Positions 1 to 64,000 of a DNA stretch of 64,000 bases are shown here, piece after piece. Source of the stretch: Desulfosporosinus sp. BRH_c37 (GTDB lineage Bacteria; Bacillota; Desulfitobacteriia; Desulfitobacteriales; Desulfitobacteriaceae). The stretch spans positions 1 through 64,000 of the forward strand of contig LOEW01000240.1 in the NCBI GenBank assembly GCA_001516045.1, given 5' to 3'. The notes under the pieces were generated by a model. That model saw nothing but the letters and a program-made list of their open reading frames with translations. It had not been told where the DNA came from and ran no database searches. A program made the translations under genes and the position numbers. Every line of letters begins with the position of its first letter. Positions within the stretch are counted from its first letter, which is position 1.

Positions 1-36
1 TTTTTGGAGTTTAGTATGCCCTATCTTCTCAGTTTT

Positions 37-449
37 TTAAGGCTTAAAGCTTATACCGCCTAAAGGCGGTGGATTTAGACCCCGCGAATAGAAATTAAAA
101 TCAATTGTACTATTATCAGCTATTCCCATTGATCGGGAGATAAGAGCCAGATAATTCCCTGCGATATGATTGACTCTTAGATGAAACCTTACGGCAGCAT
201 TATATGAACCAATGGACCACTGAAAGATATACCCAGTGGCATTCTTATCTGTAAAGACCCTCCCTGATCTCCATGCATTATTATCCTGTGCAATTGCTCC
301 AAAAGTCGTTGTTCCCCCAGTATTGGTTACTGAAATTGTACCGACAGCACACCACCTGAACCAGTGGCAACCGAATTAATGATGTCAAGCTGACTAAACT
401 GATTGGTTGTGGTAACCGAAGTTGTTCCGTTAAGGGTAACAACCTCAAT
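37..449 (-). pseudogene. Frameshifted C-terminal fragment of a phage-like structural protein
   Basis: On the minus strand an open frame begins right after a TGA at 450-452 (IEVVTLNGTTSV), runs into a stop near position 344, and continues in a neighbouring frame (AVGTISVTNTGG, then NNAWRSGRVF and SIGSYNAAVRFHLRV) to the stop at 37. Joined across the shift it is a coherent Ser/Thr/Gly/Asn-rich beta-type sequence like tail or surface proteins. There is no start codon and the frame is broken, so I call it a remnant. The last residues are encoded by a hairpin at 55-70 that looks inserted, so the original C-terminus may differ. The family is not identified. Confidence 0.5.
55..80. repeat. IS200/IS605-like end hairpin
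   Basis: A perfect 6-bp hairpin (ACCGCC, loop TAAA, GGCGGT) is followed by GGATTTAGAC. The same layout, hairpin with TAAA loop followed by GGATTTA, occurs at the end of the IS200-type element at 61.14 kb. I read it as a leftover element end; no transposase lies beside it here. Confidence 0.35.
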
Positions 450-483
450 TCAAACTTCTGCTTAATCCAGACTAAACGCTTAA

Positions 484-504
484 GAGCCCGGAATTTCCGG
501 GCTC
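484..504. terminator. Hairpin GAGCCCGG-AATTT-CCGGGCTC, copy 1
   Basis: Perfect inverted repeat with an 8-bp GC-rich stem. An almost identical 24-bp sequence recurs at 1940-1963 between two convergent genes, where it fits a bidirectional terminator. Here it lies upstream of the broken fragment at 37-449. Confidence 0.55.
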
Positions 505-640
505 CTTCAGTAAAATAACTATGAGGAACATCATGGGCCTGCCAGTTTGTATCCTCTTTCCAAATGGTTAATACCAATGTGTTAGTAATTGAGCAATCTG
601 AAATCAGATGATATGGCCAAGGAATATAACAAAATTTAAG

Positions 641-1294
641 ATGGAACAAGTTATTGGAAATTTTAATATATTTATCTTAAATAAGATAAATATACTTAAC
701 AGAATAGGGGGGATTAAGGTAAATAATAAAATATTTGACGTTACAAGCAACAACTTATCGTCAACCTTATATGGAACTGACGAAGATAACAATAACAAGA
801 TATTTAGCATAGATTCAAATGGAAAGTTGATTTTGTCTCCCTTACTAACTATTAATGTTGAAGCTAGTAATTTAGATATCAGGAATTTAAATGTGACAAG
901 GGATAATGCAATTATTACAGCCAATGATTTAGATATTCGAAGTTTAGATGGAAACCAGGATTCGATTCAAATTTACAACAAATCCTATGTAGAGGATTTT
1001 GATTCGGGTACTATTGTTGCGCTTGGAACTCGTACCTTCCTTACTAAGGATACCAGTAATTATTCAAAAAATATTTATCTAGTTAGAAATACTGGGGGAG
1101 TAGCAGTGACTGTAACACTCCAGATTGCACCAAGTAATACTGAAAGCTATTTTGTAAATAGTGGCAGTCAATTTGATTTAATAGTAGGAGGCGCAACAAT
1201 ATTTAACCCAAGTAATACATTGAAATATGCACGAATAAAAGTGTCTGCACTTTTATTCGGAAGTGTAACAGTTAATTACTTTGGGCAATCATAA
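641..1294 (+). CDS. DUF6385-like surface protein
   Basis: Secreted-type beta-rich protein without an obvious signal peptide. The middle carries two copies of the motif DLDIRNL/DIRSL followed by a Q/R-D-S-I/V-x-I stretch, shared with the four other family members in this window. The C-terminal domain (YLVRNTGGVAVTVTLQIAP ... LKYARIKV) matches the DUF6385-type domain seen in spore-forming Firmicutes. The start is uncertain: alignment with the next gene suggests the ancestral start lay near 719, where AGGGGGGAT precedes ATT/GTA codons but no ATG; ATG 608 and 641 lack good ribosome sites. It is followed by its paralogue at 1345. Function unknown; a glycosylated surface or exosporium role is inferred from the glycosyltransferases nearby. 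Confidence 0.65.
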   Translation: MEQVIGNFNIFILNKINILNRIGGIKVNNKIFDVTSNNLSSTLYGTDEDNNNKIFSIDSNGKLILSPLLTINVEASNLDIRNLNVTRDNAIITANDLDIRSLDGNQDSIQIYNKSYVEDFDSGTIVALGTRTFLTKDTSNYSKNIYLVRNTGGVAVTVTLQIAPSNTESYFVNSGSQFDLIVGGATIFNPSNTLKYARIKVSALLFGSVTVNYFGQS

Positions 1295-1344
1295 AAACTC
1301 ATAATCATTGGATTAAAATCTTAGAGAAAAAGGGATTGAAATCT

Positions 1345-1917
1345 ATGCCTAATTATTTAGTCTTTAATTCGGATGCTAGCAAGTTAAAGACCATGATATA
1401 TGGAATTGATGGAAGTGTATTTAAACCAATAGCGGTCGACTCCAACGGTTTGTTTTTATTCTCTCCATTAAGCATTATTACTGTTACAGCCACAGATTTA
1501 GATATTAGGAACTTAAGCTCTGCACAAGATTCTATTGTAGTTGTGGCAACAGATTTGGATATTAGAAATCTGAGTGGAACTCAAGATTCTGTTCAAATTA
1601 GTAGTCAAGGATTTGTAGAGGACACTATAACAACCACGGTTGCATCAGGAACAACGTATTTATTAACAAAAAATATTAGTCAATATAGCCAAAATAGCTA
1701 TTTCATTAGGAATAACGGTTCTTCGAGTATAACCGTCACTCTTCAAGTAGCACCAGTAGATACTGATATCTATTATGTAGATAATTCAAGTCCCCAAAAT
1801 GTATCAGCATCTAATAATAATATTACCTCAACGACTGTTGCCATGAAATTTGCGCGCTTAAAGGTAGATGCCACAACTAATACAAATGTCGTTGCCTATT
1901 ATAATGCTAGAGCATAG
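1345..1917 (+). CDS. DUF6385-like surface protein
   Basis: 190 aa. I chose ATG 1345 because AAAAGGGA lies about 10 nt upstream; TTG 1336 would leave no room for it. Residues about 50-85 hold two tandem copies of (T/A)TDLDIRNLS followed by xxQDSxxxx. The C-terminal half (YFIRNNGSSSITVTLQVAP ... AMKFARLKV) is the conserved beta domain shared with the preceding gene, so the two are tandem duplicates in one likely transcript that ends at the hairpin 1940-1963. No membrane segment or signal peptide is visible. The function is not established for the family. Confidence 0.75.
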   Translation: MPNYLVFNSDASKLKTMIYGIDGSVFKPIAVDSNGLFLFSPLSIITVTATDLDIRNLSSAQDSIVVVATDLDIRNLSGTQDSVQISSQGFVEDTITTTVASGTTYLLTKNISQYSQNSYFIRNNGSSSITVTLQVAPVDTDIYYVDNSSPQNVSASNNNITSTTVAMKFARLKVDATTNTNVVAYYNARA

Positions 1918-1939
1918 TCTATTGACTATTGAAAACAAA

Positions 1940-1964
1940 GGAGCCCGGAATTTCCGGGCTCCTT
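1940..1964. terminator. Bidirectional terminator, copy 2
   Basis: GGAGCCCGG-AATTT-CCGGGCTCC stem between the convergent genes ending at 1917 and 1975, followed by CTT. Same sequence as the hairpin at 484-504. Confidence 0.7.
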
Positions 1965-1974
1965 ACTTCGTATT

Positions 1975-2691
1975 CTACAATTCTCCCTGGAAGAAAACAT
2001 TTAGTGTAACCGCACTCGCTGCATTCACAGCACTATAGAATACTCGCGCATATTTTAAGAATATTGATGTGACTAAAGTAGTCAATGAGTTCTGGTTAAT
2101 CGTAACAGGACCTGCTTCGTCTAACCAGTTTGTCCCATCTGGGCTGATCTGCATTTTTACTAGCGCCTGGGCGTTTAGGTCTAATGATTCATTGACTACA
2201 CCAAAGGTCCATTCCCGAACCCCTAAAACGGTATAAGTTGTATCCCCGCTCCCCGTAGTATCTGTGATATTAGCAAGAGTAGCGGATACATCAGTTGTAG
2301 CACTGATAATGGACAGTCCTGGAGATGTGATGAGCAGACCGCCGGTCGGTGGCTCGATTGCCAAGCCCGTTGACGTAATTGCCAGTCCAGCGGATGTGAT
2401 GAGTAGACCACCTGTCGGTGGCTCGATCGCTAAGCCTGATGACGTAATTGCCAGTCCGGCGGATGTGATGAGCAGACCACCTGTCGGTGGCTCGATTGCC
2501 AAGCCCGTTGAAGTAATTGCCAGCCCTGCGGATGTTATAAGCAGTCCGCCAGTCGGTGGCTCAACTGCCAAACCAGTAGACGTGATTGTCAGGTTACCCG
2601 AGGAATCTGTGTTTAATGCTGCATTATTACCCCCGAATATCTTGACCTTTACTTGATCAGGATTGTCTTGGAAAATCTTAAAGTTTGCCAT
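1975..2691 (-). CDS. DUF6385-like protein with 23-residue tandem repeats
   Basis: 238 aa. ATG at 2691 (MANFKIFQDN) is preferred to upstream starts because GGAAGGAAG lies 8-13 nt upstream and the N-terminus matches the paralogue MPNYLVFNSD. Residues about 33-130 are four tandem copies of a 23-aa unit of the form GLAIEPPTGGLLITSAGLAI; the DNA period is exactly 69 bp. The C-terminal domain (FGVVNESLDLNAQALVKMQI ... KYARVFYSAV) is the shared DUF6385-type fold, in which the sequence SPDGTNW is also seen in the two large members at 9.5 and 11.1 kb. It lacks the DIRNL motif. It is divergent from the glycosyltransferase at 2833. Repeat number may vary between strains. Confidence 0.75.
   Translation of the reverse strand: MANFKIFQDNPDQVKVKIFGGNNAALNTDSSGNLTITSTGLAVEPPTGGLLITSAGLAITSTGLAIEPPTGGLLITSAGLAITSSGLAIEPPTGGLLITSAGLAITSTGLAIEPPTGGLLITSPGLSIISATTDVSATLANITDTTGSGDTTYTVLGVREWTFGVVNESLDLNAQALVKMQISPDGTNWLDEAGPVTINQNSLTTLVTSIFLKYARVFYSAVNAASAVTLNVFFQGEL
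2324..2599. repeat. Four tandem 69-bp repeats inside a surface-protein gene
   Basis: Unit starts are at about 2324, 2393, 2462 and 2531. The copies differ at scattered positions, mostly third codon positions, so the protein repeat is kept under selection. Confidence 0.9.
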
Positions 2692-2832
2692 ACTCCTATT
2701 CTTCCTTCCTTTCTCCTGCAATCCAATATTCCCCAGATTACATACTACATGATATTCTCTATCTCGACGGAAAGTTTCAGTTTGTCTTGCATATATTATT
2801 GAAATGAAAAAGAGATGAGAGGCAAACAAGCT

Positions 2833-4821
2833 ATGGCTGAAAAGATAAGTTTGTGTATGATTGTAAAAAACGAAGGACAAAATTTAAGCCGTTGCTTAAA
2901 TAGCGTGTCTAGTATTGTTAATGAAATTATTGTTGTCGATACCGGTTCGACTGACTCTACGTGTGAAATCGCTTACCAATATGGCGCTATCATTCATCGT
3001 TTCCCCTGGAACGATAATTTTAGTGATGCCCGGAATGCCTCCTTGGAGCTCGCTCAAGGAGATTGGATATTATTTTTGGACGCTGATGAAGAGTTATCGC
3101 CCGATAGCCGAGAGATTTTAATCCACTTAATTGAAAATCAAAATGCCGAAGGCTACTTTGTAAAAATCATGAACCACCTCGGGAAAGAAGGGTGGATCGA
3201 AACAGTTCCAGATCTTGTGTTTAGGCTCTTCCGCAACAAAAAGGAATATCGCTTCCGTGGGGCGATTCACGAACAAATTGCCGATGTGATTCTGGAGGAA
3301 AACCCCAAGGCCCGTTATCAGGTCGCAGAGGATCTCATTATCATCCATCACGGTTATTTAGACGAAGTAATTGAGGAAAAAGACAAGAAGTACCGTAACC
3401 TGAAGTTAATTATAAAGGAACTTCAGCAAAACCCTAATAATAGATTACTGCGATTCCATTATGGCGTAGAACTTTTCCGGGCCGAACGGTATGCGGAAGC
3501 GGCCACCATCTTAATCCAGTCTGCAACTGACATTGATCCGAATACAATCTACCTCCCCAAGCTCATACGCTATATTGTGATGGCTCAGCAGTCTTCAGAC
3601 CAACTACAGGAGGCCCTCAATTCTGCTGCACTAGGCCTCAAGCTCTTCCCCAACTATGCGGATCTTTACTATTATACCGGTCTCATCCTACTAGACCTTA
3701 AGCATTATTCTCAGGCGCGGAATGCCTTTCTCCAGGCCCTAGCAATGCCTGAACAGCCCCCGCAATACGCCTCCTTTGGCGGAATCAGGGGTTTTAGGTC
3801 ATACTATTATCTTGCTAAAATTGCAGAGTCCTTTTTAGATGAAGAAGAAGCGCTCAAGTACTACCTCTATAGCCTACGCGATAACGCACACTTTACCCAC
3901 GCTTTAGAAAGTCTTGTTAGCATTCTAAAATCAACCAAAGAACCTGACTACACAAGGGAATGCCTGGAAAAGGTTTGTGATTTCTGCACGCCCGAAGCCA
4001 ATCGACTTATGGGAGACATATATTACAGACACGGAGCCTATGGTCTGGCCTTACACTATTTCGACCAGACTGAGGCCGGCTTCCCTGTTTCACCCGACAT
4101 CAAACTGAGAAAAGGGATCTGCCTCATTCAGGAACGACGCTTCTTTGAAGCATTAAGACTCCTAGAAGGGTTCAGCCCGGGAAGCTCTCAATACCCTATA
4201 GCCACAGTAAATAAGCTGTTTTGCTTCTGGATTCAGGACAAATCCCCGAAAGTCCGCAACCTGTGGAAAGAGCTTCATGCTCTCGGATTAGCTCAAGATA
4301 CCGAAAATGTTATTTCCCTATTTCTAGCCTATTCAGGGAAAACCGCACCTTCCCCCCAAATAATTTTGGGTCCGGAAGGGATGTTACTTTTGCTTGATAT
4401 TGTCCAACGCTTGGTCGCCATGCAGGAAATCAATCGGGCGATGTATTTCTTACATGCTCTTCAACCGGAATGCTTGGGCGAATATAACCAGAAGATTGCC
4501 CAAATATTTGTGGATTATAGCGAAGAAAGCAGAGCCATCCCGTTTTTGCAAGCAGTTATTAATACAAATCAATCGGCTGAAAATCATTTCCAGCTTGCAG
4601 AAATATACTCCCACTTAGGACGGCTTACTGAAGCAGAGCAACATTATAAACATGCCCTCGAAATAGACCCGGATACTCCTCGCTACTATATTCGTCTTAT
4701 CAACCTCTATACCGCTTGGCGGCAAAACATTCTAAAGGAAGCCTTGGTAAAATACCCAGAAAACAACGTGTTTCAGAAGTTGGCGAAGGAGGTTTCGTCC
4801 AGCCATGAACGTACGGATTAG
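2833..4821 (+). CDS. GT2 glycosyltransferase with TPR tail
   Basis: 662 aa. ATG 2833 (MAEKISLCMIVKNEG) has GAGAGG 10 nt upstream. Residues 1-200 are a family 2 glycosyltransferase (GT-A fold): SLCMIVKNEGQNL, VDTGSTDST for nucleotide-sugar binding, LDADEE as the DxD metal site, and FRGAIHEQ. From about residue 200 to the end come TPR-like helical repeats (for example AENHFQLAEIYSHLGRLTEA), as in enzymes that glycosylate proteins or peptides. No signal or membrane segment is seen, so it probably acts in the cytoplasm. It overlaps the next gene by 17 nt, so the run is translationally coupled. Acceptor unknown; the adjacent DUF6385-like surface proteins are the natural candidates (inference). Confidence 0.85.
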   Translation: MAEKISLCMIVKNEGQNLSRCLNSVSSIVNEIIVVDTGSTDSTCEIAYQYGAIIHRFPWNDNFSDARNASLELAQGDWILFLDADEELSPDSREILIHLIENQNAEGYFVKIMNHLGKEGWIETVPDLVFRLFRNKKEYRFRGAIHEQIADVILEENPKARYQVAEDLIIIHHGYLDEVIEEKDKKYRNLKLIIKELQQNPNNRLLRFHYGVELFRAERYAEAATILIQSATDIDPNTIYLPKLIRYIVMAQQSSDQLQEALNSAALGLKLFPNYADLYYYTGLILLDLKHYSQARNAFLQALAMPEQPPQYASFGGIRGFRSYYYLAKIAESFLDEEEALKYYLYSLRDNAHFTHALESLVSILKSTKEPDYTRECLEKVCDFCTPEANRLMGDIYYRHGAYGLALHYFDQTEAGFPVSPDIKLRKGICLIQERRFFEALRLLEGFSPGSSQYPIATVNKLFCFWIQDKSPKVRNLWKELHALGLAQDTENVISLFLAYSGKTAPSPQIILGPEGMLLLLDIVQRLVAMQEINRAMYFLHALQPECLGEYNQKIAQIFVDYSEESRAIPFLQAVINTNQSAENHFQLAEIYSHLGRLTEAEQHYKHALEIDPDTPRYYIRLINLYTAWRQNILKEALVKYPENNVFQKLAKEVSSSHERTD

Positions 4822-6565
4822 CCTCACCATGATCGTAAAAAATGAATCTGCTCATTTAGTCGATTGCCTTGAAAGCGTTAAAGATAAAGTCGATGAAATA
4901 ATCATCGTTGATACCGGATCGACCGATAATACCGTTAGCATTGCCCTGCGTTATACCTCAAATGTTTATTCCTTTCCTTGGCACAACGATTTTAGTGCCG
5001 CCCGAAACTTTGCCATTGAACACGCTTCAGGTGATTGGATCTTGGCACTGGATGCCGACGAGGAAGTACAGTGCCAAGATTCGTTCAGCTTTCACTCCAT
5101 GATTACTAAAGAAAAAGACAAAGAAGCTTTTTTGCTTCCTCTTCTTAATCCCATTTCAGATTCAACGGGAGAATATAATACGTTTTATGTGCTCAGATTG
5201 TTCCGAAATAACGGGAACTATAAGTACGTCGGCAAGATTCATGAACAGGTCACCCTTCCAGACCAACAAAAAGTCGAACTTGCCGTGGGACCCATTCTAA
5301 AGCATAAATTATTAACCCCCAAAATACGTCATCAAAAAAGACACCGCAACCTTCAACTGCTGAAAAAAGCCTCTCAAGAGGACCCTCATAACCTTTTTTT
5401 ACATTATTACCTTGGTGTTGAGTGGCTCATGCTTGGTAAGTCAGCTTATGCCCTACCTTTCTTGCAAAGAGCCTATTCCGGTCTAAGTGATGATAATCTA
5501 CTTTTTCGTGCGCCTGCTCTAAAATATCTCCTCGTATCCTTAAGAGCGTTAGACCGGCTCGATGAAGCCATCTCCCTCTGTCTCGAGGCAAGCCTGCACT
5601 ACCCAACTTTTACAGATATCTTTTATCTAGGTGGACTTCTCCTCGAAGAAAAGGAAGAATACCTTATTGCCCTGAAGTGGTTTAACCAGGCCATTGATTG
5701 TGGTAAGCCCCCAGCATTATTTAGCCATCTGACAGGATCGGGAGGCTTCTTAGCTTACTATCACTTGGGCTTATGTTATGAAAAACTTGGAAAAGCCCTT
5801 GAAGCAAGAGGCGGTTATGAAACGGCTCTTGAGTTTAACCCTAAGTATCCTTACCCCCTATACAATCTTTTTTTACTCCTGCTTAGTGAAAAAGGGCCTT
5901 CTATCTGTTATCAACACCTAGAAGATCTTGGCTTCCTTGATGACAATCTTCTCTGCCTCACCTCTGCGAATTTATTCTTCCTCTCGGATCATGTGGAACA
6001 AGCCTATCTCTGTTTGGAAACTCATAAAGACAGCTTCCAGGGAGATGAACACTTCCTTTTATCCTACGGCAAATATTGTATTTATTCCGGAAGAGCGCAC
6101 ACAGGGTTAGTGTCTTTATTCCAGATTACATCGACCAGTTCTTATTACCCGTCTGCCCAGACACTCTCGATAATTGCACTTACTCTGCTCGGTGATTATT
6201 TAAAAGCTAAATCCCTGGCGATCATGCTTTGGGAAAATCAATTGACCCGACGTGAAGCGCACATTTTGATGTGTTTAATCCGGCTTTTGCAAAAGGAAAC
6301 CCTCCCGCCATATCTGCTTAGCATACGTGGAAAAGAAACCTTAACCCCTACTACAGAACTCTTTCTCGACTTTAAGCGTTATCGATCTTATATGATGTCA
6401 AACGACCCCCTAGTTAAAGCCTGGAGCCTAGGCTTAGAACGTCTTATGAAATCCACTGAAAAAGGTTTCGCGCAGCTGCTTAATGACTATGGCCAGCGGG
6501 TACAAGATTTAAACAACCACTTTAAAGTCAAGTTTGGTGATAGTTGGATAACCAATGAACACTAA
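4805..6565 (+). CDS. GT2 glycosyltransferase with TPR tail
   Basis: 586 aa, with AAGGAGG about 12 nt before ATG 4805, inside the end of the previous gene. The N-terminal 190 residues repeat the GT2 pattern (SLTMIVKNESAHL, IVDTGSTDNT, LDADEE, KIHEQV). The remainder is TPR-like (ALEARGGYETALEFNPKYPY). A paralogue of its neighbours on both sides, probably from gene duplication, with a different repeat tail that could set a different acceptor. It overlaps the next gene by 11 nt. Cytoplasmic glycosylation of a surface protein or glycan is inferred from context only. Confidence 0.85.
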   Translation: MNVRISLTMIVKNESAHLVDCLESVKDKVDEIIIVDTGSTDNTVSIALRYTSNVYSFPWHNDFSAARNFAIEHASGDWILALDADEEVQCQDSFSFHSMITKEKDKEAFLLPLLNPISDSTGEYNTFYVLRLFRNNGNYKYVGKIHEQVTLPDQQKVELAVGPILKHKLLTPKIRHQKRHRNLQLLKKASQEDPHNLFLHYYLGVEWLMLGKSAYALPFLQRAYSGLSDDNLLFRAPALKYLLVSLRALDRLDEAISLCLEASLHYPTFTDIFYLGGLLLEEKEEYLIALKWFNQAIDCGKPPALFSHLTGSGGFLAYYHLGLCYEKLGKALEARGGYETALEFNPKYPYPLYNLFLLLLSEKGPSICYQHLEDLGFLDDNLLCLTSANLFFLSDHVEQAYLCLETHKDSFQGDEHFLLSYGKYCIYSGRAHTGLVSLFQITSTSSYYPSAQTLSIIALTLLGDYLKAKSLAIMLWENQLTRREAHILMCLIRLLQKETLPPYLLSIRGKETLTPTTELFLDFKRYRSYMMSNDPLVKAWSLGLERLMKSTEKGFAQLLNDYGQRVQDLNNHFKVKFGDSWITNEH

Positions 6566-7664
6566 ACAGACTTTAAGCTTATGCATGATCGTTAAAGACG
6601 AAGAAGACTGCCTGCTCGCTGCGATCCGAAGCGTCTGGAATTTAATAGATGAAATTATTGTTGTTGATACGGGAAGTACCGACAACACTCCCCAATTAGC
6701 TCTATCCGCTGGAGCCAAATTACTACATTTAAATTGGACGAATGACTTTTCTGTTGCTAGAAACTTCGCCTTAAAACAAGCTTCGTCTGATTGGATCTTG
6801 GTCCTGGATGCAGACGAAGTTCTCGAATCTGTAAACCTCGAAACCTTCTATGAACTCTTAAACAACGTCCAGATTGAAGGGTATTTTATCCATATTAAAA
6901 ATATCCTTGACCCAACCATGGGTGAATTCCGAGATCAAGTTGTGCGTTTATTTCGAAATAAACCCATTTATCAATTTGAGGGAACAATTCATGAACAAGT
7001 TGTCCCTTCTATTCTTAGAGCGAATAACGGCAGTGGTTTAGCCTCCGCCCCTCTCACGCTTAATCACTATGGTTACCTTAATGATCGTCTACAATCAAAA
7101 GGGAAATTTTCTCGAAACAGTAATATCCTTATGAAGGAACTCGATAAGAATCCGGACAATCCTTTCCTCCTCTTCTGCCTAGGACTCGAATATTATCAAC
7201 AAAACTCTATAAACGTGGGGCTAAAACATCTTACAAAGGCCTTAACGCGCTTGTCGGGTAACGAGGGTTATTTTGAAGATGTTCTCCTCAATATTGCATT
7301 TGGCTATCTCCGCCTCGAAGAAACAATAAAATTAATTGACTTTTTAACTAAGGCTTTGAGTATGTACCCAGACCAATCGGATTTCCTTTTTCTCAGAGGA
7401 ACCGCTTACCTCTTCCAAACGAACTACCACGAAGCGGTTGAGGACTTCGACCATCTCCTTGAGATCTTCGGGACTAGAACGAGTGAGTCCAATTCAGAAA
7501 ATGCAAAGAACGTTGCCGATAATTATTTGACACTCGCCCTTAAGGAAATCCATCTCTGTAGTTTAGCCATAGAGAAACAAGACATGGAGCCTATGCATTT
7601 CAATACCAAGAACAAAATTAATTGCGCTCTGAAGGAAGCCCTCTTATTCTTTGTCACGCTTTAG
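6555..7664 (+). CDS. GT2 glycosyltransferase, short TPR tail
   Basis: 369 aa. The GT2 core is at residues 1-200: SLCMIVKDEEDCL, VDTGSTDNTPQL, LDADEV (DxD site) and EGTIHEQVV. The C-terminal 170 residues hold two to three TPR-like helices, shorter than in the two preceding paralogues. The start overlaps the upstream stop by 11 nt. A hairpin (ACGCCCACTT/AAGTGGGCGT) at 7672-7694 follows the stop and may partly end this transcript before the next gene. Confidence 0.83.
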   Translation: MNTKQTLSLCMIVKDEEDCLLAAIRSVWNLIDEIIVVDTGSTDNTPQLALSAGAKLLHLNWTNDFSVARNFALKQASSDWILVLDADEVLESVNLETFYELLNNVQIEGYFIHIKNILDPTMGEFRDQVVRLFRNKPIYQFEGTIHEQVVPSILRANNGSGLASAPLTLNHYGYLNDRLQSKGKFSRNSNILMKELDKNPDNPFLLFCLGLEYYQQNSINVGLKHLTKALTRLSGNEGYFEDVLLNIAFGYLRLEETIKLIDFLTKALSMYPDQSDFLFLRGTAYLFQTNYHEAVEDFDHLLEIFGTRTSESNSENAKNVADNYLTLALKEIHLCSLAIEKQDMEPMHFNTKNKINCALKEALLFFVTL

Positions 7665-7671
7665 TGAACTC

Positions 7672-7694
7672 ACGCCCACTTATAAAAGTGGGCG
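7672..7694 (+). terminator. Hairpin after the third glycosyltransferase
   Basis: Ten-base arms ACGCCCACTT and AAGTGGGCGT with a 3-nt loop. It is followed by CTTGAAAAAGG without a T-run, so termination may be weak. Confidence 0.45.
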
Positions 7695-7756
7695 TCTTGA
7701 AAAAGGATAAACGATTCTTGGAAAAATGGTTTTTTTAGGGAAGGGAGTTGCAAATA

Positions 7757-9376
7757 ATGAAACATCGTGTTCTCATTGCCAGCCCAGTTAAACAAAAAGA
7801 AAGAATCCTTTCTGAATTTTTGTATTCACTCATCCGCTTAGAGGCTAGCCAAGTGGAACTCGATTTTGCCTTTATTGATGACCATAATGACCATACTTTA
7901 CTCTCCCAGTTTGCACTTGAACGATCGAATGTCCGGATTTTCTCTGGCGATCACGAGGAAGATTACCATCGTGATGAGTCAACTCATTATTGGCAGGAGG
8001 ATTTAGTTTGGAAGGTTGCTCGTTATAAAGATCGCTTTATTAAAATTGCTCTCGACGAAGGGTACGATTACCTATTTCTCGTCGACTCAGATCTCTACCT
8101 AGATCCCAATTCCCTACCCCATCTGCTTTCACTTAAAAAAGATATTGTATCAGAGGTCTATTGGACTCGTTGGAAGCCCGAACTTATCCCACTTCCCCAA
8201 GTATGGATTCGGGATCAGTACACACTGTATGAATCGAGCAGAGGGGAACCTCTTAGTGAAGCGGAAATTGACAAAAGAACCCGAGAATTTCTACAAATGC
8301 TTTCCCATCCAGGAACCTATAAAGTCGGTGGGTTAGGTGCTTGTACACTTATTACTCGTAACGCCCTGAAACGAGGAGTATCTTTTCAAGAAATATATAA
8401 TTTAGGGTTAACTGGCGAAGATCGCCACTTCTGTGTTCGAGCTGTAGCCTTAGGGCTTGAACTTTATGCAGACACGCATTACCCGCCTTTTCATATCTAT
8501 CGCGAATCAGAACTCGAAAAACTGCAAGAGTATAAAGAAAACCTTGCTTACGCCAAGCCACAGGTACCGGCTGTCCCATCTCGCCATTCTTGGCTACAGG
8601 AACACTTTGCCCTCCATGACCAGCGGAAGACTCTGGATGCTAAAACCAAAGCACATCCCCTTCAGACAGTTAGTCCGGGTAAGATCACTTTTGCGATGTT
8701 AGTTCGCAATGAATCCGGCCGCCACTTAGAAATGGTCTTAAAACAGGCCACTGAGTACATTGACCATGCAGTTATCTTAGACGATGCCAGTGAGGACAAT
8801 ACTGCCCTACTATGTCAAGAAATCCTTCAAGGAATTCCCTTAAACCTCCACTCGAATAAGGAACCCCTGTTTCATAACGAAATACTCCTACGGAAACAAC
8901 TCTGGGAAATGGCCTTAAGCACCCAACCGGAATGGATAATTATTTTAGACGCGGATGAAATGTTCGAAGAAGATGCTCCTAAACAGCTGCGAGAATTATT
9001 AACCCACTCTTCAAATATAGATTACTTTTCTTTTCGTCTGTATGACCTGTGGACAGAAACCCACTATCGTGAGGATTCGCTTTGGCAAGCCCATAAATGG
9101 TATCGTCCCTTTATCGTACGCAATATTCCCGGCTTCTGTGGTGAATGGCAAGAAACCCCCCAACATTGCGGGAGATTTCCCAAAAATATCATGGACTTGC
9201 GAGAAGTAACAAGCCCGCTGCGAATAAAACACCTTGGCTGGGTCCGGCCCCAAGACCGCTTAGCGAAATATTACCGATATAAACAACTCGATCCCCACGG
9301 TACTTATGGTAATTTGGAACAATACCGATCGATCTTGGATCCCAATCCCACCCTAGTTGCATGGATAAATGATTAA
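7757..9376 (+). CDS. Two-domain glycosyltransferase
   Basis: 539 aa from ATG 7757, with AAGGGAG 9 nt upstream (a TTG at 7748 is less likely). Residues 1-260 form one GT-A-like domain with the metal site LVDSDLYLD and a second acidic pocket LTGEDRHFC, as in mannosyltransferase-like enzymes. Residues about 300-540 form a second GT2 domain (KITFAMLVRNESGRHLEM, ILDDASEDNT, ILDADEMFE). So the chain carries two predicted catalytic modules and could add two successive sugars. It closes the glycosyltransferase run and converges on the DUF6385-like gene at 9549. Donor and acceptor unknown. Confidence 0.8.
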   Translation: MKHRVLIASPVKQKERILSEFLYSLIRLEASQVELDFAFIDDHNDHTLLSQFALERSNVRIFSGDHEEDYHRDESTHYWQEDLVWKVARYKDRFIKIALDEGYDYLFLVDSDLYLDPNSLPHLLSLKKDIVSEVYWTRWKPELIPLPQVWIRDQYTLYESSRGEPLSEAEIDKRTREFLQMLSHPGTYKVGGLGACTLITRNALKRGVSFQEIYNLGLTGEDRHFCVRAVALGLELYADTHYPPFHIYRESELEKLQEYKENLAYAKPQVPAVPSRHSWLQEHFALHDQRKTLDAKTKAHPLQTVSPGKITFAMLVRNESGRHLEMVLKQATEYIDHAVILDDASEDNTALLCQEILQGIPLNLHSNKEPLFHNEILLRKQLWEMALSTQPEWIIILDADEMFEEDAPKQLRELLTHSSNIDYFSFRLYDLWTETHYREDSLWQAHKWYRPFIVRNIPGFCGEWQETPQHCGRFPKNIMDLREVTSPLRIKHLGWVRPQDRLAKYYRYKQLDPHGTYGNLEQYRSILDPNPTLVAWIND

Positions 9377-9548
9377 CAAAAGAATGAAAAAAGTCATGAG
9401 CAAAATTTGCTCCCTTTCCTATCACAAGGCCCGTCGTAAAGAATCATCTCCAACTTGCACGCAGACGGTGCACATGAAATCTCCAAAGCAGGTCTAGCCG
9501 TTCCCCGCTCCAGGCCCAGGACGCAGTGTGACACGCACACAAGTCCCC

Positions 9549-10565
9549 TTACACCTGTGCCTGAAACCAAATCGTAAGAGGGTTAGGAACTTGAGAACGA
9601 TAAACTAAGCGTATATAACGGAGAAAGCGATTTGGGGTAAAAACCTCAAGTGCTCCCGGTAATATCTCGTGTTCCAAATCATCCTCCGTCCAAATTGTTC
9701 CATCCGGACTAATTTGTAGTTGCACCAATACACCTTCCGTGCCAACATTATGAACAGCATAGGAATATACACCTACCTCGGATACGTCTTTAGGCATGAT
9801 TGCAGCAATGACATCGGAAGCAGTTACCGTTTCTGCACTTTGAACATACTTTCTTCCAGACATCTTGATTTGAACTAAACCATCTATCGTTGATTCAATA
9901 GGATTTCCATTACTGCCATAGATTCTTATACCATCGCGAGAAGGCCTCAAATCCCGCAAGTCAGTATTTATAGGTGTTTTTACATCGACTGGTATAGGAA
10001 GAGGGCTAACCAGTCTTACCGAAACAGGTGTTTGAATCTTCCCAATGGAATCTACGTGGCGGACGTATATTTGTCCCTTTTCATCTAGCCGTAATTCTCG
10101 CTTGGGGTAGAGCCTCCATCCTTGAATCTCGTGAACAATAATTATTCCCTCGCCGAGAATCCCAACCTCGACTCGAATTCCTGTCACTCCTACAGGAGTG
10201 GAAAAAACCCGGGTATATACTTCTGGCTCTGAACTTGGTCGGACAGAAAATATATTTTGGCTTACAGCACCCAGATAAACTCGAATATAGCAAGTAACCT
10301 CCGCTGGATACGACTGAAGAATAACTCTAATTTTCCATCTCTGATCTTCTCCAGCAGGTATCACAACGCTATTTTCTAGAATGATCCCCGCTCTCGGCCC
10401 CGACGGATGAATAATCTTAATAGCCCTTGGACCTTCTGGGGTGCCAACCCACTCCCACTTTGTTGCCCTATCTCCACCTGTTTGAACCCATCCGTCCGGA
10501 AAATCCGGCTTGCTTTCTTGCCACAAGAGGAAATGACTATTATAGACTTGGTTTGTTTCAGTCAT
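9549..10565 (-). CDS. Large DUF6385-like surface protein
   Basis: 338 aa. The N-terminal half (FPDGWVQTGGDRATKWEW ... PSGPRAGIIL) looks like a carbohydrate-binding-type beta-sandwich, the middle has the family motif DLRDLRPSRDGIRIYG, and the C-terminus is the DUF6385-type domain (YAVHNVGTEGVLVQLQISPD, FLRYIRLVYR). It is paralogous to the gene at 11149-12192 along its whole length, and the 3' flanks of both also match (CACAAGTCCC-TTA followed by CCTGAA-CC), so gene plus flank were duplicated. No signal peptide. A surface role is inferred from the neighbouring glycosyltransferases. Confidence 0.8.
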   Translation of the reverse strand: MTETNQVYNSHFLLWQESKPDFPDGWVQTGGDRATKWEWVGTPEGPRAIKIIHPSGPRAGIILENSVVIPAGEDQRWKIRVILQSYPAEVTCYIRVYLGAVSQNIFSVRPSSEPEVYTRVFSTPVGVTGIRVEVGILGEGIIIVHEIQGWRLYPKRELRLDEKGQIYVRHVDSIGKIQTPVSVRLVSPLPIPVDVKTPINTDLRDLRPSRDGIRIYGSNGNPIESTIDGLVQIKMSGRKYVQSAETVTASDVIAAIMPKDVSEVGVYSYAVHNVGTEGVLVQLQISPDGTIWTEDDLEHEILPGALEVFTPNRFLRYIRLVYRSQVPNPLTIWFQAQV

Positions 10566-10679
10566 TTCCTCCCCACCTTTAAACCTAATACGATCTTTCT
10601 TTAATTAGAATTTGATTTAATTCCTATCTATAAAGTACGTACCCATACCTAATTTTGTGCAAGTCAAGAACCGTCGTCC

Positions 10680-11148
10680 GTGAAACTTGCAAATAGTAAA
10701 CGCCGACAAAACAATCCCAGCTACAGGACGGTGCACATAGAATGTGCCGTCTCACAAACAGCCCGCCTCCCCATCTTTCCGTTCCCCGCCCCAGCACAGG
10801 GCGCAGTGTGACACGAGTGCGACGTCTTTACGTAAGCAGTCTTGCAAACTTCCGTGTAAGCGACCCCAGATACGGGGCAGCGAACAAGGATGTGAGCTGC
10901 CGCCATTGCGCCATGACGATAAGCACGATACTCTCCAGTGGAGAGTATTGCCGAGCCACACACCCAAAATGATACTTCGTGGCGAAGGAACGAGCTTATC
11001 GCCACACTGCAACTCATTACGCATACTCCTGCAGTGTGGATTGGCGCATTTGGCGGGAACCCCGTGCCTTCTATTAGAGCTTACACGGTTAGTTTGCTCT
11101 GCGTCGTATGTACCGAGCGCTGTGTCACACAAGGCCCTCACAAGTCCC
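10680..11148. repeat. Inverted-repeat-dense GC-rich intergenic region
   Basis: The 583-bp gap between the two large DUF6385-like genes has no credible gene, although several overlapping frames stay open on both strands. It holds at least three clear inverted repeats: 10727-10751 (GACGG-CACAT/ATGTG-CCGTC), 10928-10948 (ATACTCTCCA/TGGAGAGTAT) and 11002-11039 (CCACACTGCA/TGCAGTGTGG). An outer pair GTGTGACAC (10806) and GTGTCACAC (11122) brackets most of it. A diverged copy of its left part lies at 9465-9546. It is either a structured RNA or a decayed mobile element. Confidence 0.6.
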
Positions 11149-12192
11149 TTAATTTTGAGCCTGAACCCAGATTCTTAAAGTAGTTAAACCATCCGCCCAA
11201 TAAGATAACCTTGTATAACGCAGAAAATTTTTAGATGAGACAATGACTAATTTTCCAGGACCGACCTCTAATCGATCACCCTCACTCCTCCAATGAACAC
11301 CATCAGGGCTAAGCTCTGCCTGTACATGCGCAGGGTCTGTCCCGAAATTATACACTGCAAAGGAAAAGCGAGGTAAAGCAGAAACATCCCGAGTTGTTGT
11401 TTCGGACATTGTTTGGCTAGCTGTAACATCTTCGAGGCTTTCATGAAACCCGTGGCCAAAAATTTCAACTTGAGCACGACCGCTACTTGACGTGGCTAAA
11501 GGAACCTGACTGCTTCCGCAAATTTGCACCCTGTCACGAGTCGTTGTGAGATTTCGAATATCGGCATTAACATTAGCCTGGACCGTTACGGGAAGCTTTA
11601 AAGGAATTGGTGCAGCAAGATGAATCGGTTTAATTATCTCTCCGATGGTGTTAATATGATGAATCTCCTTCTTTGCCATTGTTACTCGCCTTTTCATACG
11701 ATTTGGTGTAAGGGGATACGCGATTAATTTATATATATATAAGTCCCCCGGTCCTAAAACGCCCATCTCCAAACGCAGAAACTGAATCTCAGAACCTACA
11801 CTTACGACTTGCTTTAACTGCTCTTGCTTCATCCCAAGACTAAAGCTAAATTCCCACGGCTTAGATATGTCACCGTTTGAACTAATAGGGTACATACGTA
11901 AATAGGCCTTTAGATCAGGCATACCACTTTTGAGAACCATAAATATCTGCCAATCTTCATCTTTTCGAACGTCTAGAGAAGCCTCGTAGGTTTGGATGAT
12001 TCCTGCTCTGAGAGCAGTCAAATTTTTTATCTCCAAACTAGGTATTTTCTTGATATCTGCAAATTTCCAGCTAGTTTGGTGATTTCCGCCAATTTGAAGC
12101 CATGCATCCGGAAAAATTGAATGGGTCTCACTTTTTCTTTGGAAATCCCCATTATATAGTTTATTAAACATCCCTATTAGTTTCTTTTCCAT
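11149..12192 (-). CDS. Large DUF6385-like surface protein
   Basis: 347 aa. ATG 12192 (MEKKLIGMFN) is chosen because GGAGGG sits 8 nt upstream. The architecture copies that of the gene at 9549: an N-terminal beta domain (FPDAWLQIGGNHQTSWKF), the motif ADIRNLTTTRDRVQICG, and a C-terminal domain with FAVYNFGTDPAHVQAELSPD and FLRYTRLSYW. Identity to its neighbour is moderate, so the duplication is old. No signal peptide or membrane segment is seen. Probably transcribed separately from the neighbour because of the structured spacer between them. Confidence 0.8.
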   Translation of the reverse strand: MEKKLIGMFNKLYNGDFQRKSETHSIFPDAWLQIGGNHQTSWKFADIKKIPSLEIKNLTALRAGIIQTYEASLDVRKDEDWQIFMVLKSGMPDLKAYLRMYPISSNGDISKPWEFSFSLGMKQEQLKQVVSVGSEIQFLRLEMGVLGPGDLYIYKLIAYPLTPNRMKRRVTMAKKEIHHINTIGEIIKPIHLAAPIPLKLPVTVQANVNADIRNLTTTRDRVQICGSSQVPLATSSSGRAQVEIFGHGFHESLEDVTASQTMSETTTRDVSALPRFSFAVYNFGTDPAHVQAELSPDGVHWRSEGDRLEVGPGKLVIVSSKNFLRYTRLSYWADGLTTLRIWVQAQN

Positions 12193-12386
12193 CTCAAAAC
12201 CCTCCATCATCGGGTGATTAACAAAGAGCTGTCAACCTATTCTATCGGTTTAACCGCAAGAATAGACTAAAATTTAAACCATTTCGATTAATCCCAAAAA
12301 CTGGGCATTGATTACTTCCATGATTCGTGCTAAATTTGTGTTGTACAAGTTATATAAAGAAACTAAAGATATTAGCGCAAAAAATT

Positions 12387-12408
12387 AAACCTCCCGACGG
12401 GGAGGTTT
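12387..12408 (-). terminator. Terminator AAACCTCCC/GGGAGGTTT
   Basis: A 9-bp stem with T-rich tails on both sides (TTTCTTTCT on +, TTTAATTTTTT on -). It lies downstream of the homocysteine operon and can end it. Confidence 0.75.
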
Positions 12409-12520
12409 CTTTCTATTTATTATCTTTCTAGCATTATCTATTATCTTAGTTTAAAAGGAAGAGTTACCAAGCACTGGCTTACCCCTTCCCTTCTTAAATT
12501 CTATTAATTTCTGAGAATAC

Positions 12521-12550
12521 AGTAGGGGCAATTCATAAATTGCCCCTACT
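12521..12550 (-). terminator. Hairpin just after the UPF0280 gene
   Basis: AGTAGGGGCAATT and AATTGCCCCTACT form a 13-bp perfect stem four bases after the stop codon at 12554. Little T-run follows, so with 12387-12408 it may act as a tandem terminator or a 3' stabiliser. Confidence 0.6.
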
Positions 12551-12553
12551 GTA

Positions 12554-13294
12554 TTACATCGGGAGTAGCTTCACTTTTCCCCAAACCGCTAAACGATCAT
12601 CTTTAATGATTAGAACACCCTTAACCCCTATGATCTCTGAAGCAAATTCGAGAGCTCTTTCCAAATCGTCCATCGACTGAACAAAGTTCCCGCAGGCCGT
12701 AGCAACCGCATCGGCTAGAGCCACCGAGGGAGAGAGGACGACAACGGCATCGGCTTTACCAAAGCTCAGGGAAGGCCCCACCTTGCCGGACGAAGTACAA
12801 ATCCCGAGGGGAGTTTCGTCTGGACGGACCTCAATAGCCAGCCGATTAGTCAGCGGTGAATCCCCTGCGAAAATCCCGACCTTACGTATACGGCTCGTAC
12901 GTATGAAGATATCTCCGCCATTTTCCACAATCACGTCCCTGGAGCGTTTGGCAATTAATTTCCCGACCCACTCTGAAACGGCACCGGCGACCGCAGCCAT
13001 TGGTCCCACCCCGGCAAGACGCCCAGCTTCTGCCATAGTTTGAACCATCAAGGGGGCATCCGGCAAAACCGTGTAGGGCGTTATGGCACTCAGAAAACCG
13101 GGGTCTCTCTGGATATAGTCCTCAAGTGGTCTACGGCAGGCCCGGATCGTCTCTTTTACCCATTCAACTAGTTCAGCCGAAAACCGTTCTTTGCGAACCC
13201 CGATATCAAGGTCAGTTTCCGCCACTGCCAGCTGAAAATGTACCAGATCCACCTGGCGGTGATCCTGCCTATAAAAACGTTCTGTGTAATCCAA
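12554..13294 (-). CDS. UPF0280 family (ApbE-like) protein
   Basis: 246 aa, starting at TTG 13294 with GGAGG about 12 nt upstream inside the preceding gene. Family features include AGRLAGVGPMAAVAGAVSE, IVENGGDIFI and CTSSGKVGPSLSFGKADAVV, which resemble the flavin-handling fold of ApbE (COG2122). In Methanosarcina and many sulfate reducers this gene travels with the DUF39 and NIL-ferredoxin genes, as here, with 1-4 nt gaps. It is presumed to support the redox chemistry that turns aspartate semialdehyde plus sulfide into homocysteine. The exact reaction of this subunit is not known to me. Confidence 0.85.
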   Translation of the reverse strand: MDYTERFYRQDHRQVDLVHFQLAVAETDLDIGVRKERFSAELVEWVKETIRACRRPLEDYIQRDPGFLSAITPYTVLPDAPLMVQTMAEAGRLAGVGPMAAVAGAVSEWVGKLIAKRSRDVIVENGGDIFIRTSRIRKVGIFAGDSPLTNRLAIEVRPDETPLGICTSSGKVGPSLSFGKADAVVVLSPSVALADAVATACGNFVQSMDDLERALEFASEIIGVKGVLIIKDDRLAVWGKVKLLPM

Positions 13295-13295
13295 A

Positions 13296-13697
13296 TTACA
13301 AATGAACCTCCATGGCCTTCATCGGGCAGACTTTCGTACAAAGTAGGCAGACAATGCATTGGTCTCCATCAAAGCGAACCTCCATAGATGGGCGTTCCAT
13401 ATATAAGGCACCGGTGGGACAAACCCCTGTACACGCCCCGCACATGACACACTTTTCTTCATTCCGGACGATTCCTTGGTTAAGGTCTTGCACCGAAATC
13501 CCCAGCCCGCGCAAATAGTTTAAGCCTTTTTCACTTTGATCCCCAGTTACCTCTAAGACCATCATACCTTCTTTTTGAGGATTAACGTCTGCTTTCATAA
13601 TATTAACTACTAAGTCGTAATCTTTAACCAAACGATAAACAATCGGTTTAACAGTGGTATCGATCCCAAAACGCAAAACAATTCTCTTCGGCGACAT
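13296..13697 (-). CDS. NIL domain plus 2x[4Fe-4S] ferredoxin, homocysteine synthesis
   Basis: 133 aa. Residues 1-75 are a NIL domain (as in methionine transporter ATPases), followed by two clusters CVMCGACTGVCP and CIVCLLCTKVCP. This is the MA1822-type partner of the DUF39 protein, supplying electrons for homocysteine formation. AAAGGAGG precedes ATG 13697. It is placed 4 nt after the DUF39 gene and 1 nt before UPF0280, a single operon under the SAM-I riboswitch at 15.2 kb. Confidence 0.9.
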   Translation of the reverse strand: MSPKRIVLRFGIDTTVKPIVYRLVKDYDLVVNIMKADVNPQKEGMMVLEVTGDQSEKGLNYLRGLGISVQDLNQGIVRNEEKCVMCGACTGVCPTGALYMERPSMEVRFDGDQCIVCLLCTKVCPMKAMEVHL

Positions 13698-13701
13698 TTT
13701 A

Positions 13702-14898
13702 TCAAGCCTCCTTTATACTGTGAGCGATAAAGCCGTCAGCGGGTGAGGGAAGAGCTTTGACTGGTTCAGTCAGGAGAAATTCTCCTTTTTGAATCCAACC
13801 CTTTAAGGTTGAGGCGATTTCACGGGCTCGTGGCATACTTGATAACGGAGCAGTAGCTATTTCCTTGCCATTCACCTGGATCTTTCCACTCTTGAGGTCT
13901 GCATAGCTGACATACCCCAGATTGCCCGGTGTAAATGAAGGATAGGCTTCTCCATAGTCCACAATTGGAGCGAATAGTTCTTCATCCTTCATGGCTGCGT
14001 ACCGAGCAATTTCTTCATTGAGAATAGGGATGGGAATTCCGATCCCCACACTAAGAGTTGCACCGTATCCTAAATAACTGGTTCCGACAAGCCATCTTGG
14101 ACTCATTTGTTTCAGATCCCCAGTGACCGCAAGGGTTCCCCCTGCGCCACCAAGTTCCTTCCCTTCATCGATCATTATCGATGGAAAGTGCTGTGTTCCG
14201 TTCCAAGCCACGTACCCGACCCCACCACCGAGAAAAATCTTTGTACCTACCCCGATCGTCTTAAAATGAGGGTCCTTTAACAGTGGGCTTAATTGACCTG
14301 ATGTTGAAAAATTAGCGCTCCCCAAATGAGGTTTAATCATTCCCATATAGGTATATATCGTTCTATCTGTCAAGTTCACCGCACAGTTGTAATTCTGATA
14401 GCAATTTCGAGGATTGAAAAGAATTGCTTCATTGATGTCATCTAAAGTAATGGTGGTTTCCAAATTGCGGCGTGGGTAACAATCTGTACCATATCCCAAG
14501 GCTTTTAATTTGACTGGCTTGCGTGCGACCAGATCATGAATGACATGGCCTCCGCCGTACCTAAATTCACCGGGGTAATTGCTATTTAGTGGGTCGTCTT
14601 CATGCATCTCAGTCGCACCAATATAGGCATCAACTGCCGCAATGCCTGTATAGGCGGATACCCCATTTAGCCATACTTTCTGCATTTTCATCCGTGGTTT
14701 TGTATGCCCAAAACTTAAAAAAGCACCTGAGGAACACATGGGTGCAAAGGTTCCAGTTGTTACCACGTCGACTTCTTGGGCTGCTTTGGAGAGGCCTTTT
14801 TCCTCTACCAGGGCGATGAGTTCCTCTGCAGTCACGACGACTGCTTTGCCGGATCTAATCTTGGCATTGATCTCGGCGTACGTCTTTTCAACACTCAT
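13702..14898 (-). CDS. Homocysteine biosynthesis protein (DUF39)
   Basis: 398 aa. Start ATG 14898 (MSVEKTYAEINAKIRSGKA) is fixed by GGAGGTGGGG 7 nt upstream. Conserved DUF39 segments include GTFAPMCSSGAFLSFGHTKP, GGGVGYVAWNGTQHFP and candidate sulfur-handling cysteines in NPRNCYQNYNC. In methanogens and sulfate reducers DUF39 proteins form homocysteine from aspartate semialdehyde and sulfide without O-acylhomoserine. The SAM-I riboswitch in the leader is independent sequence evidence that the product feeds methionine/SAM. First gene of a three-gene operon. Confidence 0.9.
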   Translation of the reverse strand: MSVEKTYAEINAKIRSGKAVVVTAEELIALVEEKGLSKAAQEVDVVTTGTFAPMCSSGAFLSFGHTKPRMKMQKVWLNGVSAYTGIAAVDAYIGATEMHEDDPLNSNYPGEFRYGGGHVIHDLVARKPVKLKALGYGTDCYPRRNLETTITLDDINEAILFNPRNCYQNYNCAVNLTDRTIYTYMGMIKPHLGSANFSTSGQLSPLLKDPHFKTIGVGTKIFLGGGVGYVAWNGTQHFPSIMIDEGKELGGAGGTLAVTGDLKQMSPRWLVGTSYLGYGATLSVGIGIPIPILNEEIARYAAMKDEELFAPIVDYGEAYPSFTPGNLGYVSYADLKSGKIQVNGKEIATAPLSSMPRAREIASTLKGWIQKGEFLLTEPVKALPSPADGFIAHSIKEA

Positions 14899-15120
14899 GA
14901 ACTTCCCCACCTCCAGATTTGTCATTAGACACTTCGTGTGTCGTTACTGTCATTGTAATTCGCTGACCAAGACTCAAACAAGGATGTTTGAGATTAGAGC
15001 ACCTGCCCGAAGACACTGTCTTCGCACGTATTAGCATTCTTGCAGGATGGCAAGGTGCCGTGATAATATAGAAAAGGCCTCTTCCAGATAGAAGAGGCCA
15101 AAATTACTTATAATCGACGC
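14899..15120 (-). other. Leader between riboswitch and operon
   Basis: Untranslated leader. Besides the terminator it holds two small palindromes on the minus strand, CGAAGACAGTGTCTTCG near 15017 and a CTCAAACA/TGTTTGAG stem near 14980. No gene is seen. Confidence 0.5.
15075..15099 (-). terminator. Riboswitch expression platform
   Basis: On the minus strand GGCCTCTTC/GAAGAGGCC followed by TTTTCTAT, directly 3' of the SAM-I aptamer. Closing this terminator at high SAM would stop transcription of the homocysteine operon. Confidence 0.85.
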
Positions 15121-15252
15121 TCCTCTTATCTGCCAGAAGAATCTCTCCTGCAAGAATTAGCACCATGCTTTGAGCAAGCTATAAAAATCATTGCGTTCAA
15201 AGCGGGTTGCCGGGTTTCATTGGGCCAGTCCCTCCACCACTCCGGATAAGAG
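15121..15252 (-). promoter_or_regulatory. SAM-I (S-box) riboswitch
   Basis: Reading the minus strand: P1 5' arm CTCTTATC, then GGAGTGGTGGAGGGACTGGC, the hallmark CCAATGAAACCCGGCAACC, then a P3/P4 segment with GGTGCTAATTCTTGCAGG and the P1 3' arm GATAAGAG. All core S-box elements are present in order. It controls the DUF39-ferredoxin-UPF0280 operon by SAM-dependent termination. Confidence 0.95.
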
Positions 15253-15448
15253 CATTTTATTCAATTCATTACGCTGAGTCTAACATTTGTCTTATGTCCT
15301 GTCAATATGATTTATATACCAATCCATAATGATAATTCACAGTTCAAGCTACAAGTGAGCAATAGTACCCTGCTAGCTTTAAAAGCTCAACATAATTATT
15401 GATTCATCGGGTATCCTAAACGTATTCCAACTTCAAAGGAGGAATACT
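15253..15448. other. Intergenic region
   Basis: Holds the promoters for the riboswitch operon (minus) and for the small gene at 15449 (plus). No gene is visible. Confidence 0.5.
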
Positions 15449-15574
15449 ATGGATCAGCCGAAACCAAGTAAAAGACCATTTCCTAAACGCGAAGATCTCC
15501 CCTATAGCCACGAACCAGATCTGGACGGTCGGACAGATTATGGTCGGGATAAAGAAACGACGCATAAGGGGTGA
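15449..15574 (+). CDS. Small basic/acidic hypothetical protein, 41 aa
   Basis: ATG 15449 has a near-perfect AAAGGAGGA 6 nt upstream. The 41-aa product begins MDQPKPSKRPFPKRED and ends GRDKETTHKG. It is highly charged, without cysteines or membrane segment, and probably disordered. It is followed 36 nt later by a second tiny gene with its own strong ribosome site, and both precede a clear terminator, so they appear to be a two-gene transcript. Not recognised; possibly nucleic-acid-binding or a spore-associated peptide. Confidence 0.6.
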   Translation: MDQPKPSKRPFPKREDLPYSHEPDLDGRTDYGRDKETTHKG

Positions 15575-15610
15575 GCATGAATCTATATGTCTAAAAGGGA
15601 GGGCATTGTA

Positions 15611-15706
15611 ATGTCAAATAAAGCAACCGATAAAGCGCAGACTGGTAAACCAGACAGAGGAAAAAACTCCCCTTTCAAAAAAAAGACACCTCAAAACCGG
15701 GCATAA
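15611..15706 (+). CDS. Small lysine-rich hypothetical protein, 31 aa
   Basis: ATG 15611, with GGGAGGG 7-8 nt upstream. MSNKATDKAQTGKPDRGK followed by a PFKKKTP tail. Strongly basic and disordered. The stop codon lies inside the terminator hairpin at 15695. The pair with 15449 suggests a dedicated short mRNA. Function unknown. Confidence 0.55.
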   Translation: MSNKATDKAQTGKPDRGKNSPFKKKTPQNRA

Positions 15707-15718
15707 GCCCGGTTTTTT
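15695..15718 (+). terminator. Rho-independent terminator
   Basis: AACCGGGC-ATAA-GCCCGGTT followed by TTTT, overlapping the stop of the 31-aa gene. Confidence 0.9.
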
Positions 15719-15853
15719 CATAAATACTTGTTCATAAAGGAAATCTTTCTGATATACTAAAAAGGATTATACTTTGATTCAGGAGAATATAGTTTATTCT
15801 TTTTGAATTAACAAAAAGTAATAATTAATTTTTAAGGAAATCAAGGTGGAAGT

Positions 15854-16192
15854 ATGAAAAAAATCGAGGCTATTATAAGGCCAGAAAAAATGGATGCTGT
15901 TAAAAACGCTCTGGCAGACATTGGTGTAAAAGGGATGACTGTCTCTAATGTTCTGGGTTTTGGAAATCAGAAAGGGTATACTCAAATTTACCGAGGTCAA
16001 GAAATTGAAACTAGGCTTTTACCGAAGATAAAACTCGAGGTTGTAATAGCAAATGAAATAGCCGATAAAGTCATCACAACAATCGTCAATATCGCTAAAA
16101 CAGGAAAATTTGGAGACGGAAAAATCTTCGTCTTTGATGTTGCCGAAACGATCCGTATCCGAACGGGTGAACACGGCAACGATGCTGTTTAG
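15854..16192 (+). CDS. glnK: P-II nitrogen regulatory protein
   Basis: 112 aa, typical P-II length. MKKIEAIIRPEKMDAVKNAL and the T-loop GNQKGYTQIYRGQE carry the tyrosine that is uridylylated or otherwise modified in this family. The B-loop TGKFGDGKIFV binds ATP and the C-loop IRTGEHG is complete. P-II proteins sense 2-oxoglutarate and ATP/ADP and usually plug AmtB. Here, instead of preceding amtB in one operon, the gene converges on it and the stop codons overlap. AAGGTGG precedes the ATG. glnK rather than glnB is chosen because of the amtB neighbour. Confidence 0.92.
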   Translation: MKKIEAIIRPEKMDAVKNALADIGVKGMTVSNVLGFGNQKGYTQIYRGQEIETRLLPKIKLEVVIANEIADKVITTIVNIAKTGKFGDGKIFVFDVAETIRIRTGEHGNDAV

Positions 16193-17451
16193 ATTGCAAC
16201 CGTCTCATTAAGCTCAAAATCAGGATAAGCATTTTCCCTATGTTGAGTCAAATCTAAGCCATTAACTTGCTCATCATCGGTTGCCCTGAGTGGAGTGATC
16301 ATACCTATTCCCTTCAAAACTAGAAAAGTCATCCCACCTACAAACAAATAGGTGGCTACCACTGCAAGGAGTTGAATTAAAACAGGTTCAATTCCTCCTC
16401 CATTAAGCAAACCGTTTTTGCCTTGAGGATTCAGGCTCAGATCCGCAAAAAGCCCCGTTGCAATTGTTCCCCAGGTCCCCCCAATCCCATGTATTCCAAA
16501 AACATCTAACGCATCGTCATATCCCAGCCTTACTTTCAGAAAGCTTATTGCTAAATAACACACTCCCCCGGCAATAAACCCAATGAGGAGCGAACTACCG
16601 ATTGAGACAAACCCTGCTGCAGGTGTGATTGCTACGAGCGCAGATATCATTCCGCTAGCTGCACCAAAAACAGTTATTTGACGACGATGAAGCCATTCCA
16701 CTAGGGCCCATCCGATCATTCCAGCTGATGCGGCGATTTGGGTTGTCGCGAGGGCAAGCACTGCTATACCATTGGCGCCCATCGCACCGCCTGCGTTGAA
16801 CCCGAACCACCCAAACCACAATAGTCCAGCTCCGAAAAGAACGTTCGGCATATGATGTGGGATATTCCACTCATATCCTACTTTTAAGCGTTTACCTATC
16901 ATCAAAGCTGCTACCAACCCTGACACTCCTGAAGCCATTTCTACTACCGTACCTCCGGCATAATCTAATACGCCAAGATCTCTCATCCATCCGCCGACTC
17001 CCCAAACCCAATGTACTAGTGGTATATACACGAGTGTACTCCAAAAGAGCACAAACAATATGAACGCTGGGAAGCGAAGCCTTTCAGCAGTTGCCCCACT
17101 TATGACCGCCGGTGTAATAATTGCAAACATCAGCTGGAACAAGAAGAACAGCAAATGCGGAATTGTCGGAGCATAATCAGGATTAGGCGAAAGGCCTACC
17201 CCTCTAAGTGCCAACCAATCAAAGCTGCCTATTAAGTGGCCGTGGTCCGGTCCAAATGCTAAAGAATATCCAAATAATACCCAAATAACTGTCACTAACC
17301 CTATGGCAGCATAACTTTGCATCATGATAGAAAGAACATTACGTTTTCTAACCATTCCTCCATAAAACAAAGCTAACCCAGGGGTCATTAGAAAGACTAA
17401 GATGGTACATGTAACTACGAAAGAAATATCTCCTGCGCTTAGAGTTGTCAC
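16189..17451 (-). CDS. amtB: Ammonium transporter AmtB
   Basis: 420 aa from GTG 17451 (MTTLSAGDISF), with GGAGGGG 7 nt upstream; earlier starts lack such a site. It has about 11 membrane spans, GLALFYGGMVRKRNVLSIMM, the pore-lining HWVWGVGGW, and the twin histidines in YEWNIPHHMPN and GIHGIGGTWG. Exports or imports NH3/NH4+ at the membrane under P-II control. The leader holds a long terminator hairpin overlapped by an ANTAR-like hairpin, so expression is probably set by antitermination. Confidence 0.95.
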   Translation of the reverse strand: MTTLSAGDISFVVTCTILVFLMTPGLALFYGGMVRKRNVLSIMMQSYAAIGLVTVIWVLFGYSLAFGPDHGHLIGSFDWLALRGVGLSPNPDYAPTIPHLLFFLFQLMFAIITPAVISGATAERLRFPAFILFVLFWSTLVYIPLVHWVWGVGGWMRDLGVLDYAGGTVVEMASGVSGLVAALMIGKRLKVGYEWNIPHHMPNVLFGAGLLWFGWFGFNAGGAMGANGIAVLALATTQIAASAGMIGWALVEWLHRRQITVFGAASGMISALVAITPAAGFVSIGSSLLIGFIAGGVCYLAISFLKVRLGYDDALDVFGIHGIGGTWGTIATGLFADLSLNPQGKNGLLNGGGIEPVLIQLLAVVATYLFVGGMTFLVLKGIGMITPLRATDDEQVNGLDLTQHRENAYPDFELNETVAI

Positions 17452-17499
17452 TCTTTCCCCTCCCTGTTCACCTGCAAGTTTCTTTCCGAATGGCAAAAA

Positions 17500-17549
17500 A
17501 ACGAGGCTCTAAAGGGCGCTTTCAAAACAGCGCCTTTTAGAGCCTCGTT
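17500..17549 (-). terminator. Leader terminator (attenuator) of amtB
   Basis: 21-bp near-perfect stem (AACGAGGCTCTAAA-GGCGCT arms, one G-U, 8-nt loop) followed on the minus strand by a T6 run. It sits 49 nt before the amtB start codon in the direction of transcription, so it must be bypassed for expression. Confidence 0.8.
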
Positions 17550-17554
17550 GCTCT
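17539..17554 (-). promoter_or_regulatory. ANTAR-like antiterminator hairpin (P2 candidate)
   Basis: On the minus strand AGAGC-AACGAG-GCTCT: a 5-bp stem with a six-base loop that has A at position 1 and G at position 4, the rule for ANTAR-protein target hairpins. Its 3' arm and loop use the 5' arm of the terminator, so the two structures exclude each other. I could not identify the expected first hairpin (P1) with confidence. Confidence 0.5.
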
Positions 17555-17843
17555 CTCGGTTTTACAAGTTTATTAATTATAACTTCCTTGGATAACCGTG
17601 TCTAGGGCTTTATTTCGTTATACAATATACACACTAATCCAATCTGTTTTTTTCTTCTTAATTTAGCACTACATCTCTGTTTAATATTTGTCTTTAAACC
17701 AAATCTTTTACCGCTTCATGAATTTTTTACGAAGAATTCGTAAAGCATTAATTGTCAGTTCGCAATAAGTTGTGTAGTGTTAAACGCAAAATGGGACAGC
17801 CCAAACTATCCCACGATCCGATGCAACGTGTTAATACAAACTA
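17555..17843. other. amtB leader and promoter region
   Basis: AT-rich, no gene. Contains AAGTT-AACTT and other weak stems that could belong to the amtB leader. Confidence 0.4.
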
Positions 17844-18254
17844 TTATTTTTTATCAATTTCATCTTTTTGAAGTTGAGTTAGCACTCGACTAATACTAGT
17901 TGGCAAAGGCACCCCAAGGATCCCTAAGTTCTCCGTCACAGATATTCCTTCTCTCGCTACGTAAAAGTAAATAGATAATGTCCGAAGAATGGGTTCTGAG
18001 TTACCAACCATTTGGTCGAGCAGGACCGCTACAACCACAACAGCAAGGATAAGCCCCTTTCGGAATCCTCCCCAAAACATTATCTCACTGTTCACTTGTT
18101 TATTTTTGATTGCACCTAATACCCCTGTTACGTAATCTAGAACCATGAGAACAACGAGTACTTTCAAGGTAGCATCCCACCCTCCTAAAGACGAGCACAG
18201 AATAGTTCCCACGGAAGCAATAAAAGCACTAAAACTTAACCCTTTTGCGTTCAC
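17844..18254 (-). CDS. Phage-type holin family protein
   Basis: 136 aa, GTG start at 18254 with AAAGGAGAC 7 nt upstream. It has three to four hydrophobic segments and the family core VLMVLDYVTGVLGAIKNKQV with FWGGFRKGLILAVVV, as in the toxin-secretion/phage-lysis holins (TcdE/BhlA-like group 4_1). The C-terminus LGVPLPTSISRVLTQLQKDE is soluble. No endolysin or phage genes adjoin it, so it is an isolated cargo gene; a role in release of spores or secreted proteins is possible but not shown. Confidence 0.85.
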   Translation of the reverse strand: MNAKGLSFSAFIASVGTILCSSLGGWDATLKVLVVLMVLDYVTGVLGAIKNKQVNSEIMFWGGFRKGLILAVVVVAVLLDQMVGNSEPILRTLSIYFYVAREGISVTENLGILGVPLPTSISRVLTQLQKDEIDKK

Positions 18255-18423
18255 ACTTTAGTCTCCTTTCTGGTACATCGCCTCTAAAAAATAGGCTATA
18301 ATATCCAAATTTCCTTTCTACAATTAGGTTATGCGAACATGCCCTTTATTGTCACGCAACGTTTACATTTTATAATTCAATATTTGACGCCGTGGCATGG
18401 GGTCTGTACAGTTCAAAAAAAAA

Positions 18424-18443
18424 TCCCCCCTCGAAAAGGGGGG
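18424..18443 (-). terminator. Terminator of the lipoprotein gene
   Basis: Minus strand CTCCCCCC/GGGGGGGA stem followed by a run of nine T. Confidence 0.85.
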
Positions 18444-18511
18444 AGAAGAATCACTTATATAAGTGAATAAAAAAGGCTCCAATCAGAAATATAGTAGCAC
18501 CAAAAACTGAG

Positions 18512-19240
18512 CTAGTTACTCTTAGGCAATTCGGGAATCTGAGGTAATTGCTTGGTTAATTCACTAATGTCAGTCACTTTAACTCCGTCGGGGAGTTTAA
18601 AGGTGGCTTCGGGTAATGGCCCAACTTTCATGTTTTTATACTCAAGTACACTTTTGTTTCCATCTGGGCCTACATTTTCAACTCTAACTGGTATCCCGTA
18701 ATCCTCCCTAATCCACATTTTAGTAATTTCTTTTCCATCTGGGCCAGCTAAACTAATCACCCTGCATTTAACCCCTTCATAAACAATTGTTCCCTGAGAC
18801 TTAATTTTATCGGTTTGAGAGTTAGCTTCTTTGAGATAATCGTTTGGAGTTTTGGCTTGTTTTGCTTTATCGATCGAAAGTTTAAAAGCAGTTTTTTGAT
18901 CTGGGTTATAACCAATAATAGAATCCCCATCTATAAAAGTAATCATATTTTGTCCTTCAACCGCAACCTCAAATTTCATCTTAGTTCCTTGCATCCAGAC
19001 CTTGCTGTTTAATGTTGCATTTCCCTTTTCGGATACAACACAGTCGTAACTAATACCCTCTAGTTTTTGACCCTTAGTAAATAGTTCAGATATTGTTTCT
19101 TCCTTCGGGGTCTGTGTGTTTGCTGATGGTTGATTCGACGGCGGAGCATTGGTTTCTTTTGTTGTTCCTCCGCAACCAGTGAGAATGATACCGAAGAGAA
19201 AAACCAGAAAGACGCAAAGCAGAAAAGAAAATTTCTTCAA
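18512..19240 (-). CDS. LolA-like outer-face lipoprotein
   Basis: 242 aa from TTG 19240 (AAAGGAGTG upstream). The signal peptide MKKFSFLLCVFLVFLFGI ends in lipobox LTGC, so the mature protein is lipid-anchored on the outer membrane face of the cell. The body (KMKFEVAVEGQNMITFIDGD, MWIREDYGIPVRVENV) is the beta sheet of LolA/DUF4412-type lipid-binding proteins, common near sporulation genes in Firmicutes. It is monocistronic with its own terminator. Ligand unknown. Confidence 0.8.
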   Translation of the reverse strand: MKKFSFLLCVFLVFLFGIILTGCGGTTKETNAPPSNQPSANTQTPKEETISELFTKGQKLEGISYDCVVSEKGNATLNSKVWMQGTKMKFEVAVEGQNMITFIDGDSIIGYNPDQKTAFKLSIDKAKQAKTPNDYLKEANSQTDKIKSQGTIVYEGVKCRVISLAGPDGKEITKMWIREDYGIPVRVENVGPDGNKSVLEYKNMKVGPLPEATFKLPDGVKVTDISELTKQLPQIPELPKSN

Positions 19241-19478
19241 AATTTGACACTCCTTTATGTATTAATTTCATTATTAATTATCAAATAAATAGTTAATTAT
19301 TTCTATAATAAAATTCCGACAAATACCGACTAGTATATATTATTAAGTCGAAAATCTATTCATTAGCGCTAGCAAACGTAAGATCATCCCGAAGGATTAA
19401 CCTCTCTAATTTATTATGATCATGGAAGTTTTATCTTTTTTCCGGAAATAATAACTTTCGAAAGGTAGGTATTGATTA

Positions 19479-19763
19479 ATGACAAAAGAACAATTTGCTA
19501 AACAAAACGGCTTTGAATCGTATAATAAATTGTTAATTGCAAGCACTTCAATAATCTTTGACCATGGGATAAATTATTATGTTACTCAAACCTCAAATGG
19601 ATGGATGGCATGGATAGATGAAGATCCTGTTAAAGCAATCGCATGGTTTGATAATTTCGAGCTAGCCCAGGCATTCCTTATTGTGGCATTCAGGACGGTC
19701 ATAGATCATCCGGTTCCTTATCCCTTGGTTTCGGAAACTAATAATTCGGGAAGTAATTATTAA
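19479..19763 (+). CDS. Hypothetical protein, 94 aa
   Basis: ATG 19479 with AAAGGTAGG 7-8 nt upstream. It begins MTKEQFAKQNGFESYNKLLI, then WMAWIDEDPVKAIAWFDNFE. Soluble, aromatic-rich, no recognised motif; the ending is Asn/Ser-rich. Likely a single-gene transcript ending at 19866-19892. I do not recognise the family. Confidence 0.65.
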   Translation: MTKEQFAKQNGFESYNKLLIASTSIIFDHGINYYVTQTSNGWMAWIDEDPVKAIAWFDNFELAQAFLIVAFRTVIDHPVPYPLVSETNNSGSNY

Positions 19764-19865
19764 TCTCCTTTTTAAACTATCCACATTAAATTAACAGGTT
19801 GTCCACCGTATTATCCACTTTATTCCATCCATCAAATTTCATAACTGGCATTTTATTTGCTTAAA

Positions 19866-19892
19866 AAAGGAGAGTTGATAGCTCTCCTTTTT
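19866..19892 (+). terminator. Rho-independent terminator
   Basis: AAAGGAGAG-TTGATA-GCTCTCCTTTTT. It could serve both the gene at 19479 (+) and the LysM gene (-). Confidence 0.8.
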
Positions 19893-19922
19893 CTCTTACT
19901 ATAAATAACTTGCAAACCTGAT

Positions 19923-20081
19923 CTACCTACACTTACAAGTACCTACATTAATTCTTTGTCCAGGATAAATCAGATTAGGATTTGTAATACTTGGATTTAA
20001 AGATAGTAAATGACGTATGGTCGTCCCATGATGCATAGCTATATGATGCAAAGTTTCACCTTTTTTGACATGATGAATCAT
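19923..20081 (-). CDS. LysM-domain mini-protein
   Basis: 52 aa, MIHHVKKGETLHHIAMHH then LLSLNPSITNPNLIYPGQRI. It is a complete single LysM motif, which binds N-acetylglucosamine chains in peptidoglycan or chitin, with a CKCR tail and no signal peptide. GAGGGGGG lies 8 nt before ATG 20081. Such stand-alone LysM peptides occur in spore-forming Firmicutes and may coat the spore or cortex. The absence of a signal peptide agrees with a mother-cell spore-coat role (inference). Confidence 0.85.
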   Translation of the reverse strand: MIHHVKKGETLHHIAMHHGTTIRHLLSLNPSITNPNLIYPGQRINVGTCKCR

Positions 20082-20634
20082 TGTTCAAATCCCCCCTCTT
20101 TTTGACTACACTCCAAAATATGCCAATAAGGATTTTTTTGTGCTTGTGCAAAAAAATAACCCCCACCGATGAGAGCAAAATAATTAAGGGAGATTATATA
20201 TTATGCCGTAGGGCATGGTCATTATGTTAGCATATTTCTCCCTGCCTTACGATTTTCTCTTGTTCTGAAAAATTGGTTTAGGCTATATTCGGGTTAGAGG
20301 GTACCTGTTTGATGTTTGTAGGCTATTCTTTTCGAATCACGTCGCGCCTTTATTAACTGAAAAGGTTAGTATCCACAAGAAATTCCCCAAGGGCTGCCAT
20401 GAGCAATCGCGGCAGACATCGCTAACCCTTGTATCACCTGAAAACCAAGCAGAACGATTGCTTCCTGAAGGGAAGAGATGCGCCTCGAGTAACCATAGAA
20501 TGAAGAATTAGCTTATACGGCATACTTGTATCGGAATGGCCTGTAACGGCAGTAGCTCATTGTTAATTCACTTGTTCTTTTAATAATAAACATTTATCAT
20601 TAGTACTACCTATTACACAGGAGTGAACTTATTA
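20082..20634. other. Intergenic region with a terminator and an unstarted open frame
   Basis: The minus strand has a coherent 49-codon frame at 20366-20512 (FYGYSRRISSLQEAIVLLGF and AMSAAIAHGSPWGISCGY) without a start codon except an internal ATG; it may be a gene remnant. A G-U-paired terminator lies at 20158-20176 (-). The rest, including the comFB promoter, shows nothing more. Confidence 0.4.
20158..20176 (-). terminator. G-U stem terminator GCTCTC-ATCGGT-GGGGGT
   Basis: Followed by TATTTTTTT on the minus strand. The same unusual hairpin occurs at 30036-30053, so it is a repeated terminator family. Confidence 0.6.
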
Positions 20635-20910
20635 ATGATTGAGCTTAATAACCATACAGAAGTTCTTGTTCGTAAAGTGCTACAGGATTATCTCAGCAAA
20701 AACGCAATCTCCTGCTCGTGTGAACGTTGTCAGGCAGATATTATGACACTTGCTTTAAATCGTTTACCGTCCCGTTACTTTTCATCTTCACAAGGCGAGA
20801 TTTTTACACAATTGAAATCCCAAGCAGATCAAGTGCCCATTATATCGGAGGTTGTTCGTGCCATTCAGCTTATTAAGGCTTCTCCCTCACATCCGATAGG
20901 TCAACCATGA
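20635..20910 (+). CDS. ComFB-family protein
   Basis: 91 aa from ATG 20635 (MIELNNHTEVLVRKVL) with AGGAG 10 nt upstream. CERCQADIMTLALNRLPSRY is the ComFB signature, with a CxxC-type cysteine pair (CSCERC) that binds zinc in some members. Late-competence ComFB-like proteins have been linked to c-di-GMP or c-di-AMP binding in other bacteria. Stand-alone, with no comFA or comFC nearby. Confidence 0.8.
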   Translation: MIELNNHTEVLVRKVLQDYLSKNAISCSCERCQADIMTLALNRLPSRYFSSSQGEIFTQLKSQADQVPIISEVVRAIQLIKASPSHPIGQP

Positions 20911-20951
20911 GAATATAAAGGGTAATAGCATTCTTTCAAATTGGCAAGCGC

Positions 20952-21284
20952 TTGCGAATTTTATGCGCCGGTTACACTTCAGCTGCTGCAGTATCTCCCC
21001 AATCATCTCTAGATAAAATTGTTTCAAGGCTGGTGTTTGTAATGGTAATTAGTTTAGAGCAGTTAGGCATCGAAGTAGTTGAGGTTGAACCGGATTTTTT
21101 TAAGGAAATGAAACCAGGAGATGAGAAGGCGGTAGCCCCAAATGATGAAAATGTGGTTGTTTCCCGTATGGAAAAACGAATCGGCAAGAGGAGGATTCCG
21201 ATGGTTATTAGTGTTCTTAAGTCAATAAGCATTGATGCAACTTTGATATATAATGAGGTTAGTGAAGAACGGTTTCAATTATGA
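20952..21284 (+). CDS. Hypothetical protein, up to 110 aa
   Basis: The open frame starts at ATG 20952 or more plausibly at ATG 21041 (MVISLEQLGIEVVEVEPDFF). The second half reads MEKRIGKRRIPMVISVLKSI. Its last codon and stop overlap the next ATG as ATGA, typical of coupled genes, which is the best evidence that it is real. No domain is recognised and ribosome sites are weak. Confidence 0.4.
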   Translation: MRILCAGYTSAAAVSPQSSLDKIVSRLVFVMVISLEQLGIEVVEVEPDFFKEMKPGDEKAVAPNDENVVVSRMEKRIGKRRIPMVISVLKSISIDATLIYNEVSEERFQL

Positions 21285-21388
21285 AAACCCAAAAGGAAGA
21301 AATTCTCGTAAATATCAAATTTGATAAATATGGGATGCCTAAGTTACCTGATGATGACAAATATCCTGAATGGGGTATATGCGATTGA
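21281..21388 (+). CDS. Hypothetical peptide, 35 aa
   Basis: Begins MKTQKEEILVNIKFDKYGM and ends PDDDKYPEWGICD. ATGA overlap with the preceding frame. Acidic, soluble; not recognised. Confidence 0.4.
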   Translation: MKTQKEEILVNIKFDKYGMPKLPDDDKYPEWGICD

Positions 21389-21545
21389 GGAATGAACTTC
21401 CTTGGTGGAAGACAGAACGAGCAGGGGGTTGGTAATCCCACATGTAAAGGATAATGATTCATTATTGTCGGTTGACTTCGGACAAAGGATTTAGAAGGCC
21501 ATTGCAAAGAATCTTGATAGTGTCCACGGGTTCCCCCTAAAATAT

Positions 21546-21580
21546 AAGGCTTCGAGGCAGGAAAATCGCCTTGAAGCCTT
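21546..21580 (+). terminator. Rho-independent terminator
   Basis: AAGGCTTCGAGGC and GCCTTGAAGCCTT followed by TT; one bulge or mismatch. Confidence 0.7.
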
Positions 21581-21623
21581 TTGACATAAACAATAGAAGA
21601 AAAATGAAGAAATAATATTCAGT

Positions 21624-21907
21624 TCAGTTCAAATTGAATGACATTACTGGGAACATAATAACAATCGTGAAGAGTAATGAAATGAGCGCAAGTGGACTAA
21701 TCTTAGGGATGAATTTTTTCTCGTACCACTCTTTTCCTTTGATAGGTAAAAGTATGAACGCGTAAGCATCCCCGCAAAGAAGGGTATTCCCAAATAAATA
21801 AGAACACTTTGGGCGATCTCCCACATGCTAATTTTAACGTTAATATTCAGAGCGAGACCAAGCCAGTCTGGAAGGAGAGCAAAAAAGATATAGGCATAAA
21901 CTGACAA
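21624..21907 (-). pseudogene. ACR3-type arsenite efflux permease remnant
   Basis: Two overlapping minus-strand frames together give [39 protein letters not shown] and then [20 protein letters not shown], the C-terminal half of an ACR3 (arsB-type) transporter. A frameshift separates them near 21750-21800, and the N-terminal half is missing. Non-functional. Confidence 0.75.
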
Positions 21908-22116
21908 TCATTGGCAATCAGTATGTATTGGTCCAAAGGTAATACCTCCCTCACATCTCGCTTAAGCTTACCATTTATGAAAATGATGTTTGTGACATAA
22001 GTATGACATTTTAAATTTAGGAAGTTATTTTAAGTTTTGTCACACCTTTGCCACAATTTCTGGATAATCTTAAATCGTAAGGTTTAAACACCTAAATCAA
22101 AAAGGAGCGTGATTTT

Positions 22117-22560
22117 ATGAAAAACTTCAAGAAACTCATTGCAGCTGCCACAATCGTCGGAGTATTAGGGGTAACCGGAGCTGCCTATGCTGTTGGTGCA
22201 ATGACACCGGCGGGTATTGCTGCAGGTTTGACGGGCCAGACAGTAGAGCAAGTTACGGCAGAACGAGCCGCTGGTAAAACCTATGGAAACATTGCCAGCG
22301 AAGCTGGAAAGTTAGATGAATTCAAAGCTCAGATTCTCGAACAAAAGAAAATCATCCTTGACCAAAGAGTCAAGGATGGTAATTTAACTCAGGCACAGGC
22401 GGATCAAATTTATGCTTCCATCAAGACTAATCAAATTAGCTGTGACGCAACTGGTAGAGCTGGGATAGGTAGCAGGAATGGGGTAGGGTTTGGACAGGGA
22501 ATGGGTAAAGGCGCTGGCCAACATAATGGTGGAGGATTTGGCACAAGAATGAACAGGTAA
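22117..22560 (+). CDS. DUF2680 secreted protein
   Basis: 147 aa. Signal peptide MKNFKKLIAAATIVGVLG with cleavage near AYA-VGA. Mature part: two helices with GLTGQTVEQVTAERAAGKTY and ILDQRVKDGNLTQAQADQIY, then a Gly/Asn/Met-rich tail (GVGFGQGMGKGAGQHNGGG). DUF2680 proteins are common and often multi-copy in anaerobic Firmicutes; the function is unknown. A close paralogue lies at 36166-36642. Ribosome site AAAGGAGCG. Confidence 0.85.
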   Translation: MKNFKKLIAAATIVGVLGVTGAAYAVGAMTPAGIAAGLTGQTVEQVTAERAAGKTYGNIASEAGKLDEFKAQILEQKKIILDQRVKDGNLTQAQADQIYASIKTNQISCDATGRAGIGSRNGVGFGQGMGKGAGQHNGGGFGTRMNR

Positions 22561-22576
22561 CATTATACTTCCAATT

Positions 22577-22619
22577 AATTTCCAGCTGGGAAATGAGCTG
22601 TTATTCTTGGCTGGAAATT
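22577..22619 (+). terminator. Hairpin after the DUF2680 gene
   Basis: AATTTCCAGC and GCTGGAAATT arms, 23-nt loop, then TATATCTTTG. A weak terminator. Confidence 0.5.
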
Positions 22620-22842
22620 TATATCTTTGGTAAGGAAATAGGTATTTCATTATAGTTTGTGACCCAACGGGGCATGGGGGTTTGTATAGGAAGATTCTTT
22701 ATATAGAAATGAGTATGCACATGGAATGAGAACGATAGTGGAGTAAATCATAATAATTCGCCGTTCTTTATGGAAGAACTCCTTCTTCTTACTGTTGTCT
22801 TTTCTTAATATAAATATAAACAAAAAAACAGAGGTGTTTGCT

Positions 22843-23292
22843 ATGAGGCATGGATTTGGTATAGAGCATGGTTACTTCACAGGTTGGTCAAACGGAGGCA
22901 CAACAATTATTATGGTATTATTGGTAACTGCAGTAATTGCATTGCTTGCTTTTACCAGAGATCATTACAGGAAAAAGAATCATCCGGAACTCAATAAGCT
23001 TTTAGCAATACTGGAAGAAAAATATTTAACAAACGGAATCAGCGCTGAGGAGTACCGTGAAAGAAGTATTCTTATCCAGGATGAATACTGGCTGGATTCA
23101 GGTAATCCGACGATGATGCTACTTAAAGAACGGTATGCGAAGTGTGAAATTGATTCTCGTGAATATGTCGAACGAAGAGATGAACTGAACGGAAAAAGAA
23201 GCAAATCTCCCTTGGATATTCTTAAGGAGCGGTATGCCAAAGGCGAAATTTCTTCAGATGAGTTTCAACTCATCAAGACGAATATTCTATAA
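22843..23292 (+). CDS. Membrane protein with three SHOCT repeats
   Basis: 149 aa from ATG 22843 (MRHGFGIEHGYF), with AGAGGTG upstream. One transmembrane helix (TTIIMVLLVTAVIALLAF), then three short SHOCT modules: LEEKYLTNGISAEEYRER, LKERYAKCEIDSREYVER and LKERYAKGEISSDEFQLI. SHOCT modules are assumed to mediate oligomerisation or proteolysis targeting. Function unknown. Confidence 0.85.
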   Translation: MRHGFGIEHGYFTGWSNGGTTIIMVLLVTAVIALLAFTRDHYRKKNHPELNKLLAILEEKYLTNGISAEEYRERSILIQDEYWLDSGNPTMMLLKERYAKCEIDSREYVERRDELNGKRSKSPLDILKERYAKGEISSDEFQLIKTNIL

Positions 23293-23386
23293 ATTGCTAA
23301 GAAGTTCTATTTAAAGGGGCACAATCCAAAAAACGAACCATAAATCCTAAAAGCTTTTAAATTTTAAAGTCGTTAAAAAACTGCAA

Positions 23387-23438
23387 AAGACAACAGCCAT
23401 TTGTCTCTTTTCCTCGAGAGAACGATGGCTGTTGTCTT
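23387..23438 (+). terminator. Long inverted repeat after the SHOCT gene
   Basis: AAGACAACAGCCAT and ATGGCTGTTGTCTT are perfect 14-bp arms around a 24-nt loop. Confidence 0.55.
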
Positions 23439-23565
23439 CTATGCACTTAGAAAATCTGGACGGGTGCCCGACGGGTATGATTGGTCTCTACTGAGGAACG
23501 ACCTACTTCCCCCTTTACACGGATATACCTCGAAATTTCCAACGTCTAACTTCCTTCATCCTCGG

Positions 23566-23769
23566 TCACATAAACCAAATGACTCGGTAACCAGCCAGCA
23601 TAATTTCTTCCAAAATACAGTCATATTGTGTCTTTTGTGGGTCAAAAATAACGTCCGTTTGCTGGTCTCGTAGACGGCTATCCATATCACCTGCCATCTT
23701 CTGCAGGATGTTTTTCATCCCTTCTTTATTAGCTTGATTGGTGACCAGAGTAATTTCAGAGATGACCAT
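23566..23769 (-). CDS. Hypothetical protein, 67 aa
   Basis: MVISEITLVTNQANKEGMKN then CILEEIMLAGYRVIWFM. AAGGTG precedes ATG 23769 by 8 nt. It follows the remnant of a membrane transporter at 23809. Family not recognised. Confidence 0.45.
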   Translation of the reverse strand: MVISEITLVTNQANKEGMKNILQKMAGDMDSRLRDQQTDVIFDPQKTQYDCILEEIMLAGYRVIWFM

Positions 23770-23808
23770 ACCCATCACACCTTATTACAATTTAGAATAT
23801 TGTAATTA

Positions 23809-23916
23809 CTAGAAAATAACCAAAGAGACTAATGCCCCAGCGATTATAATCCACAAGGTATCAATTTTAGTGAACCGCTGTACTCCAAACGCGGCTATTG
23901 CAAGAACACAACTTAT
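23809..23916 (-). pseudogene. C-terminal remnant of a chromate-transporter-like protein
   Basis: Open frame ISCVLAIAAFGVQRFTKI then LWIIIAGALVSLVIF ending at 23809. The pattern of a last membrane helix with a basic loop resembles ChrA-type transporters. No start and no upstream part; assignment is tentative. Confidence 0.3.
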
Positions 23917-24088
23917 GTCTTATATGGAAATGATGGCAGAAAAAGGTTTAGTGAGCTAATTTGCTAACTGAGAGTTGATTTTCCAATGCACAGGATCGGT
24001 TAAAGAACTGTCCGCACAACGGATTCTACTTTTGGGGTGGTCCTGTAGCATTGTGAAATACAGATGAAAATTAAGGGAGGTAACAATA

Positions 24089-24590
24089 ATGGCTAAAAAA
24101 AGAGGAAACAATGAAGGACCCATTAGTAAATGAAAAGACGGTAGTTGGTATGCAGCCATTACCGTTGGCATCGACGATGAAGACAAACAAAAAAGAAAGT
24201 TCTTCTATGGAAAAACCAGAAAGGACGCAGCTGAAAAGCTTAACAATGCGGTAAATAATATTTCGAAAGGAACCTTTACCCCGACTAACAAAATAGAGTT
24301 TAGCGAGTGGCTCCAAACGTGGCTATATGAGTACAAAAAGCCTAGTGTTCGACCTAGTACTTTTGCGAATTATGAAATGTTTGTACGGCCTACGCTGGCA
24401 GGATGTTGACTTAGATGCGGGAATTATACGTATTGAACAATCGGTGCGACGTTGTAAGATCTTCGATAAGGACAGCCTCACCAAAACAAAACTTCTATTT
24501 GGCCCGGTTAAGACAACTGCAGGCAATAGGAGTATCCCACTACCGGCAGAAGTTCTGTCAGAACTAAAATTACATAAAAAAGACAGCTAA
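24089..24590 (+). pseudogene. Tyrosine recombinase (phage integrase), broken
   Basis: GGGAGG precedes ATG 24089. The reading is MAKKRGNNEGPISK, then an in-frame TGA at 24131-24133, then DGSWYAAITVGIDDEDKQKR (arm-type DNA-binding domain) and a SAM-like core (FSEWLQTWLYEYKK). After FVRP there is a jump with a frame change to GLRWQDVDLDAGIIRI, the box I arginine region, so the middle of the protein is deleted. It then stops before the HxxR and catalytic tyrosine. It lies about 360 bp from a tRNA-Thr 3' fragment, the usual integrase/att layout. Confidence 0.9.
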
Positions 24591-24835
24591 CTGAACAGCT
24601 AACTGCTGGGGAACTCTGGGGGAACTCTGGGAGAAGTCTGACTTGTCTTTACAACTGAATTAGGCTAAGTAATTGAGCCAAGGAATTTTATTAGACGATA
24701 TTATCAATTATTGAGATCTATATTCCCATGTATCACCAGAAACAAAATAGGCTGCAGCTGCCAAATTAGATTTTCTATTCCAAGCAAAAAAGCCCTCCCC
24801 CAAGGAAGAACTTTAATCATAAATCCGTAATCAGC

Positions 24836-24864
24836 AACCGTCAAAACTGATCCTTTTGACGGTT
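24836..24864 (+). terminator. Rho-independent terminator
   Basis: AACCGTCAAAA and TTTTGACGGTT followed by ATTTTTA. Confidence 0.75.
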
Positions 24865-24953
24865 ATTTTTATGTCTTTTAACTGGTAGTAGTATGGTAGT
24901 AGTAAATTGTGTTTTTCCAAGATACCACTAAACGCTACAACCCTTGGTATCTA

Positions 24954-25001
24954 TGGAGCCGATGGTCGGAATCGAACCGACGACCTGCTCATTACGAGTG
25001 A
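24954..25001 (-). other. tRNA-Thr(CGT) 3' fragment, attachment-site fossil
   Basis: Minus strand from CTCACTCGTAATGAG (anticodon CGT) through the T arm GGTTCGATTCC to the acceptor end CATCGGCTCCA. The 5' third of a tRNA is absent (no GCCGATG acceptor strand or D arm upstream). This is what remains when an integrative element inserts at a tRNA-Thr gene and duplicates its 3' end. Confidence 0.8.
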
Positions 25002-25536
25002 GTTAAAAGATATCCTGAGCTATACTGATGAATCCTAGAATACAGTCATATAGCGGTTTCTAGGGTTGCAAAATTTAGTCATATACTAAATCGCACTGTA
25101 ATTTTTTGATCGGGTTGCAATGATGGTTGCAACGGTTGCTGTTTAATGAGATGGCTCCTCCATATGGGATCTTTATTATTATCTGTAGCAGCTGCTAACC
25201 TCCTTTGTCTGGAACCATTACTAGCACAAGGCTCTCAAGGCATTATTTTACATCATGCCGCCCATATATTAATAGGAAGGAACATCTTTCATAATGGTAT
25301 ACGAAATGGCTTAAATCAAGAAGATATAAGGCTTTTTTCATTTATTGATTGAGACATCTTTCATTATATTTATCGTTTTACACAGGATTGCGTTACCAAA
25401 ATGTTACCCTCTTGAGTAGGAATACCCCTTATCGTAGGCTAGCCGACCCTTGTTGCTAAGCAGCGAGAACTTCCCCACAGCACGCTATTCCCCGGTATTT
25501 GTTACGTTGTTTAACCAATAATGTATGAGGAAAGCC

Positions 25537-25558
25537 TCCGACAATGTCAATTGTCGGA
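25537..25558. terminator. Perfect hairpin TCCGACAAT-GTCA-ATTGTCGGA
   Basis: A 9-bp perfect stem with a tetraloop. On the minus strand it lies downstream of the membrane-protein gene ending at 25683 and may end that transcript, but there is no clear T-run. Confidence 0.45.
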
Positions 25559-25682
25559 ACTTAATCCGTTTGCAAAATTAGATCTGAATCTACATAATAT
25601 TAAGTCTTAACAAACATAATATCAGCCTTCAAGGTGTTTAATTGGCCTTATTTGATAATGTTAAAATATGGATAACCCGAAT

Positions 25683-26129
25683 TTAAGCTATATCAATGCT
25701 AAAAATAAAATTTAAAAAGGGTATTAAAAATCCAGTCAGAAATAACAAAAAAATTACAAACATAAAATAATAGAATATCCGTTCTAATATATGTCTATTA
25801 GTGCCATTCTTATAAGCTACTACGATGATAACGATAATATAAAGATACAATAACACAAACAAAAATACGATTGATAATCTAATCATCTGGAAGCCTAGTT
25901 TTTCAAGGTTGACTCCAAAAATAAAATGTAAAATATAATTTGAAAATACAGCTAACAACGATATACCAAATATCGTAAATAAGCTACTTATAATCCCTAA
26001 TTTCGTAGCCGGACTCCCCTGTTCAAACTCTCTATATAACTGGACTATAAACCAATAATTGTTATTAGTGTCTTGTTTTAGTTCACTGTTTTTATACTCT
26101 GCATCAGGTAGTTGGGACAAAAAATTCAC
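25683..26129 (-). CDS. Hypothetical membrane protein
   Basis: 148 aa. A soluble N-terminal 45 residues (MNFLSQLPDAEYKNSELKQD) is followed by three hydrophobic segments (SLFTIFGISLLAVFSNYILH, IRLSIVFLFVLLYLYIIVII, FYYFMFVIFLLFLTGFLIPF). AT-rich like its neighbour at 26270. No family recognised; the two may form a membrane pair. Confidence 0.6.
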   Translation of the reverse strand: MNFLSQLPDAEYKNSELKQDTNNNYWFIVQLYREFEQGSPATKLGIISSLFTIFGISLLAVFSNYILHFIFGVNLEKLGFQMIRLSIVFLFVLLYLYIIVIIVVAYKNGTNRHILERIFYYFMFVIFLLFLTGFLIPFLNFIFSIDIA

Positions 26130-26269
26130 ACCCTTCTATTTGCCATCACTATCATCGTTAATTTTCAAACTAAAATTCCAGTTATAGACACTTGTTATCT
26201 TCTACCAAATTGAGTTAAACACTATTTGCAAGGGATACTTATCTAACAAAATCTGAAATCAGGAAATAT

Positions 26270-26998
26270 CTAAACCAATTCAGGCTTAGATATTTTAGAA
26301 ATAGATGATTTTACCTGTTTACCTTCTTTATTTCTAAAGGCAGAAATTGTTATTATTTGCATATATTGGTTATTCAGAATATCATTATATTTTATCTTTA
26401 ATTCATAAGTATTCACAAGATACAACTCATTAAATGTATAAAAGATTTTTAACTGCATAATTCCATCTTTTTCAAGTGACTTGATTTGATCATTTTCAGG
26501 TGTATATCCATTAAAAGAAACTACAATGAATTCTATTAATGGTCCTAATCCTATATTTTTAATTTTCAATGTCAATTCATCTTCTAATTCGTTTTCATAA
26601 CTATAGTTTTCAAATATTATTGCACTATACTTTATTACGTGATTTAAATCCCCCAGATATTCATTAATATATGGTCTAACACTTAGTCTTTGGCTCTCCT
26701 CAACTTTTAACTTTTCATCATATAGTTGGCATTCTAATAATTCATTTGATCGTCTTTGTTGAGCAATTTGTTCACGAACACCATCCATACTCATATACAT
26801 GCTAAAAAAGGTTAATGTTCCACTTAATAGACCACCTAGGAGTGCTGCGTAAAATCCTATCCAATCATTTGAAGTTGGTATGTCAAAAATATGTATTGAT
26901 ACTAAGATAGAAACAATAATTGGTGAAATTATAAGTATAACCCAAATTAATTTAAGTTGATTTTCAATCTTTAATGATTTTTTATATAGATATCTCAT
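26270..26998 (-). CDS. Hypothetical protein with two N-terminal membrane helices
   Basis: 242 aa. Helices at residues about 17-37 (LIWVILIISPIIVSILVSIH) and 47-67 (WIGFYAALLGGLLSGTLTFF), a short coiled coil (REQIAQQRRSNELLECQLYD), then a soluble beta-rich domain (LTLKIKNIGLGPLIEFIVVS). Such a two-helix plus sensor layout is common in accessory regions. Function unknown. Confidence 0.65.
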   Translation of the reverse strand: MRYLYKKSLKIENQLKLIWVILIISPIIVSILVSIHIFDIPTSNDWIGFYAALLGGLLSGTLTFFSMYMSMDGVREQIAQQRRSNELLECQLYDEKLKVEESQRLSVRPYINEYLGDLNHVIKYSAIIFENYSYENELEDELTLKIKNIGLGPLIEFIVVSFNGYTPENDQIKSLEKDGIMQLKIFYTFNELYLVNTYELKIKYNDILNNQYMQIITISAFRNKEGKQVKSSISKISKPELV

Positions 26999-27104
26999 TT
27001 CATCTTCCTTTTATTCACAGTTTATCTTGGAGACTTAACTTTAATATACATTATTAATTATTTTTTTAGTACTACCTACTATTCATATAATCCAATTCTC
27101 AATA

Positions 27105-29709
27105 CCGATAGGTAAGCCACCGCTTTTGCCACTAAATTGGCAGTCAGGGTAGCTTTTCCCTCAGTTCACACCGTACGTGATAGTTTCCTATCATACGGCG
27201 CTCCATCTATACAGCAGTCTTTACATGTGATTTTCCAAGTCGTTTCCTAAAATTCTCTATTTTCCTGCGTGTTTCTGGTTCTAAGTGGCTAATTGAAGCT
27301 TTCGCAACGTTAACTACCTCAAAACAATCCTTATCCATAGATGCTAGATTTGATACTTTATTTACTTTATTGATTGGCAGGTATGGGTTTATTCTGTGAG
27401 TGCATACAATGCCAGTATATAACCATTTGCCACAACATCTGCACTTAACATTATCACGGTTTAATGCATAAGCCCTATTCATGTAGTATTCAAAATTATA
27501 GCTCTTATCGGTCATACCGTTCGCTATCAGCATAGATGTCTTTTCAGTTAATATATCTTCTAATCTAGCATTTCTACGTTTCTTCTTTGTTCGCTTGAAG
27601 TGTTTTTGGCGACCTTCTTCAGTAAAGGGAGTTTCGTTTTGATTTTTCTGGAAAATTCTTTCCCAATTACAAAACACTAAATTTGTTACTCCTATATAAA
27701 TATCTCCATACTTTATTGCGGGGATTTTCTGGCTGTAGTTCTTATGCACATTATTTAGGTTTTGGGTTTCTTTAGCAGGAATCCATTTACCTTTATATTG
27801 CTTTAAGCGCCCATGGGCGACCAATGCTATTCGCTGACCAAACTCTTGCATGGCTACATTTACCCACGAGCAACTACTGTGGTAGTTTATTAATCCCCGT
27901 ATTTTGCTGTTAATCAGGTTAATACTATGTATTACCTGCTCCACGCTCGCATGTATACGGATATTCTTAATTTCTTCACATATTGCGTCTACCTTTTGTT
28001 TCAAGCGGTGCCTGTCAGGTATTGTTCTTGTGATATAGCCTTTCTTTGCTTTGCCTTTTACCACTTTGTATTCATAACCAAGAAACTTTATATAATTTTT
28101 GCGCACGTCAGTAATTAGCGTTTTTTCCTCGGATAAGTTTAATTTCATGTCATCATATAAGAACTCCTGAATACAACCTTTCAGAAATTCAGCATGTTCT
28201 CTGCTGTCCGTTATCACACAAAAATCATCGGCATATCTCACAAGGTATGCTGGTATTAAATTACTTCGTTCCCGAAGTGCCGCCATTTTTCCCCATTGGA
28301 TAGAATACTTGTAACGGGTTCGTTTGTTCTCCCATTGATTGGATAGCCATTCGTCGAACATATCCATGTAGGCATTGGCAAGCAATGGCGAAATAATCGA
28401 GCCCTGTTGGGTTCCATCTTCATTAATTTCACATTCACCTATGATACCTGCTTTAAGCATCGCTTTGATAATTTGAAGCACTCGTCTATCTTTGATTCCC
28501 ATGTGATACAAGCGTTTAAGTAATATACCGTGATTGATTTTATCAAAGCATTTGCTTATATCACCTTCTACTACCCAGTAGTAGCCTGTTTTGTGAACCA
28601 AATCAGTTACTCGTTGCAATGCCATTTGCGTGTCTCTCATAGGTCTGAACCCATAGGAGTGATTAAAGAATTGTGCTTCTAGTATTGGTTCAAGCACTAA
28701 CCTCATGCATTCTTGTACAATCCTGTCTCTGATGGAAGGAATGCCTAATGGCCGTTTTTCCGTTTTCCCAGGTTTATCAACGTATTCGCGTCTGATTTTT
28801 TGGGGAGTGAATTTTACAAAGGCACTTTGTATATCCTCTATAACCCATTTGTAGGGTTTCTCTAAATAATCTCTTTGCATGGTCTTAGAGTCAACCCCTG
28901 GAGTTTTACTGCCTTTGTTGGATTTGATATTGTGTATTGCTGTGACAATTGTTGCTTCTGATGAAATGATTTCAACTAATCCTCGAATAGAAGGTCTTTT
29001 ACCTTGTTCTAACGTTTTTTTCGCAATATCATATAATTCATCCACTGTTTTTCGCAGTTCTGCTTCAGATTTTAGGTAGTCAAATTTTTGTGCCATCCAC
29101 ACCGCCTCCTTTCGATTTGGTGTTCATGGTTTTAGTCAGTTTTGCCTACGGCTTCCTTGACAGACTGGTCACATGTTTTACTGTATCGACTATGCCCCTT
29201 CACTCCACTTCCATTACAGAAACTTCATCACTACTACAGGCTGCTGCCCTGCAATTTCATCAATCATTTCCTATTGATTAGGACTGGTATACCACCCATT
29301 ACGTTTATCACATATCCTATTGCAGTTCCCTTGTTCCTGTCATTTTAGCTTTACATTGCAGTTTTAGTTCCACCCTTTAGCCCGACTGCCACTTTCAACC
29401 AGTGTGATTATATTGTTGAAAGCATTTGACCTTTTTGGTTTTCTGTTGAATTCCACAGAAGTAAATGTAACTCAACGGCAGTACCCCACATGGGGCGGAT
29501 TTCTTCTTAGTTTGAAATCCTATAATTTACGAGCCGTACTTTCAGGTATTCGTCAGTCTTTAAGACATTCTAAACATGACTGCTTTTTAGCCTCCAGCAT
29601 ACTTGCCATCATCACAGATAACTTTTTCTGCACTTCACCGAGCTTCGTACAATAAACATGGTACTGTTTATGCACGTCGGAGTATTAGAGATTTTGTAAC
29701 CCCTCACAC
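27105..29709 (-). mobile_element. Group II intron with maturase
   Basis: The minus strand starts with GTGTG at 29709 (rule GUGYG). Domain V is at about 27164-27203 (GCGCCGTATGATAGGAAACT then ATCACGTACGG), domain VI follows, and the 3' end is at about CTTACCTATC (27105). The maturase lies in domain IV. About 2.6 kb, the usual size. Both splice sites are estimates from motif position. No interrupted gene is recognisable in the flanks, where a GGTAGG/CCTACC hairpin adjoins the 5' end. Confidence 0.8.
27207..29096 (-). CDS. ltrA: Group II intron reverse transcriptase/maturase
   Basis: 629 aa from ATG 29096 (MAQKFDYLKSEAEL), with AAAGGAGG 9 nt upstream. Reverse transcriptase motifs include KRPLGIPSIRDRIVQECMRL, GDISKCFDKINH, QGSIISPLLANAYMD and the catalytic YADD in LVRYADDFCVIT. 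A maturase X domain follows (about residues 360-450), then a C-terminal HNH-type endonuclease (CRCCGKWLYTGIVCTHRINP). All domains look intact, so the intron may still be mobile. Confidence 0.93.
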   Translation of the reverse strand: MAQKFDYLKSEAELRKTVDELYDIAKKTLEQGKRPSIRGLVEIISSEATIVTAIHNIKSNKGSKTPGVDSKTMQRDYLEKPYKWVIEDIQSAFVKFTPQKIRREYVDKPGKTEKRPLGIPSIRDRIVQECMRLVLEPILEAQFFNHSYGFRPMRDTQMALQRVTDLVHKTGYYWVVEGDISKCFDKINHGILLKRLYHMGIKDRRVLQIIKAMLKAGIIGECEINEDGTQQGSIISPLLANAYMDMFDEWLSNQWENKRTRYKYSIQWGKMAALRERSNLIPAYLVRYADDFCVITDSREHAEFLKGCIQEFLYDDMKLNLSEEKTLITDVRKNYIKFLGYEYKVVKGKAKKGYITRTIPDRHRLKQKVDAICEEIKNIRIHASVEQVIHSINLINSKIRGLINYHSSCSWVNVAMQEFGQRIALVAHGRLKQYKGKWIPAKETQNLNNVHKNYSQKIPAIKYGDIYIGVTNLVFCNWERIFQKNQNETPFTEEGRQKHFKRTKKKRRNARLEDILTEKTSMLIANGMTDKSYNFEYYMNRAYALNRDNVKCRCCGKWLYTGIVCTHRINPYLPINKVNKVSNLASMDKDCFEVVNVAKASISHLEPETRRKIENFRKRLGKSHVKTAV

Positions 29710-30035
29710 AGGGTCAGGTAGGTACTTCCCCTACCAATTCAAATGACAAGTTCTACTTGCTTTTCTGTTGTGCTAGTAGTCCGATTTTATTGTATATTTC
29801 TACACAGATTGTTCGGAAACAAGGCGCACACTTCCAGTTATAGACAAAATGCCTATACCATTAATCTCTTTAATGAAGAGCAATTTGATTCTCAATCTAG
29901 ATAACTTCCAACAAAATAATAACGCACCAATATTTGAGCAATATCCAAGAATACACTATTATTAACTCAAGATGACTAATCATCTCATGATTTCCTTGCG
30001 AAGTAAGGGGAAACCTGTCCTCAAATATAAAAAAA

Positions 30036-30053
30036 GCCCCCACCGATGAGAGC
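30036..30053 (-). terminator. G-U stem terminator GCTCTC-ATCGGT-GGGGGC
   Basis: Followed by T7 on the minus strand. Possibly ends the rpoA transcript. Second copy of the 20158-20176 hairpin. Confidence 0.7.
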
Positions 30054-30261
30054 CCAATTAGGGAAATTCTAGTGGACACCGAATCTACCAACATTCCTTC
30101 ACAAAGCCGCCGGATGTTCCTTAGGAGGGTTGGAACAAGTCTACATACTTTCTAAGACAACATTGGTTCAACACCACAGTGTGATTAGAGACATGTTTAT
30201 TTTTTAGCGTTGGAATAGTTGGACTAAGGGTACAAAAGTCAGAATCAATTGCAACAGCAAC

Positions 30262-30292
30262 AATTATGATTATGATTATGATTATGATTATT
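30262..30292. repeat. Hexanucleotide ATTATG microsatellite
   Basis: Four to five tandem ATTATG units within the 3' flank of rpoA. Confidence 0.9.
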
Positions 30293-30403
30293 AGTTGCCA
30301 CCAAACTGCCTTCGACGAATAACTTGGAAGTTGTAGCAGAGCTAATAGTCTACGCCGTCTGGAATTAGATTAGATAGTTTTACAGCCGAACTTTTACACC
30401 GAA

Positions 30404-31345
30404 TTACTCCTCTTCGGGACGGAACGTTAGTCCCAATTCTTTAAGTCTATCTGCTACCTCTTCTAGGGACTTGCGCCCAAGGTTACGCATTTTAGTCATG
30501 TCTTCTTCCGTCTTTTGTGTCAAATCCTCCACCGTATTTACCCCGTTCCGCTTCAGAGAGTTATAAGAACGAACGGACAGATTAAGTTCCTCAATCAACG
30601 TTGTTTCATCCTTGGAGTCTTCTTCTTTTTCTACAATAGTTTCAACATTATCGGGCTTATCACTGCTTCCAATAAAAAGACTCAGATGATCATTCAGTAT
30701 TCCGGCTGCCAAACTGATCGCCTCCTCCGGCGAGATACTGCCATTAGACCATGCTTCAAGGGTTAACTTGTCATAATCCGTGATTTGACCGACTCTGGTT
30801 GCCTCAACCCCGTAGTTGACCTTATAAATTGGGGCATAAATGGCGTCAATGGGTATAGCTCCGAGGGCATCCTCTGTCACCTTATATTTGTCAGCTGAGA
30901 TATAACCTTTCCCGCGGTTTACGGTCATTTCCATAAATAAACGGCCATCTTTATCTAATGTAGCTATCTTCATGTCCGGGTTCAAAATCTCAATATCTGG
31001 GTCAGTTATTATGTCTGCGGCCCTAACTATCCCTCTGCTCTGAGACTCTAAGCTAATAACCCGGGGTTCATCCGTATAGCTTTTCAGTGCGAGGGACTTC
31101 AAGTTGAGGATAATAGCCGTAACATCTTCCAAAACTCCCGGTATCGCGGAAGACTCGCTGAGTACCCCTTTGATTTTAACCGATGTCACTGCGGATCCGG
31201 AAAGAGAAGATAACAGGATGCGCCTTAGAGAATTCCCCAAGGTAATCCCATATCCCCTTTCAAGAGGCTCAACGACGAATTTGGCATAGCAGTTGTCTTC
31301 AGAACGCTCAATACACTCGATTCTTGGTTTCTTTATCTCTATCAT
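30404..31345 (-). CDS. rpoA: RNA polymerase alpha subunit, stand-alone gene
   Basis: 313 aa from ATG 31345 ([18 protein letters not shown]), with GAAGGGG upstream. N-terminal assembly domain: [20 protein letters not shown] and [20 protein letters not shown]. Linker at about 232-250 (acidic), then a C-terminal HhH domain [20 protein letters not shown] with [11 protein letters not shown] that binds UP elements and activators. Full length with all core motifs. The usual neighbours (rpsM, rpsK, rpsD, rplQ) are absent; instead it is flanked by an intron and a transposon, so it is either a second alpha gene or a displaced one. Confidence 0.93.
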
Positions 31346-31678
31346 TGGTAGGCCCCTTCTTACTACTTTTAATCGATTAATTAACATGACGAAGTATAGC
31401 ACCTATATGGCCAGAAACGTAATCCTTTAACACTATAGGTTCGCTAAGAATTGTTTTGACTAATCTTTTGAAACATATACCTGCATCATAAATTATTCGC
31501 AGACTATCAACAGTCTTAACGCTAATATGTTTCCTTAAACAACAACGATGTAAATATTCTGATTTATGGTGTCGTCTGGTTTTAGCCGTCTGACTTCAAA
31601 CTGCCAGTTTTGCTTATAGATCCCTATTTCAAGCGTACTCAACGACGTGCCCAGCTTACATTACTCAGCACTCATAAG
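31346..31678. other. rpoA promoter region
   Basis: AT-rich, no gene seen. Contains CAGACTATCAACAGTCTTAA, a short palindromic stretch, near 31500-31520. Confidence 0.4.
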
Positions 31679-31882
31679 TTATCTCCCGAGCTGTTTATTT
31701 AGGTTTTTGCTCCACAGAAAATTCGAAGAGTCTCTCTCTTGCAACGCCACACCTTGGCCAGCAAGCAAATAGACATTATCCGCCAATTTCATAACCCCTC
31801 CATCTAATGCATAAACCGCGCCACTAACAAAATCGATGACCCGCTTACTGAGTGCCACATCCACCAATGCAAGATTAATAGT
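31679..31882 (-). pseudogene. sepF: sepF C-terminal fragment cut by a transposon
   Basis: Open frame TTINLALVDVALSKRVIDFV then SGAVYALDGGVMKLADNVYL. This is the conserved C-terminal core of SepF, the FtsZ-anchoring division protein (consensus NLxxVxxxxAxRxVDFxxGxxYALDG). The 5' part is lost exactly where the transposon inverted repeat begins (31883). The tail NFLWSKNLNKQLGR is longer than usual. Confidence 0.75.
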
Positions 31883-32046
31883 TGTAGCGAACTGCGCTCT
31901 TAGGCGGTAATGTAACTAACGCCAATGTCAATGAATTATCATCTATCCATTTACCGCCTCTGGCGGTTATTGTTTTTCTGAACAATTACTGTCAATGGCG
32001 GCAACTCCTAGCATGATGAATCGCCGCCATCGACAGTTGGTTCGAA

Positions 32047-32844
32047 TTACAGATCTTCGTCGCTCATCCCTTTTTGCACGGCAGCCCCATCAACAATCGT
32101 ACTTTCTGCTGTCATTGCTGCAACGATGGCATAACGACAGATGTTATTTATGCGCCTTGGTATGCCCTTCGAATATTGGTGAATCATCGTCATCGCTTCA
32201 TCTGCAAATATTTGTTTGTCCAATCCGGCAACTCTTAAATGATGCAAAATGTAAGAAGAAACTTCTTTTTCATGTAGCGCGGGCAAACGGTAGTGAACCG
32301 TAATCCTTTGCCGAATGCACTCTAGCACTTGCAAGCGAAGGGTTTCCGTCAGTTGAGGTTGACCGACAAGTATTACTGTCAAAGGTGAAAACGAATCGGT
32401 TTGGTAATTGAGGACAAAACGGAGTTCGCTCAGCATAGATACAGACAACTCTTGTGCTTCATCAATCATGACAAGGGGTTTAACCCCTTTCTGATGCCAT
32501 TCCAGCATGATCTGAGTGAGAAGACGCTTGTTCTCTGGGAAGCCTCGACGAGGTTGTACATTCAACTGATATAGAAGGCTCCGATAAAATTCTGCAGGAG
32601 TTAACTGGGAACTAGCTAAATAAATGTAGCGGTAACGGGAGGCATCCAAGGCGTGCATAACTGCCCGGAGCGCAGTCGATTTGCCGGAACCAACCTGCCC
32701 TGTAACGACGGCCAAGGAGCCAGTTTCAATGGCGTGAGTGAGTCTAACTCGAAGTTCTTCATGTCCTTCGGAAACAAACACTTCGGCTGGAGCAAGTTCA
32801 CGAGAAAAAGGCTCTCTGGTAAAGGGGAAGTATGGACTAAACAC
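32047..32844 (-). CDS. ExeA/TniB-like AAA ATPase of transposon
   Basis: 265 aa; GTG 32844 overlaps the transposase stop by 8 nt. Walker A is VTGQVGSGKSTALRAVMHAL and Walker B is PLVMIDEAQELS, followed by an arginine-rich sensor region and a C-terminal helix bundle. The family (ExeA/GspA-like, TniB) selects targets and activates the DDE transposase. Complete. Confidence 0.88.
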   Translation of the reverse strand: MFSPYFPFTREPFSRELAPAEVFVSEGHEELRVRLTHAIETGSLAVVTGQVGSGKSTALRAVMHALDASRYRYIYLASSQLTPAEFYRSLLYQLNVQPRRGFPENKRLLTQIMLEWHQKGVKPLVMIDEAQELSVSMLSELRFVLNYQTDSFSPLTVILVGQPQLTETLRLQVLECIRQRITVHYRLPALHEKEVSSYILHHLRVAGLDKQIFADEAMTMIHQYSKGIPRRINNICRYAIVAAMTAESTIVDGAAVQKGMSDEDL

Positions 32845-34228
32845 TAGGCTTCACCCCCAGCGCCTTGGCAAATGAGAGGTAAGGGCGTTCTGACACGTCT
32901 CCTTTATGTTCCGCCATGATGGATTTCATCACGTCATCCAATGAAATTTGGCTCTCGGTCTGACGCTCACTCACTCGCCTGTCGGTGAAGTTTCTCATCT
33001 GGTAAGGTCGAGCCTCACCCCGATATATCCCTTCGAAATAGACAATAATTTGTTTTAGGTCATAGGGATTGAACCGGAGTTCCACGGTTTTACCCATGAG
33101 TGCTTCGTCCACTTCATAAAGATTCCCATAGATCTTCACCGCTGCGAGCGAACTTACATGACGCTTTTCCCGCCACAGAAACGCTTCATGAACCGTTTGT
33201 GAATCGATACACCGAGATTTCAAAAGACCTGGGCTTTTGGCTTGTTCTAAGCTTTCACGTGGACTCATCTTCAAGGTACTGTGTCGCCTTGCATGGTAGC
33301 GCGTTTCAATCCAAGCAGCGAGATAATGGTTCACTTCCGCTAGCGTGGTGATCTTTTTAGAATAGATCTGTGTTTTAAGTAACGGCTCAAATTTCTCGGC
33401 GACCGTTCTGAACCAGCGTTCTAGCTTCCCGCGCCCTTGGGGCTCTCTTACTTTCGTATGTTGAACCATAAATCCGAGTTCAGCCGCAATACGCTTGAGA
33501 TGATCGGATCGGAAAACTTTGGCATTATCGACATATAGACGCTCAAAAATTCCATGCTTCAGGATGGCCTTGAGAAGGGTGTCCTCCAAACAAGGTCGGC
33601 TCTCATTAAAGTAAAACTCAGCGTGCACAATCGTGCGTGTGAAACTATCGAGGATGGCGACGAGACGCAGCCTCCGATTCTTGTCTTTCACTTCATCATG
33701 GAGATAAGGGCCATCCCAGACATCACAAATCCATAAAACATGAGCGCCTTCCACACTTAAGAGCCGGTAACGTTTCTTAATGATTCGTTTAAGAGCTGGG
33801 CGATCGTTCCCTAACTGTCGGAAATGGCGATTGAGCGTACTCACACACATAAGCTCAGCTCCGGGGATAGTTTGTGAACGTAGGATGTCGATGAGACTAT
33901 CGGCTGAAAGTTCAGGCTGGGCCAGCCGTAATTTTACAGCTTCCGCTAGGGCCTCGGAGGGAAACGCTTTAAGGGATCCCTGTTCCATACGAACCTTCGG
34001 TTCTAGCCCTTTCAAACCAAATTTCTTGTACTGACTCAAATACCTCTCAATGGTACGCTTCCCCAAATGAACGAGGCAATTCTTTGCATCCAAGTGCATT
34101 TGGCTTGTAAGATCCTCGATGAGGATGTTTTGGACACCACGAGGCAAGGGGCGATTCAGCAACGGGGCAATCACTTCATACCGAAGCAAAGCAATCCGGG
34201 AACGCTCGTCGTCTTCTAGGTTTTTCAT
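32837..34228 (-). CDS. DDE transposase (TniA/Mu type)
   Basis: 463 aa. N-terminal HTH (ERYLSQYKKFGLKGLEP), catalytic rve/DDE core with DVWDGPYLHDEVKDKNRRLR (first D), YVDNAKVFRSDHLKRIAAEL (second D) and REPQGRGKLERWFRT (E), then a C-terminal Mu-type beta barrel (KTVELRFNPYDLKQIIVYFE). Cuts and joins the element ends together with the downstream ATPase. Complete, so probably once active. Confidence 0.9.
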   Translation of the reverse strand: MKNLEDDERSRIALLRYEVIAPLLNRPLPRGVQNILIEDLTSQMHLDAKNCLVHLGKRTIERYLSQYKKFGLKGLEPKVRMEQGSLKAFPSEALAEAVKLRLAQPELSADSLIDILRSQTIPGAELMCVSTLNRHFRQLGNDRPALKRIIKKRYRLLSVEGAHVLWICDVWDGPYLHDEVKDKNRRLRLVAILDSFTRTIVHAEFYFNESRPCLEDTLLKAILKHGIFERLYVDNAKVFRSDHLKRIAAELGFMVQHTKVREPQGRGKLERWFRTVAEKFEPLLKTQIYSKKITTLAEVNHYLAAWIETRYHARRHSTLKMSPRESLEQAKSPGLLKSRCIDSQTVHEAFLWREKRHVSSLAAVKIYGNLYEVDEALMGKTVELRFNPYDLKQIIVYFEGIYRGEARPYQMRNFTDRRVSERQTESQISLDDVMKSIMAEHKGDVSERPYLSFAKALGVKPSV

Positions 34229-34348
34229 ACGGTTTCTCCTCCTGATCGGTTCAAATTGAGGTATTTCCCTCTAAGAACCATCATGGGACAAATCAGGAGA
34301 TTTGGCGATGACCAAGGTTTGTGGAAATATACCCCCGAAGGGTGAGAA

Positions 34349-34984
34349 TTATCCAGGTGTTGACTTGGCATTCACCCTAGATTTGGCGTTTCCCAGAGGA
34401 GCCCCCCACAAATCCCAGCTCCCTTCGCTAAAGAGGTTACATAGCCCTATCAATCGGTGTAACCGAGGAAAACAAATCCACTCCGCGTAACGTCTTAACC
34501 AGGCGAGCAGAAGCTGCGTTATCCTCCAATCGACCATTGAGAGGATGGGCAAGCTTTCATATCCAATCACACTTAGAATACGCCCAATGACCTCGCCCCA
34601 CAGTTGCACGCCTTGTTCCAGCGTCAAGTTAACCCATCGAGAGATTGTTCTTGGATCGTAGCCGATTGTTGCTCCAAGTTCTTTAAAACTCATTCCTTGG
34701 AGGTGTTCGAGGAGCACAAATTCATGGGTTTCCAGCGCTTCACGCTGGTAAGGGAGCACAAATTCAGGCCAAAAACTAATCGTCTCATGGCACTCTTTAC
34801 AATAGGCCTGATTGATCTCTAGCTTCACTTCGTGAACATGATCAGGTAAAAAACCACGTTCCCAATGGTTATTCCAATAGGGCGTATGCCCTGGATTATT
34901 AAGACATGTTGGGCTCTCTGGAAGAAAATCCTTCGGATTTTCCTGATACCTCTTGTAATCTTCACAGGGAATTGTTATTCTCAT
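34349..34984 (-). CDS. DUF6431 protein of transposon
   Basis: 211 aa. Zinc-type cysteines (CLNNPGHTPYWNNHWERGF, CKECHETISFWPEFVLPYQR) followed by an HTH-like helix set (FVLLEHLQGMSFKELGATIG). Proteins of this type accompany this transposon class and may recognise ends or targets. It ends 120 nt before the transposase start. Role not established. Confidence 0.7.
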   Translation of the reverse strand: MRITIPCEDYKRYQENPKDFLPESPTCLNNPGHTPYWNNHWERGFLPDHVHEVKLEINQAYCKECHETISFWPEFVLPYQREALETHEFVLLEHLQGMSFKELGATIGYDPRTISRWVNLTLEQGVQLWGEVIGRILSVIGYESLPILSMVDWRITQLLLAWLRRYAEWICFPRLHRLIGLCNLFSEGSWDLWGAPLGNAKSRVNAKSTPG

Positions 34985-35200
34985 CTTGTACTGGACTTCC
35001 AGTCACCTTGTGAAATGGCATCGGGAGAAGGGCGGCCAAACTCTTTACTCCCATGCCTACGAAGATGAAGAAGCCATCTCCTTGTAATCTTTTACAAGAA
35101 ATGGCTTTCTGTTTTTATCGTCATTATTCCTGCTTTATCTTGCTTTTCCTTACCGCCTTCGGCGTTAAGCCTGTGGCCGCCTACTATCGTAGGCGGCCAC

Positions 35201-35389
35201 ACTAATACACCAGCAGCTCAAGGAGCTTCACAACAATTGGATCAATTCAAGTATGAGGTAGCTAATGAAATGGGTCTTCAACTCGGTGGTGACCGTACAA
35301 GTCGTGAAAATGGCTCTGTAGGTGGTCAAATGACCAAACGAATGATTCAGTTTGCAGAGGAACACCTTAAAGGTGGTAGCAAACTATAA
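35201..35389 (+). pseudogene. Alpha/beta-type SASP gene lacking its 5' end
   Basis: Frame TNTPAAQGASQQLDQFKYEV then LGGDRTSRENGSVGGQMTKR. This is the spore DNA-protecting SASP family, with the germination protease site and the GGxMTKR motif. The start codon and first residues are missing exactly at the transposon right end (35201). Shows that the lineage forms spores. Its left half is not at the other transposon end, where sepF is found instead. Confidence 0.88.
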
Positions 35390-35929
35390 TTAGGGTTAAT
35401 TCTGTACGTAAGTGGGATATTGAAAGATATTCCACTATTAAAATTAACCCCTAAAATTCCCAGCATATTGCAACGTACAAACGAGCATTATATGATATAA
35501 GGGTACGTAATGGTTGAGCCAAGATTTATATATGCTCTTTACCGGGTGTGTATGGGTCGGCCAAAGATTATATGCAGGTGCTAAAACGCTTGTCTATGGT
35601 CGGAGGGAAGATTTTTTACGATGGGGAAAAGCTTTACTGCAGTCTATTTCCGATTGTTTTGGGGTTCCAACTTATCGTAACGGGTCGAGCTAAGATTTTA
35701 CCGGGTGTTGAATTGTTCTTACGCAACCATATGTCGGAAGATATATGCATGTGTAAGAAATTCGGTTATATGCAGCCGAAAGGTTGTCTATAGCTGGGTA
35801 GATATCTTGTAAGGTCGAACGAATCATGAATATAGGTTGTGATTTGCTTGATTTTGGTTGAAAGATCATACTTGGGTAATAAGTGATCTGTATTGGTGTT
35901 AGGTAGATCATTGCGTGCTCTTATAAAAA

Positions 35930-35953
35930 AAGTCGCTAGAGATAGCGGCTTTT
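35930..35953 (+). terminator. Hairpin AGTCGCTA-GAGA-TAGCGGCT
   Basis: Followed by TTTAATTTTT; A-rich on the other side, so it could work on both strands. Confidence 0.65.
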
Positions 35954-36106
35954 AATTTTTCCATTTGTAATTTAATCGTGTGGCTTATCCATATTCCCAC
36001 CTCACACAAAGACGAGCCAATTCACTAACATATATTTAAAGCCGTCGTGGTTCCCTTGGATTGTATGATTCTCCGCGAGAGTGAAGCTGGGCAAATATCT
36101 GTACAT

Positions 36107-36130
36107 ATAAATTAGGCTCAGAATCAGCTG
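36107..36130 (-). terminator. Hairpin after the second DUF2680 gene
   Basis: AGGCTCAG and CTGAGCCT arms separated by a short AATCAG loop, 35 nt after the stop codon. Confidence 0.6.
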
Positions 36131-36165
36131 AGCCTATTACATATCGTTTTTCCTGACTGTTTTAA

Positions 36166-36642
36166 TTAGTTAATCAGACAAGCTCCACTACCCATTCCAC
36201 CCCTCGCGCCACCTCCATTACGTTGGCCTGCACCTTGACCATTTCCCATACCCATTCCTTGACCAAATCCTGCTCCCATGCTCTTCCCTATAGCTGCGCT
36301 TCCTGTTCCATCGCAAGTGGCTTGATTCGTTACTAATCGGTTGTAAATAGCATCAGCTTGCTCCTGAGTGAGGTTGCCATCGGCGACCCTTTGGTCCAGG
36401 ATTGCTTTCTTTTGCTCAAGAGTCGCTACTTTGAACTCATCTAACATGCCGGCTTCTTTGGCTATTGTCCCGTAAGTTACTCCTGTTGCTCTTCCTGCGG
36501 TGACTTGTTCTACAGTTTGACCTGTTACACTTGCCGCGATTTGTGCTGGAGTCTGAGCGGTTACGGCTGCGAAGGCAGTTCCTGCCACTCCTAAGAGTCC
36601 TACGATAGTGGCTGCTGCGATGTACGATTTAAAGTTTTTCAT
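36166..36642 (-). CDS. DUF2680 secreted protein, paralogue
   Basis: 158 aa. Signal peptide MKNFKSYIAAATIVGLLG with cleavage near AFA-AVT, then ASVTGQTVEQVTAGRATG, ILDQRVADGNLTQEQADAIY and a GAGFGQGMGMGNGQGAG-type tail. It shares most of its length with the gene at 22117, a recent duplication. The Met/Gly tail could bind metal or a surface (speculation). Function unknown. Confidence 0.85.
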   Translation of the reverse strand: MKNFKSYIAAATIVGLLGVAGTAFAAVTAQTPAQIAASVTGQTVEQVTAGRATGVTYGTIAKEAGMLDEFKVATLEQKKAILDQRVADGNLTQEQADAIYNRLVTNQATCDGTGSAAIGKSMGAGFGQGMGMGNGQGAGQRNGGGARGGMGSGACLIN

Positions 36643-36884
36643 TTGTTAATACACTCCTTTTTGTTTCTATGGTTAAATAATAGTAAGAATGTATTACAAA
36701 AGTATGGCAGAAGTTTGAAACAATTATGTCATAAGGACTCATAATTGATAACTATTCTCAATATAGGGACAATTAATAAGCCCACCAGTTCATTAACTGC
36801 CAGGCTTGATAATGTATATTTATGCATATGCTAAGACACCAAATTCACCAACACACCATTCAAGAAGCCGGGTGTGTGTGGACT
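36643..36884. other. Intergenic region
   Basis: No gene. 36836-36880 resembles 30075-30120 and is the second copy of that diverged repeat. Confidence 0.4.
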
Positions 36885-37175
36885 CTATTTATAGACTTCA
36901 GAGAGAATATCAATATCTACATCACTTAGTGATATAGGATCAGAATGGTCCACTCTGATGAGAATAAATGTTCCTTTGATATCTGCTCTCTTGATTGGCT
37001 TCTGCGCAAGTGTTTGGTTTCCATCGTACACGATCAAGCAACCTGAACGGATGCTTTCCACTGTTTCAATAGAACCTTGAATTGTTATTTCAAAGGCCTT
37101 AAGGTTATTGGGTAGTTCGCGAACATCAGGATCTTTTCCTGGTTCCACTACCAAAACAGTTATCCATTTAACCAA
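36885..37175 (-). CDS. DUF3846-like protein
   Basis: 96 aa from TTG 37175 (MVKWITVLVVEPGKDP) with GGGAGGAA about 6 nt upstream. VRELPNNLKAFEITIQGSIE and LIVYDGNQTLAQKPIKR match the DUF3846 pattern found in phages and conjugative elements of Firmicutes. Small, soluble, function unknown. Supports a mobile origin for this island. Confidence 0.7.
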   Translation of the reverse strand: MVKWITVLVVEPGKDPDVRELPNNLKAFEITIQGSIETVESIRSGCLIVYDGNQTLAQKPIKRADIKGTFILIRVDHSDPISLSDVDIDILSEVYK

Positions 37176-37198
37176 AGGAATTCCTCCCTTAGACCCGG

Positions 37199-37860
37199 TC
37201 AAAATAGTTTAGATCCCACAGGAACCAAACACTCAGGCCTATTATTCTTAGGCGAATTCACTAATGTCGAAACATCATAGGCGATCATCAGCTCCGCTGG
37301 ATAAGATACCAGCAAACTCTTTAGCAGATGACTCTCCACAATACTCTGATCTAACCAGACCAGCTCAGAATCCCGCGATAGTATTACAGGCATTCTATTG
37401 TGAATTGGAGCCATCAAATCATTAGGAGTCTTTGTTATTATACTACACGAATTTACAAGATCCCCATTTGGTGATTTCCACGTGTCCCAAAGGCCAGCAA
37501 AGCCAAATAGTTCTTTATTCTTTAGGGTTATACGGTGTGGTCGTTTTTTGTTCCTTCTTTCTTCCACTCATAAAACCCATCCGCTACTACAAGGCAGCGC
37601 TTCCGTTGAAGACTATGTTTAAAACTAGGTTTTTCGTCGACGGTTTCTGCCCTAGCATTTATCAGTTTATTCCCGATCGAAGGGTCTTTTGCCCAAAATG
37701 GTATTAAGCCCCACCTAAACATAGCTAATTGGCCATGGATATGTATTACTGCGACTTCTTGAGTCGGAGCTACATTGTAGTTTGGTTTTAAGTCGATTGG
37801 TTCAGCTCTAAATCTTTCTCTTATCTCATCAATGTCAATAAATGTAAAGCGACCGCACAT
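37199..37860 (-). pseudogene. SOS-associated peptidase (YedK/HMCES), frameshifted
   Basis: Begins MCGRFTFIDIDEIRERF with the catalytic Cys2 that cross-links to abasic sites, then NYNVAPTQE, NARAETVDEKPSFKHSL and GFYEWKKEG. At the A6 tract (about 37550) the frame is lost; one extra A restores KKRPHRITLKN, then FGFAGLWDTWKSPNGD and HNRMPVIL to the stop at 37199. So only one base separates it from an intact gene. It could be a sequencing error, a slippage site or a recent mutation. Confidence 0.85.
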
Positions 37861-37864
37861 TATT

Positions 37865-38008
37865 TTAACTCCGTTCCCCGTCTTCCGAGATATTTTCCTT
37901 GTGCTTAATTTTTCTGGTGTAGTCTTTCATTGACTTGTGTGGTTGAGTACCAGTATTGAAAAGAGACCTTATTCTTGGTTTACGGACTAGCTTTGATTTA
38001 TTTTTCAT
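37865..38008 (-). CDS. Small basic hypothetical protein, 47 aa
   Basis: MKNKSKLVRKPRIRSLFNTG then PHKSMKDYTRKIKHKE. GGAGAG precedes ATG 38008. Rich in Lys and Arg, no cysteines; the stop codon is 4 nt before the YedK gene start, so the two are co-transcribed. Possibly nucleic-acid-binding. Not recognised. Confidence 0.6.
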   Translation of the reverse strand: MKNKSKLVRKPRIRSLFNTGTQPHKSMKDYTRKIKHKENISEDGERS

Positions 38009-38028
38009 CAGTTTTTCACTCTCCGATA

Positions 38029-38625
38029 TCATTTAAGCATACTTCTTAAGTGCTCATAATATCCCGGATGGAAATGCTGGATTCCGTGAGGATAAAGATA
38101 GGCGAGCAATTTCTCTAACTCCTGACGATTTTGATAGTAGAGAATGCCACTGGACTCTGACTTCTTAGTCGCCTTTTGGACGCGCTTAGGGGCTGTACCA
38201 ACTTGTGAACTCAATATCTCTGTTAGCTCACCAAGGAAATACCGGTTGCCGTAGATTCGAAGACGAGTGCCTATTCTTTCTTTGCCTCGTTTGCGGAAAA
38301 TGACCGTATCTAATCAACTGTGCAACTCAAAATATGCGCGAATAAAATCGACATGTTCAGGGATATTTGGGTAACTACGCTGCGCGCTAATGCGGGGTTG
38401 CCACCCATATTGCGCCAACAAGTTTAGATCAAATTTAAAGATCTTAAGCTTATATTGGGGGCCAGTGCTTGATTCTCCCTCAAAAACGTTGGTTGAAACT
38501 TTCAAGACTTCTCGAACAACGTCAAGGAAATAACGGTCATTGTGGCGGAGCATGAAAAATGGGTACCTATCCTCGATGGGGCTGCCAATTGACCATAGGA
38601 TGCCAAGGACGTATAAGTCCATCAT
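38029..38625 (-). pseudogene. LAGLIDADG-type endonuclease split by an in-frame TGA
   Basis: Two frames in the same phase: MMDLYVLGILWSIGSPIEDR, FMLRHNDRYFLDVVREVL and IPEHVDFIRAYFELHS; then TGA at 38316-38314, then DTVIFRKRGKERIGTRLRIY and YYQNRQELEKLLAYLYPHG. The two halves look like the twin LAGLIDADG-like repeats of homing endonuclease relatives. Only the one stop breaks the gene; no selenocysteine context is seen. It starts 5 nt after the 59-aa gene upstream. Confidence 0.6.
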
Positions 38626-38629
38626 GTTT

Positions 38630-38809
38630 TCATGGCTTTCTATAGATATTTAAACCAATTTTGATATCCTCTTTCTCAGGTATTGACACATTTCCCTCAG
38701 TTGAACTAATAATAATGCTTTTACCGGAAGCTGATTTGCCAAATTCCTTTGAAATATCAACCGTTATAGTCAGTATATTGCCATCCAACTTCATTTCACA
38801 ATTCTTCAT
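38630..38809 (-). CDS. Hypothetical protein, 59 aa
   Basis: ATG 38809 (MKNCEMKLDGNILTITVDIS) with GGAGG 8 nt upstream. KEFGKSASGKSIIISSTEGN follows. It is placed 4 nt before the LAGLIDADG gene, so the two are co-transcribed. Beta-rich and small. Not recognised. Confidence 0.6.
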   Translation of the reverse strand: MKNCEMKLDGNILTITVDISKEFGKSASGKSIIISSTEGNVSIPEKEDIKIGLNIYRKP

Positions 38810-38855
38810 TAGGATGTACCTCCTTGGTGAGTAGTAGCTTATTCTATTGCGGAAC

Positions 38856-39068
38856 CTAACAATGATCAGTAAAGTCATACTCAGGAAAATTACTTTGGTA
38901 ATAAAGCATGGCTTGTTCCGCACTAACAAAATTCAGCCATCCACCATCTCTCTTCAGTTTTCCTAAGCCCTTTAACGGCGTTTCTCTTTTCTTTTGCCAG
39001 TAAGTACAACTTCCATCTGTATGTAGGGTACACTTCCTGGTTGGTTTATCAACATTGAGCCAAATCAT
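38856..39068 (-). CDS. Hypothetical protein, 70 aa
   Basis: MIWLNVDKPTRKCTLHTDGS then LGKLKRDGGWLNFVSAEQAM. GGAGAA precedes ATG 39068. The TDGSC-type segment and the WLNF pattern suggest a small beta protein from a mobile element. Function unknown. Confidence 0.55.
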   Translation of the reverse strand: MIWLNVDKPTRKCTLHTDGSCTYWQKKRETPLKGLGKLKRDGGWLNFVSAEQAMLYYQSNFPEYDFTDHC

Positions 39069-39098
39069 AAATGAATTTCTCCTTATACCCGCTCCCGA

Positions 39099-39305
39099 TC
39101 ATTCAGCGTAACTACTTCGTACAAACCGGCAAAGTTTTTCATCCCACTCCCATCCTGATTCGGAACTCAGAAGTTCAGACAGTATGTCATATTCAGATTT
39201 GATCAAAGCAGTCTCGAACCACTCTTCATAGGTAATATTTAGCGATTTACAAACAGCATCAAGCCTAGCTTTAACTTTATCATCTGCAGGAAATGTTATG
39301 TACAT
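39099..39305 (-). CDS. Hypothetical protein, 68 aa
   Basis: MYITFPADDKVKARLDAVCK, KSLNITYEEWFETALI. The start overlaps the stop of the HesB-like gene by 1 nt, so translation is coupled. A helical, ribbon-helix-like N-terminus is possible. Function unknown. Confidence 0.6.
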   Translation of the reverse strand: MYITFPADDKVKARLDAVCKSLNITYEEWFETALIKSEYDILSELLSSESGWEWDEKLCRFVRSSYAE

Positions 39306-39673
39306 TAATTGTCACCCTTAATATCAGTGTGGGACGTGCAACTTCCTCCGCAACTTCCACAACTCTCGCCACAGCCTTCGGCATGGCCTCTCTTTTCCTT
39401 GTGTATTTCAAAACCTCCGCCATTATTAGACTTGATATAGTCAACGATGGTTCCGTCTAAAGTCATAGCCAGCTCTATATCCGCGATTATTGAAATACCA
39501 TTGTCTATGTCAAGCAAATCATCATCAGTTATTGACTCCTCCAAAGTCATGCCGAAATTTGGCCCATCACTGCTTTCACCAACAAGATAGATCCGAAGAA
39601 ATGCGTTTTCTTTGTTCTGTTCTTTTTGTAATTCTTTTACTTTTTGGGCTGCGAGTTCTGTAATTTTGACCAT
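39305..39673 (-). CDS. HesB/IscA-like iron-sulfur protein
   Basis: 122 aa. N-terminal A-type carrier fold (MVKITELAAQKVKELQKEQN, YLVGESSDGPNFGMTLEE). The usual Cys-x-Cys-Gly-Cys pattern is altered: the region FEIHKEKRGHAEGCGESCGS ends in a Cys-rich tail CGSCGGSC, which may take over metal binding. HesB-like proteins handle iron-sulfur clusters. Ribosome site AGGAG before ATG 39673. The partner system is unknown. Confidence 0.75.
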   Translation of the reverse strand: MVKITELAAQKVKELQKEQNKENAFLRIYLVGESSDGPNFGMTLEESITDDDLLDIDNGISIIADIELAMTLDGTIVDYIKSNNGGGFEIHKEKRGHAEGCGESCGSCGGSCTSHTDIKGDN

Positions 39674-40003
39674 TGCATTCTCACTCCTTTGAAATAAATA
39701 ATTTTTATATATAATTCGATTTTACTTAAAGTATTTTCACATAACAAGTACGCTCACACGGACCGTCAAATTCACAAGAATAAAGGCCCTACAGCCGACC
39801 TAGGAGCGATTCCCTGTTATGAGTAATGACGGATTGGGATGCCACTATAGTGCTTGCTTACAAGTGAGCGGAAGAGTTCCCCTCTGCGTGGCGGTCTTCC
39901 GCCTTATTCCATGGGTAGATCTCATCAAGCTCCGAAGAAAATCTTTTTGTACATCCGGAAAGGCATTTTCATTGATCGTTATCCTTGCCGTAGTATTTAA
40001 CTA
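39674..40003. other. Intergenic with yjbQ remnant
   Basis: Besides the remnant at 39726-39866 there is a hairpin (GCGGAAGA/TCTTCCGC, 39870-39903). No gene. Confidence 0.4.
39726..39866 (-). pseudogene. YjbQ (UPF0047) C-terminal remnant with two stops
   Basis: Reading HL*ASTIVASQSVITHN then LYSCEFDGPCERTCYVKIL to a stop at 39726. The parallel remnant at 49660 reads through cleanly ([20 protein letters not shown]), which identifies both as the end of the YjbQ fold (secondary thiamine-phosphate synthase type). Confidence 0.75.
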
Positions 40004-40489
40004 TTACTCCTGGTAAACAAAGTGCTGCACACCATTATCAATAAATTTCAACAATCCTTTCGCATTGGACGGATATATTTTGCATTTGTCTATTTCCGAA
40101 AGTGGAATCCAATGAAATTCTTTATCGAAATTCCGCTCTTCAAGAGCTTCCTTTCCAATAAACGTGCCTTCCGATGGTATCTGCGTATCATCCGTAAGCT
40201 CAATCATGTAGTACAAGCAAATTTGATGGCAGGACTTATCACCCCAATGAAAGAATATCTCACCAACCCATTTAAGCTCATTTACTTTAATGTCTGCAGA
40301 GATTTCTTCCTTAAATTCTCTGATAAGAGTGTCTTCATTTGTTTCTCCAAAACCAACATGACCACCCGGGAAAGCATAACCAGTATCATAAGTCGGCGTT
40401 TGCAATAATACCTTACCGTTTTTGATTAAAATGCCTGCTACTCTGTAACTGAAAACATAGTCATTGGTTTTGAATAAAATATCTTGCAT
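40004..40489 (-). CDS. Nudix hydrolase
   Basis: 161 aa from ATG 40489 (MQDILFKTNDYVFSYRVAG), with GGAGAGGAG upstream. Nudix box GHVGFGETNEDTLIREFKEE has the metal-binding REXXEE core. The product is a general NDP-X pyrophosphatase; the substrate cannot be read from sequence. It stands alone between two unrelated short genes. Confidence 0.9.
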   Translation of the reverse strand: MQDILFKTNDYVFSYRVAGILIKNGKVLLQTPTYDTGYAFPGGHVGFGETNEDTLIREFKEEISADIKVNELKWVGEIFFHWGDKSCHQICLYYMIELTDDTQIPSEGTFIGKEALEERNFDKEFHWIPLSEIDKCKIYPSNAKGLLKFIDNGVQHFVYQE

Positions 40490-40656
40490 ATGTACTCCTC
40501 TCCCATAACTTTTTTGTATTAACCATGTGTATATTCTTCGGACAAATTCAATTATTTTAACCACTTCAGTTCCTCTGTACCAAGCCGGTTACGCCCATCC
40601 CTTGTATGGGAATGTGGTGGGCGACTGGATTTTACAAAATGAGATTCAGTATCATG

Positions 40657-41013
40657 CTATTCATGTTGAATTAGCGCTATCCTGACACCATTTGGATCTT
40701 CCAAAAAGGCTAAGCTCCCAACCATTATTGGTACTGGTCCCAATGTGATTTTAGCTCCTTTAGATTTGAGTTCTTTCACGGTAGTGTTTAAGTCTTCAAC
40801 TTTCATTCCCACAGAATATAAGCCAATCCCATGTATTGTATCTTTTATGAGTTCTATCATAGCATCCCCTTTCCCTTTCATTAATGTGATCATTATTCCT
40901 GGCTGGGGATTGTATTGGCTGTCTATTTCAAATCCCATAACTTCTGCGTAAAATTTAATTGACTCATCCATATCCTTAACTACGATAGTAGCGTACTTTA
41001 CCTCAATTTCCAT
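40657..41013 (-). CDS. Glyoxalase/VOC superfamily protein
   Basis: 118 aa from ATG 41013 ([20 protein letters not shown]) with GAAGGAGG 7 nt upstream. It has the two betaalphabetabetabeta halves of the VOC fold ([12 protein letters not shown] ... [19 protein letters not shown]) and one conserved metal-type Glu. It may be glyoxalase-like or a resistance protein. Substrate unknown. Confidence 0.85.
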
Positions 41014-41060
41014 GTTTTCCTCCTTCACATTACATCCTAGAACCTACAACTTGCTACCGA

Positions 41061-42482
41061 TCATTTTTGGGATACAACCTGCCCCTGTGCATTATAAAGG
41101 GCACCAGGATCGCCATCATTATTCCATATATTCGATTTTGTCCATACCAAAGCGCCTGTGCTCGCCACCGCTTTTGAGCAACTCAGAACTTTCAAGGTTC
41201 CTCCTGAGGTGATAGTTGTTCCACTGGGGAAACTATACGTTTGGTTTCCCTTTTCACTAACTAGCTTCCATCCTGTCAAATCTACTGCTGAACCACTATT
41301 ATTGACCAAAGTCACTACTTCCCCGGCTAAATCAATACTTGCGATGGAAACAGGACTAGACGAAATGGGGGGTGTCGTGGTGGGGGCTGGTGGTATAGTT
41401 GCGACTGGAGCAGTTGGTGTTGGTGAACTAGATGGTGCAGTTGTACTTGGGACCGATGTTGGAGTAGAGCCATTTTTATTAAATGTTACAGATTCTCCGT
41501 CACAAGTGGCCACAATTGTACCATCTTGATCCGTCCTGAATACTTGAACCCCTGCCCCTGAGAGCCTAGATATTGTAGATGCTGCAGGGTGTCCATAGTC
41601 ATTTCCTGTTCCAACTAAAATAATTGCGTATTTTGGTGAAACTGCCTTTAGAAATGCATTGCTGGTAGCTGTCGCACTACCGTGATGACCCACTTTAAGT
41701 ACGTCAGCTTTCACATTCTGACCATTCTTAAGCATCTCGCTCTCGGAAAGTTCACTGGCATCGCCGGTGAATAGGAAAGTGATTTTCCCAAAAGTTAATC
41801 TTAGGACAGCACTATAGTTATTTAAGTCTTCATATCCGCTCCCATTTGGGGCTATAAATTGTCCTGTTAACCCAGGGACGTCAAGCGTAACCCCAGCCTT
41901 GGCCTGGATACGTTTGGCCCCACTTGAGGTAACGGCTGAGATAAAGTCTTCAAATGTTTTGGTAGTCGTTGAAGCGTTCGGCATGTACACTGCTTTAACA
42001 GGAAAGCTCTTTATCACGGTATCAAGCCCACCAATATGATCCTCATGGGGATGGGTGGCTATTATAGCAGCAAGTTCTTTAACCTGTTGAGATTTAAGAT
42101 AGTTAACAACATTAGGTCCGTCTGGATTATTGCCTCCATCGATAAGTACCGCTGTTCCATATGAGGTTTTAATTAAGATGCTATCTGCCTGGCCAACATC
42201 AATATAATGCACTTGTAAGGTTCCGTTCACCTGCGTGGATGTGGGGGTTGGTTGTGTGGGTGGATTTGAACTATTGGTTGTTTGTTTACCGCTGGAAGCT
42301 TGCCCTGATTCGGTTGGGTTCTGGCTGTCAGATTTACTGACCATTCCTTCCGTAGTAGTTATAGTAGTTTGCTCTTGAGGAGAAGTAGTTGTTGTTGTTG
42401 TGTTTCCGCAACCAGTGGCCAAAAGAAATATACACATTAATAACACAAAAGCCCCGAGAAATTTGTATTTTCTCAAAAACAA
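41061..42482 (-). CDS. ComEC-like metallo-beta-lactamase-fold lipoprotein with lamin-tail domain
   Basis: 473 aa. Signal peptide with lipobox LATGC, a Thr/Ser/Pro-rich linker, then an MBL-fold hydrolase at about residues 90-320: HYIDVGQADSILIKTSYGTA, THPHEDHIGGLDTVIK (metal site) and FTGDASELSESEMLKNG. After a second Thr/Pro linker comes a lamin-tail (LTD) domain, VSIASIDLAGEVVTLVNNSG. Family members with this pairing are surface nucleases or competence factors. Anchored outside the cell, so extracellular DNA handling is likely. Its partner DUF3006 gene is 11 nt upstream. Confidence 0.88.
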   Translation of the reverse strand: MFLRKYKFLGAFVLLMCIFLLATGCGNTTTTTTSPQEQTTITTTEGMVSKSDSQNPTESGQASSGKQTTNSSNPPTQPTPTSTQVNGTLQVHYIDVGQADSILIKTSYGTAVLIDGGNNPDGPNVVNYLKSQQVKELAAIIATHPHEDHIGGLDTVIKSFPVKAVYMPNASTTTKTFEDFISAVTSSGAKRIQAKAGVTLDVPGLTGQFIAPNGSGYEDLNNYSAVLRLTFGKITFLFTGDASELSESEMLKNGQNVKADVLKVGHHGSATATSNAFLKAVSPKYAIILVGTGNDYGHPAASTISRLSGAGVQVFRTDQDGTIVATCDGESVTFNKNGSTPTSVPSTTAPSSSPTPTAPVATIPPAPTTTPPISSSPVSIASIDLAGEVVTLVNNSGSAVDLTGWKLVSEKGNQTYSFPSGTTITSGGTLKVLSCSKAVASTGALVWTKSNIWNNDGDPGALYNAQGQVVSQK

Positions 42483-42493
42483 TATAATGCCCC

Positions 42494-42694
42494 CTAACTA
42501 TCAAATAAGCCCTTCATCATTTCCTCGGCTTTTTGCCGACGCTCTTTGGTGGTCGTTTGGTCGACCAAAATATTTATAGTAATTACATCGCCCTCTTTTA
42601 CGTCCGGAGGCAACAGGGAATGTGGGAAATTAAAGGTAATTCTTTCGTGTTCGATAACTGCCCAATCCCCTTCAAAGCGATCTACAATAAACAT
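42494..42694 (-). CDS. DUF3006 protein
   Basis: 66 aa: MFIVDRFEGDWAVIEHERIT, LLPPDVKEGDVITINILVDQ. DUF3006 genes sit next to ComEC-like MBL proteins in many Firmicutes, as here, and may help regulate or fold them. The ribosome site GGAGTG is 6 nt upstream. Probably first gene of a two-gene operon. Confidence 0.8.
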   Translation of the reverse strand: MFIVDRFEGDWAVIEHERITFNFPHSLLPPDVKEGDVITINILVDQTTTKERRQKAEEMMKGLFDS

Positions 42695-42772
42695 AGAAAG
42701 TCACTCCTTTCATTGATCTAAAACTATTTACCATTTATCGTTCTCCATCTTCTGATTATCTAGTTTTGTCTA

Positions 42773-43579
42773 TTAACTCGTCTTCATTGACATCGAAGAA
42801 ATGTATCGGTTCAACATTTCACCTTCACCTTCAACTGCAATAAATTTTGGTTCACACCGTTTTTCATTTAAAACTTCTAACAATATTTTTAGAATATCCA
42901 CATTGATTCCTTTGCCTTTTCTAGTTACACTTGCGATGCCTATCGGCGTTGAAGTAACGAGGAAGACCTTACACGGTTTCTTTAGTAGTTTTACGGCTTC
43001 AATTAGTCCTGTTATTATACACCTATTTGCCGTGGTATCGTCGAGATCACCGTTAACAGCCTTGTAATGAGATTTGTATTCCAGTAATGAGTTATATTTT
43101 CCACACCTTGTTTTCGGATTACAACTTCCAGTAGAAAATATTTTGACTGCATCAGAATCATCTTCTATAACGTCATCCAGACTTAATGATGAGTTTGTTA
43201 GATTTCGTTTTTCTTCCTTAAAACTAATCTGTTCCTCATTCATTTTTTCTTGTATGACTGGTATTAGCTTTTCAAAATCATTGATATTCAATATATTGTA
43301 AGTGATTACATTTTCCTCAAGGGTTTTTTCATTAATATCTTTGCGAAACTTAAAATTATACAAATTAACTCCAGATGTTGTAAACCAACATCTATTTAGA
43401 CCTCCACCTATTTTTATTCCGACATAGGCTTTATGATCTGTAACGAAACACTCGGGGTATTTCAGAAAGAAATACTGCATTATATACCTGTACAATTCAA
43501 CAAAATGTTCATTATCTTTTATTTTAAGATAAAATTTATTCTCTAAATATTCTTCAGAATCGATAATTCTATATTTCAT
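42773..43579 (-). CDS. RNase H-like protein with altered active site
   Basis: 268 aa from ATG 43579 (MKYRIIDSEEYLENKFYLKI), CAGGGGTGA upstream. The C-terminal half follows the RNase H-fold layout: FSTGSCNPKTRCGKYNSLLE, TTANRCIITGLIEAVKLL, VFLVTST, IAVEGEGEMLNRYI. In classical RNase HI these positions read TDGS, TTNNRMEL and TDS; here the three acids are replaced (T, C/I, T), so ordinary two-metal catalysis is unlikely. It may bind nucleic acid without cutting, or use other residues. Confidence 0.55.
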   Translation of the reverse strand: MKYRIIDSEEYLENKFYLKIKDNEHFVELYRYIMQYFFLKYPECFVTDHKAYVGIKIGGGLNRCWFTTSGVNLYNFKFRKDINEKTLEENVITYNILNINDFEKLIPVIQEKMNEEQISFKEEKRNLTNSSLSLDDVIEDDSDAVKIFSTGSCNPKTRCGKYNSLLEYKSHYKAVNGDLDDTTANRCIITGLIEAVKLLKKPCKVFLVTSTPIGIASVTRKGKGINVDILKILLEVLNEKRCEPKFIAVEGEGEMLNRYISSMSMKTS

Positions 43580-43778
43580 AGAGATCACCCCTGCTAATCA
43601 AGTTAATTTTTTATATTTTTTCAACTTGGAAGGTTTTTCAAATACAGACCGTGACTTATCGACAAAAATGACCCCCGCAATCTCCAACCTTGTAATTACT
43701 TTCCGAAAAGTATTATGTGATTAGCAACTATACTTCTGCACTCACACCTTTGAAGCAAAGATAATTACAAAACCTTTC

Positions 43779-46622
43779 TTATGGATTTGTAATTATCTTT
43801 GCCATGCTTCCGCATCCCTTTTGAGTCTTATCATAATTTGTACATCCATAAAAACGAGCATCATCTTTATAACTCTTCTTCACAATCATATATCCGTCAC
43901 AACATTTCGGGCATTTATAAATATCATTTGGTGCGACTTTATCGTTTGTCATGAAATCACACAATTCTGGCTCATTTGTACACAAATACAGAGGAATACC
44001 ATAGTTCTTGTTGTTCTCATATTTGAGCGGGAGGCCACAAACGGGACACTTCAAGGTATACTTTTCCACTATCTCCATGCTTATTGTTTCATCGTGAGGT
44101 ATGTTAAAATCTTGTATTAACTCTATTACAAATCGTGACGGTCTTTTTTGTGGAGCTATCATATACACTCGATTTTTCGTGCGTGTCATGGCCACGTAAA
44201 ACAGACGTCTTTCTTCTGAATATGTCACCGTTGTATCGTTGTATGTAACCAGCTTCATGATTGGGTCATCTTCTATTTGACAAGGGAAACCGAATTTTGC
44301 CTCTGCCATATTTACTAGCACTACATTATCAAATCCTAATCCTTTTGAGCTATGGGCAGTTAAAAAAGTAATCCTCGCCTTAGGATATTTTAGACACTTT
44401 AACCTATCACTTTTAACTTCAGCGAACTTTCCAGAACGTACGATATAGTTCATATCAAAATTATATCTACCTAACATTAATATTGACGCATTGCTTCCAT
44501 ATTCATCCACAATTTTACCGACAACTTCCTCGATTTTTAATATCCAATTCAGTCGGTAGTTATATGTGTCATCAAAGCACTCAACAATAACAGGATTTTC
44601 TAAACTTTTTGGCGAAATCAAACGTTTCTTTATTTGTGAGGGATTTTTTTGGACAAAGCCACCCGCAATATCAATTAATTCTTGTGAATTACGATAAGTA
44701 TGCGTGATCTGCATTTCCTTACCGTCTCCCATTAGCTCTAAAAATTTCTGAAATAACGTAATATCAGAGCCAGCGAATGCGTAAATTGACTGCCAGTCGT
44801 CGCCTACCGCAACAACCTTAGCCGCAGTAACATCAACGAGGGATTTCGTTAGGTTAAATCTTTGCCGTGCTATATCTTGAAACTCGTCAATGATGATGTA
44901 TTTGTATGAAGGTTTGGAACTAGATTGACTCATTTCTCGAAGTATTTTTTCCGCATCATTAATCATATCTGAGAAGTCAATTTGATTATTGTCTCTTAGC
45001 CGATTTTGATAATATAAATAGACTTCTTCAGCAATATCCAAAAACAGACGGCTTCTAACATTATCCGTTTTATTCTTGAGGACGTGAAAACCAGCCTCGT
45101 CAAAACCACAGGTCTTATATTTTTCAATAAACTCGATCATAAACATGATGAGCTTATATACATATTTATCCTTTCCAGTATCTGTTAGCTTTCTATAGAC
45201 TTCTTCGTCGTCACGTGGTTTTAATTGAAAGCCATAGTTAATCAATTCCTCCTCTAAGTGTTCAATGAGTAGGCGGTTATCATTGTACTTACTCCAAGTT
45301 TGAATTAACATTGTCCCATTTTTAATATGTAGCTTTCGTTTGTCCACAATTCGCCGCTTATATTGATCCAGCTGAGCTTTGGTATAAATTTCACTTTGGA
45401 AGTTTTCAGTGATACCAAAATGTTCTAAATAGCATTCGTTCTCACCCTGAGCAATATGAAAATCCGGGGTATACATCTTATCAGAATCCGGCATAGGAGA
45501 TTTGTAGGGTTTTTCATATTCATAATCAATGCTATTCAGATATAAAAAATTAGCAATCTGGACCTCTTGCATGGATCTCAAGAATTCACCAGTAATAGTT
45601 CTTGTCTTTCTTGATCTGGTATTTGTGACGGTTTTGATATACTCTCCAAGCCTGCTTTTGATCGATTCATAGTCAAGGCTAGCTTTGTAAGTACAATAAT
45701 CATTCAACGAATTGAAATTGAAGATATCATCCGGCATATCGAAATAATAGCCTAAAAATTTTACAAGGTTTGAAAGCAATCGCTTATTTTCAAAGATTGT
45801 TTTTTCCATAATTTCAAAAATAATGCTGTATGATTTGTAATTCACCATGAGTGGTACATCATTCGCTTTGCGTAATATTTCATATCCAAAAGAATGAAAG
45901 GTAGAAATTTTTACAGGTATTTTAAGTTTATCATTAATCCGTTCCTTAAGTTCAGCTATAGCCTTGTTTGTATACGAAATAACAATAATATCTTGAGGAA
46001 GTACTTTTTGCTTCTCTACAAGATATTTAACCTTTGCTGCCATCGTGGTTGTTTTCCCTGCACCAGCTCCAGCAATGAGTAGACAATAATCGTCGTCGAT
46101 GATTACGGCTCTACGCTGCTCTTCATCCAATTTTACATTAGGATCAACCGACTTTAATATATTGTCAAAGTATCCCTTATACTCGATGAGCTTATTAGTG
46201 ATAAAAGTTTCGTTAAATCTATCTATTTTTTCATAGATATCAGTCATAGCCATTATAAAACGATTACATTGCACAAGGTTAAATCCGATCCGAGAAGAAT
46301 TATTTGTGATGAACTGCTTAGCCAGGGGGTTCTTTAACACATTAACGTAGAAACTGTACCTATCATTAAAGGCCTTTGCGCTTGATGATGGGATATAGTT
46401 TTGTGTATTGAAAATATCTGAATAATCTCGATCAAAAGCTATCAGCATATTACGTATGATTTTATAATTAGGGGTAGGTTTTTCCTTATCGTTCTTTGCA
46501 GAAATTATCTTCTCTGTTTCAATTATTGGCGCATAATATTTTTTGGGTAATCCACAGTGAGGACAATTATCAGCCTTATCCGATATTTGTTTTTTACATT
46601 CAGGGCAATAGATCAAAGCCAT
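43779..46622 (-). CDS. UvrD/HelD-type helicase with nuclease insert and zinc ribbons
   Basis: 947 aa. N-terminal zinc ribbon (CPECKKQISDKADNCPHC). Walker A GAGAGKTTTMAAKVKYLVE at about residue 184; a Walker B-like IIIDEFQDIA near residue 580; C-terminal motif ARITFLTAHSSKGLGFDNVV. Between helicase motifs lies a PD-(D/E)xK-type nuclease (YTPDFHIAQGENECYLEHFG, LDQYKRRIVDKRKLHIKNG). The C-terminus has two zinc fingers (CPVCGLPLKYE, CPKCCDGYM). Such helicase-nuclease fusions occur in DNA repair (HelD relatives) and anti-phage systems. It follows a small HTH gene by 18 nt. Confidence 0.88.
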   Translation of the reverse strand: MALIYCPECKKQISDKADNCPHCGLPKKYYAPIIETEKIISAKNDKEKPTPNYKIIRNMLIAFDRDYSDIFNTQNYIPSSSAKAFNDRYSFYVNVLKNPLAKQFITNNSSRIGFNLVQCNRFIMAMTDIYEKIDRFNETFITNKLIEYKGYFDNILKSVDPNVKLDEEQRRAVIIDDDYCLLIAGAGAGKTTTMAAKVKYLVEKQKVLPQDIIVISYTNKAIAELKERINDKLKIPVKISTFHSFGYEILRKANDVPLMVNYKSYSIIFEIMEKTIFENKRLLSNLVKFLGYYFDMPDDIFNFNSLNDYCTYKASLDYESIKSRLGEYIKTVTNTRSRKTRTITGEFLRSMQEVQIANFLYLNSIDYEYEKPYKSPMPDSDKMYTPDFHIAQGENECYLEHFGITENFQSEIYTKAQLDQYKRRIVDKRKLHIKNGTMLIQTWSKYNDNRLLIEHLEEELINYGFQLKPRDDEEVYRKLTDTGKDKYVYKLIMFMIEFIEKYKTCGFDEAGFHVLKNKTDNVRSRLFLDIAEEVYLYYQNRLRDNNQIDFSDMINDAEKILREMSQSSSKPSYKYIIIDEFQDIARQRFNLTKSLVDVTAAKVVAVGDDWQSIYAFAGSDITLFQKFLELMGDGKEMQITHTYRNSQELIDIAGGFVQKNPSQIKKRLISPKSLENPVIVECFDDTYNYRLNWILKIEEVVGKIVDEYGSNASILMLGRYNFDMNYIVRSGKFAEVKSDRLKCLKYPKARITFLTAHSSKGLGFDNVVLVNMAEAKFGFPCQIEDDPIMKLVTYNDTTVTYSEERRLFYVAMTRTKNRVYMIAPQKRPSRFVIELIQDFNIPHDETISMEIVEKYTLKCPVCGLPLKYENNKNYGIPLYLCTNEPELCDFMTNDKVAPNDIYKCPKCCDGYMIVKKSYKDDARFYGCTNYDKTQKGCGSMAKIITNP

Positions 46623-46640
46623 AAATGATCACACTTTCTT

Positions 46641-46826
46641 CTACAGATCTTTGACAGTAGACTTTTTAATTCTTGCATCTGTCGGCTTATTTATTGCTTT
46701 CGGGATGACCCATATGTTTCCGATCCGTTTTGCTCCATCAATTCTGTTTTGCTTGCAGAGAACTTGGATACGACGTGTGGTAATCCCCCATTTTTCCGAC
46801 ATTTCCTTCACAGATAGATAATCCAC
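46641..46826 (-). CDS. Small HTH (excisionase-like) DNA-binding protein
   Basis: 61 aa from GTG 46826 (MDYLSVKEMSEKWGITTRRI), with GGAGG 8 nt upstream. Winged-helix/MerR-like helix-turn-helix with a WVIPKAINKPTDARIKKS tail. This is a typical small accessory regulator of restriction or defence loci. Sits 18 nt before the helicase-nuclease gene, so it is the first gene of that operon. Confidence 0.8.
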   Translation of the reverse strand: MDYLSVKEMSEKWGITTRRIQVLCKQNRIDGAKRIGNIWVIPKAINKPTDARIKKSTVKDL

Positions 46827-47044
46827 GGAATATTCCTCCATAAAACTTGTTAATTACTGATATTTTATTCGTAAACACGAACAATGTCAACTTATGGTAT
46901 TATTTACTTTGATAGACAAAAAAGCTGGATAAAGCTTTCTGAACTTTAACCAGCCGAATTACTCAAGCCATATTTGTTGTTCTAAAATTTGCAATGAATA
47001 GGACAAATTTTGACATGAATATAATCCCATAGGGAGGGGTTTAT

Positions 47045-47785
47045 ATGTCGTGTGAGCTTCAATTAATTCCCTTGGATGATATACGTACATTATTTAATGC
47101 CAATATTTCTGAAGCTTATAATAAACACATGAGAAAAATGAGTTCAAAGTTGCAATATTTTGATCTTCTTCTAGTTGTAGAGAAGAATAAAGACGATAAC
47201 GGATATCTTTTAGTTGGAGGCTATGATAGATATTACTACCTGAAGAATCATACTGATCGGAATGTAGCCCCCTGCATCATAGAAGATTCATCTACTCCAA
47301 ATGAAATACTGTTTAAAATAATGAGAAGGCTTTTTGCACCCGGTGATAATAAGAAGCACAATAAGGAACTAGTTTTAGAATTGCTAGAAGAATCGGGAGT
47401 CAGCATAACACATGTTGCGGATCAAACACCTTTTTCCGAGAGAGAATTGAGAAAGAATTACAAATACAACCCCTCTATCCCTACAGAGTTTATAAATATG
47501 AATACTACTCAAAAAACCCTTAATGAGATCGAACAACTGGATATTTTGCCTGAGGCTAAGGCTTTTCTTTTTGAAAGAGCAGGATTGGCAAATGGTGATC
47601 CCAATAGACTGACTGGTCAAGTTCTCAATACTATTAAATCCTATATAAAAAAGGACCTGAGAGTAAAATATTTGACACCCGATCAACAAATCGAAACCTT
47701 TAAACAAGCTTTCAATCCAAAGAAAACTATTTTAGACAAACTAAAGGAGACAGTTAATCGGTTCTTCTTCCGAAAAGCTAGCTAA
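47045..47785 (+). CDS. ParB-like nuclease domain protein
   Basis: 246 aa. The N-terminal 110 residues follow the ParB/Srx fold (LIPLDDIRTLFNANISEAYN, LLVVEKNKDDNGYLLVGGYD); the usual GERRW-type pocket is seen as GGYDRYYYLK. A helical C-terminus with an HTH-like segment (SVSITHVADQTPFSERELRK region) follows. GGGAGGGG lies about 6 nt before ATG 47045. It is divergent from the HTH-helicase operon. Possibly part of the same accessory module. Confidence 0.65.
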   Translation: MSCELQLIPLDDIRTLFNANISEAYNKHMRKMSSKLQYFDLLLVVEKNKDDNGYLLVGGYDRYYYLKNHTDRNVAPCIIEDSSTPNEILFKIMRRLFAPGDNKKHNKELVLELLEESGVSITHVADQTPFSERELRKNYKYNPSIPTEFINMNTTQKTLNEIEQLDILPEAKAFLFERAGLANGDPNRLTGQVLNTIKSYIKKDLRVKYLTPDQQIETFKQAFNPKKTILDKLKETVNRFFFRKAS

Positions 47786-47888
47786 AAAATGCGATGTAAT
47801 CACGAGTTAAATTAGAACTACATCTAACAAATAAACCCTCCCGCTACGATGCCGGAAGAGCTCTGCGTTAACCGTATAGAATTGGTGA

Positions 47889-48473
47889 TTAGTATTCCTT
47901 TAAGCCAATCAAACAGATCGGACAATCTAGTCCAATTGCCGGTAAAGTCCTATCGAAATAAGCCATTCCCGAAACAGCAGCTTTTCGATGAGAAAAATAT
48001 TTGCTCGGCTCAGACATAACAATCTCAATGCCAAGAGCCAGCCTCCGCTCAAAATATGCAATTCTAAAGCCACAGAAATCTTTAAACATTGACTCTACCT
48101 TGCCAAATTGAACCTCTAATTGTACAAGACCTGACGGATAAGATCTTGCAAAATCCGAATGCCAAGCAGCGTCCAGAGTGGTTGATGTTGAGCATAAATA
48201 CCTCATGTTGCCAGTTTGAGGCCTAACCATGTCAATTCTCTCGTTCGATTTATCTTTAAGCAAGCCCTGAGGCATAGAATCATAGGCCCATTTGTTTTGG
48301 GTTAAAGACCAAAATAGGTCCCCGTTAATTTCTGCTTGGAGATTCCTCTTAGGCAGATTTTGGATTGCATTGTTGACCTCAGAAAACAGCCCTTGATCAA
48401 TTGATTCGATATATTCCTTTGAGCAGTTATTGAAAAAGTGGTCGATTAGCAATTTGTCCACCTCAGAAATCAT
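47889..48473 (-). CDS. BglII-like restriction-endonuclease fold protein
   Basis: 194 aa. GLVQLEVQFGKVESMFKDFC followed by FRIAYFERRLALGIEIVMSE. The ExQ-F-G-x pattern resembles the BglII/BstYI active site (E-x-Q), followed by the Tyr-rich lifting and dimer helices; PAIGLDCPICLIGLKEY ends the chain. No methyltransferase adjoins. It overlaps no other gene and is separated by 58 nt from the HNH gene upstream. Function tentative. Confidence 0.5.
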   Translation of the reverse strand: MISEVDKLLIDHFFNNCSKEYIESIDQGLFSEVNNAIQNLPKRNLQAEINGDLFWSLTQNKWAYDSMPQGLLKDKSNERIDMVRPQTGNMRYLCSTSTTLDAAWHSDFARSYPSGLVQLEVQFGKVESMFKDFCGFRIAYFERRLALGIEIVMSEPSKYFSHRKAAVSGMAYFDRTLPAIGLDCPICLIGLKEY

Positions 48474-48531
48474 AATTTTCCTAAACTATTTTTGTTCATT
48501 TTCTAATCATAACAGGAACAAAATATCCTCA

Positions 48532-49443
48532 TTACCCAGCAAATACATTTTTATTGTGCCACAACAAAAACTCCCGGGATGGTCTCTCTTCAACCCTATC
48601 CGGCATAACCGTCAATGGTTTACCATGAAAAGCGTAGTACTCTTTTCCATTACCATAATCTTCTTTGATCCTTCTGCTGACCTCAATAATATTGTCTTCA
48701 TTTATCGTTATGTAACCTCTGTCAAAGAGCGTATGGATATCCTGTCTCAGCAAGATTCCATTACTCGCGGTATTGGGGCCATCTTTAGAGTAAGGCTTAA
48801 TATGTGAAGCATCCAACACAGGTAAGGTTTTTTCCCCCGTCATTGCACATCGGCGATTATATGCCTCAGTCACAATCACCCTAAACCCACCCTGTCCTAA
48901 TCTTGGAGTAATTATCTGAGGTTCTCCATATCGTTTACATTCTTCAAATGAACTCAAGCTCAATGACAATCTATTCTGGACTACATCAAATAATTGTCTT
49001 CCTTCAGTCGTGTCCGTATCATATGTTTTCCCTTGTACAATATTGGGAGACCAGCTCTGAGGTACAGGTATCCAGTGTGGTTCTTCAAAAAAGAATGGTG
49101 TTGCAAGGATTAAAGAGCCTATAGAAGGATCCGGTTCTAAGCGTCTGTCTGTGCGGCGGTATTTATAAATTGCGTTAACAAAATCATCTTTATCGAACGT
49201 TCCATTTTTTATTCCAAATGCGTCCCAAGTTAATGATACTGGCAAGAATGCTTGTCTTACAAAGATTCCACCACCCACAATGAAATTATTCGGCGAATGA
49301 AGCTTAAACAAAAATAGCTCACCTTGTTTGATAGCTTTAAAATTCCGTCCGCTGTTTGGTTGCCAGAAATTCACTTCATCGGGCTTAATACTTTTAAGAT
49401 ATTTGAACCATTTATTATCCGTAACACCAATAAAGATTTTCAA
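48532..49443 (-). CDS. HNH endonuclease with PUA/EVE-like N-terminus
   Basis: 303 aa. TTG at 49443 (MKIFIGVTDNKWFKYLKSI) has GGTGAGG upstream and is preferred. Residues 1-150 resemble an EVE/SRA-type modified-base reader (WQPNSGRNFKAIKQGELFLF). The HNH core is RCAMTGEKTLPVLDASHIKP then NGILLRQDIHTLFDRGY. A reader plus HNH layout is used by modification-dependent restriction enzymes. Its neighbour is a BglII-like protein, so this may be a small restriction island. Confidence 0.7.
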   Translation of the reverse strand: MKIFIGVTDNKWFKYLKSIKPDEVNFWQPNSGRNFKAIKQGELFLFKLHSPNNFIVGGGIFVRQAFLPVSLTWDAFGIKNGTFDKDDFVNAIYKYRRTDRRLEPDPSIGSLILATPFFFEEPHWIPVPQSWSPNIVQGKTYDTDTTEGRQLFDVVQNRLSLSLSSFEECKRYGEPQIITPRLGQGGFRVIVTEAYNRRCAMTGEKTLPVLDASHIKPYSKDGPNTASNGILLRQDIHTLFDRGYITINEDNIIEVSRRIKEDYGNGKEYYAFHGKPLTVMPDRVEERPSREFLLWHNKNVFAG

Positions 49444-49659
49444 GTATACCACCTCACCGAGTCACCTTTTTATTTTATGACGATACCAGTTTTATTCTCT
49501 ATTACTTATGACCGCTCGAATACTTTCCATAATTCGCCACCCACACTATGATTCTTCAAGAGTTGCTAAATTCCTCCACAGAATTACTTAGGCAATAAAA
49601 AAAGACGTGCATTCAACGTCAGACATCGGAACGATGACTAAAGGTTTTCATCCACCGTT

Positions 49660-49803
49660 TTACTTAATAGTCTTCAAGTAACAAGTAGGCTCACGAAGAC
49701 CGTCAAATTCACAAAAGTAAATACCCTGCCAGCGACCATGGAGCAATTTCCCGTTATGTATAATGACGGTTTGGGATGCCCCTACCGTACTTGCTTTCAA
49801 GTG
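49660..49803 (-). pseudogene. YjbQ (UPF0047) C-terminal remnant
   Basis: [40 protein letters not shown] and YLKTIK to the stop. The upstream two thirds are missing. A more decayed relative is at 39726-39866. Confidence 0.8.
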
Positions 49804-49814
49804 CGCGGCGGAAT

Positions 49815-50024
49815 TTATATTAGTTCAAAGTGCCTAAAGGCATTTCTAAGAGCATCTTGTTTTTCTAAAGGACAAGGATTTGTCCTGCTAGTTGGTGAAT
49901 ACCTCCTTGCAGACATCTTTGGGTTTAGACCACATAATTCTTTCATATGGGCAATCCAGCATGATTTTGGAGTAAACCCGTTATTAAGCTTTACAAAATC
50001 TTGGATCTCTTTATAAGTCGCCAT
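49815..50024 (-). CDS. Conserved hypothetical protein, 69 aa
   Basis: [20 protein letters not shown] then [20 protein letters not shown] and a [20 protein letters not shown] tail. AAAGGAGAA is 8 nt before ATG 50024. Typical of short proteins found on many bacterial genomes in mobile regions, with Cys/His residues but no recognised role. Confidence 0.75.
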
Positions 50025-50594
50025 AATAAAGTTCTCCTTTCGAAGACTGTTATAGTAAAATAAGCTCCTACTATCTATGGTTCTTCATTAGTTGTAAAAT
50101 TCCTCCATTGAAGCCGTGGGCAATAAAAAACGACGCTAAATAATAGCGTGAGAACGTCGGGCAGTCTGACTAAAGTTTTCTCCTCAACTCTAATTCTAGA
50201 GACTCACCCCACCCGAAACATCCCTTAACTGTCGCAGTGCACCTTAAACAAGCAACGGGACACCCTTCCCCTTTATCTGGGAATGAGGTGGGCTACCTAT
50301 TTGTAATGTCATATCCGCTAGCATTTATCTTCTCTTAACTAAATCTTCATAATTCCCATTAATGCTTTCTAATTCATGTTCAAGTTCTGGAAACAAATAG
50401 TTTTTATTCCGAATAAATTCAATTGGTGTAAGTGACCGCATGATATGTAATTATGAGACAGGCGAAAATAATCTTCCCATTGATAAAGCTGTTTTTATAT
50501 CACAAAAATGGACATGATGTCGTCTTCAACGAACCATTTAACGCTACTGCTATCTAGAAACTGTAAGACCTTGACAATTTGGCTTTACCAAAAG
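50025..50594. other. Gene-free stretch
   Basis: Holds one copy of the 100-bp repeat with a hairpin (ACGACGCT/AGCGTGAGAACGTC) and a GGGACACCC-CTT-TGGGAATGAGGTGGGC element that resembles 40590-40612. No gene supported. Confidence 0.4.
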
Positions 50595-51833
50595 TTAAAA
50601 AATAAAATTGGCTTCCGCAAAGCGGCATTTTACTTCCTTTACAATACGACGCTCATCGTCTTCGTCTTTAGCTTCAAAAGTTACAGATAATCTAACATAT
50701 GATCCGGCATCATCCCATGGAACAACGGAAATCAATTTTTCTGTAATTAGATATTGGGAAAAATCTTCGGCCGATTCAAATATACGCCCGGCTTTAGTTG
50801 CCTTTGGAATACGAACATAAAGATAAAAAGATGCTCTCGGTTTCTTTACGGAAAAACCCAGATTATTAAGTGCCTCTACTAACAAGTTGTGTCGACGAGA
50901 ATATTTCAAAGCAGTTCTTTCAGTTATTTCTGGGTGTTGTAAACAATAAATACCAGCTTTTTGTATCGCGGCAAATTGTCCAGAATCGTTATTATCTTTT
51001 ACGGAGGCAAAACCTTTTACAACTAGTTCGTTACCACAAATAAATGCTAGTCGCCATCCAGTCATATTATAGGACTTTGATAACGAGTGAACCTCAATCC
51101 CTACATCTTTTGCCCCGTCTACAGTTAAAAAACTCAGGGGTTTTTCGCTATCAAAAGTAAGGGCTGCATACGCAGCATCAGAAACAACAATTATTGAATT
51201 TTCTTGAGCGAATTGCACGACTTTCTGAAAAAACTCTTTGGATACCGTCGCTCCAGTCGGGTTATTAGGATAGTTAATATATAGCAACTTTGCTCTGCGC
51301 CGTTGTTCCGATGTTAGGGAATCCAAATCCGGTAAAAAGTTGTTTTCTTCATACAATGGTAAATTAACAACTTCGCCATTTAATGCTTTTGTCATTGTAC
51401 CCATAACAGGATAGCCGGGAACGGTCATAATAGTTATGTCCCCTGGATTGATAAATGCTAATGGTAAAAGAGCTAATATTGATTTTGAACCAACACCATG
51501 GTTAACTTCGTTAATATGATCTAAACCGTAGACATTGTATACTTTCTCCATATACTTAACAGCTGCATCTTTGAAATCTTGAATACCATTACCAGTATAG
51601 CCTCTATTTTCTCTCTTTTTCGCTTCATCGTTTAAAACATTTATAATTTCAGGTTCCGCCATCCAATCTGGTTCGCCGATACCTAAATCAATTAATTCTA
51701 CACTAGGGTTTCTTATTGTCGCAGCGTTCTTAGCCCTAGTAACTTTTTCAAATTTATATAAAAATGCATCATTACCAAATTTATTACCCCCAACTCGTTC
51801 AGCGAAAAGCTGCTGAATAAAATTTTCGTTCAT
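50595..51833 (-). CDS. LL-DAP / succinyl-DAP-type aminotransferase
   Basis: 412 aa from ATG 51833 (MNENFIQQLFAERVGGNKFG), AAAGGA 11-12 nt upstream; ATG 51845 is too near. Class I/II PLP aminotransferase: DLGIGEPDWMAEPEIIN, VNHGVGSKSILALLPLAFIN, YINYPNNPTGA, and the Schiff-base lysine in HSLSKSYNMTGWRLAF. Length and motifs fit the DapL/DapC group that aminates tetrahydrodipicolinate or N-acyl-2-amino-6-ketopimelate. It is the last gene of the DAP cluster, about 0.7 kb from lysA across decayed elements. Confidence 0.82.
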   Translation of the reverse strand: MNENFIQQLFAERVGGNKFGNDAFLYKFEKVTRAKNAATIRNPSVELIDLGIGEPDWMAEPEIINVLNDEAKKRENRGYTGNGIQDFKDAAVKYMEKVYNVYGLDHINEVNHGVGSKSILALLPLAFINPGDITIMTVPGYPVMGTMTKALNGEVVNLPLYEENNFLPDLDSLTSEQRRRAKLLYINYPNNPTGATVSKEFFQKVVQFAQENSIIVVSDAAYAALTFDSEKPLSFLTVDGAKDVGIEVHSLSKSYNMTGWRLAFICGNELVVKGFASVKDNNDSGQFAAIQKAGIYCLQHPEITERTALKYSRRHNLLVEALNNLGFSVKKPRASFYLYVRIPKATKAGRIFESAEDFSQYLITEKLISVVPWDDAGSYVRLSVTFEAKDEDDERRIVKEVKCRFAEANFIF

Positions 51834-52009
51834 TTTAAGTTTCATTCCTTTCGCTGTGCTCAAGGCACAAAAACTTATGAAAGTGTTCCCTGGTGGATAT
51901 GGATAAGCAGATACACTACAGAGCACGGGGAGGTGAGTGGTGCAGGGTTTAGAACCCTGCACGCATTTTAAGATGTGCCGTTTGCTATTTTCGCCAATAG
52001 ACAAAGCCG

Positions 52010-52135
52010 TCACCGACCTTGCTACGGGTAGAAGGGTTATCTTCGGTGACCCCACCTCCACAGATCCCGGTGTGCAGATTTCCCGCATTGGAAAGCCGAC
52101 CAGCCTGTACCAAGGGCTTCAAGTTTTAGTGCCCG
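52010..52135 (-). ncRNA. Group II intron 3' remnant (domains V-VI)
   Basis: Minus strand: GGCTTTCCAATGCGGGAAAT and CTGCACACCGGGATC form a degenerate domain V (52063-52097), followed by a domain VI-like segment ending CCTTCTACCCG. A homologous remnant is at 63560-63640. No maturase remains. Confidence 0.55.
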
Positions 52136-52347
52136 CTGCAAATGGTTAATATCAGTATAATTAGCCCTTTTAAGCGGGAAGTTCTATAGCTTCGATCGTT
52201 TCCAAAAGAAATTAGGTAATCAATTGAGTACCATGAAGCGATCGCTTGACCCCAATTATCTACTGTCTACTTGACAGAGGGCAGTACAACGATCCGATGG
52301 CGTGCAAGCCGAGTCACCAAGTACAAACCTCAGAGGTGTTAAAACTA

Positions 52348-52388
52348 GAGCCCTCAATCAGAATCGAACTGTTGATGCTTACTTACCA
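52348..52388 (-). other. tRNA-Thr(GGT) 3' fragment, decayed
   Basis: Minus strand ATGGTAAG ... CAACAGTTCGATTCTG-ATTGAGGGCTC, the anticodon-stem to acceptor part of a tRNA-Thr(GGT), with one bulge in the T stem. No 5' half. A likely second integration-site scar. Confidence 0.55.
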
Positions 52389-52523
52389 TTTATACGCCTA
52401 ATACGCCGGAGAGAAAAGAATTTCCATTTATTAAGTGATTTAATATCTTTTTGCATTTTGTTATCCCTTAATGGGAGTAAAAAGGGCAGCACCTTATTCT
52501 ACAAACATATTTTCCAAAAACCT

Positions 52524-53747
52524 TTAACATATAAAATTTCTCTCAATGTCTTCAAATGTATCCCTTTTCCGTATTAACTTATCTTCACCATTATGACAAA
52601 TTAAAACTTCTGCAGGCCTTAACCTACAGTTATAATTTGAACACATAGCAAAGCCATAAGCTCCTGAGTTCATTACAGCTAAAACATCTCTCTCAATAAT
52701 CTCTGGAAGAATCCTATCTTTTGCTATTATATCACCACTTTCACATATATTACCAACAATCGTTACTTCCTCATTTTCACCATAATTTCCGCTTCGTTTA
52801 ACAACTTGAACTTCATGATATGAATCATACAATATAGGTCTTGCAAGTACGTTGAAACCCAGATCAGTTCCGATATACTTAACTCCATAATTATATTTAA
52901 CAGAGCAGACTTCCCCCAAGAGTATTCCGCTCTCAGCAACAATATACCTACCCGGTTCTATCTTAAACATAACTCCCTCGTTATCATAATCCTTAAGAAA
53001 ATTTGCAAACTCAGCATCAAGCTTTTCAGATAATTTAGCCAAATCAAGCCTATTTTCATCCTTTTTGTAAGGAACTCCAAAACCGCCACCCATATCAATA
53101 AATTTGAGCCCTTTAAACTCTTTAGCAATTTCCAACAGCATTCTCACACCAACTATATACTGATCTTCATCAAGGAACAATGAACCTATGTGCTGGTTAA
53201 TTCCTATCAACTTCAAATCATATTCTTTAATTAATTCTTTTACTTGTCCAACAAAATTTTTCTGTACCCCAAACTTAGTCTTCTTCCCGGCAGTTACAAC
53301 TTTTTCATGATGACCGGCCCCTACACCCGGATTGAATCTTACAGCCACTTGTCCTCCTCGGTTTATTTTACCAAAAAGCTCTAATTGGGATAGGGAATCA
53401 ACACTGACAAGTATGCCTCTTTCTACTGCATACATAATTTCATCTGCCCAAACATTATTTCCGATATAGAATATCCTTTCATTAGTAAACCCTGCCTTTT
53501 GCTGTATATAAATTTCTCCCGGTGACATTGCATCTACATCTATATCCTCACTCATAACAATTTTTAACAATTCCAAGTTACTGTTTGCCTTTGCTGAATA
53601 ATTTACCCTCAAATTCTTATTGGGCAATAGATTCCTCATCTCTTTGCAGCGAATCCTTAATGTATCTTCATCATATACATATAAAGGAGTGCCGTATTTT
53701 TCAACTAACTCAAATATTCTTTCATCACTGATAAAAATGTCACCCAT
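52524..53747 (-). CDS. lysA: Diaminopimelate decarboxylase
   Basis: 407 aa. PLP-dependent fold type III: VNYSAKANSNLELLKI (lysine), VDAMSPGEI, GINQHIGSLF, FKIEPGRYIVAESGILLGE, NICESGDIIAKD (second-subunit cysteine) and GAYGFAMCSNYNCRLRPAEV. Converts meso-DAP to L-lysine. ATG 53747 has GGGAGG 6 nt upstream. All active-site residues are present. It lies 121 nt after the PP-loop gene, separated by a large hairpin. Confidence 0.92.
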   Translation of the reverse strand: MGDIFISDERIFELVEKYGTPLYVYDEDTLRIRCKEMRNLLPNKNLRVNYSAKANSNLELLKIVMSEDIDVDAMSPGEIYIQQKAGFTNERIFYIGNNVWADEIMYAVERGILVSVDSLSQLELFGKINRGGQVAVRFNPGVGAGHHEKVVTAGKKTKFGVQKNFVGQVKELIKEYDLKLIGINQHIGSLFLDEDQYIVGVRMLLEIAKEFKGLKFIDMGGGFGVPYKKDENRLDLAKLSEKLDAEFANFLKDYDNEGVMFKIEPGRYIVAESGILLGEVCSVKYNYGVKYIGTDLGFNVLARPILYDSYHEVQVVKRSGNYGENEEVTIVGNICESGDIIAKDRILPEIIERDVLAVMNSGAYGFAMCSNYNCRLRPAEVLICHNGEDKLIRKRDTFEDIERNFIC

Positions 53748-53799
53748 TTTGAACCTCCCATTTTTTATTTTTGTAATAAAGAAAATTTTCTTCTATAAA

Positions 53800-53842
53800 T
53801 TAAAAGCGTATAATAAAGTTATACTTTATTATACGCTTTTAA
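53800..53842. repeat. 43-bp perfect palindrome
   Basis: TTAAAAGCGTATAATAAAGT and its exact complement around TAT: 20-bp arms. It can work as a terminator or attenuator between the PP-loop gene and lysA, and each arm contains TATAAT. Confidence 0.85.
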
Positions 53843-53868
53843 AATAACAAATTTCTTCGCTAATTTTA

Positions 53869-54924
53869 TCACTTATTAATAATTATTTCCACATCTAGCT
53901 TCAGTGTTTTTATAACTTCATTAACATGGTCCATATTCAATTCAAAATCTTTCCCAAAAAATAAATTATAATACTTTTCCCTAGGAGCATTTCCAAACCT
54001 GATTAAATCCGAAAAAGGTGCAATAAAGCCGTCATAACCTAATCTGGCTTTATCAATATAGCACATGGCGTCTAATATCTTACACCTGGTTTTCAGAGGA
54101 TTAGATTTTTCTGCAGAAATCAGGTCTAATTCTTTAAGCTTATTTACAACTACTTCTTCGTTATAGTCCCATACATGGAAAGGAAGAATAACTTTAAGAT
54201 TCTTTTCAGCATCTGTTTTCGCACTCCATATATATGACTTATCCCTTCTTTCAAAGTAGGCTTCATCAAAATATTCTTCTTTCATCCAATTAGCATTTAT
54301 ATGGTCATATGGTACTTCATAGAAATACCTGTTAACCTGTTCAGGAGATAAGCCTATAAAAACCAAAGGAATATTAAAAAATGTTGCAATCTTCATAACT
54401 GAACCTTCTAGTATATTGGAGCAATCCGCACACATGGAATCAAATACTGCTTTTGTCTGATAATTTTCGAATTTATATTTAAAGAATCTTTCCATAAAGC
54501 CTGTATTTAATTTAAAGTTCACAACGTCAATACCTAATTTTGTCGGTACTTTATTAATATTCTCCGTTGTGACTTTAGGCATGAAGCCATGATCAAATGT
54601 GATAGCCAAAATATTCAACTTATACTTTTCCTTTAAAAGCCAGAGTAGATAGGAACTATCCTTTCCACCGCTAAAGCCAACTGCACAATCATACAGACCT
54701 TTACCTCTGACGGACTCAATTATTTCGTCAATTTCCATTGCACATTTTGTTTTATATTCGTTTGTAATATCCCTTTCCTTTCCAACAGATTTATTGGTTG
54801 TACAATAACTGCATACGCCTTCTTCATTAAATTCTATATCCCTAAAAGTTGTTGGCAAAATACATTTTTTACAAATTTGCACCTCTCTTGCTTTAGCTTG
54901 ATTTATAATACCTTCGACATTCAT
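53869..54924 (-). CDS. PP-loop ATP pyrophosphatase (N-acetyl-sugar amidotransferase-like)
   Basis: 351 aa from ATG 54924 (MNVEGIINQAKAREVQ), with GAGGAGG 8 nt upstream. Zinc-type cysteines near the N-terminus (CKKCILPTTFRDIEF, CSYC), then the PP-loop FSGGKDSSYLLWLLKEK, GLSPEQVNRYFYEVPY and a mid-chain CADCSN. The family adenylates a carbonyl or carboxyl and replaces oxygen by N or S (WbpG-type sugar amidotransferases; related thioamide-forming alpha hydrolases). Inside a DAP cluster it is a candidate amidating or thionating tailoring enzyme. 14 nt after the dapD-like gene ends. Confidence 0.8.
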   Translation of the reverse strand: MNVEGIINQAKAREVQICKKCILPTTFRDIEFNEEGVCSYCTTNKSVGKERDITNEYKTKCAMEIDEIIESVRGKGLYDCAVGFSGGKDSSYLLWLLKEKYKLNILAITFDHGFMPKVTTENINKVPTKLGIDVVNFKLNTGFMERFFKYKFENYQTKAVFDSMCADCSNILEGSVMKIATFFNIPLVFIGLSPEQVNRYFYEVPYDHINANWMKEEYFDEAYFERRDKSYIWSAKTDAEKNLKVILPFHVWDYNEEVVVNKLKELDLISAEKSNPLKTRCKILDAMCYIDKARLGYDGFIAPFSDLIRFGNAPREKYYNLFFGKDFELNMDHVNEVIKTLKLDVEIIINK

Positions 54925-54944
54925 TAACATGACCTCCTCAAAAT

Positions 54945-55838
54945 TTATTTCAACTCTTGCGGAATTAAGTCCCTTAAAACATCTTCAAGCTTAATGCTTT
55001 TATAATTGTCTTCAACATATTTTATAATAATAGGACATTGCACTGACAATTTTAAACCATTAAATAGTTCTCCTTTAATAATTCGTGCCCCGGGTACGAC
55101 CATTGCCCCTTCAGGAATAACTAAAGGCTTGGATTGTGTCCGTGAATAAATCTTACCCTTAACAGCATCGTAGACTGACACACCACCAGTAATAATCGTT
55201 CCGGCGCCTATAATCGCACCTTTTTTAACTATTGCACCGTCATATATTCCACAATTCCCCCCAACAAATACATTATCTTCAATTATAACTGGAAATTCAC
55301 CTATAGGCTCGAGCACCCCCCCTATTTGTGCTCCGGCACTTATGTGTACTTTCTTACCAATTTGAGAACAGGAACCTACTAAAGAATTTGAATCAATTAA
55401 TGTATCTTCATCTATATAGGCACCAATATTGATAAAACTTGGGGACATACATATTACTCCTTGTGCTACATAGCATCCATCTCTAATAGTTACATTATTT
55501 GAAGTAACTCTCACTTTATCGGAGCGTCTTAGCTTTTTCTGTCCTAAAGTTTCTTTGTCAAAAAACCTCCCCTCGGCGTTTAAGCCAAATTCTTTTACAT
55601 TTCCATATTTTAAACCCAAAAGTATAAACTGCTTGACCCAAAAATTAACCTTCCATTCTTCTCCTATTTTTTCTGCAGCTCTGATTCGCCCCATATTTAA
55701 ATCATTCTTAAAACTTTTAAAATACTCCAAGAAATCATTCGATGATTCATTATCAACATTCTCCATAAATCCTCTATATTTACATTCTAGCTTTTCAGTA
55801 TAAAATCTTTCCTTTGCAGTCATAAGTTCTCTTATCAC
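54945..55838 (-). CDS. dapD: Tetrahydrodipicolinate N-succinyltransferase
   Basis: 297 aa from GTG 55838 (GGAAGGGG 9 nt upstream). Left-handed beta-helix acyltransferase: INIGAYIDEDTLIDSNSLVG, GSCSQIGKKVHISAGAQIGG, VLEPIGEFPVIIEDNVFVGG. The N-terminal AAEKIGEEWKVNFWVKQFIL and the length fit DapD rather than DapH. Acylates tetrahydrodipicolinate using succinyl-CoA. The M20 gene is 40 nt upstream and the PP-loop gene 14 nt downstream. Confidence 0.85.
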   Translation of the reverse strand: MIRELMTAKERFYTEKLECKYRGFMENVDNESSNDFLEYFKSFKNDLNMGRIRAAEKIGEEWKVNFWVKQFILLGLKYGNVKEFGLNAEGRFFDKETLGQKKLRRSDKVRVTSNNVTIRDGCYVAQGVICMSPSFINIGAYIDEDTLIDSNSLVGSCSQIGKKVHISAGAQIGGVLEPIGEFPVIIEDNVFVGGNCGIYDGAIVKKGAIIGAGTIITGGVSVYDAVKGKIYSRTQSKPLVIPEGAMVVPGARIIKGELFNGLKLSVQCPIIIKYVEDNYKSIKLEDVLRDLIPQELK

Positions 55839-55878
55839 AATATTTTTCCCCTTCCTTCTAAACTAATCAAACTATGAT

Positions 55879-57018
55879 TTAAATCAAATATTTCTTTGCA
55901 ATACTACAGAAAAGCTCAAGTCCAATAAGCATGGCCTTTTCATTTACATAAAAATTAGGATTATGCTGGGGATAATACTTATCACTTTGACATCCGATGA
56001 AGGTTAACGTTCCTGGTATTTTTTGTTGAAAATGAGAAAAATCTTCTGTACACATTGTCCTATAAGACTTAATTACATTTTCACTGCCAACTATTTGTTC
56101 AGATAACTTTGTAATTTGAATAGCTTCCTCCTGTGAATTAATAACCGGAGGATGCTTAAATATATATTCAACTACTGCATCTCCACCAAAGCTTCTAGCT
56201 ATTGATACGGCAATATGCTTAATCCTTTCGGAAACAAACCTCCTTACCTCATTATCATAGGTTCTGCAAGTCCCTTTAATGGTAACTTTTTCACAAATAG
56301 TATTAAAATTGCAACCGCCGCTAATACTGCATATAGACACTACCACAGTTTCAATAGGACTAACATTTCTGCTAACAATTGATTGCAAAGCAACAACTAC
56401 TTGGGAAGCGATAAAAATAGCGTCAATAGATTTTTCAGGTAATGCTGCATGACCGGCTTTGCCAAGAATTTCAATAAGAAACTCATCTCCAGATGCCATT
56501 ACAGGTCCACCACATATCCCGATTTTTCCTTCTTCAACTTCGCTCCAAACATGAAGAGCAAAAGCTTTATCGACAGTTGGATGTTCAAGTACACCTTGAT
56601 CAATCATCGATGCTGCTCCACCAAGCCCTTCTTCCCCAGGCTGGAAAACCAACTTTACCGTACCTTTAATAGAATTTTTCTTTTGAGTTAAAAGGTTGGC
56701 TAAACCCAATAAAATAGCCATATGTGCATCATGTCCACAAGCATGTTTAATACTATTTGGATCATCTGGATCTGTTAAAATTGCATCCATATCTGCCCTA
56801 AACATAATACAAGGCTTATTCGCATCTCCTCTTATTAAGCCCATCACACCTGTCTGTGCAATATTTTCCCTCACCTCAAATCCAAGTTCACTTAGCCTTT
56901 TTGAAATATAGTTTGATGTTTTATATTCTAAAAAACCCAATTCCGGATTTGCATTAAAATAGTTCTTATCCATCATTAAAGTATCCTTTAAGTTAAGTAC
57001 ATCATCTGATATCCTCAT
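55879..57018 (-). CDS. M20 amidohydrolase (N-acyl-DAP deacylase type)
   Basis: 379 aa. Metal-binding and catalytic motifs: IKHACGHDAHMAILLGLANL, FQPGEEGLGGAASMIDQGVL, ALHVWSEVEEGKIGICGGPV and a late EDFSHFQQKIPGTLTFIGC. This is the M20D group (hippuricase, N-acetyl-DAP deacetylase). Given its neighbours, it most likely removes the acyl group from N-acyl-LL-DAP. AAGGAGG lies 4 nt before ATG 57018. A long inverted repeat precedes it in the leader (57059-57159). Confidence 0.82.
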   Translation of the reverse strand: MRISDDVLNLKDTLMMDKNYFNANPELGFLEYKTSNYISKRLSELGFEVRENIAQTGVMGLIRGDANKPCIMFRADMDAILTDPDDPNSIKHACGHDAHMAILLGLANLLTQKKNSIKGTVKLVFQPGEEGLGGAASMIDQGVLEHPTVDKAFALHVWSEVEEGKIGICGGPVMASGDEFLIEILGKAGHAALPEKSIDAIFIASQVVVALQSIVSRNVSPIETVVVSICSISGGCNFNTICEKVTIKGTCRTYDNEVRRFVSERIKHIAVSIARSFGGDAVVEYIFKHPPVINSQEEAIQITKLSEQIVGSENVIKSYRTMCTEDFSHFQQKIPGTLTFIGCQSDKYYPQHNPNFYVNEKAMLIGLELFCSIAKKYLI

Positions 57019-57847
57019 GTAACCTCCTTAAATAATGCAATTTATAAATTAAGACAAATATATAAGTTCCGAATAATTTTCTTCATCTGTTCTTTGTACC
57101 TGCAACCATAGTAACAGTAATGTTTTGAATAAAGAAGTTGTAGATTATCTTTCGGAACTTATATAGATAGAATCAAAACCATTAAAAATTCAGCACTATT
57201 ACCTTATCTTTATCCATATCCGCTCAACATCAAATTCTCCGCCTTTGGAAGATACTATTGCATAATTGCATGAAAGTTCTAGAATATGCACTGAAGTTAA
57301 TGAAGCACACGCATCTGGTGCACAGGAACTAGTTTCTCCGCTCCCAAACGAGTATCATTAGTTTACTTTTGTTAATGATCTGGACAAATTCCACATTTAT
57401 CTTCTATGAAAATTGCTAGTAATTTTCAATCAAAGGGCCTAGTATTGTGACAGGCACTTCTTTAAATTATCTTCTATAAAGTACTGCATGAGAATTACCT
57501 ATGGAGAGAGCTGTTATTTGTGCTGTACTACATCCCAAATAAAAAGTCTTCATTTTACCGAATCCCCTTCAAACAAAGCAGGAATATCCTCAGGGTTAAA
57601 CGAAGCTTTCCCATACTCATTGATATTTTAACTTCATCCAAAATAGAGGTATGTACAATTCTTTAAATTGAAAAATCAAACCAATCTCCCCAATACTTAA
57701 GTAAGTCAAAATTCTTGCATATCTTTATATTTTCCAGTCATTTATTTATAAATCCCTGTCCCTCCTTTTTTCAATGACATAGCATGTCAAGCAGATAGTA
57801 AATATATGCCGCTACAATGCCCATCACTCATTTATCTAGATAAATAT
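57019..57847. other. 0.8-kb gap between the M20 and MFS genes
   Basis: No gene supported. Contains the M20 promoter/leader with a 15-bp inverted repeat and AT-rich filler; no riboswitch core (lysine L-box) is seen. Confidence 0.5.
57059..57159 (-). promoter_or_regulatory. Leader inverted repeat before the M20 gene
   Basis: TATATAAGTTCCGAA and TTCGGAACTTATATA, perfect 15-bp arms 71 nt apart, 41 nt before the start codon in the transcription direction. A regulatory stem or operator pair. Confidence 0.4.
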
Positions 57848-59113
57848 TCAACAGTCATAAAATATTCCTGCTTGATCTTCTACCATGGAGTTTCTGCTCT
57901 TATCTTCTAATTTATATAGAAATGACATAGCCAATGTAGAAACAATCATAACTATAAATATTGCAGGCCAAATCTGCCTTGTACCAAAACTGTGCATAAA
58001 ACCTCCCATTATTACTGGGCCTACGAAGAATCCCAAACGGGATACTATAATGGCTACTGAAATAAACCTTCCTCTGAAGTCAGGAGGACTTTTACTCACG
58101 ACATATACAGTAAAGTTGGTACTGTATAAAATTTCGCCTATTGTCCATATAACCGTGGCAATCATGCATAATTCAAAGTTTACTGTTATATAATACATTC
58201 CAAAGCCTATACCATATAACACCCCGGCCATAACCATATTCAAAATCGGTGAAAACTTATTAGTAAACTTAGTTATACTAGGAGTGAATATTAGTACGCT
58301 CAAACCATTCACAGTCATCAATAGGCCGAAATAATATGAGCCTCTATCAGAAAATAAATAATCCAAATGCAAGGGAAGTGAAAAGCTGAATTGTGAATAA
58401 CTAAATGTGTAAAAAGTTGAGATAAACGCAAAAGCAAATACTATCGGCGTTTTATAAAGGATTTTCAAAGTACTTCCATTCTCATCATTCTTATTGACTA
58501 ATTCATGTACATCGCAGTGGTGTCGCGGCTTTGATGGTTCCTCCACCATATATGAGATTAAAATAATAGATAAGAGCATAGTGAAAGCTTCTATACCAAA
58601 AATAAAGTTTGTATGTTTATAGAATAAAAATCCAGCAACCGACGGTCCGACTGAGAATCCCAAATTGAGCCCGAGATACATGAGTGAATAAGCCGATTTA
58701 CGCTGCTCGTTTGAAGTAAACTCGGCAACAAGAACATCTATAGCGGGATAGGAAGCTGCCACAAAAACAGATGATAAAACTATAAGGAATATTTTCAAAA
58801 TGGCTACTTCTGTAAAAACAACTGCCAGTACGCTAAAACCAGATAATGCTTGCGACAACATTAATACTTTTTTCTTACTATATCTATCCGACAATTTACC
58901 ACCAATCAATGACCCAGGTATAGATGAAATCGAGGTTAAAGTAACATATAATCCAGCAACTTCCTTACTATAACCTAACTTGATAGTTAGATAGAGACTT
59001 AAAAAAGGTAAGACAAATGATCCAAAAGCTGTAACAGCTCTTGCTACAAATAGAATATATACACTTCTGGAAAGACCCGCATATGTATCAAGCATATTCA
59101 ATTTCTTCAACAT
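57848..59113 (-). CDS. MFS transporter (probable exporter)
   Basis: 421 aa with 12 membrane segments. Motif A between TM2-3 is GGKLSDRYSKKKVLMLSQ, and GLNLGFSVGPSVAGF is the motif C type typical of antiporters. The C-terminal half has GRFISVAIIVSRLGFFVGPV. Belongs to drug/amino-acid export MFS proteins, so in this cluster it probably exports the final product or confers resistance. GGAGGAAC precedes ATG 59113. Confidence 0.85.
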   Translation of the reverse strand: MLKKLNMLDTYAGLSRSVYILFVARAVTAFGSFVLPFLSLYLTIKLGYSKEVAGLYVTLTSISSIPGSLIGGKLSDRYSKKKVLMLSQALSGFSVLAVVFTEVAILKIFLIVLSSVFVAASYPAIDVLVAEFTSNEQRKSAYSLMYLGLNLGFSVGPSVAGFLFYKHTNFIFGIEAFTMLLSIILISYMVEEPSKPRHHCDVHELVNKNDENGSTLKILYKTPIVFAFAFISTFYTFSYSQFSFSLPLHLDYLFSDRGSYYFGLLMTVNGLSVLIFTPSITKFTNKFSPILNMVMAGVLYGIGFGMYYITVNFELCMIATVIWTIGEILYSTNFTVYVVSKSPPDFRGRFISVAIIVSRLGFFVGPVIMGGFMHSFGTRQIWPAIFIVMIVSTLAMSFLYKLEDKSRNSMVEDQAGIFYDC

Positions 59114-59209
59114 CTAATTTTGTTCCTCCTGAAATTAAAACTTAAACTATTTATCAAAAAAATTATAAAATTTGTTATTCTAAGTGTAATATTTTGAAAA
59201 CAAAAATGT

Positions 59210-59295
59210 TATAATAAAAATGGCAATGAGAAATACACATTGCATCCCGCCCATGAGATAGTCGTCCGACCAAAGAGTCTATCTCGTGGGCTTTT
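59210..59295 (+). ncRNA. Candidate small RNA or leader with terminator
   Basis: TATAAT at 59210, then hairpin GGCAATG/CATTGC (59222-59244) and a strong terminator GCCCATGAGATAG/CTATCTCGTGGGC followed by TTTT (59249-59295). No reading frame lies inside. The -35 element is not clear. Confidence 0.45.
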
Positions 59296-59557
59296 CAATT
59301 TGTGTGTTCACTATATATAAACTCTCAAAATAAGTCAACCATTTTCTGGCTAATAATTATTTTGTTAGAAGTAAAGGAACTATTTGTAATTTATTCTCGA
59401 ATTTTAGAATTTCTTAACATATTGCCCCGAACAGACTCTTATTCCTATAGCACTCAAAAATCAAATTCAATCCCACTTTAAGCGGTGGACAAAATAGCAT
59501 CTCGAAAAAATCTCCTTCTTGTATTCTGTTAAAACAATGAATACAAGGAGGTTTTTT
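59296..59557. other. Intergenic region before IS66 remnant
   Basis: No gene. Contains TAAGCGGTGGACA near 59480, resembling an IS66 element end. Confidence 0.4.
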
Positions 59558-59674
59558 ATGGCTAGAGATTTAGCCCGAGAACAGTGTTGGCGAGATCGCA
59601 TTGAAGAATGCCGCCAGAGCGGACTGAGTGTACAGTCGTGGTGCCGGCAAAACGGACTGAAGAATACCTCTTAA
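59558..59674 (+). pseudogene. IS66-type accessory TnpA remnant
   Basis: 38 aa, MARDLAREQCWRDRIEECRQ then SWCRQNGLKNTS and stop. This is the N-terminus of the IS66 TnpA-like protein; the rest is gone. It lies between the MFS and dapF-like genes and splits the presumed operon. Confidence 0.8.
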
Positions 59675-59770
59675 CATTACAAATGCCACTTTTTCGCTGA
59701 GTCCTCCATGAACTGATGACCTATGAGGGCTATGAGGTGACGCCCCAATAAAATATAATTAACTCTCGTG

Positions 59771-60613
59771 TTATGTTAATAAATCTTTGCCAAAAAAACC
59801 TTTCGATACACTCTGTACTGTTCCAGTCATTTGAACGTACCCACTTGCTTGAATGTCAATTTGAATTGTTCCGCCAGGCATTTGAACTTGTACACAATTA
59901 TTAACAAGATTCAATTTATATGCCACATATGCTGCAGCGCAACCACCACTACCGGATGCTAAAGTACAACCTACTCCACGCTCCCATATCTCAATCTGTA
60001 TAGTATTTTTGTTAATTATTTTTAGTAATTGCGCTTTTATCCCATTTGGAAAGTTGGAGTGATTTTCTAATTTTGAACCGATTTCTTCAACTAATCCTTT
60101 AGATATCGTATTAAGAGGAATTACACAGTGGGGATTGCAAATAGAGAGACAGTTAACTTCATATTCATTATCATTCACTTGCAAATCTTCTTTAATTACT
60201 TCACGTTCCGGACCGTTAACAGGTATTAATTCACTTTTAAAAGTAACTTTACCCATATCAACTTTAACTATATTCGCATGTTCGTCTAATATTTCAGCTG
60301 AGACTTCTCCTCCCAAAGTTTGTATCTTCAATTTTTTAGTCTTGACATAGGGAGTATCCACTAAATACTTTGAAAAAATGCTAACACCATTGCCACTCTT
60401 TTCGGCTTCGCTTCCATCTGAGTTTAATATTCTTAAATTAATTCCATTATCGTAAAAAATCGGCCCATACAATATCCCATCGGCCCCTATACCAAATTTT
60501 CGATGGCATAACCTAATGATATTATCTTTTGTTAAATTCAAAGAAGTCTTATTTGGATCGATAACAATATAGTCATTCTCTAATGTTTTATACTTATAAA
60601 AATCAAAATTCAT
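59771..60613 (-). CDS. DapF-like protein lacking both catalytic cysteines
   Basis: 280 aa from ATG 60613 (MNFDFYKYKTLENDYIVID), GGAGG 9 nt upstream. It has the two-domain diaminopimelate-epimerase fold: FGIGADGILYGP, LRILNSDGSEAEKSGNGVS, SICNPHCVIPL, WERGVGCTLASGSGGCAA. The catalytic cysteines of DapF (in AxxCGNG and AxACGTG) are serines here (EKSGNG, LASGSG). Related folds without paired cysteines (PhzF, Thr-type proline-racemase relatives) do isomerisation or dehydration rather than racemisation, so this may not be an ordinary epimerase. Confidence 0.88.
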   Translation of the reverse strand: MNFDFYKYKTLENDYIVIDPNKTSLNLTKDNIIRLCHRKFGIGADGILYGPIFYDNGINLRILNSDGSEAEKSGNGVSIFSKYLVDTPYVKTKKLKIQTLGGEVSAEILDEHANIVKVDMGKVTFKSELIPVNGPEREVIKEDLQVNDNEYEVNCLSICNPHCVIPLNTISKGLVEEIGSKLENHSNFPNGIKAQLLKIINKNTIQIEIWERGVGCTLASGSGGCAAAYVAYKLNLVNNCVQVQMPGGTIQIDIQASGYVQMTGTVQSVSKGFFGKDLLT

Positions 60614-61129
60614 ATATAAAAACCTCCATACTAATATCAATTATCCCCCAAACCAGGTAACATCAGCACCTGAAGGTATCCCTTGGACAGCCCCACGGTC
60701 TTTCTTCTGGAAAAATCTCTATTGTGAACGATCCCATCTCTCCATGAAGTGGTCCAATTACAGTAATAAATTGGCCCTGCTGTAGTGCACATGGATGGAA
60801 GCCAGATAGGGAGCAAGAACCTCTACAATTTCCTCGGCCCCTTCGGCACCACGGTGGGCCCTTTTGTTTGGTCTCCCGCCACTGAAAAAAGAGAACCACC
60901 TATTTTAATAAACATTTCCCCGATAACTAACATTACTATAAAGGATTAATAATGTCGTAAGTATTTTGAAATATATTGTCGATATTATTAATAATTATCT
61001 TTAACTAGGAAAGTCTTGTAACTTAAATCTGATTCGTTAACGGTGGGGCTTCCATGAACAAGAGATCATGTTCTAGTTTTACAGCTGAAGAGATAGAGCT
61101 TGCTCCTCATGATCTGTGGAATCGGCAAG
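60614..61129. other. Gap between the DapF-like gene and IS200
   Basis: A 78-codon frame (60663-60899, -) has no recognised family and frame-mixed fragments; I do not accept it. No other gene is seen. Confidence 0.4.
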
Positions 61130-61770
61130 GATACTAAACGACCACCGGCTAAAGCCGGAGGATTTATATCGGACTGAAAGTCCGAATAAGGCTAAAGCCT
61201 GCTGAAAGCAACCGTTGGCTAAATGCCAACTAAAGCCTCTGACTAAAACTCATGTGTCTATTTTAAAGTTTTCTTCATCACCATCGGTTTGCTGGTTTTC
61301 GATATAATCTCTGATTATCTGATCTGTGACAGTTCCCACAGTTGCACAAAAATACCCTCTTGCCCAAAGGTGTTGACCCCAATATCGTTTTTTGAGATGA
61401 GGAAATTCTTCTTGAAGTAACCTCGATGATCGCCCCTTGAGGTACTGTGCAATCTTTGACGGAGAAAGTTGTGGCGGACACTCGATCAGAAGATGTATAT
61501 GCTCTTTACCAATACTACCTTTAATTATCGTTATACCTCGACTTAGACAACTTTGCCGGATTAATTCCCGTAGTCTTAATCCCACTTCATCCTTCAGAAC
61601 TTGGTATCTGTACTTCGTTACCCATACCAAATGGTACTTTATGTCATATATCGTGTGACTACCTCTTTGATAATCGGCCATATCATTCACCTCTTAAGTG
61701 AATGATATCCCAGCTGTTCAAAAAGTAATCATGCTAAAGCTGTTCGCCTAAAGGCGAAGGTTTTGGACCT
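61130..61770 (-). mobile_element. IS200/IS605-family element
   Basis: Single tnpA gene flanked by ends rich in TAAA-loop hairpins: left end ACCGGCTAAAGCCGGA, AGGCTAAAGCCT, GTTGGCTAAATGCCAAC; right end TTCGCCTAAAGGCGAA at 61747. No inverted repeats at the ends, as expected. The exact ends are estimates. Confidence 0.8.
61250..61681 (-). CDS. tnpA: IS200-family transposase TnpA
   Basis: 143 aa from ATG 61681 (MADYQRGSHTIYDIKYHLVW), AGAGGTG upstream. HUH single-strand transposase: KEHIHLLIECPP (HUH) and the catalytic Tyr in TVTDQIIRDYIENQQ. Intact, so the element may still move. Confidence 0.92.
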   Translation of the reverse strand: MADYQRGSHTIYDIKYHLVWVTKYRYQVLKDEVGLRLRELIRQSCLSRGITIIKGSIGKEHIHLLIECPPQLSPSKIAQYLKGRSSRLLQEEFPHLKKRYWGQHLWARGYFCATVGTVTDQIIRDYIENQQTDGDEENFKIDT

Positions 61771-62171
61771 GGTACTTGGAAAATAAATGACAGATTATAG
61801 AAAGACATCCTTGAAGTGGAGTAATATTTATTGTACAATGACTAATATTCAATTCTATTTCAGTATAGAAGTACCTGCATGCAGATAACTACTACATTAC
61901 GCTTTGTCAGTCTTCTTGCCACACTTCGGACGTGCCAGGGTATTCTGATAGAAAGGTCTAGGATTTTGCGGACAGGAATCCAGTACTTACCAATGGACTG
62001 CATGCCAACTTTCACACTATTATTTGAGAGCCACAGCGCTAAGGGGTGAGGCTCTCACCTTCCCGTACTCTGTACGTTTACTTGCACACAACCACCTAAA
62101 GGATAGCCAAAGTCAACAATTTTCAATAACTTTTTTGCCTAGTGAACACAACGAAAGGAATGGTTATAATA
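61771..62171. other. Leader region of the ATP-grasp gene
   Basis: No gene. Contains GTGAGAGCC/GGCTCTCAC (62041-62060) in a GC-richer stretch that looks like mobile-element debris, then an AT-rich promoter area. Confidence 0.4.
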
Positions 62172-63404
62172 ATGGAGAAAAGAAATACTTTAATTTTTTT
62201 AGATTCACAGTATATACTTGATGAAGTTAAGGAATTCCCAGAATTTTATAAAATTTTAATTATTGACAAAAATTCAAATATACATTCTAGTCAAATTAAT
62301 TATGAAAATTGTTTTGATTCTATTAAAGAAGTCGATAATATTCTTTCTGAAAATAATGTTATAGAATTAGTGGATTTAATCTTAAAAGAAGAAAATATTC
62401 AAATTAAATCTATTTTAGCTACTTTTGAAAATGTAGTTGAGATTGCAGGAATATTGAGAGAACGTTTTAATATAAAAACAGGTATTGGCCGTATACAAAC
62501 TGAAATTCTTCGAAACAAATTTCTAATGAAGAATAAAATTAAACAAAATGACTTGTTATGTGCTGAATGCTCTAAAGTTTATTCTGAAAATAATCTTTCA
62601 GAATTCGCTACTAATTATGGATTTCCTCTTGTTTTAAAGCCCATTAACGGAGCAGGTTCAAATAATACATATATTATTCATAATCAAATGGATATTATAA
62701 AATACGCCGCCCTAATGAGAAGTGACAGCAACACCACATGGATAGCTGAAAGCTTTATTGAAGGAGAAGAATATCACTGTGATTCAGTCGTGGTAGAAGG
62801 AAAAATTCTTTTAACTTCTATTGGAAAATATCATAATAATCAAATAAATACTGTAATTAGTGGAAAAATGGATGGAACTATTGTTTTTCCCTCTTCCGAT
62901 AAGGGAATCATAAACGAAAAAATAAAATTATTTAATCAACAAGTAATTAGAGCTCTCCAAATTGAGAACTCAATTTGTCATCTTGAAGTTTTTGTAACCC
63001 AAAAAACGGATATTTATTTCGGCGAAATAGGGATAAGGGTTCCTGGTGGTTATATTGGTAAATGTATTAATAATACACATAAAATTAATATTTATCATAC
63101 TTTTATAAGAGTAGAAATAGGAGAAAAGGAAATAGAATTTAGTCAAGGATCGAATAAATACACTGGAGTTGTTGCATTTCCATCGAAAAAGGGTGAAATT
63201 GTAGAAATATCATCAGAAGAAGATTTTAAAAAGGTACCTGGATTGGTGGAGCTATCAATTTTTAATAAAAAAGGTGATTTTATAAGTGAACGAACAAGTA
63301 CTCGTGAGAGAACTGGATATTTAATTGCTGAAAGTGAGAGTTTAGTTGAACTCAAAGCTACCCTTGAAAGAGTTTACGGTTTATATAGGTTGGAAACGAG
63401 GTAA
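62172..63404 (+). CDS. ATP-grasp carboxylate-amine ligase
   Basis: 410 aa from ATG 62172 (MEKRNTLIFLDSQYILDEVK), AAAGGAA 12 nt upstream. Biotin-carboxylase-like ATP-grasp: LVLKPINGAGSNNTYIIHNQ (ATP lysine), WIAESFIEGEEYHCDSVV and FGEIGIRVPGG (metal site). Such ligases join amino acids or acids by an amide bond via acyl phosphate and are typical of dipeptide and natural-product pathways. On the plus strand, opposite to the rest of the cluster, separated by IS200. AT-rich like the dap genes, so it is probably part of the same cluster (inference). Confidence 0.82.
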   Translation: MEKRNTLIFLDSQYILDEVKEFPEFYKILIIDKNSNIHSSQINYENCFDSIKEVDNILSENNVIELVDLILKEENIQIKSILATFENVVEIAGILRERFNIKTGIGRIQTEILRNKFLMKNKIKQNDLLCAECSKVYSENNLSEFATNYGFPLVLKPINGAGSNNTYIIHNQMDIIKYAALMRSDSNTTWIAESFIEGEEYHCDSVVVEGKILLTSIGKYHNNQINTVISGKMDGTIVFPSSDKGIINEKIKLFNQQVIRALQIENSICHLEVFVTQKTDIYFGEIGIRVPGGYIGKCINNTHKINIYHTFIRVEIGEKEIEFSQGSNKYTGVVAFPSKKGEIVEISSEEDFKKVPGLVELSIFNKKGDFISERTSTRERTGYLIAESESLVELKATLERVYGLYRLETR

Positions 63405-63489
63405 AATAGGTTCCATGAAACTCCAAGGATAAACAAAAGAAGGGCTAGCCATGGATTGATACACTGATACGCTCTCTTCAATGGTAGTG
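63405..63489. other. Short gap after the ATP-grasp gene
   Basis: Nothing recognised. Confidence 0.3.
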
Positions 63490-63720
63490 CTACTAGTTAC
63501 CTATACATATAATAACGAACACGTTTCGTAAGACAGCCAGGTCGGCCGGAGGAATTTCACCACTAGCTCCGGGTAAAAGGGACACATTCGGAGACCTCAA
63601 CCTAAAGAATCTGGAGTGTAGATTTCCCACACCGGGCTTTTTAAAGATAGACTGCTGACTAGGCTTTATCAAGACGGCTGTTTCAAACCGCATGTGCTTC
63701 TTGAACTTAGCAAGGCGCAA
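63490..63720 (-). ncRNA. Group II intron 3' remnant (domains V-VI)
   Basis: Minus strand AAGCCCGGTGTGGGAAATCT and ACACTCCAGATTC (63607-63640), then a domain VI-like segment ending CCTTTTACCCG. Same layout as the remnant at 52010-52135, so both came from one intron family. The frame 63493-63732 over it is not a gene. Confidence 0.55.
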
Positions 63721-63872
63721 TCGATGGTGCATGGTATCAAGTTAAATCAAACACGGTTCGAGTTAAGCAGTGGAGTTTCACCTCTGAATACGAGTTCGAG
63801 ACTCCTTCCATTTGTAAAGCGTGGAATTCATGGCGCGCTCATGAACGTACAGGTAGTATAATATTGGCTTGT
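63721..63872. other. Intergenic
   Basis: No gene supported. Confidence 0.3.
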
Positions 63873-64000
63873 TTACGATTTTTCTGCATATACTATACGC
63901 TCGATCGGTGTCGAGGCAAGTATCCTTCCTGTTGGCTTAACATATTTCACGGCCATCTCATCGTAACCTATGTCCTCGATTACCCGCCAACCGTGCTCTT
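63873..64000 (-). CDS. C-terminal end of an unrecognised protein
   Basis: Runs off the window. Visible part: EHGWRVIEDIGYDEMAVKYV, then PTGRILASTPIERIVYAEKS and stop. Soluble, mixed alpha/beta. No family recognised; upstream sequence is needed. Confidence 0.5.
   Translation of the reverse strand, partial: EHGWRVIEDIGYDEMAVKYVKPTGRILASTPIERIVYAEKS

What the first reader, a model, noticed from the sequence alone, without database searches (positions are those of the whole stretch)
50595..63404. DAP/lysine-derived metabolite cluster with ligase, PP-loop enzyme and exporter
Seen: DapD-type succinyltransferase, DapC/DapL-type aminotransferase, M20 deacylase, DapF-like protein and LysA, all on the minus strand, with a PP-loop enzyme 14 nt from dapD, an MFS exporter, and an ATP-grasp ligase on the other strand. 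Known: the first five together take tetrahydrodipicolinate to lysine, a route usually scattered and needed only once per genome, while PP-loop, ATP-grasp and MFS proteins are hallmarks of small-molecule pathways. dapA, dapB and aspartokinase are absent, so the cluster starts at a branch point. Inference: a specialised cluster making an N-acyl, amide or thioamide compound from DAP or lysine, not described to my knowledge.
Basis: partly seen in the sequence, partly recalled or inferred. Interest (0 to 1): 0.87.

Follow-up and report, generated by a model that had tools for sequence, protein, structure and literature searches.

The report
Acquired lysine-branch small-molecule gene island
An anaerobic bacterium carries an acquired, unusually modified copy of the lysine-making branch linked to a peptide-bond-forming enzyme, an exporter and a tailoring enzyme with a likely metal site, which probably makes an unknown small amino-acid compound rather than plain lysine.

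Summary
The genes are really there. The locus is a low-GC, horizontally acquired island seen in no relative searched (74 genomes of the order for the PP-loop gene, 398 of the phylum for DapD). It combines three sub-modules. (1) LysA, DapF and a DapL-type aminotransferase, 51-59% identical to a TrmB-lysA-dapF-dapL operon in two other Bacillota genomes. (2) A tight M20-DapD-PP-loop unit found nowhere else. (3) An ATP-grasp L-amino-acid ligase plus MFS exporter whose best relatives are neighbouring genes in bacilysin-like loci. Several parts look repurposed. DapF lacks both catalytic cysteines (Ser/Ser) and belongs to a distinct 100%-supported Ser/Ser clade. DapD has lost the residue matching E. 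coli Glu189. The PP-loop protein carries, besides a zinc tetracysteine, a three-cysteine motif that is strictly all-or-none in 92 proteins, as in [4Fe-4S] thiolases. The genome keeps other lysA, dapF and dapL candidates, so the island is not the only route. Best reading: a tabtoxin/bacilysin-like but distinct pathway making a modified lysine/DAP-type amino acid or dipeptide. Product, and N versus S insertion, unknown. Main rival: a redundant acquired lysine route with chance neighbours.

The parts
50595..51833 (-). aminotransferase, DapL (LL-DAP aminotransferase) type; first ATG supported by homology near 51833
   Evidence: NF004937 679 bits, over the 585 cut-off; 57% and 51% identical to the aminotransferase of operons in G312 and G460
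52524..53747 (-). LysA, diaminopimelate decarboxylase, canonical type
   Evidence: TIGR01048 385 bits, cut-off 298; 56-61% to LysA of TrmB-lysA loci; only 26-28% to the genome's other LysAs and to Nonomuraea TabA
53800..53842 (.). perfect 20-bp hairpin with flanking A/T runs: terminator-like element between PP-loop gene and lysA
   Evidence: fold -27.5 kcal/mol for the intergenic stretch, z -6.4
53869..54930 (-). PP-loop ATP pyrophosphatase of the N-acetyl sugar amidotransferase (NASAT/WbuX) superfamily with Zn tetracysteine plus Cys triad C167/C170/C283
   Evidence: TIGR03573 135 bits, below its 203 cut-off; motif invariance and all-or-none triad; fold search
54945..55838 (-). DapD-type hexapeptide acyltransferase with altered active-site region (E. 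coli E189 to G197; VDTW to IDSN)
   Evidence: NF008808 267 bits, cut-off 204; alignment
55879..57018 (-). M20-family amidohydrolase/deacylase (TIGR01891 type)
   Evidence: 304 bits, cut-off 154; IAA-amino-acid hydrolase and YxeP are the closest solved structures by sequence
57223..57612 (-). decayed dapF remnant, apparently Cys-type
   Evidence: tblastn of DapF family, E down to 2e-11 with in-frame stops
57848..59113 (-). MFS exporter of a subfamily found beside L-amino-acid ligases
   Evidence: Pfam MFS_1; 38% to the MFS gene adjacent to the ligase homologue on Priestia p-LAD2, best of all plasmids
59771..60610 (-). DapF-fold protein of the Ser/Ser clade
   Evidence: TIGR00652 222 bits; Ser for Cys73 and Cys217; clade of 10, support 100/100
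61250..61690 (-). IS200/IS605 transposase (insertion, not part of the pathway)
   Evidence: NF033573 158 bits
62142..63404 (+). ATP-grasp L-amino-acid ligase
   Evidence: LAL_C2 and ATP-grasp_4; L-amino acid ligase structure 4wd3 E=4e-34; DdaF model 93 bits, far below its 840 cut-off

Best explanation
The island encodes a specialised branch off lysine biosynthesis. Housekeeping DapA/DapB supply tetrahydrodipicolinate. The DapD-like enzyme acylates it or a close analogue, the aminotransferase aminates it, the M20 enzyme removes the acyl group, the Ser/Ser DapF protein acts on the resulting diamino acid, and LysA decarboxylates it, giving lysine or a DAP/lysine-like amino acid. The PP-loop enzyme, probably co-transcribed with DapD and M20, adenylates a carbonyl of one of these intermediates and exchanges oxygen for sulfur or nitrogen. 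The ATP-grasp ligase joins the product to another amino acid, and the MFS protein exports it. Shown: gene content, linkage, family membership, residue changes and redundancy with other genes in the genome. Inferred: the order of steps, the substrate of each repurposed enzyme, the dipeptide nature of the product and export. Unknown: the final compound.
For: Redundancy: other lysA, dapF and dapL candidates in the genome; complete G410 has only the ~300-bit LysA type, which this genome has twice. Ligase and MFS each have their best plasmid relative in one adjacent pair, with clear margins (218 vs 124 and 251 vs 156 bits), and G066 has the same pair beside DUF2000. Genes of the sub-modules are interleaved: the MFS gene lies between M20 and dapF, the PP-loop gene between lysA and dapD. 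All eight genes share low GC (0.28-0.37) against 0.41-0.53 for most other window genes tested. The PP-loop Cys triad is all-or-none in 92 proteins (78 all, 14 none), matching the three-Cys [4Fe-4S] site of NcsA/TtuA (PMC10067955; fold hits). DapD lost E189. DapF is a Ser/Ser clade member. Precedent: tabtoxin uses LysA-, DapD-, aminotransferase-, D-Ala-D-Ala-ligase- and transporter-like genes (PMC3927611).
Against: LysA, DapF and aminotransferase occur together elsewhere without the rest. LysA looks fully canonical. The ligase lies on the other strand behind a transposase, and MFS and dapF are each more than 650 nt from their neighbours. A dapF remnant shows decay. No regulator or resistance gene was identified. 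Triad-bearing relatives often (20 of 76) sit beside HisH/HisF-type ammonia enzymes, so the triad does not prove sulfur chemistry.
Confidence: 0.5

Rival explanations
1. An acquired, redundant lysine/DAP route. The aminotransferase, DapF and LysA came as a lysine operon (as in G312/G460) and DapD, M20 and the relic dapF as a second, acylated variant. PP-loop, MFS and ligase are unrelated neighbours gathered by mobile elements.
For: TrmB-lysA-dapF-dapL operon elsewhere with overlapping genes and again in G460; canonical LysA motif set; DapD and DapF pass their family cut-offs; IS200 in the locus.
Against: The PP-loop gene is 14 nt from dapD on the same strand. Ligase and MFS are partners in other genomes. 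DapF and DapD have lost catalytic or active-site residues. The genome already has lysine genes.
Confidence: 0.3
2. A decaying island: once a working pathway, now partly broken (dapF relic, split by IS elements, possibly inactive Ser/Ser DapF).
For: dapF remnant with stops, IS200 insertion, a long non-coding stretch between aminotransferase and lysA.
Against: Eight full-length frames with family-conserved motifs; Ser/Ser is a clade-wide trait, not local decay.
Confidence: 0.12
3. A cell-surface glycan or peptidoglycan modification locus: the PP-loop protein acts as an N-acetyl sugar amidotransferase and the dap genes supply a DAP/lysine decoration.
For: Best solved-structure match is N-acetyl sugar amidotransferase 8wex.
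Against: No sugar-nucleotide or glycosyltransferase gene in the island and no HisH/HisF beside it; score under the WbuX cut-off; 8wex lacks the first pair of the Cys triad in the alignment.
Confidence: 0.08

Closest known systems
Tabtoxin biosynthesis cluster (Pseudomonas syringae; tabtoxin-like clusters in Nonomuraea gerenzanensis and shipworm symbionts)
   Same: Starts at tetrahydrodipicolinate; LysA-like, DapD-like, aminotransferase, a D-Ala-D-Ala-ligase-like (ATP-grasp) enzyme, a metallopeptidase and a transporter (PMC3927611; PMC5431353; PMC7329324).
   Different: No beta-lactam synthetase TblS, clavaminate-synthase-like TblC, GMC oxidoreductase TblD or TblA here. Window LysA is 26% to Nonomuraea TabA, less than to ordinary LysA (41%). 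The PP-loop protein is of the NASAT type instead.
Bacilysin-like L-amino-acid ligase / MFS loci (Priestia aryabhattai p-LAD2; genome G066)
   Same: Ligase (32-33%) and MFS (34-38%) homologous to an adjacent pair.
   Different: No prephenate-dehydratase-like or DUF2000 gene here; dap genes instead; ligase and MFS are separated and on opposite strands.
DapL-type operon TrmB-lysA-dapF(Ser/Ser)-dapL in Bacillota genomes G312 and G460
   Same: Three orthologous proteins at 51-59% identity.
   Different: There compact and without DapD, M20, PP-loop, MFS or ligase; here scattered and without the TrmB regulator.
N-acetyl sugar amidotransferase (NASAT: WbpG, WbuX, LpNASAT 8wex)
   Same: Fold, SGGKDS PP-loop and Zn tetracysteine CxxC...GxCxxC (PMC10607449).
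   Different: Carries an additional CxxC...C triad as in NcsA/TtuA/TtcA; no HisH/HisF partners; no sugar genes.

Membership tests
Tabtoxin-type cluster | LysA-like, DapD-like and aminotransferase genes together | tested here: met
Tabtoxin-type cluster | beta-lactam synthetase TblS, TblC dioxygenase, TblD oxidoreductase and TblA | tested here: not met
   no such ORF in the island; a GMC oxidoreductase, a TauD dioxygenase and a methyltransferase-like gene do flank LysA-DapD in the Nonomuraea locus
Tabtoxin-type cluster | LysA of the TabA type | tested here: not met
   26% to Nonomuraea TabA-like protein; 41% to Aureibacter LysA
Housekeeping lysine pathway | sole copy of the DAP-to-lysine genes in the genome | tested here: not met
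   other lysA, dapF and dapL candidates
Diaminopimelate epimerase DapF | family profile above cut-off | tested here: met
   TIGR00652 222 bits vs 115
Diaminopimelate epimerase DapF | two catalytic cysteines (H. influenzae Cys73, Cys217) | tested here: not met
   both Ser
DapD succinyltransferase | family profile above cut-off | tested here: met
   NF008808 267 vs 204 bits
DapD succinyltransferase | active-site Asp141 and Glu189 (role recalled from memory) | tested here: not met
   Asp kept (D149), Glu replaced by Gly197
NASAT / WbuX | curated WbuX score | tested here: not met
   135 vs 203 bits
NASAT / WbuX | SGGxDS and CxxC...[GN]xCxxC | tested here: met
[4Fe-4S]-dependent PP-loop thiolases (TtcA/TtuA/NcsA) | CxxC...C cluster-binding triad after the PP-loop | tested here: met
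   C167, C170, C283; all-or-none in 92 proteins
[4Fe-4S]-dependent PP-loop thiolases (TtcA/TtuA/NcsA) | bound [4Fe-4S] cluster and sulfur transfer | not testable with these tools
   needs purified protein
L-amino-acid ligase (ATP-grasp) | ATP-grasp_4 plus LAL_C2 domains | tested here: met
   4wd3 structure match

The most novel reading that the evidence does not exclude
A new class of lysine-branch natural product (a sulfur- or amidine-bearing DAP/lysine amino acid or dipeptide) built by a metal-triad PP-loop enzyme of the so-called N-acetyl sugar amidotransferase family, with a Ser/Ser DapF that works by chemistry other than the two-thiol epimerase mechanism.
Probability: 0.25. Interest if true: 0.82.

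Novelty: new variant of a known kind. Interest (0 to 1): 0.55.

Why it matters
If right, it is a further, independent recruitment of the lysine branch for a natural product, in an anaerobe and with no NRPS or PKS gene for standard finders to catch. Two parts matter regardless of the product. A whole clade of DapF proteins lacks both cysteines held to be catalytic, yet sits in lysA-dapF-dapL operons. And most relatives examined of a protein annotated as a sugar amidotransferase carry what looks like an iron-sulfur triad. Both are directly testable with purified proteins.

Tried and rejected
Direct tabtoxin membership (hallmark genes missing, TabA type not matched). Housekeeping lysine route as the only route (other copies exist). 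TtcA/TtuA-like triad as proof of thiolation: rejected because 20 of 76 triad-bearing relatives sit by HisH/HisF. DapD search in 398 phylum genomes and 29 of G312's class: none (neither sample holds a positive control beyond the window itself). Riboswitch/T-box control: no credible Rfam match. Literature search for the gene combination: nothing held. My own first LysA alignment used the wrong strand for the C247 copy; the comparison was redone.
Full report
What is there. The ORF and profile scans confirm, on the minus strand, a DapL-type aminotransferase, LysA, a PP-loop protein, a DapD-type acyltransferase, an M20 amidohydrolase, an MFS transporter and a DapF-fold protein. An IS200 transposase follows, then an ATP-grasp L-amino-acid ligase on the plus strand. 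Spacing: LysA/PP-loop 121 nt, PP-loop/DapD 14, DapD/M20 40, M20/MFS 829, MFS/DapF 657. A very stable hairpin (z -6.4) lies between the PP-loop gene and lysA, so M20-dapD-PP-loop is probably one unit and lysA another. Pieces of a second, decayed dapF lie at 57223-57612.

Origin. The eight genes have GC 0.28-0.37 and GC3 0.17-0.31. Most other window genes tested have GC 0.41-0.53; the exceptions are a helicase-like gene and a group II intron protein at 0.35-0.38. No other of the 74 genomes searched in the order has a close PP-loop homologue, and no other of 398 phylum genomes has this DapD at E<=1e-25. I infer the island was acquired, possibly from more than one donor.

Is it the primary lysine route? 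The genome has two further LysA-like genes (C76, C247), a canonical DapF (C223) and a DapL candidate (C6). Most genus members have a ~500-bit LysA that is missing here, but complete genome G410 lacks it too and has only the ~300-bit type, while G003 and G155 have only the 500-bit one. I infer either type suffices. That the 300-bit type makes lysine is not proven: in sequence it lies closer to the TabA-like protein of Nonomuraea (40-43%) than to ordinary LysA (27-28%).

The lysine sub-module. Window LysA, DapF and aminotransferase are 58.5, 58 and 57% identical to three overlapping consecutive genes in G312, preceded by a TrmB-family regulator, and 59, 55 and 51% in G460. Similar identity levels argue that these three genes travelled together. 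In those genomes there is no PP-loop, DapD, M20, MFS or ligase homologue beside them. This is the strongest argument for the rival that part of the island is simply a lysine operon.

The Ser/Ser DapF. In alignment with canonical DapF and solved structures, the two catalytic cysteines are Ser (SGNG and ASGSG). This is not local decay. Nine relatives, eight from Bacillota and one from an Agrobacterium vitis plasmid, are also Ser/Ser. The ten form one side of a 100/100-supported branch against eleven other DapFs, ten of which read Cys/Cys (the motif search did not resolve the eleventh). Genomes such as G312 and G248 also keep a second DapF match (its cysteines were not read). Published single Cys-to-Ser mutants of a DapF-fold racemase lose most activity (PMC11602996), and such mutation is described as hindering catalysis in the family (PMC12039745), so the clade either uses different chemistry or acts on a different substrate. 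Its place in lysA-dapF-dapL operons suggests DAP, which makes it a clear biochemical puzzle.

The PP-loop protein. It is distantly a NASAT/WbuX protein (135 bits, cut-off 203). The AlphaFold model (pLDDT 73) matches LpNASAT 8wex best, then NcsA and TtuA, with LarE lower. It has the NASAT zinc tetracysteine (PMC10607449) and in addition C167xxC170 and C283. Over 92 proteins this triad is present as all three (78) or none (14), never mixed, which strongly indicates a metal site. Its position after the PP-loop corresponds to the [4Fe-4S] ligands of NcsA (Cys142/145/233; PMC10067955). It does not settle N versus S: 20 of 76 triad loci have HisH/HisF-like genes nearby. The window has none.

The DapD protein passes its family cut-off but has Gly where E. 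coli has Glu189 and IDSN where VDTW or IDTW is otherwise seen; even the Nonomuraea TabB-like protein keeps the Glu and the Trp. The role of Glu189 is from memory.

Ligase and exporter. Among 72,556 plasmids the best hit of each is a gene of one adjacent pair on Priestia p-LAD2, beside prephenate-dehydratase-like, DUF2000 and aminotransferase genes. G066 has the same pair with DUF2000. So although they are 3 kb apart and on opposite strands here, I infer they belong together and point to a dipeptide-type product.

How it likely works. See best explanation. What is shown is gene content and residue changes; the chemistry is inferred. The closest precedent is tabtoxin (PMC3927611), which this is not: its hallmark genes are missing. 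I rate it a new variant of a known kind, with about even odds that it is a specialised pathway at all.

Noticed in passing
L198 9867-10739; L199 9729-10589; L200; L201; L202; L203; L204; L211; L167 7956-8852: A DapF clade with both catalytic cysteines replaced by serine: 7 of 398 sampled Bacillota genomes besides the window's own, plus G460 and an Agrobacterium vitis plasmid; several of these genomes also hold a second DapF match.
   Followed up: yes
PP-loop proteins of L046-L156: The extra Cys triad in NASAT-family proteins is strictly all-or-none (78 all, 14 none, with replacements TIS, SYY, DDH and others), suggesting the family splits into metal-triad and triad-less enzymes.
   Followed up: partly
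L167 4921-12116: Agrobacterium vitis pRvVAT039a: desaturase, haem-oxygenase-like diiron enzyme, 2OG-Fe dioxygenase, Ser/Ser DapF, molybdopterin oxidoreductase and aldo/keto reductase in a row: a possible uncharacterised biosynthetic locus.
   Followed up: no
L073 5986-18669 (G428): Same-genus genome with a triad PP-loop gene in a run that looks, by eye, like a PPTase / KAS-III-like / AMP-ligase / NRPS locus.
   Followed up: no
L047 10589-14159: Triad PP-loop gene between a probable B12-radical-SAM protein and a ThiF/E1-like protein (read by eye from the sequences).
   Followed up: no
L213 3463-7611 (G464); L056 6118-8060: TrmB-lysA pairs; in G464 flanked by an ammonium transporter and two PII-like genes (by eye), suggesting nitrogen control of this LysA. 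The window genome's C247 lysA also has a TrmB-like neighbour.
   Followed up: no
window 59205-59310, + strand: Divergent to the MFS gene: TATAAT-like box and a short stretch ending in a strong GC-rich terminator-like hairpin (z -4.9), possibly a small RNA or attenuator; no Rfam match.
   Followed up: partly
window 1-13000: Run of glycosyltransferase-TPR-like proteins and repeat-rich paralogues, including 'AITSTGLAIEPPTGGLLITS' repeats in the ORF at 1975-2880.
   Followed up: no
L055 13766-15025, L056 6118-7356: Two LysA paralogues of the window genome are 40-43% to the Nonomuraea TabA-like protein, well above their 27-28% to other LysAs.
   Followed up: partly
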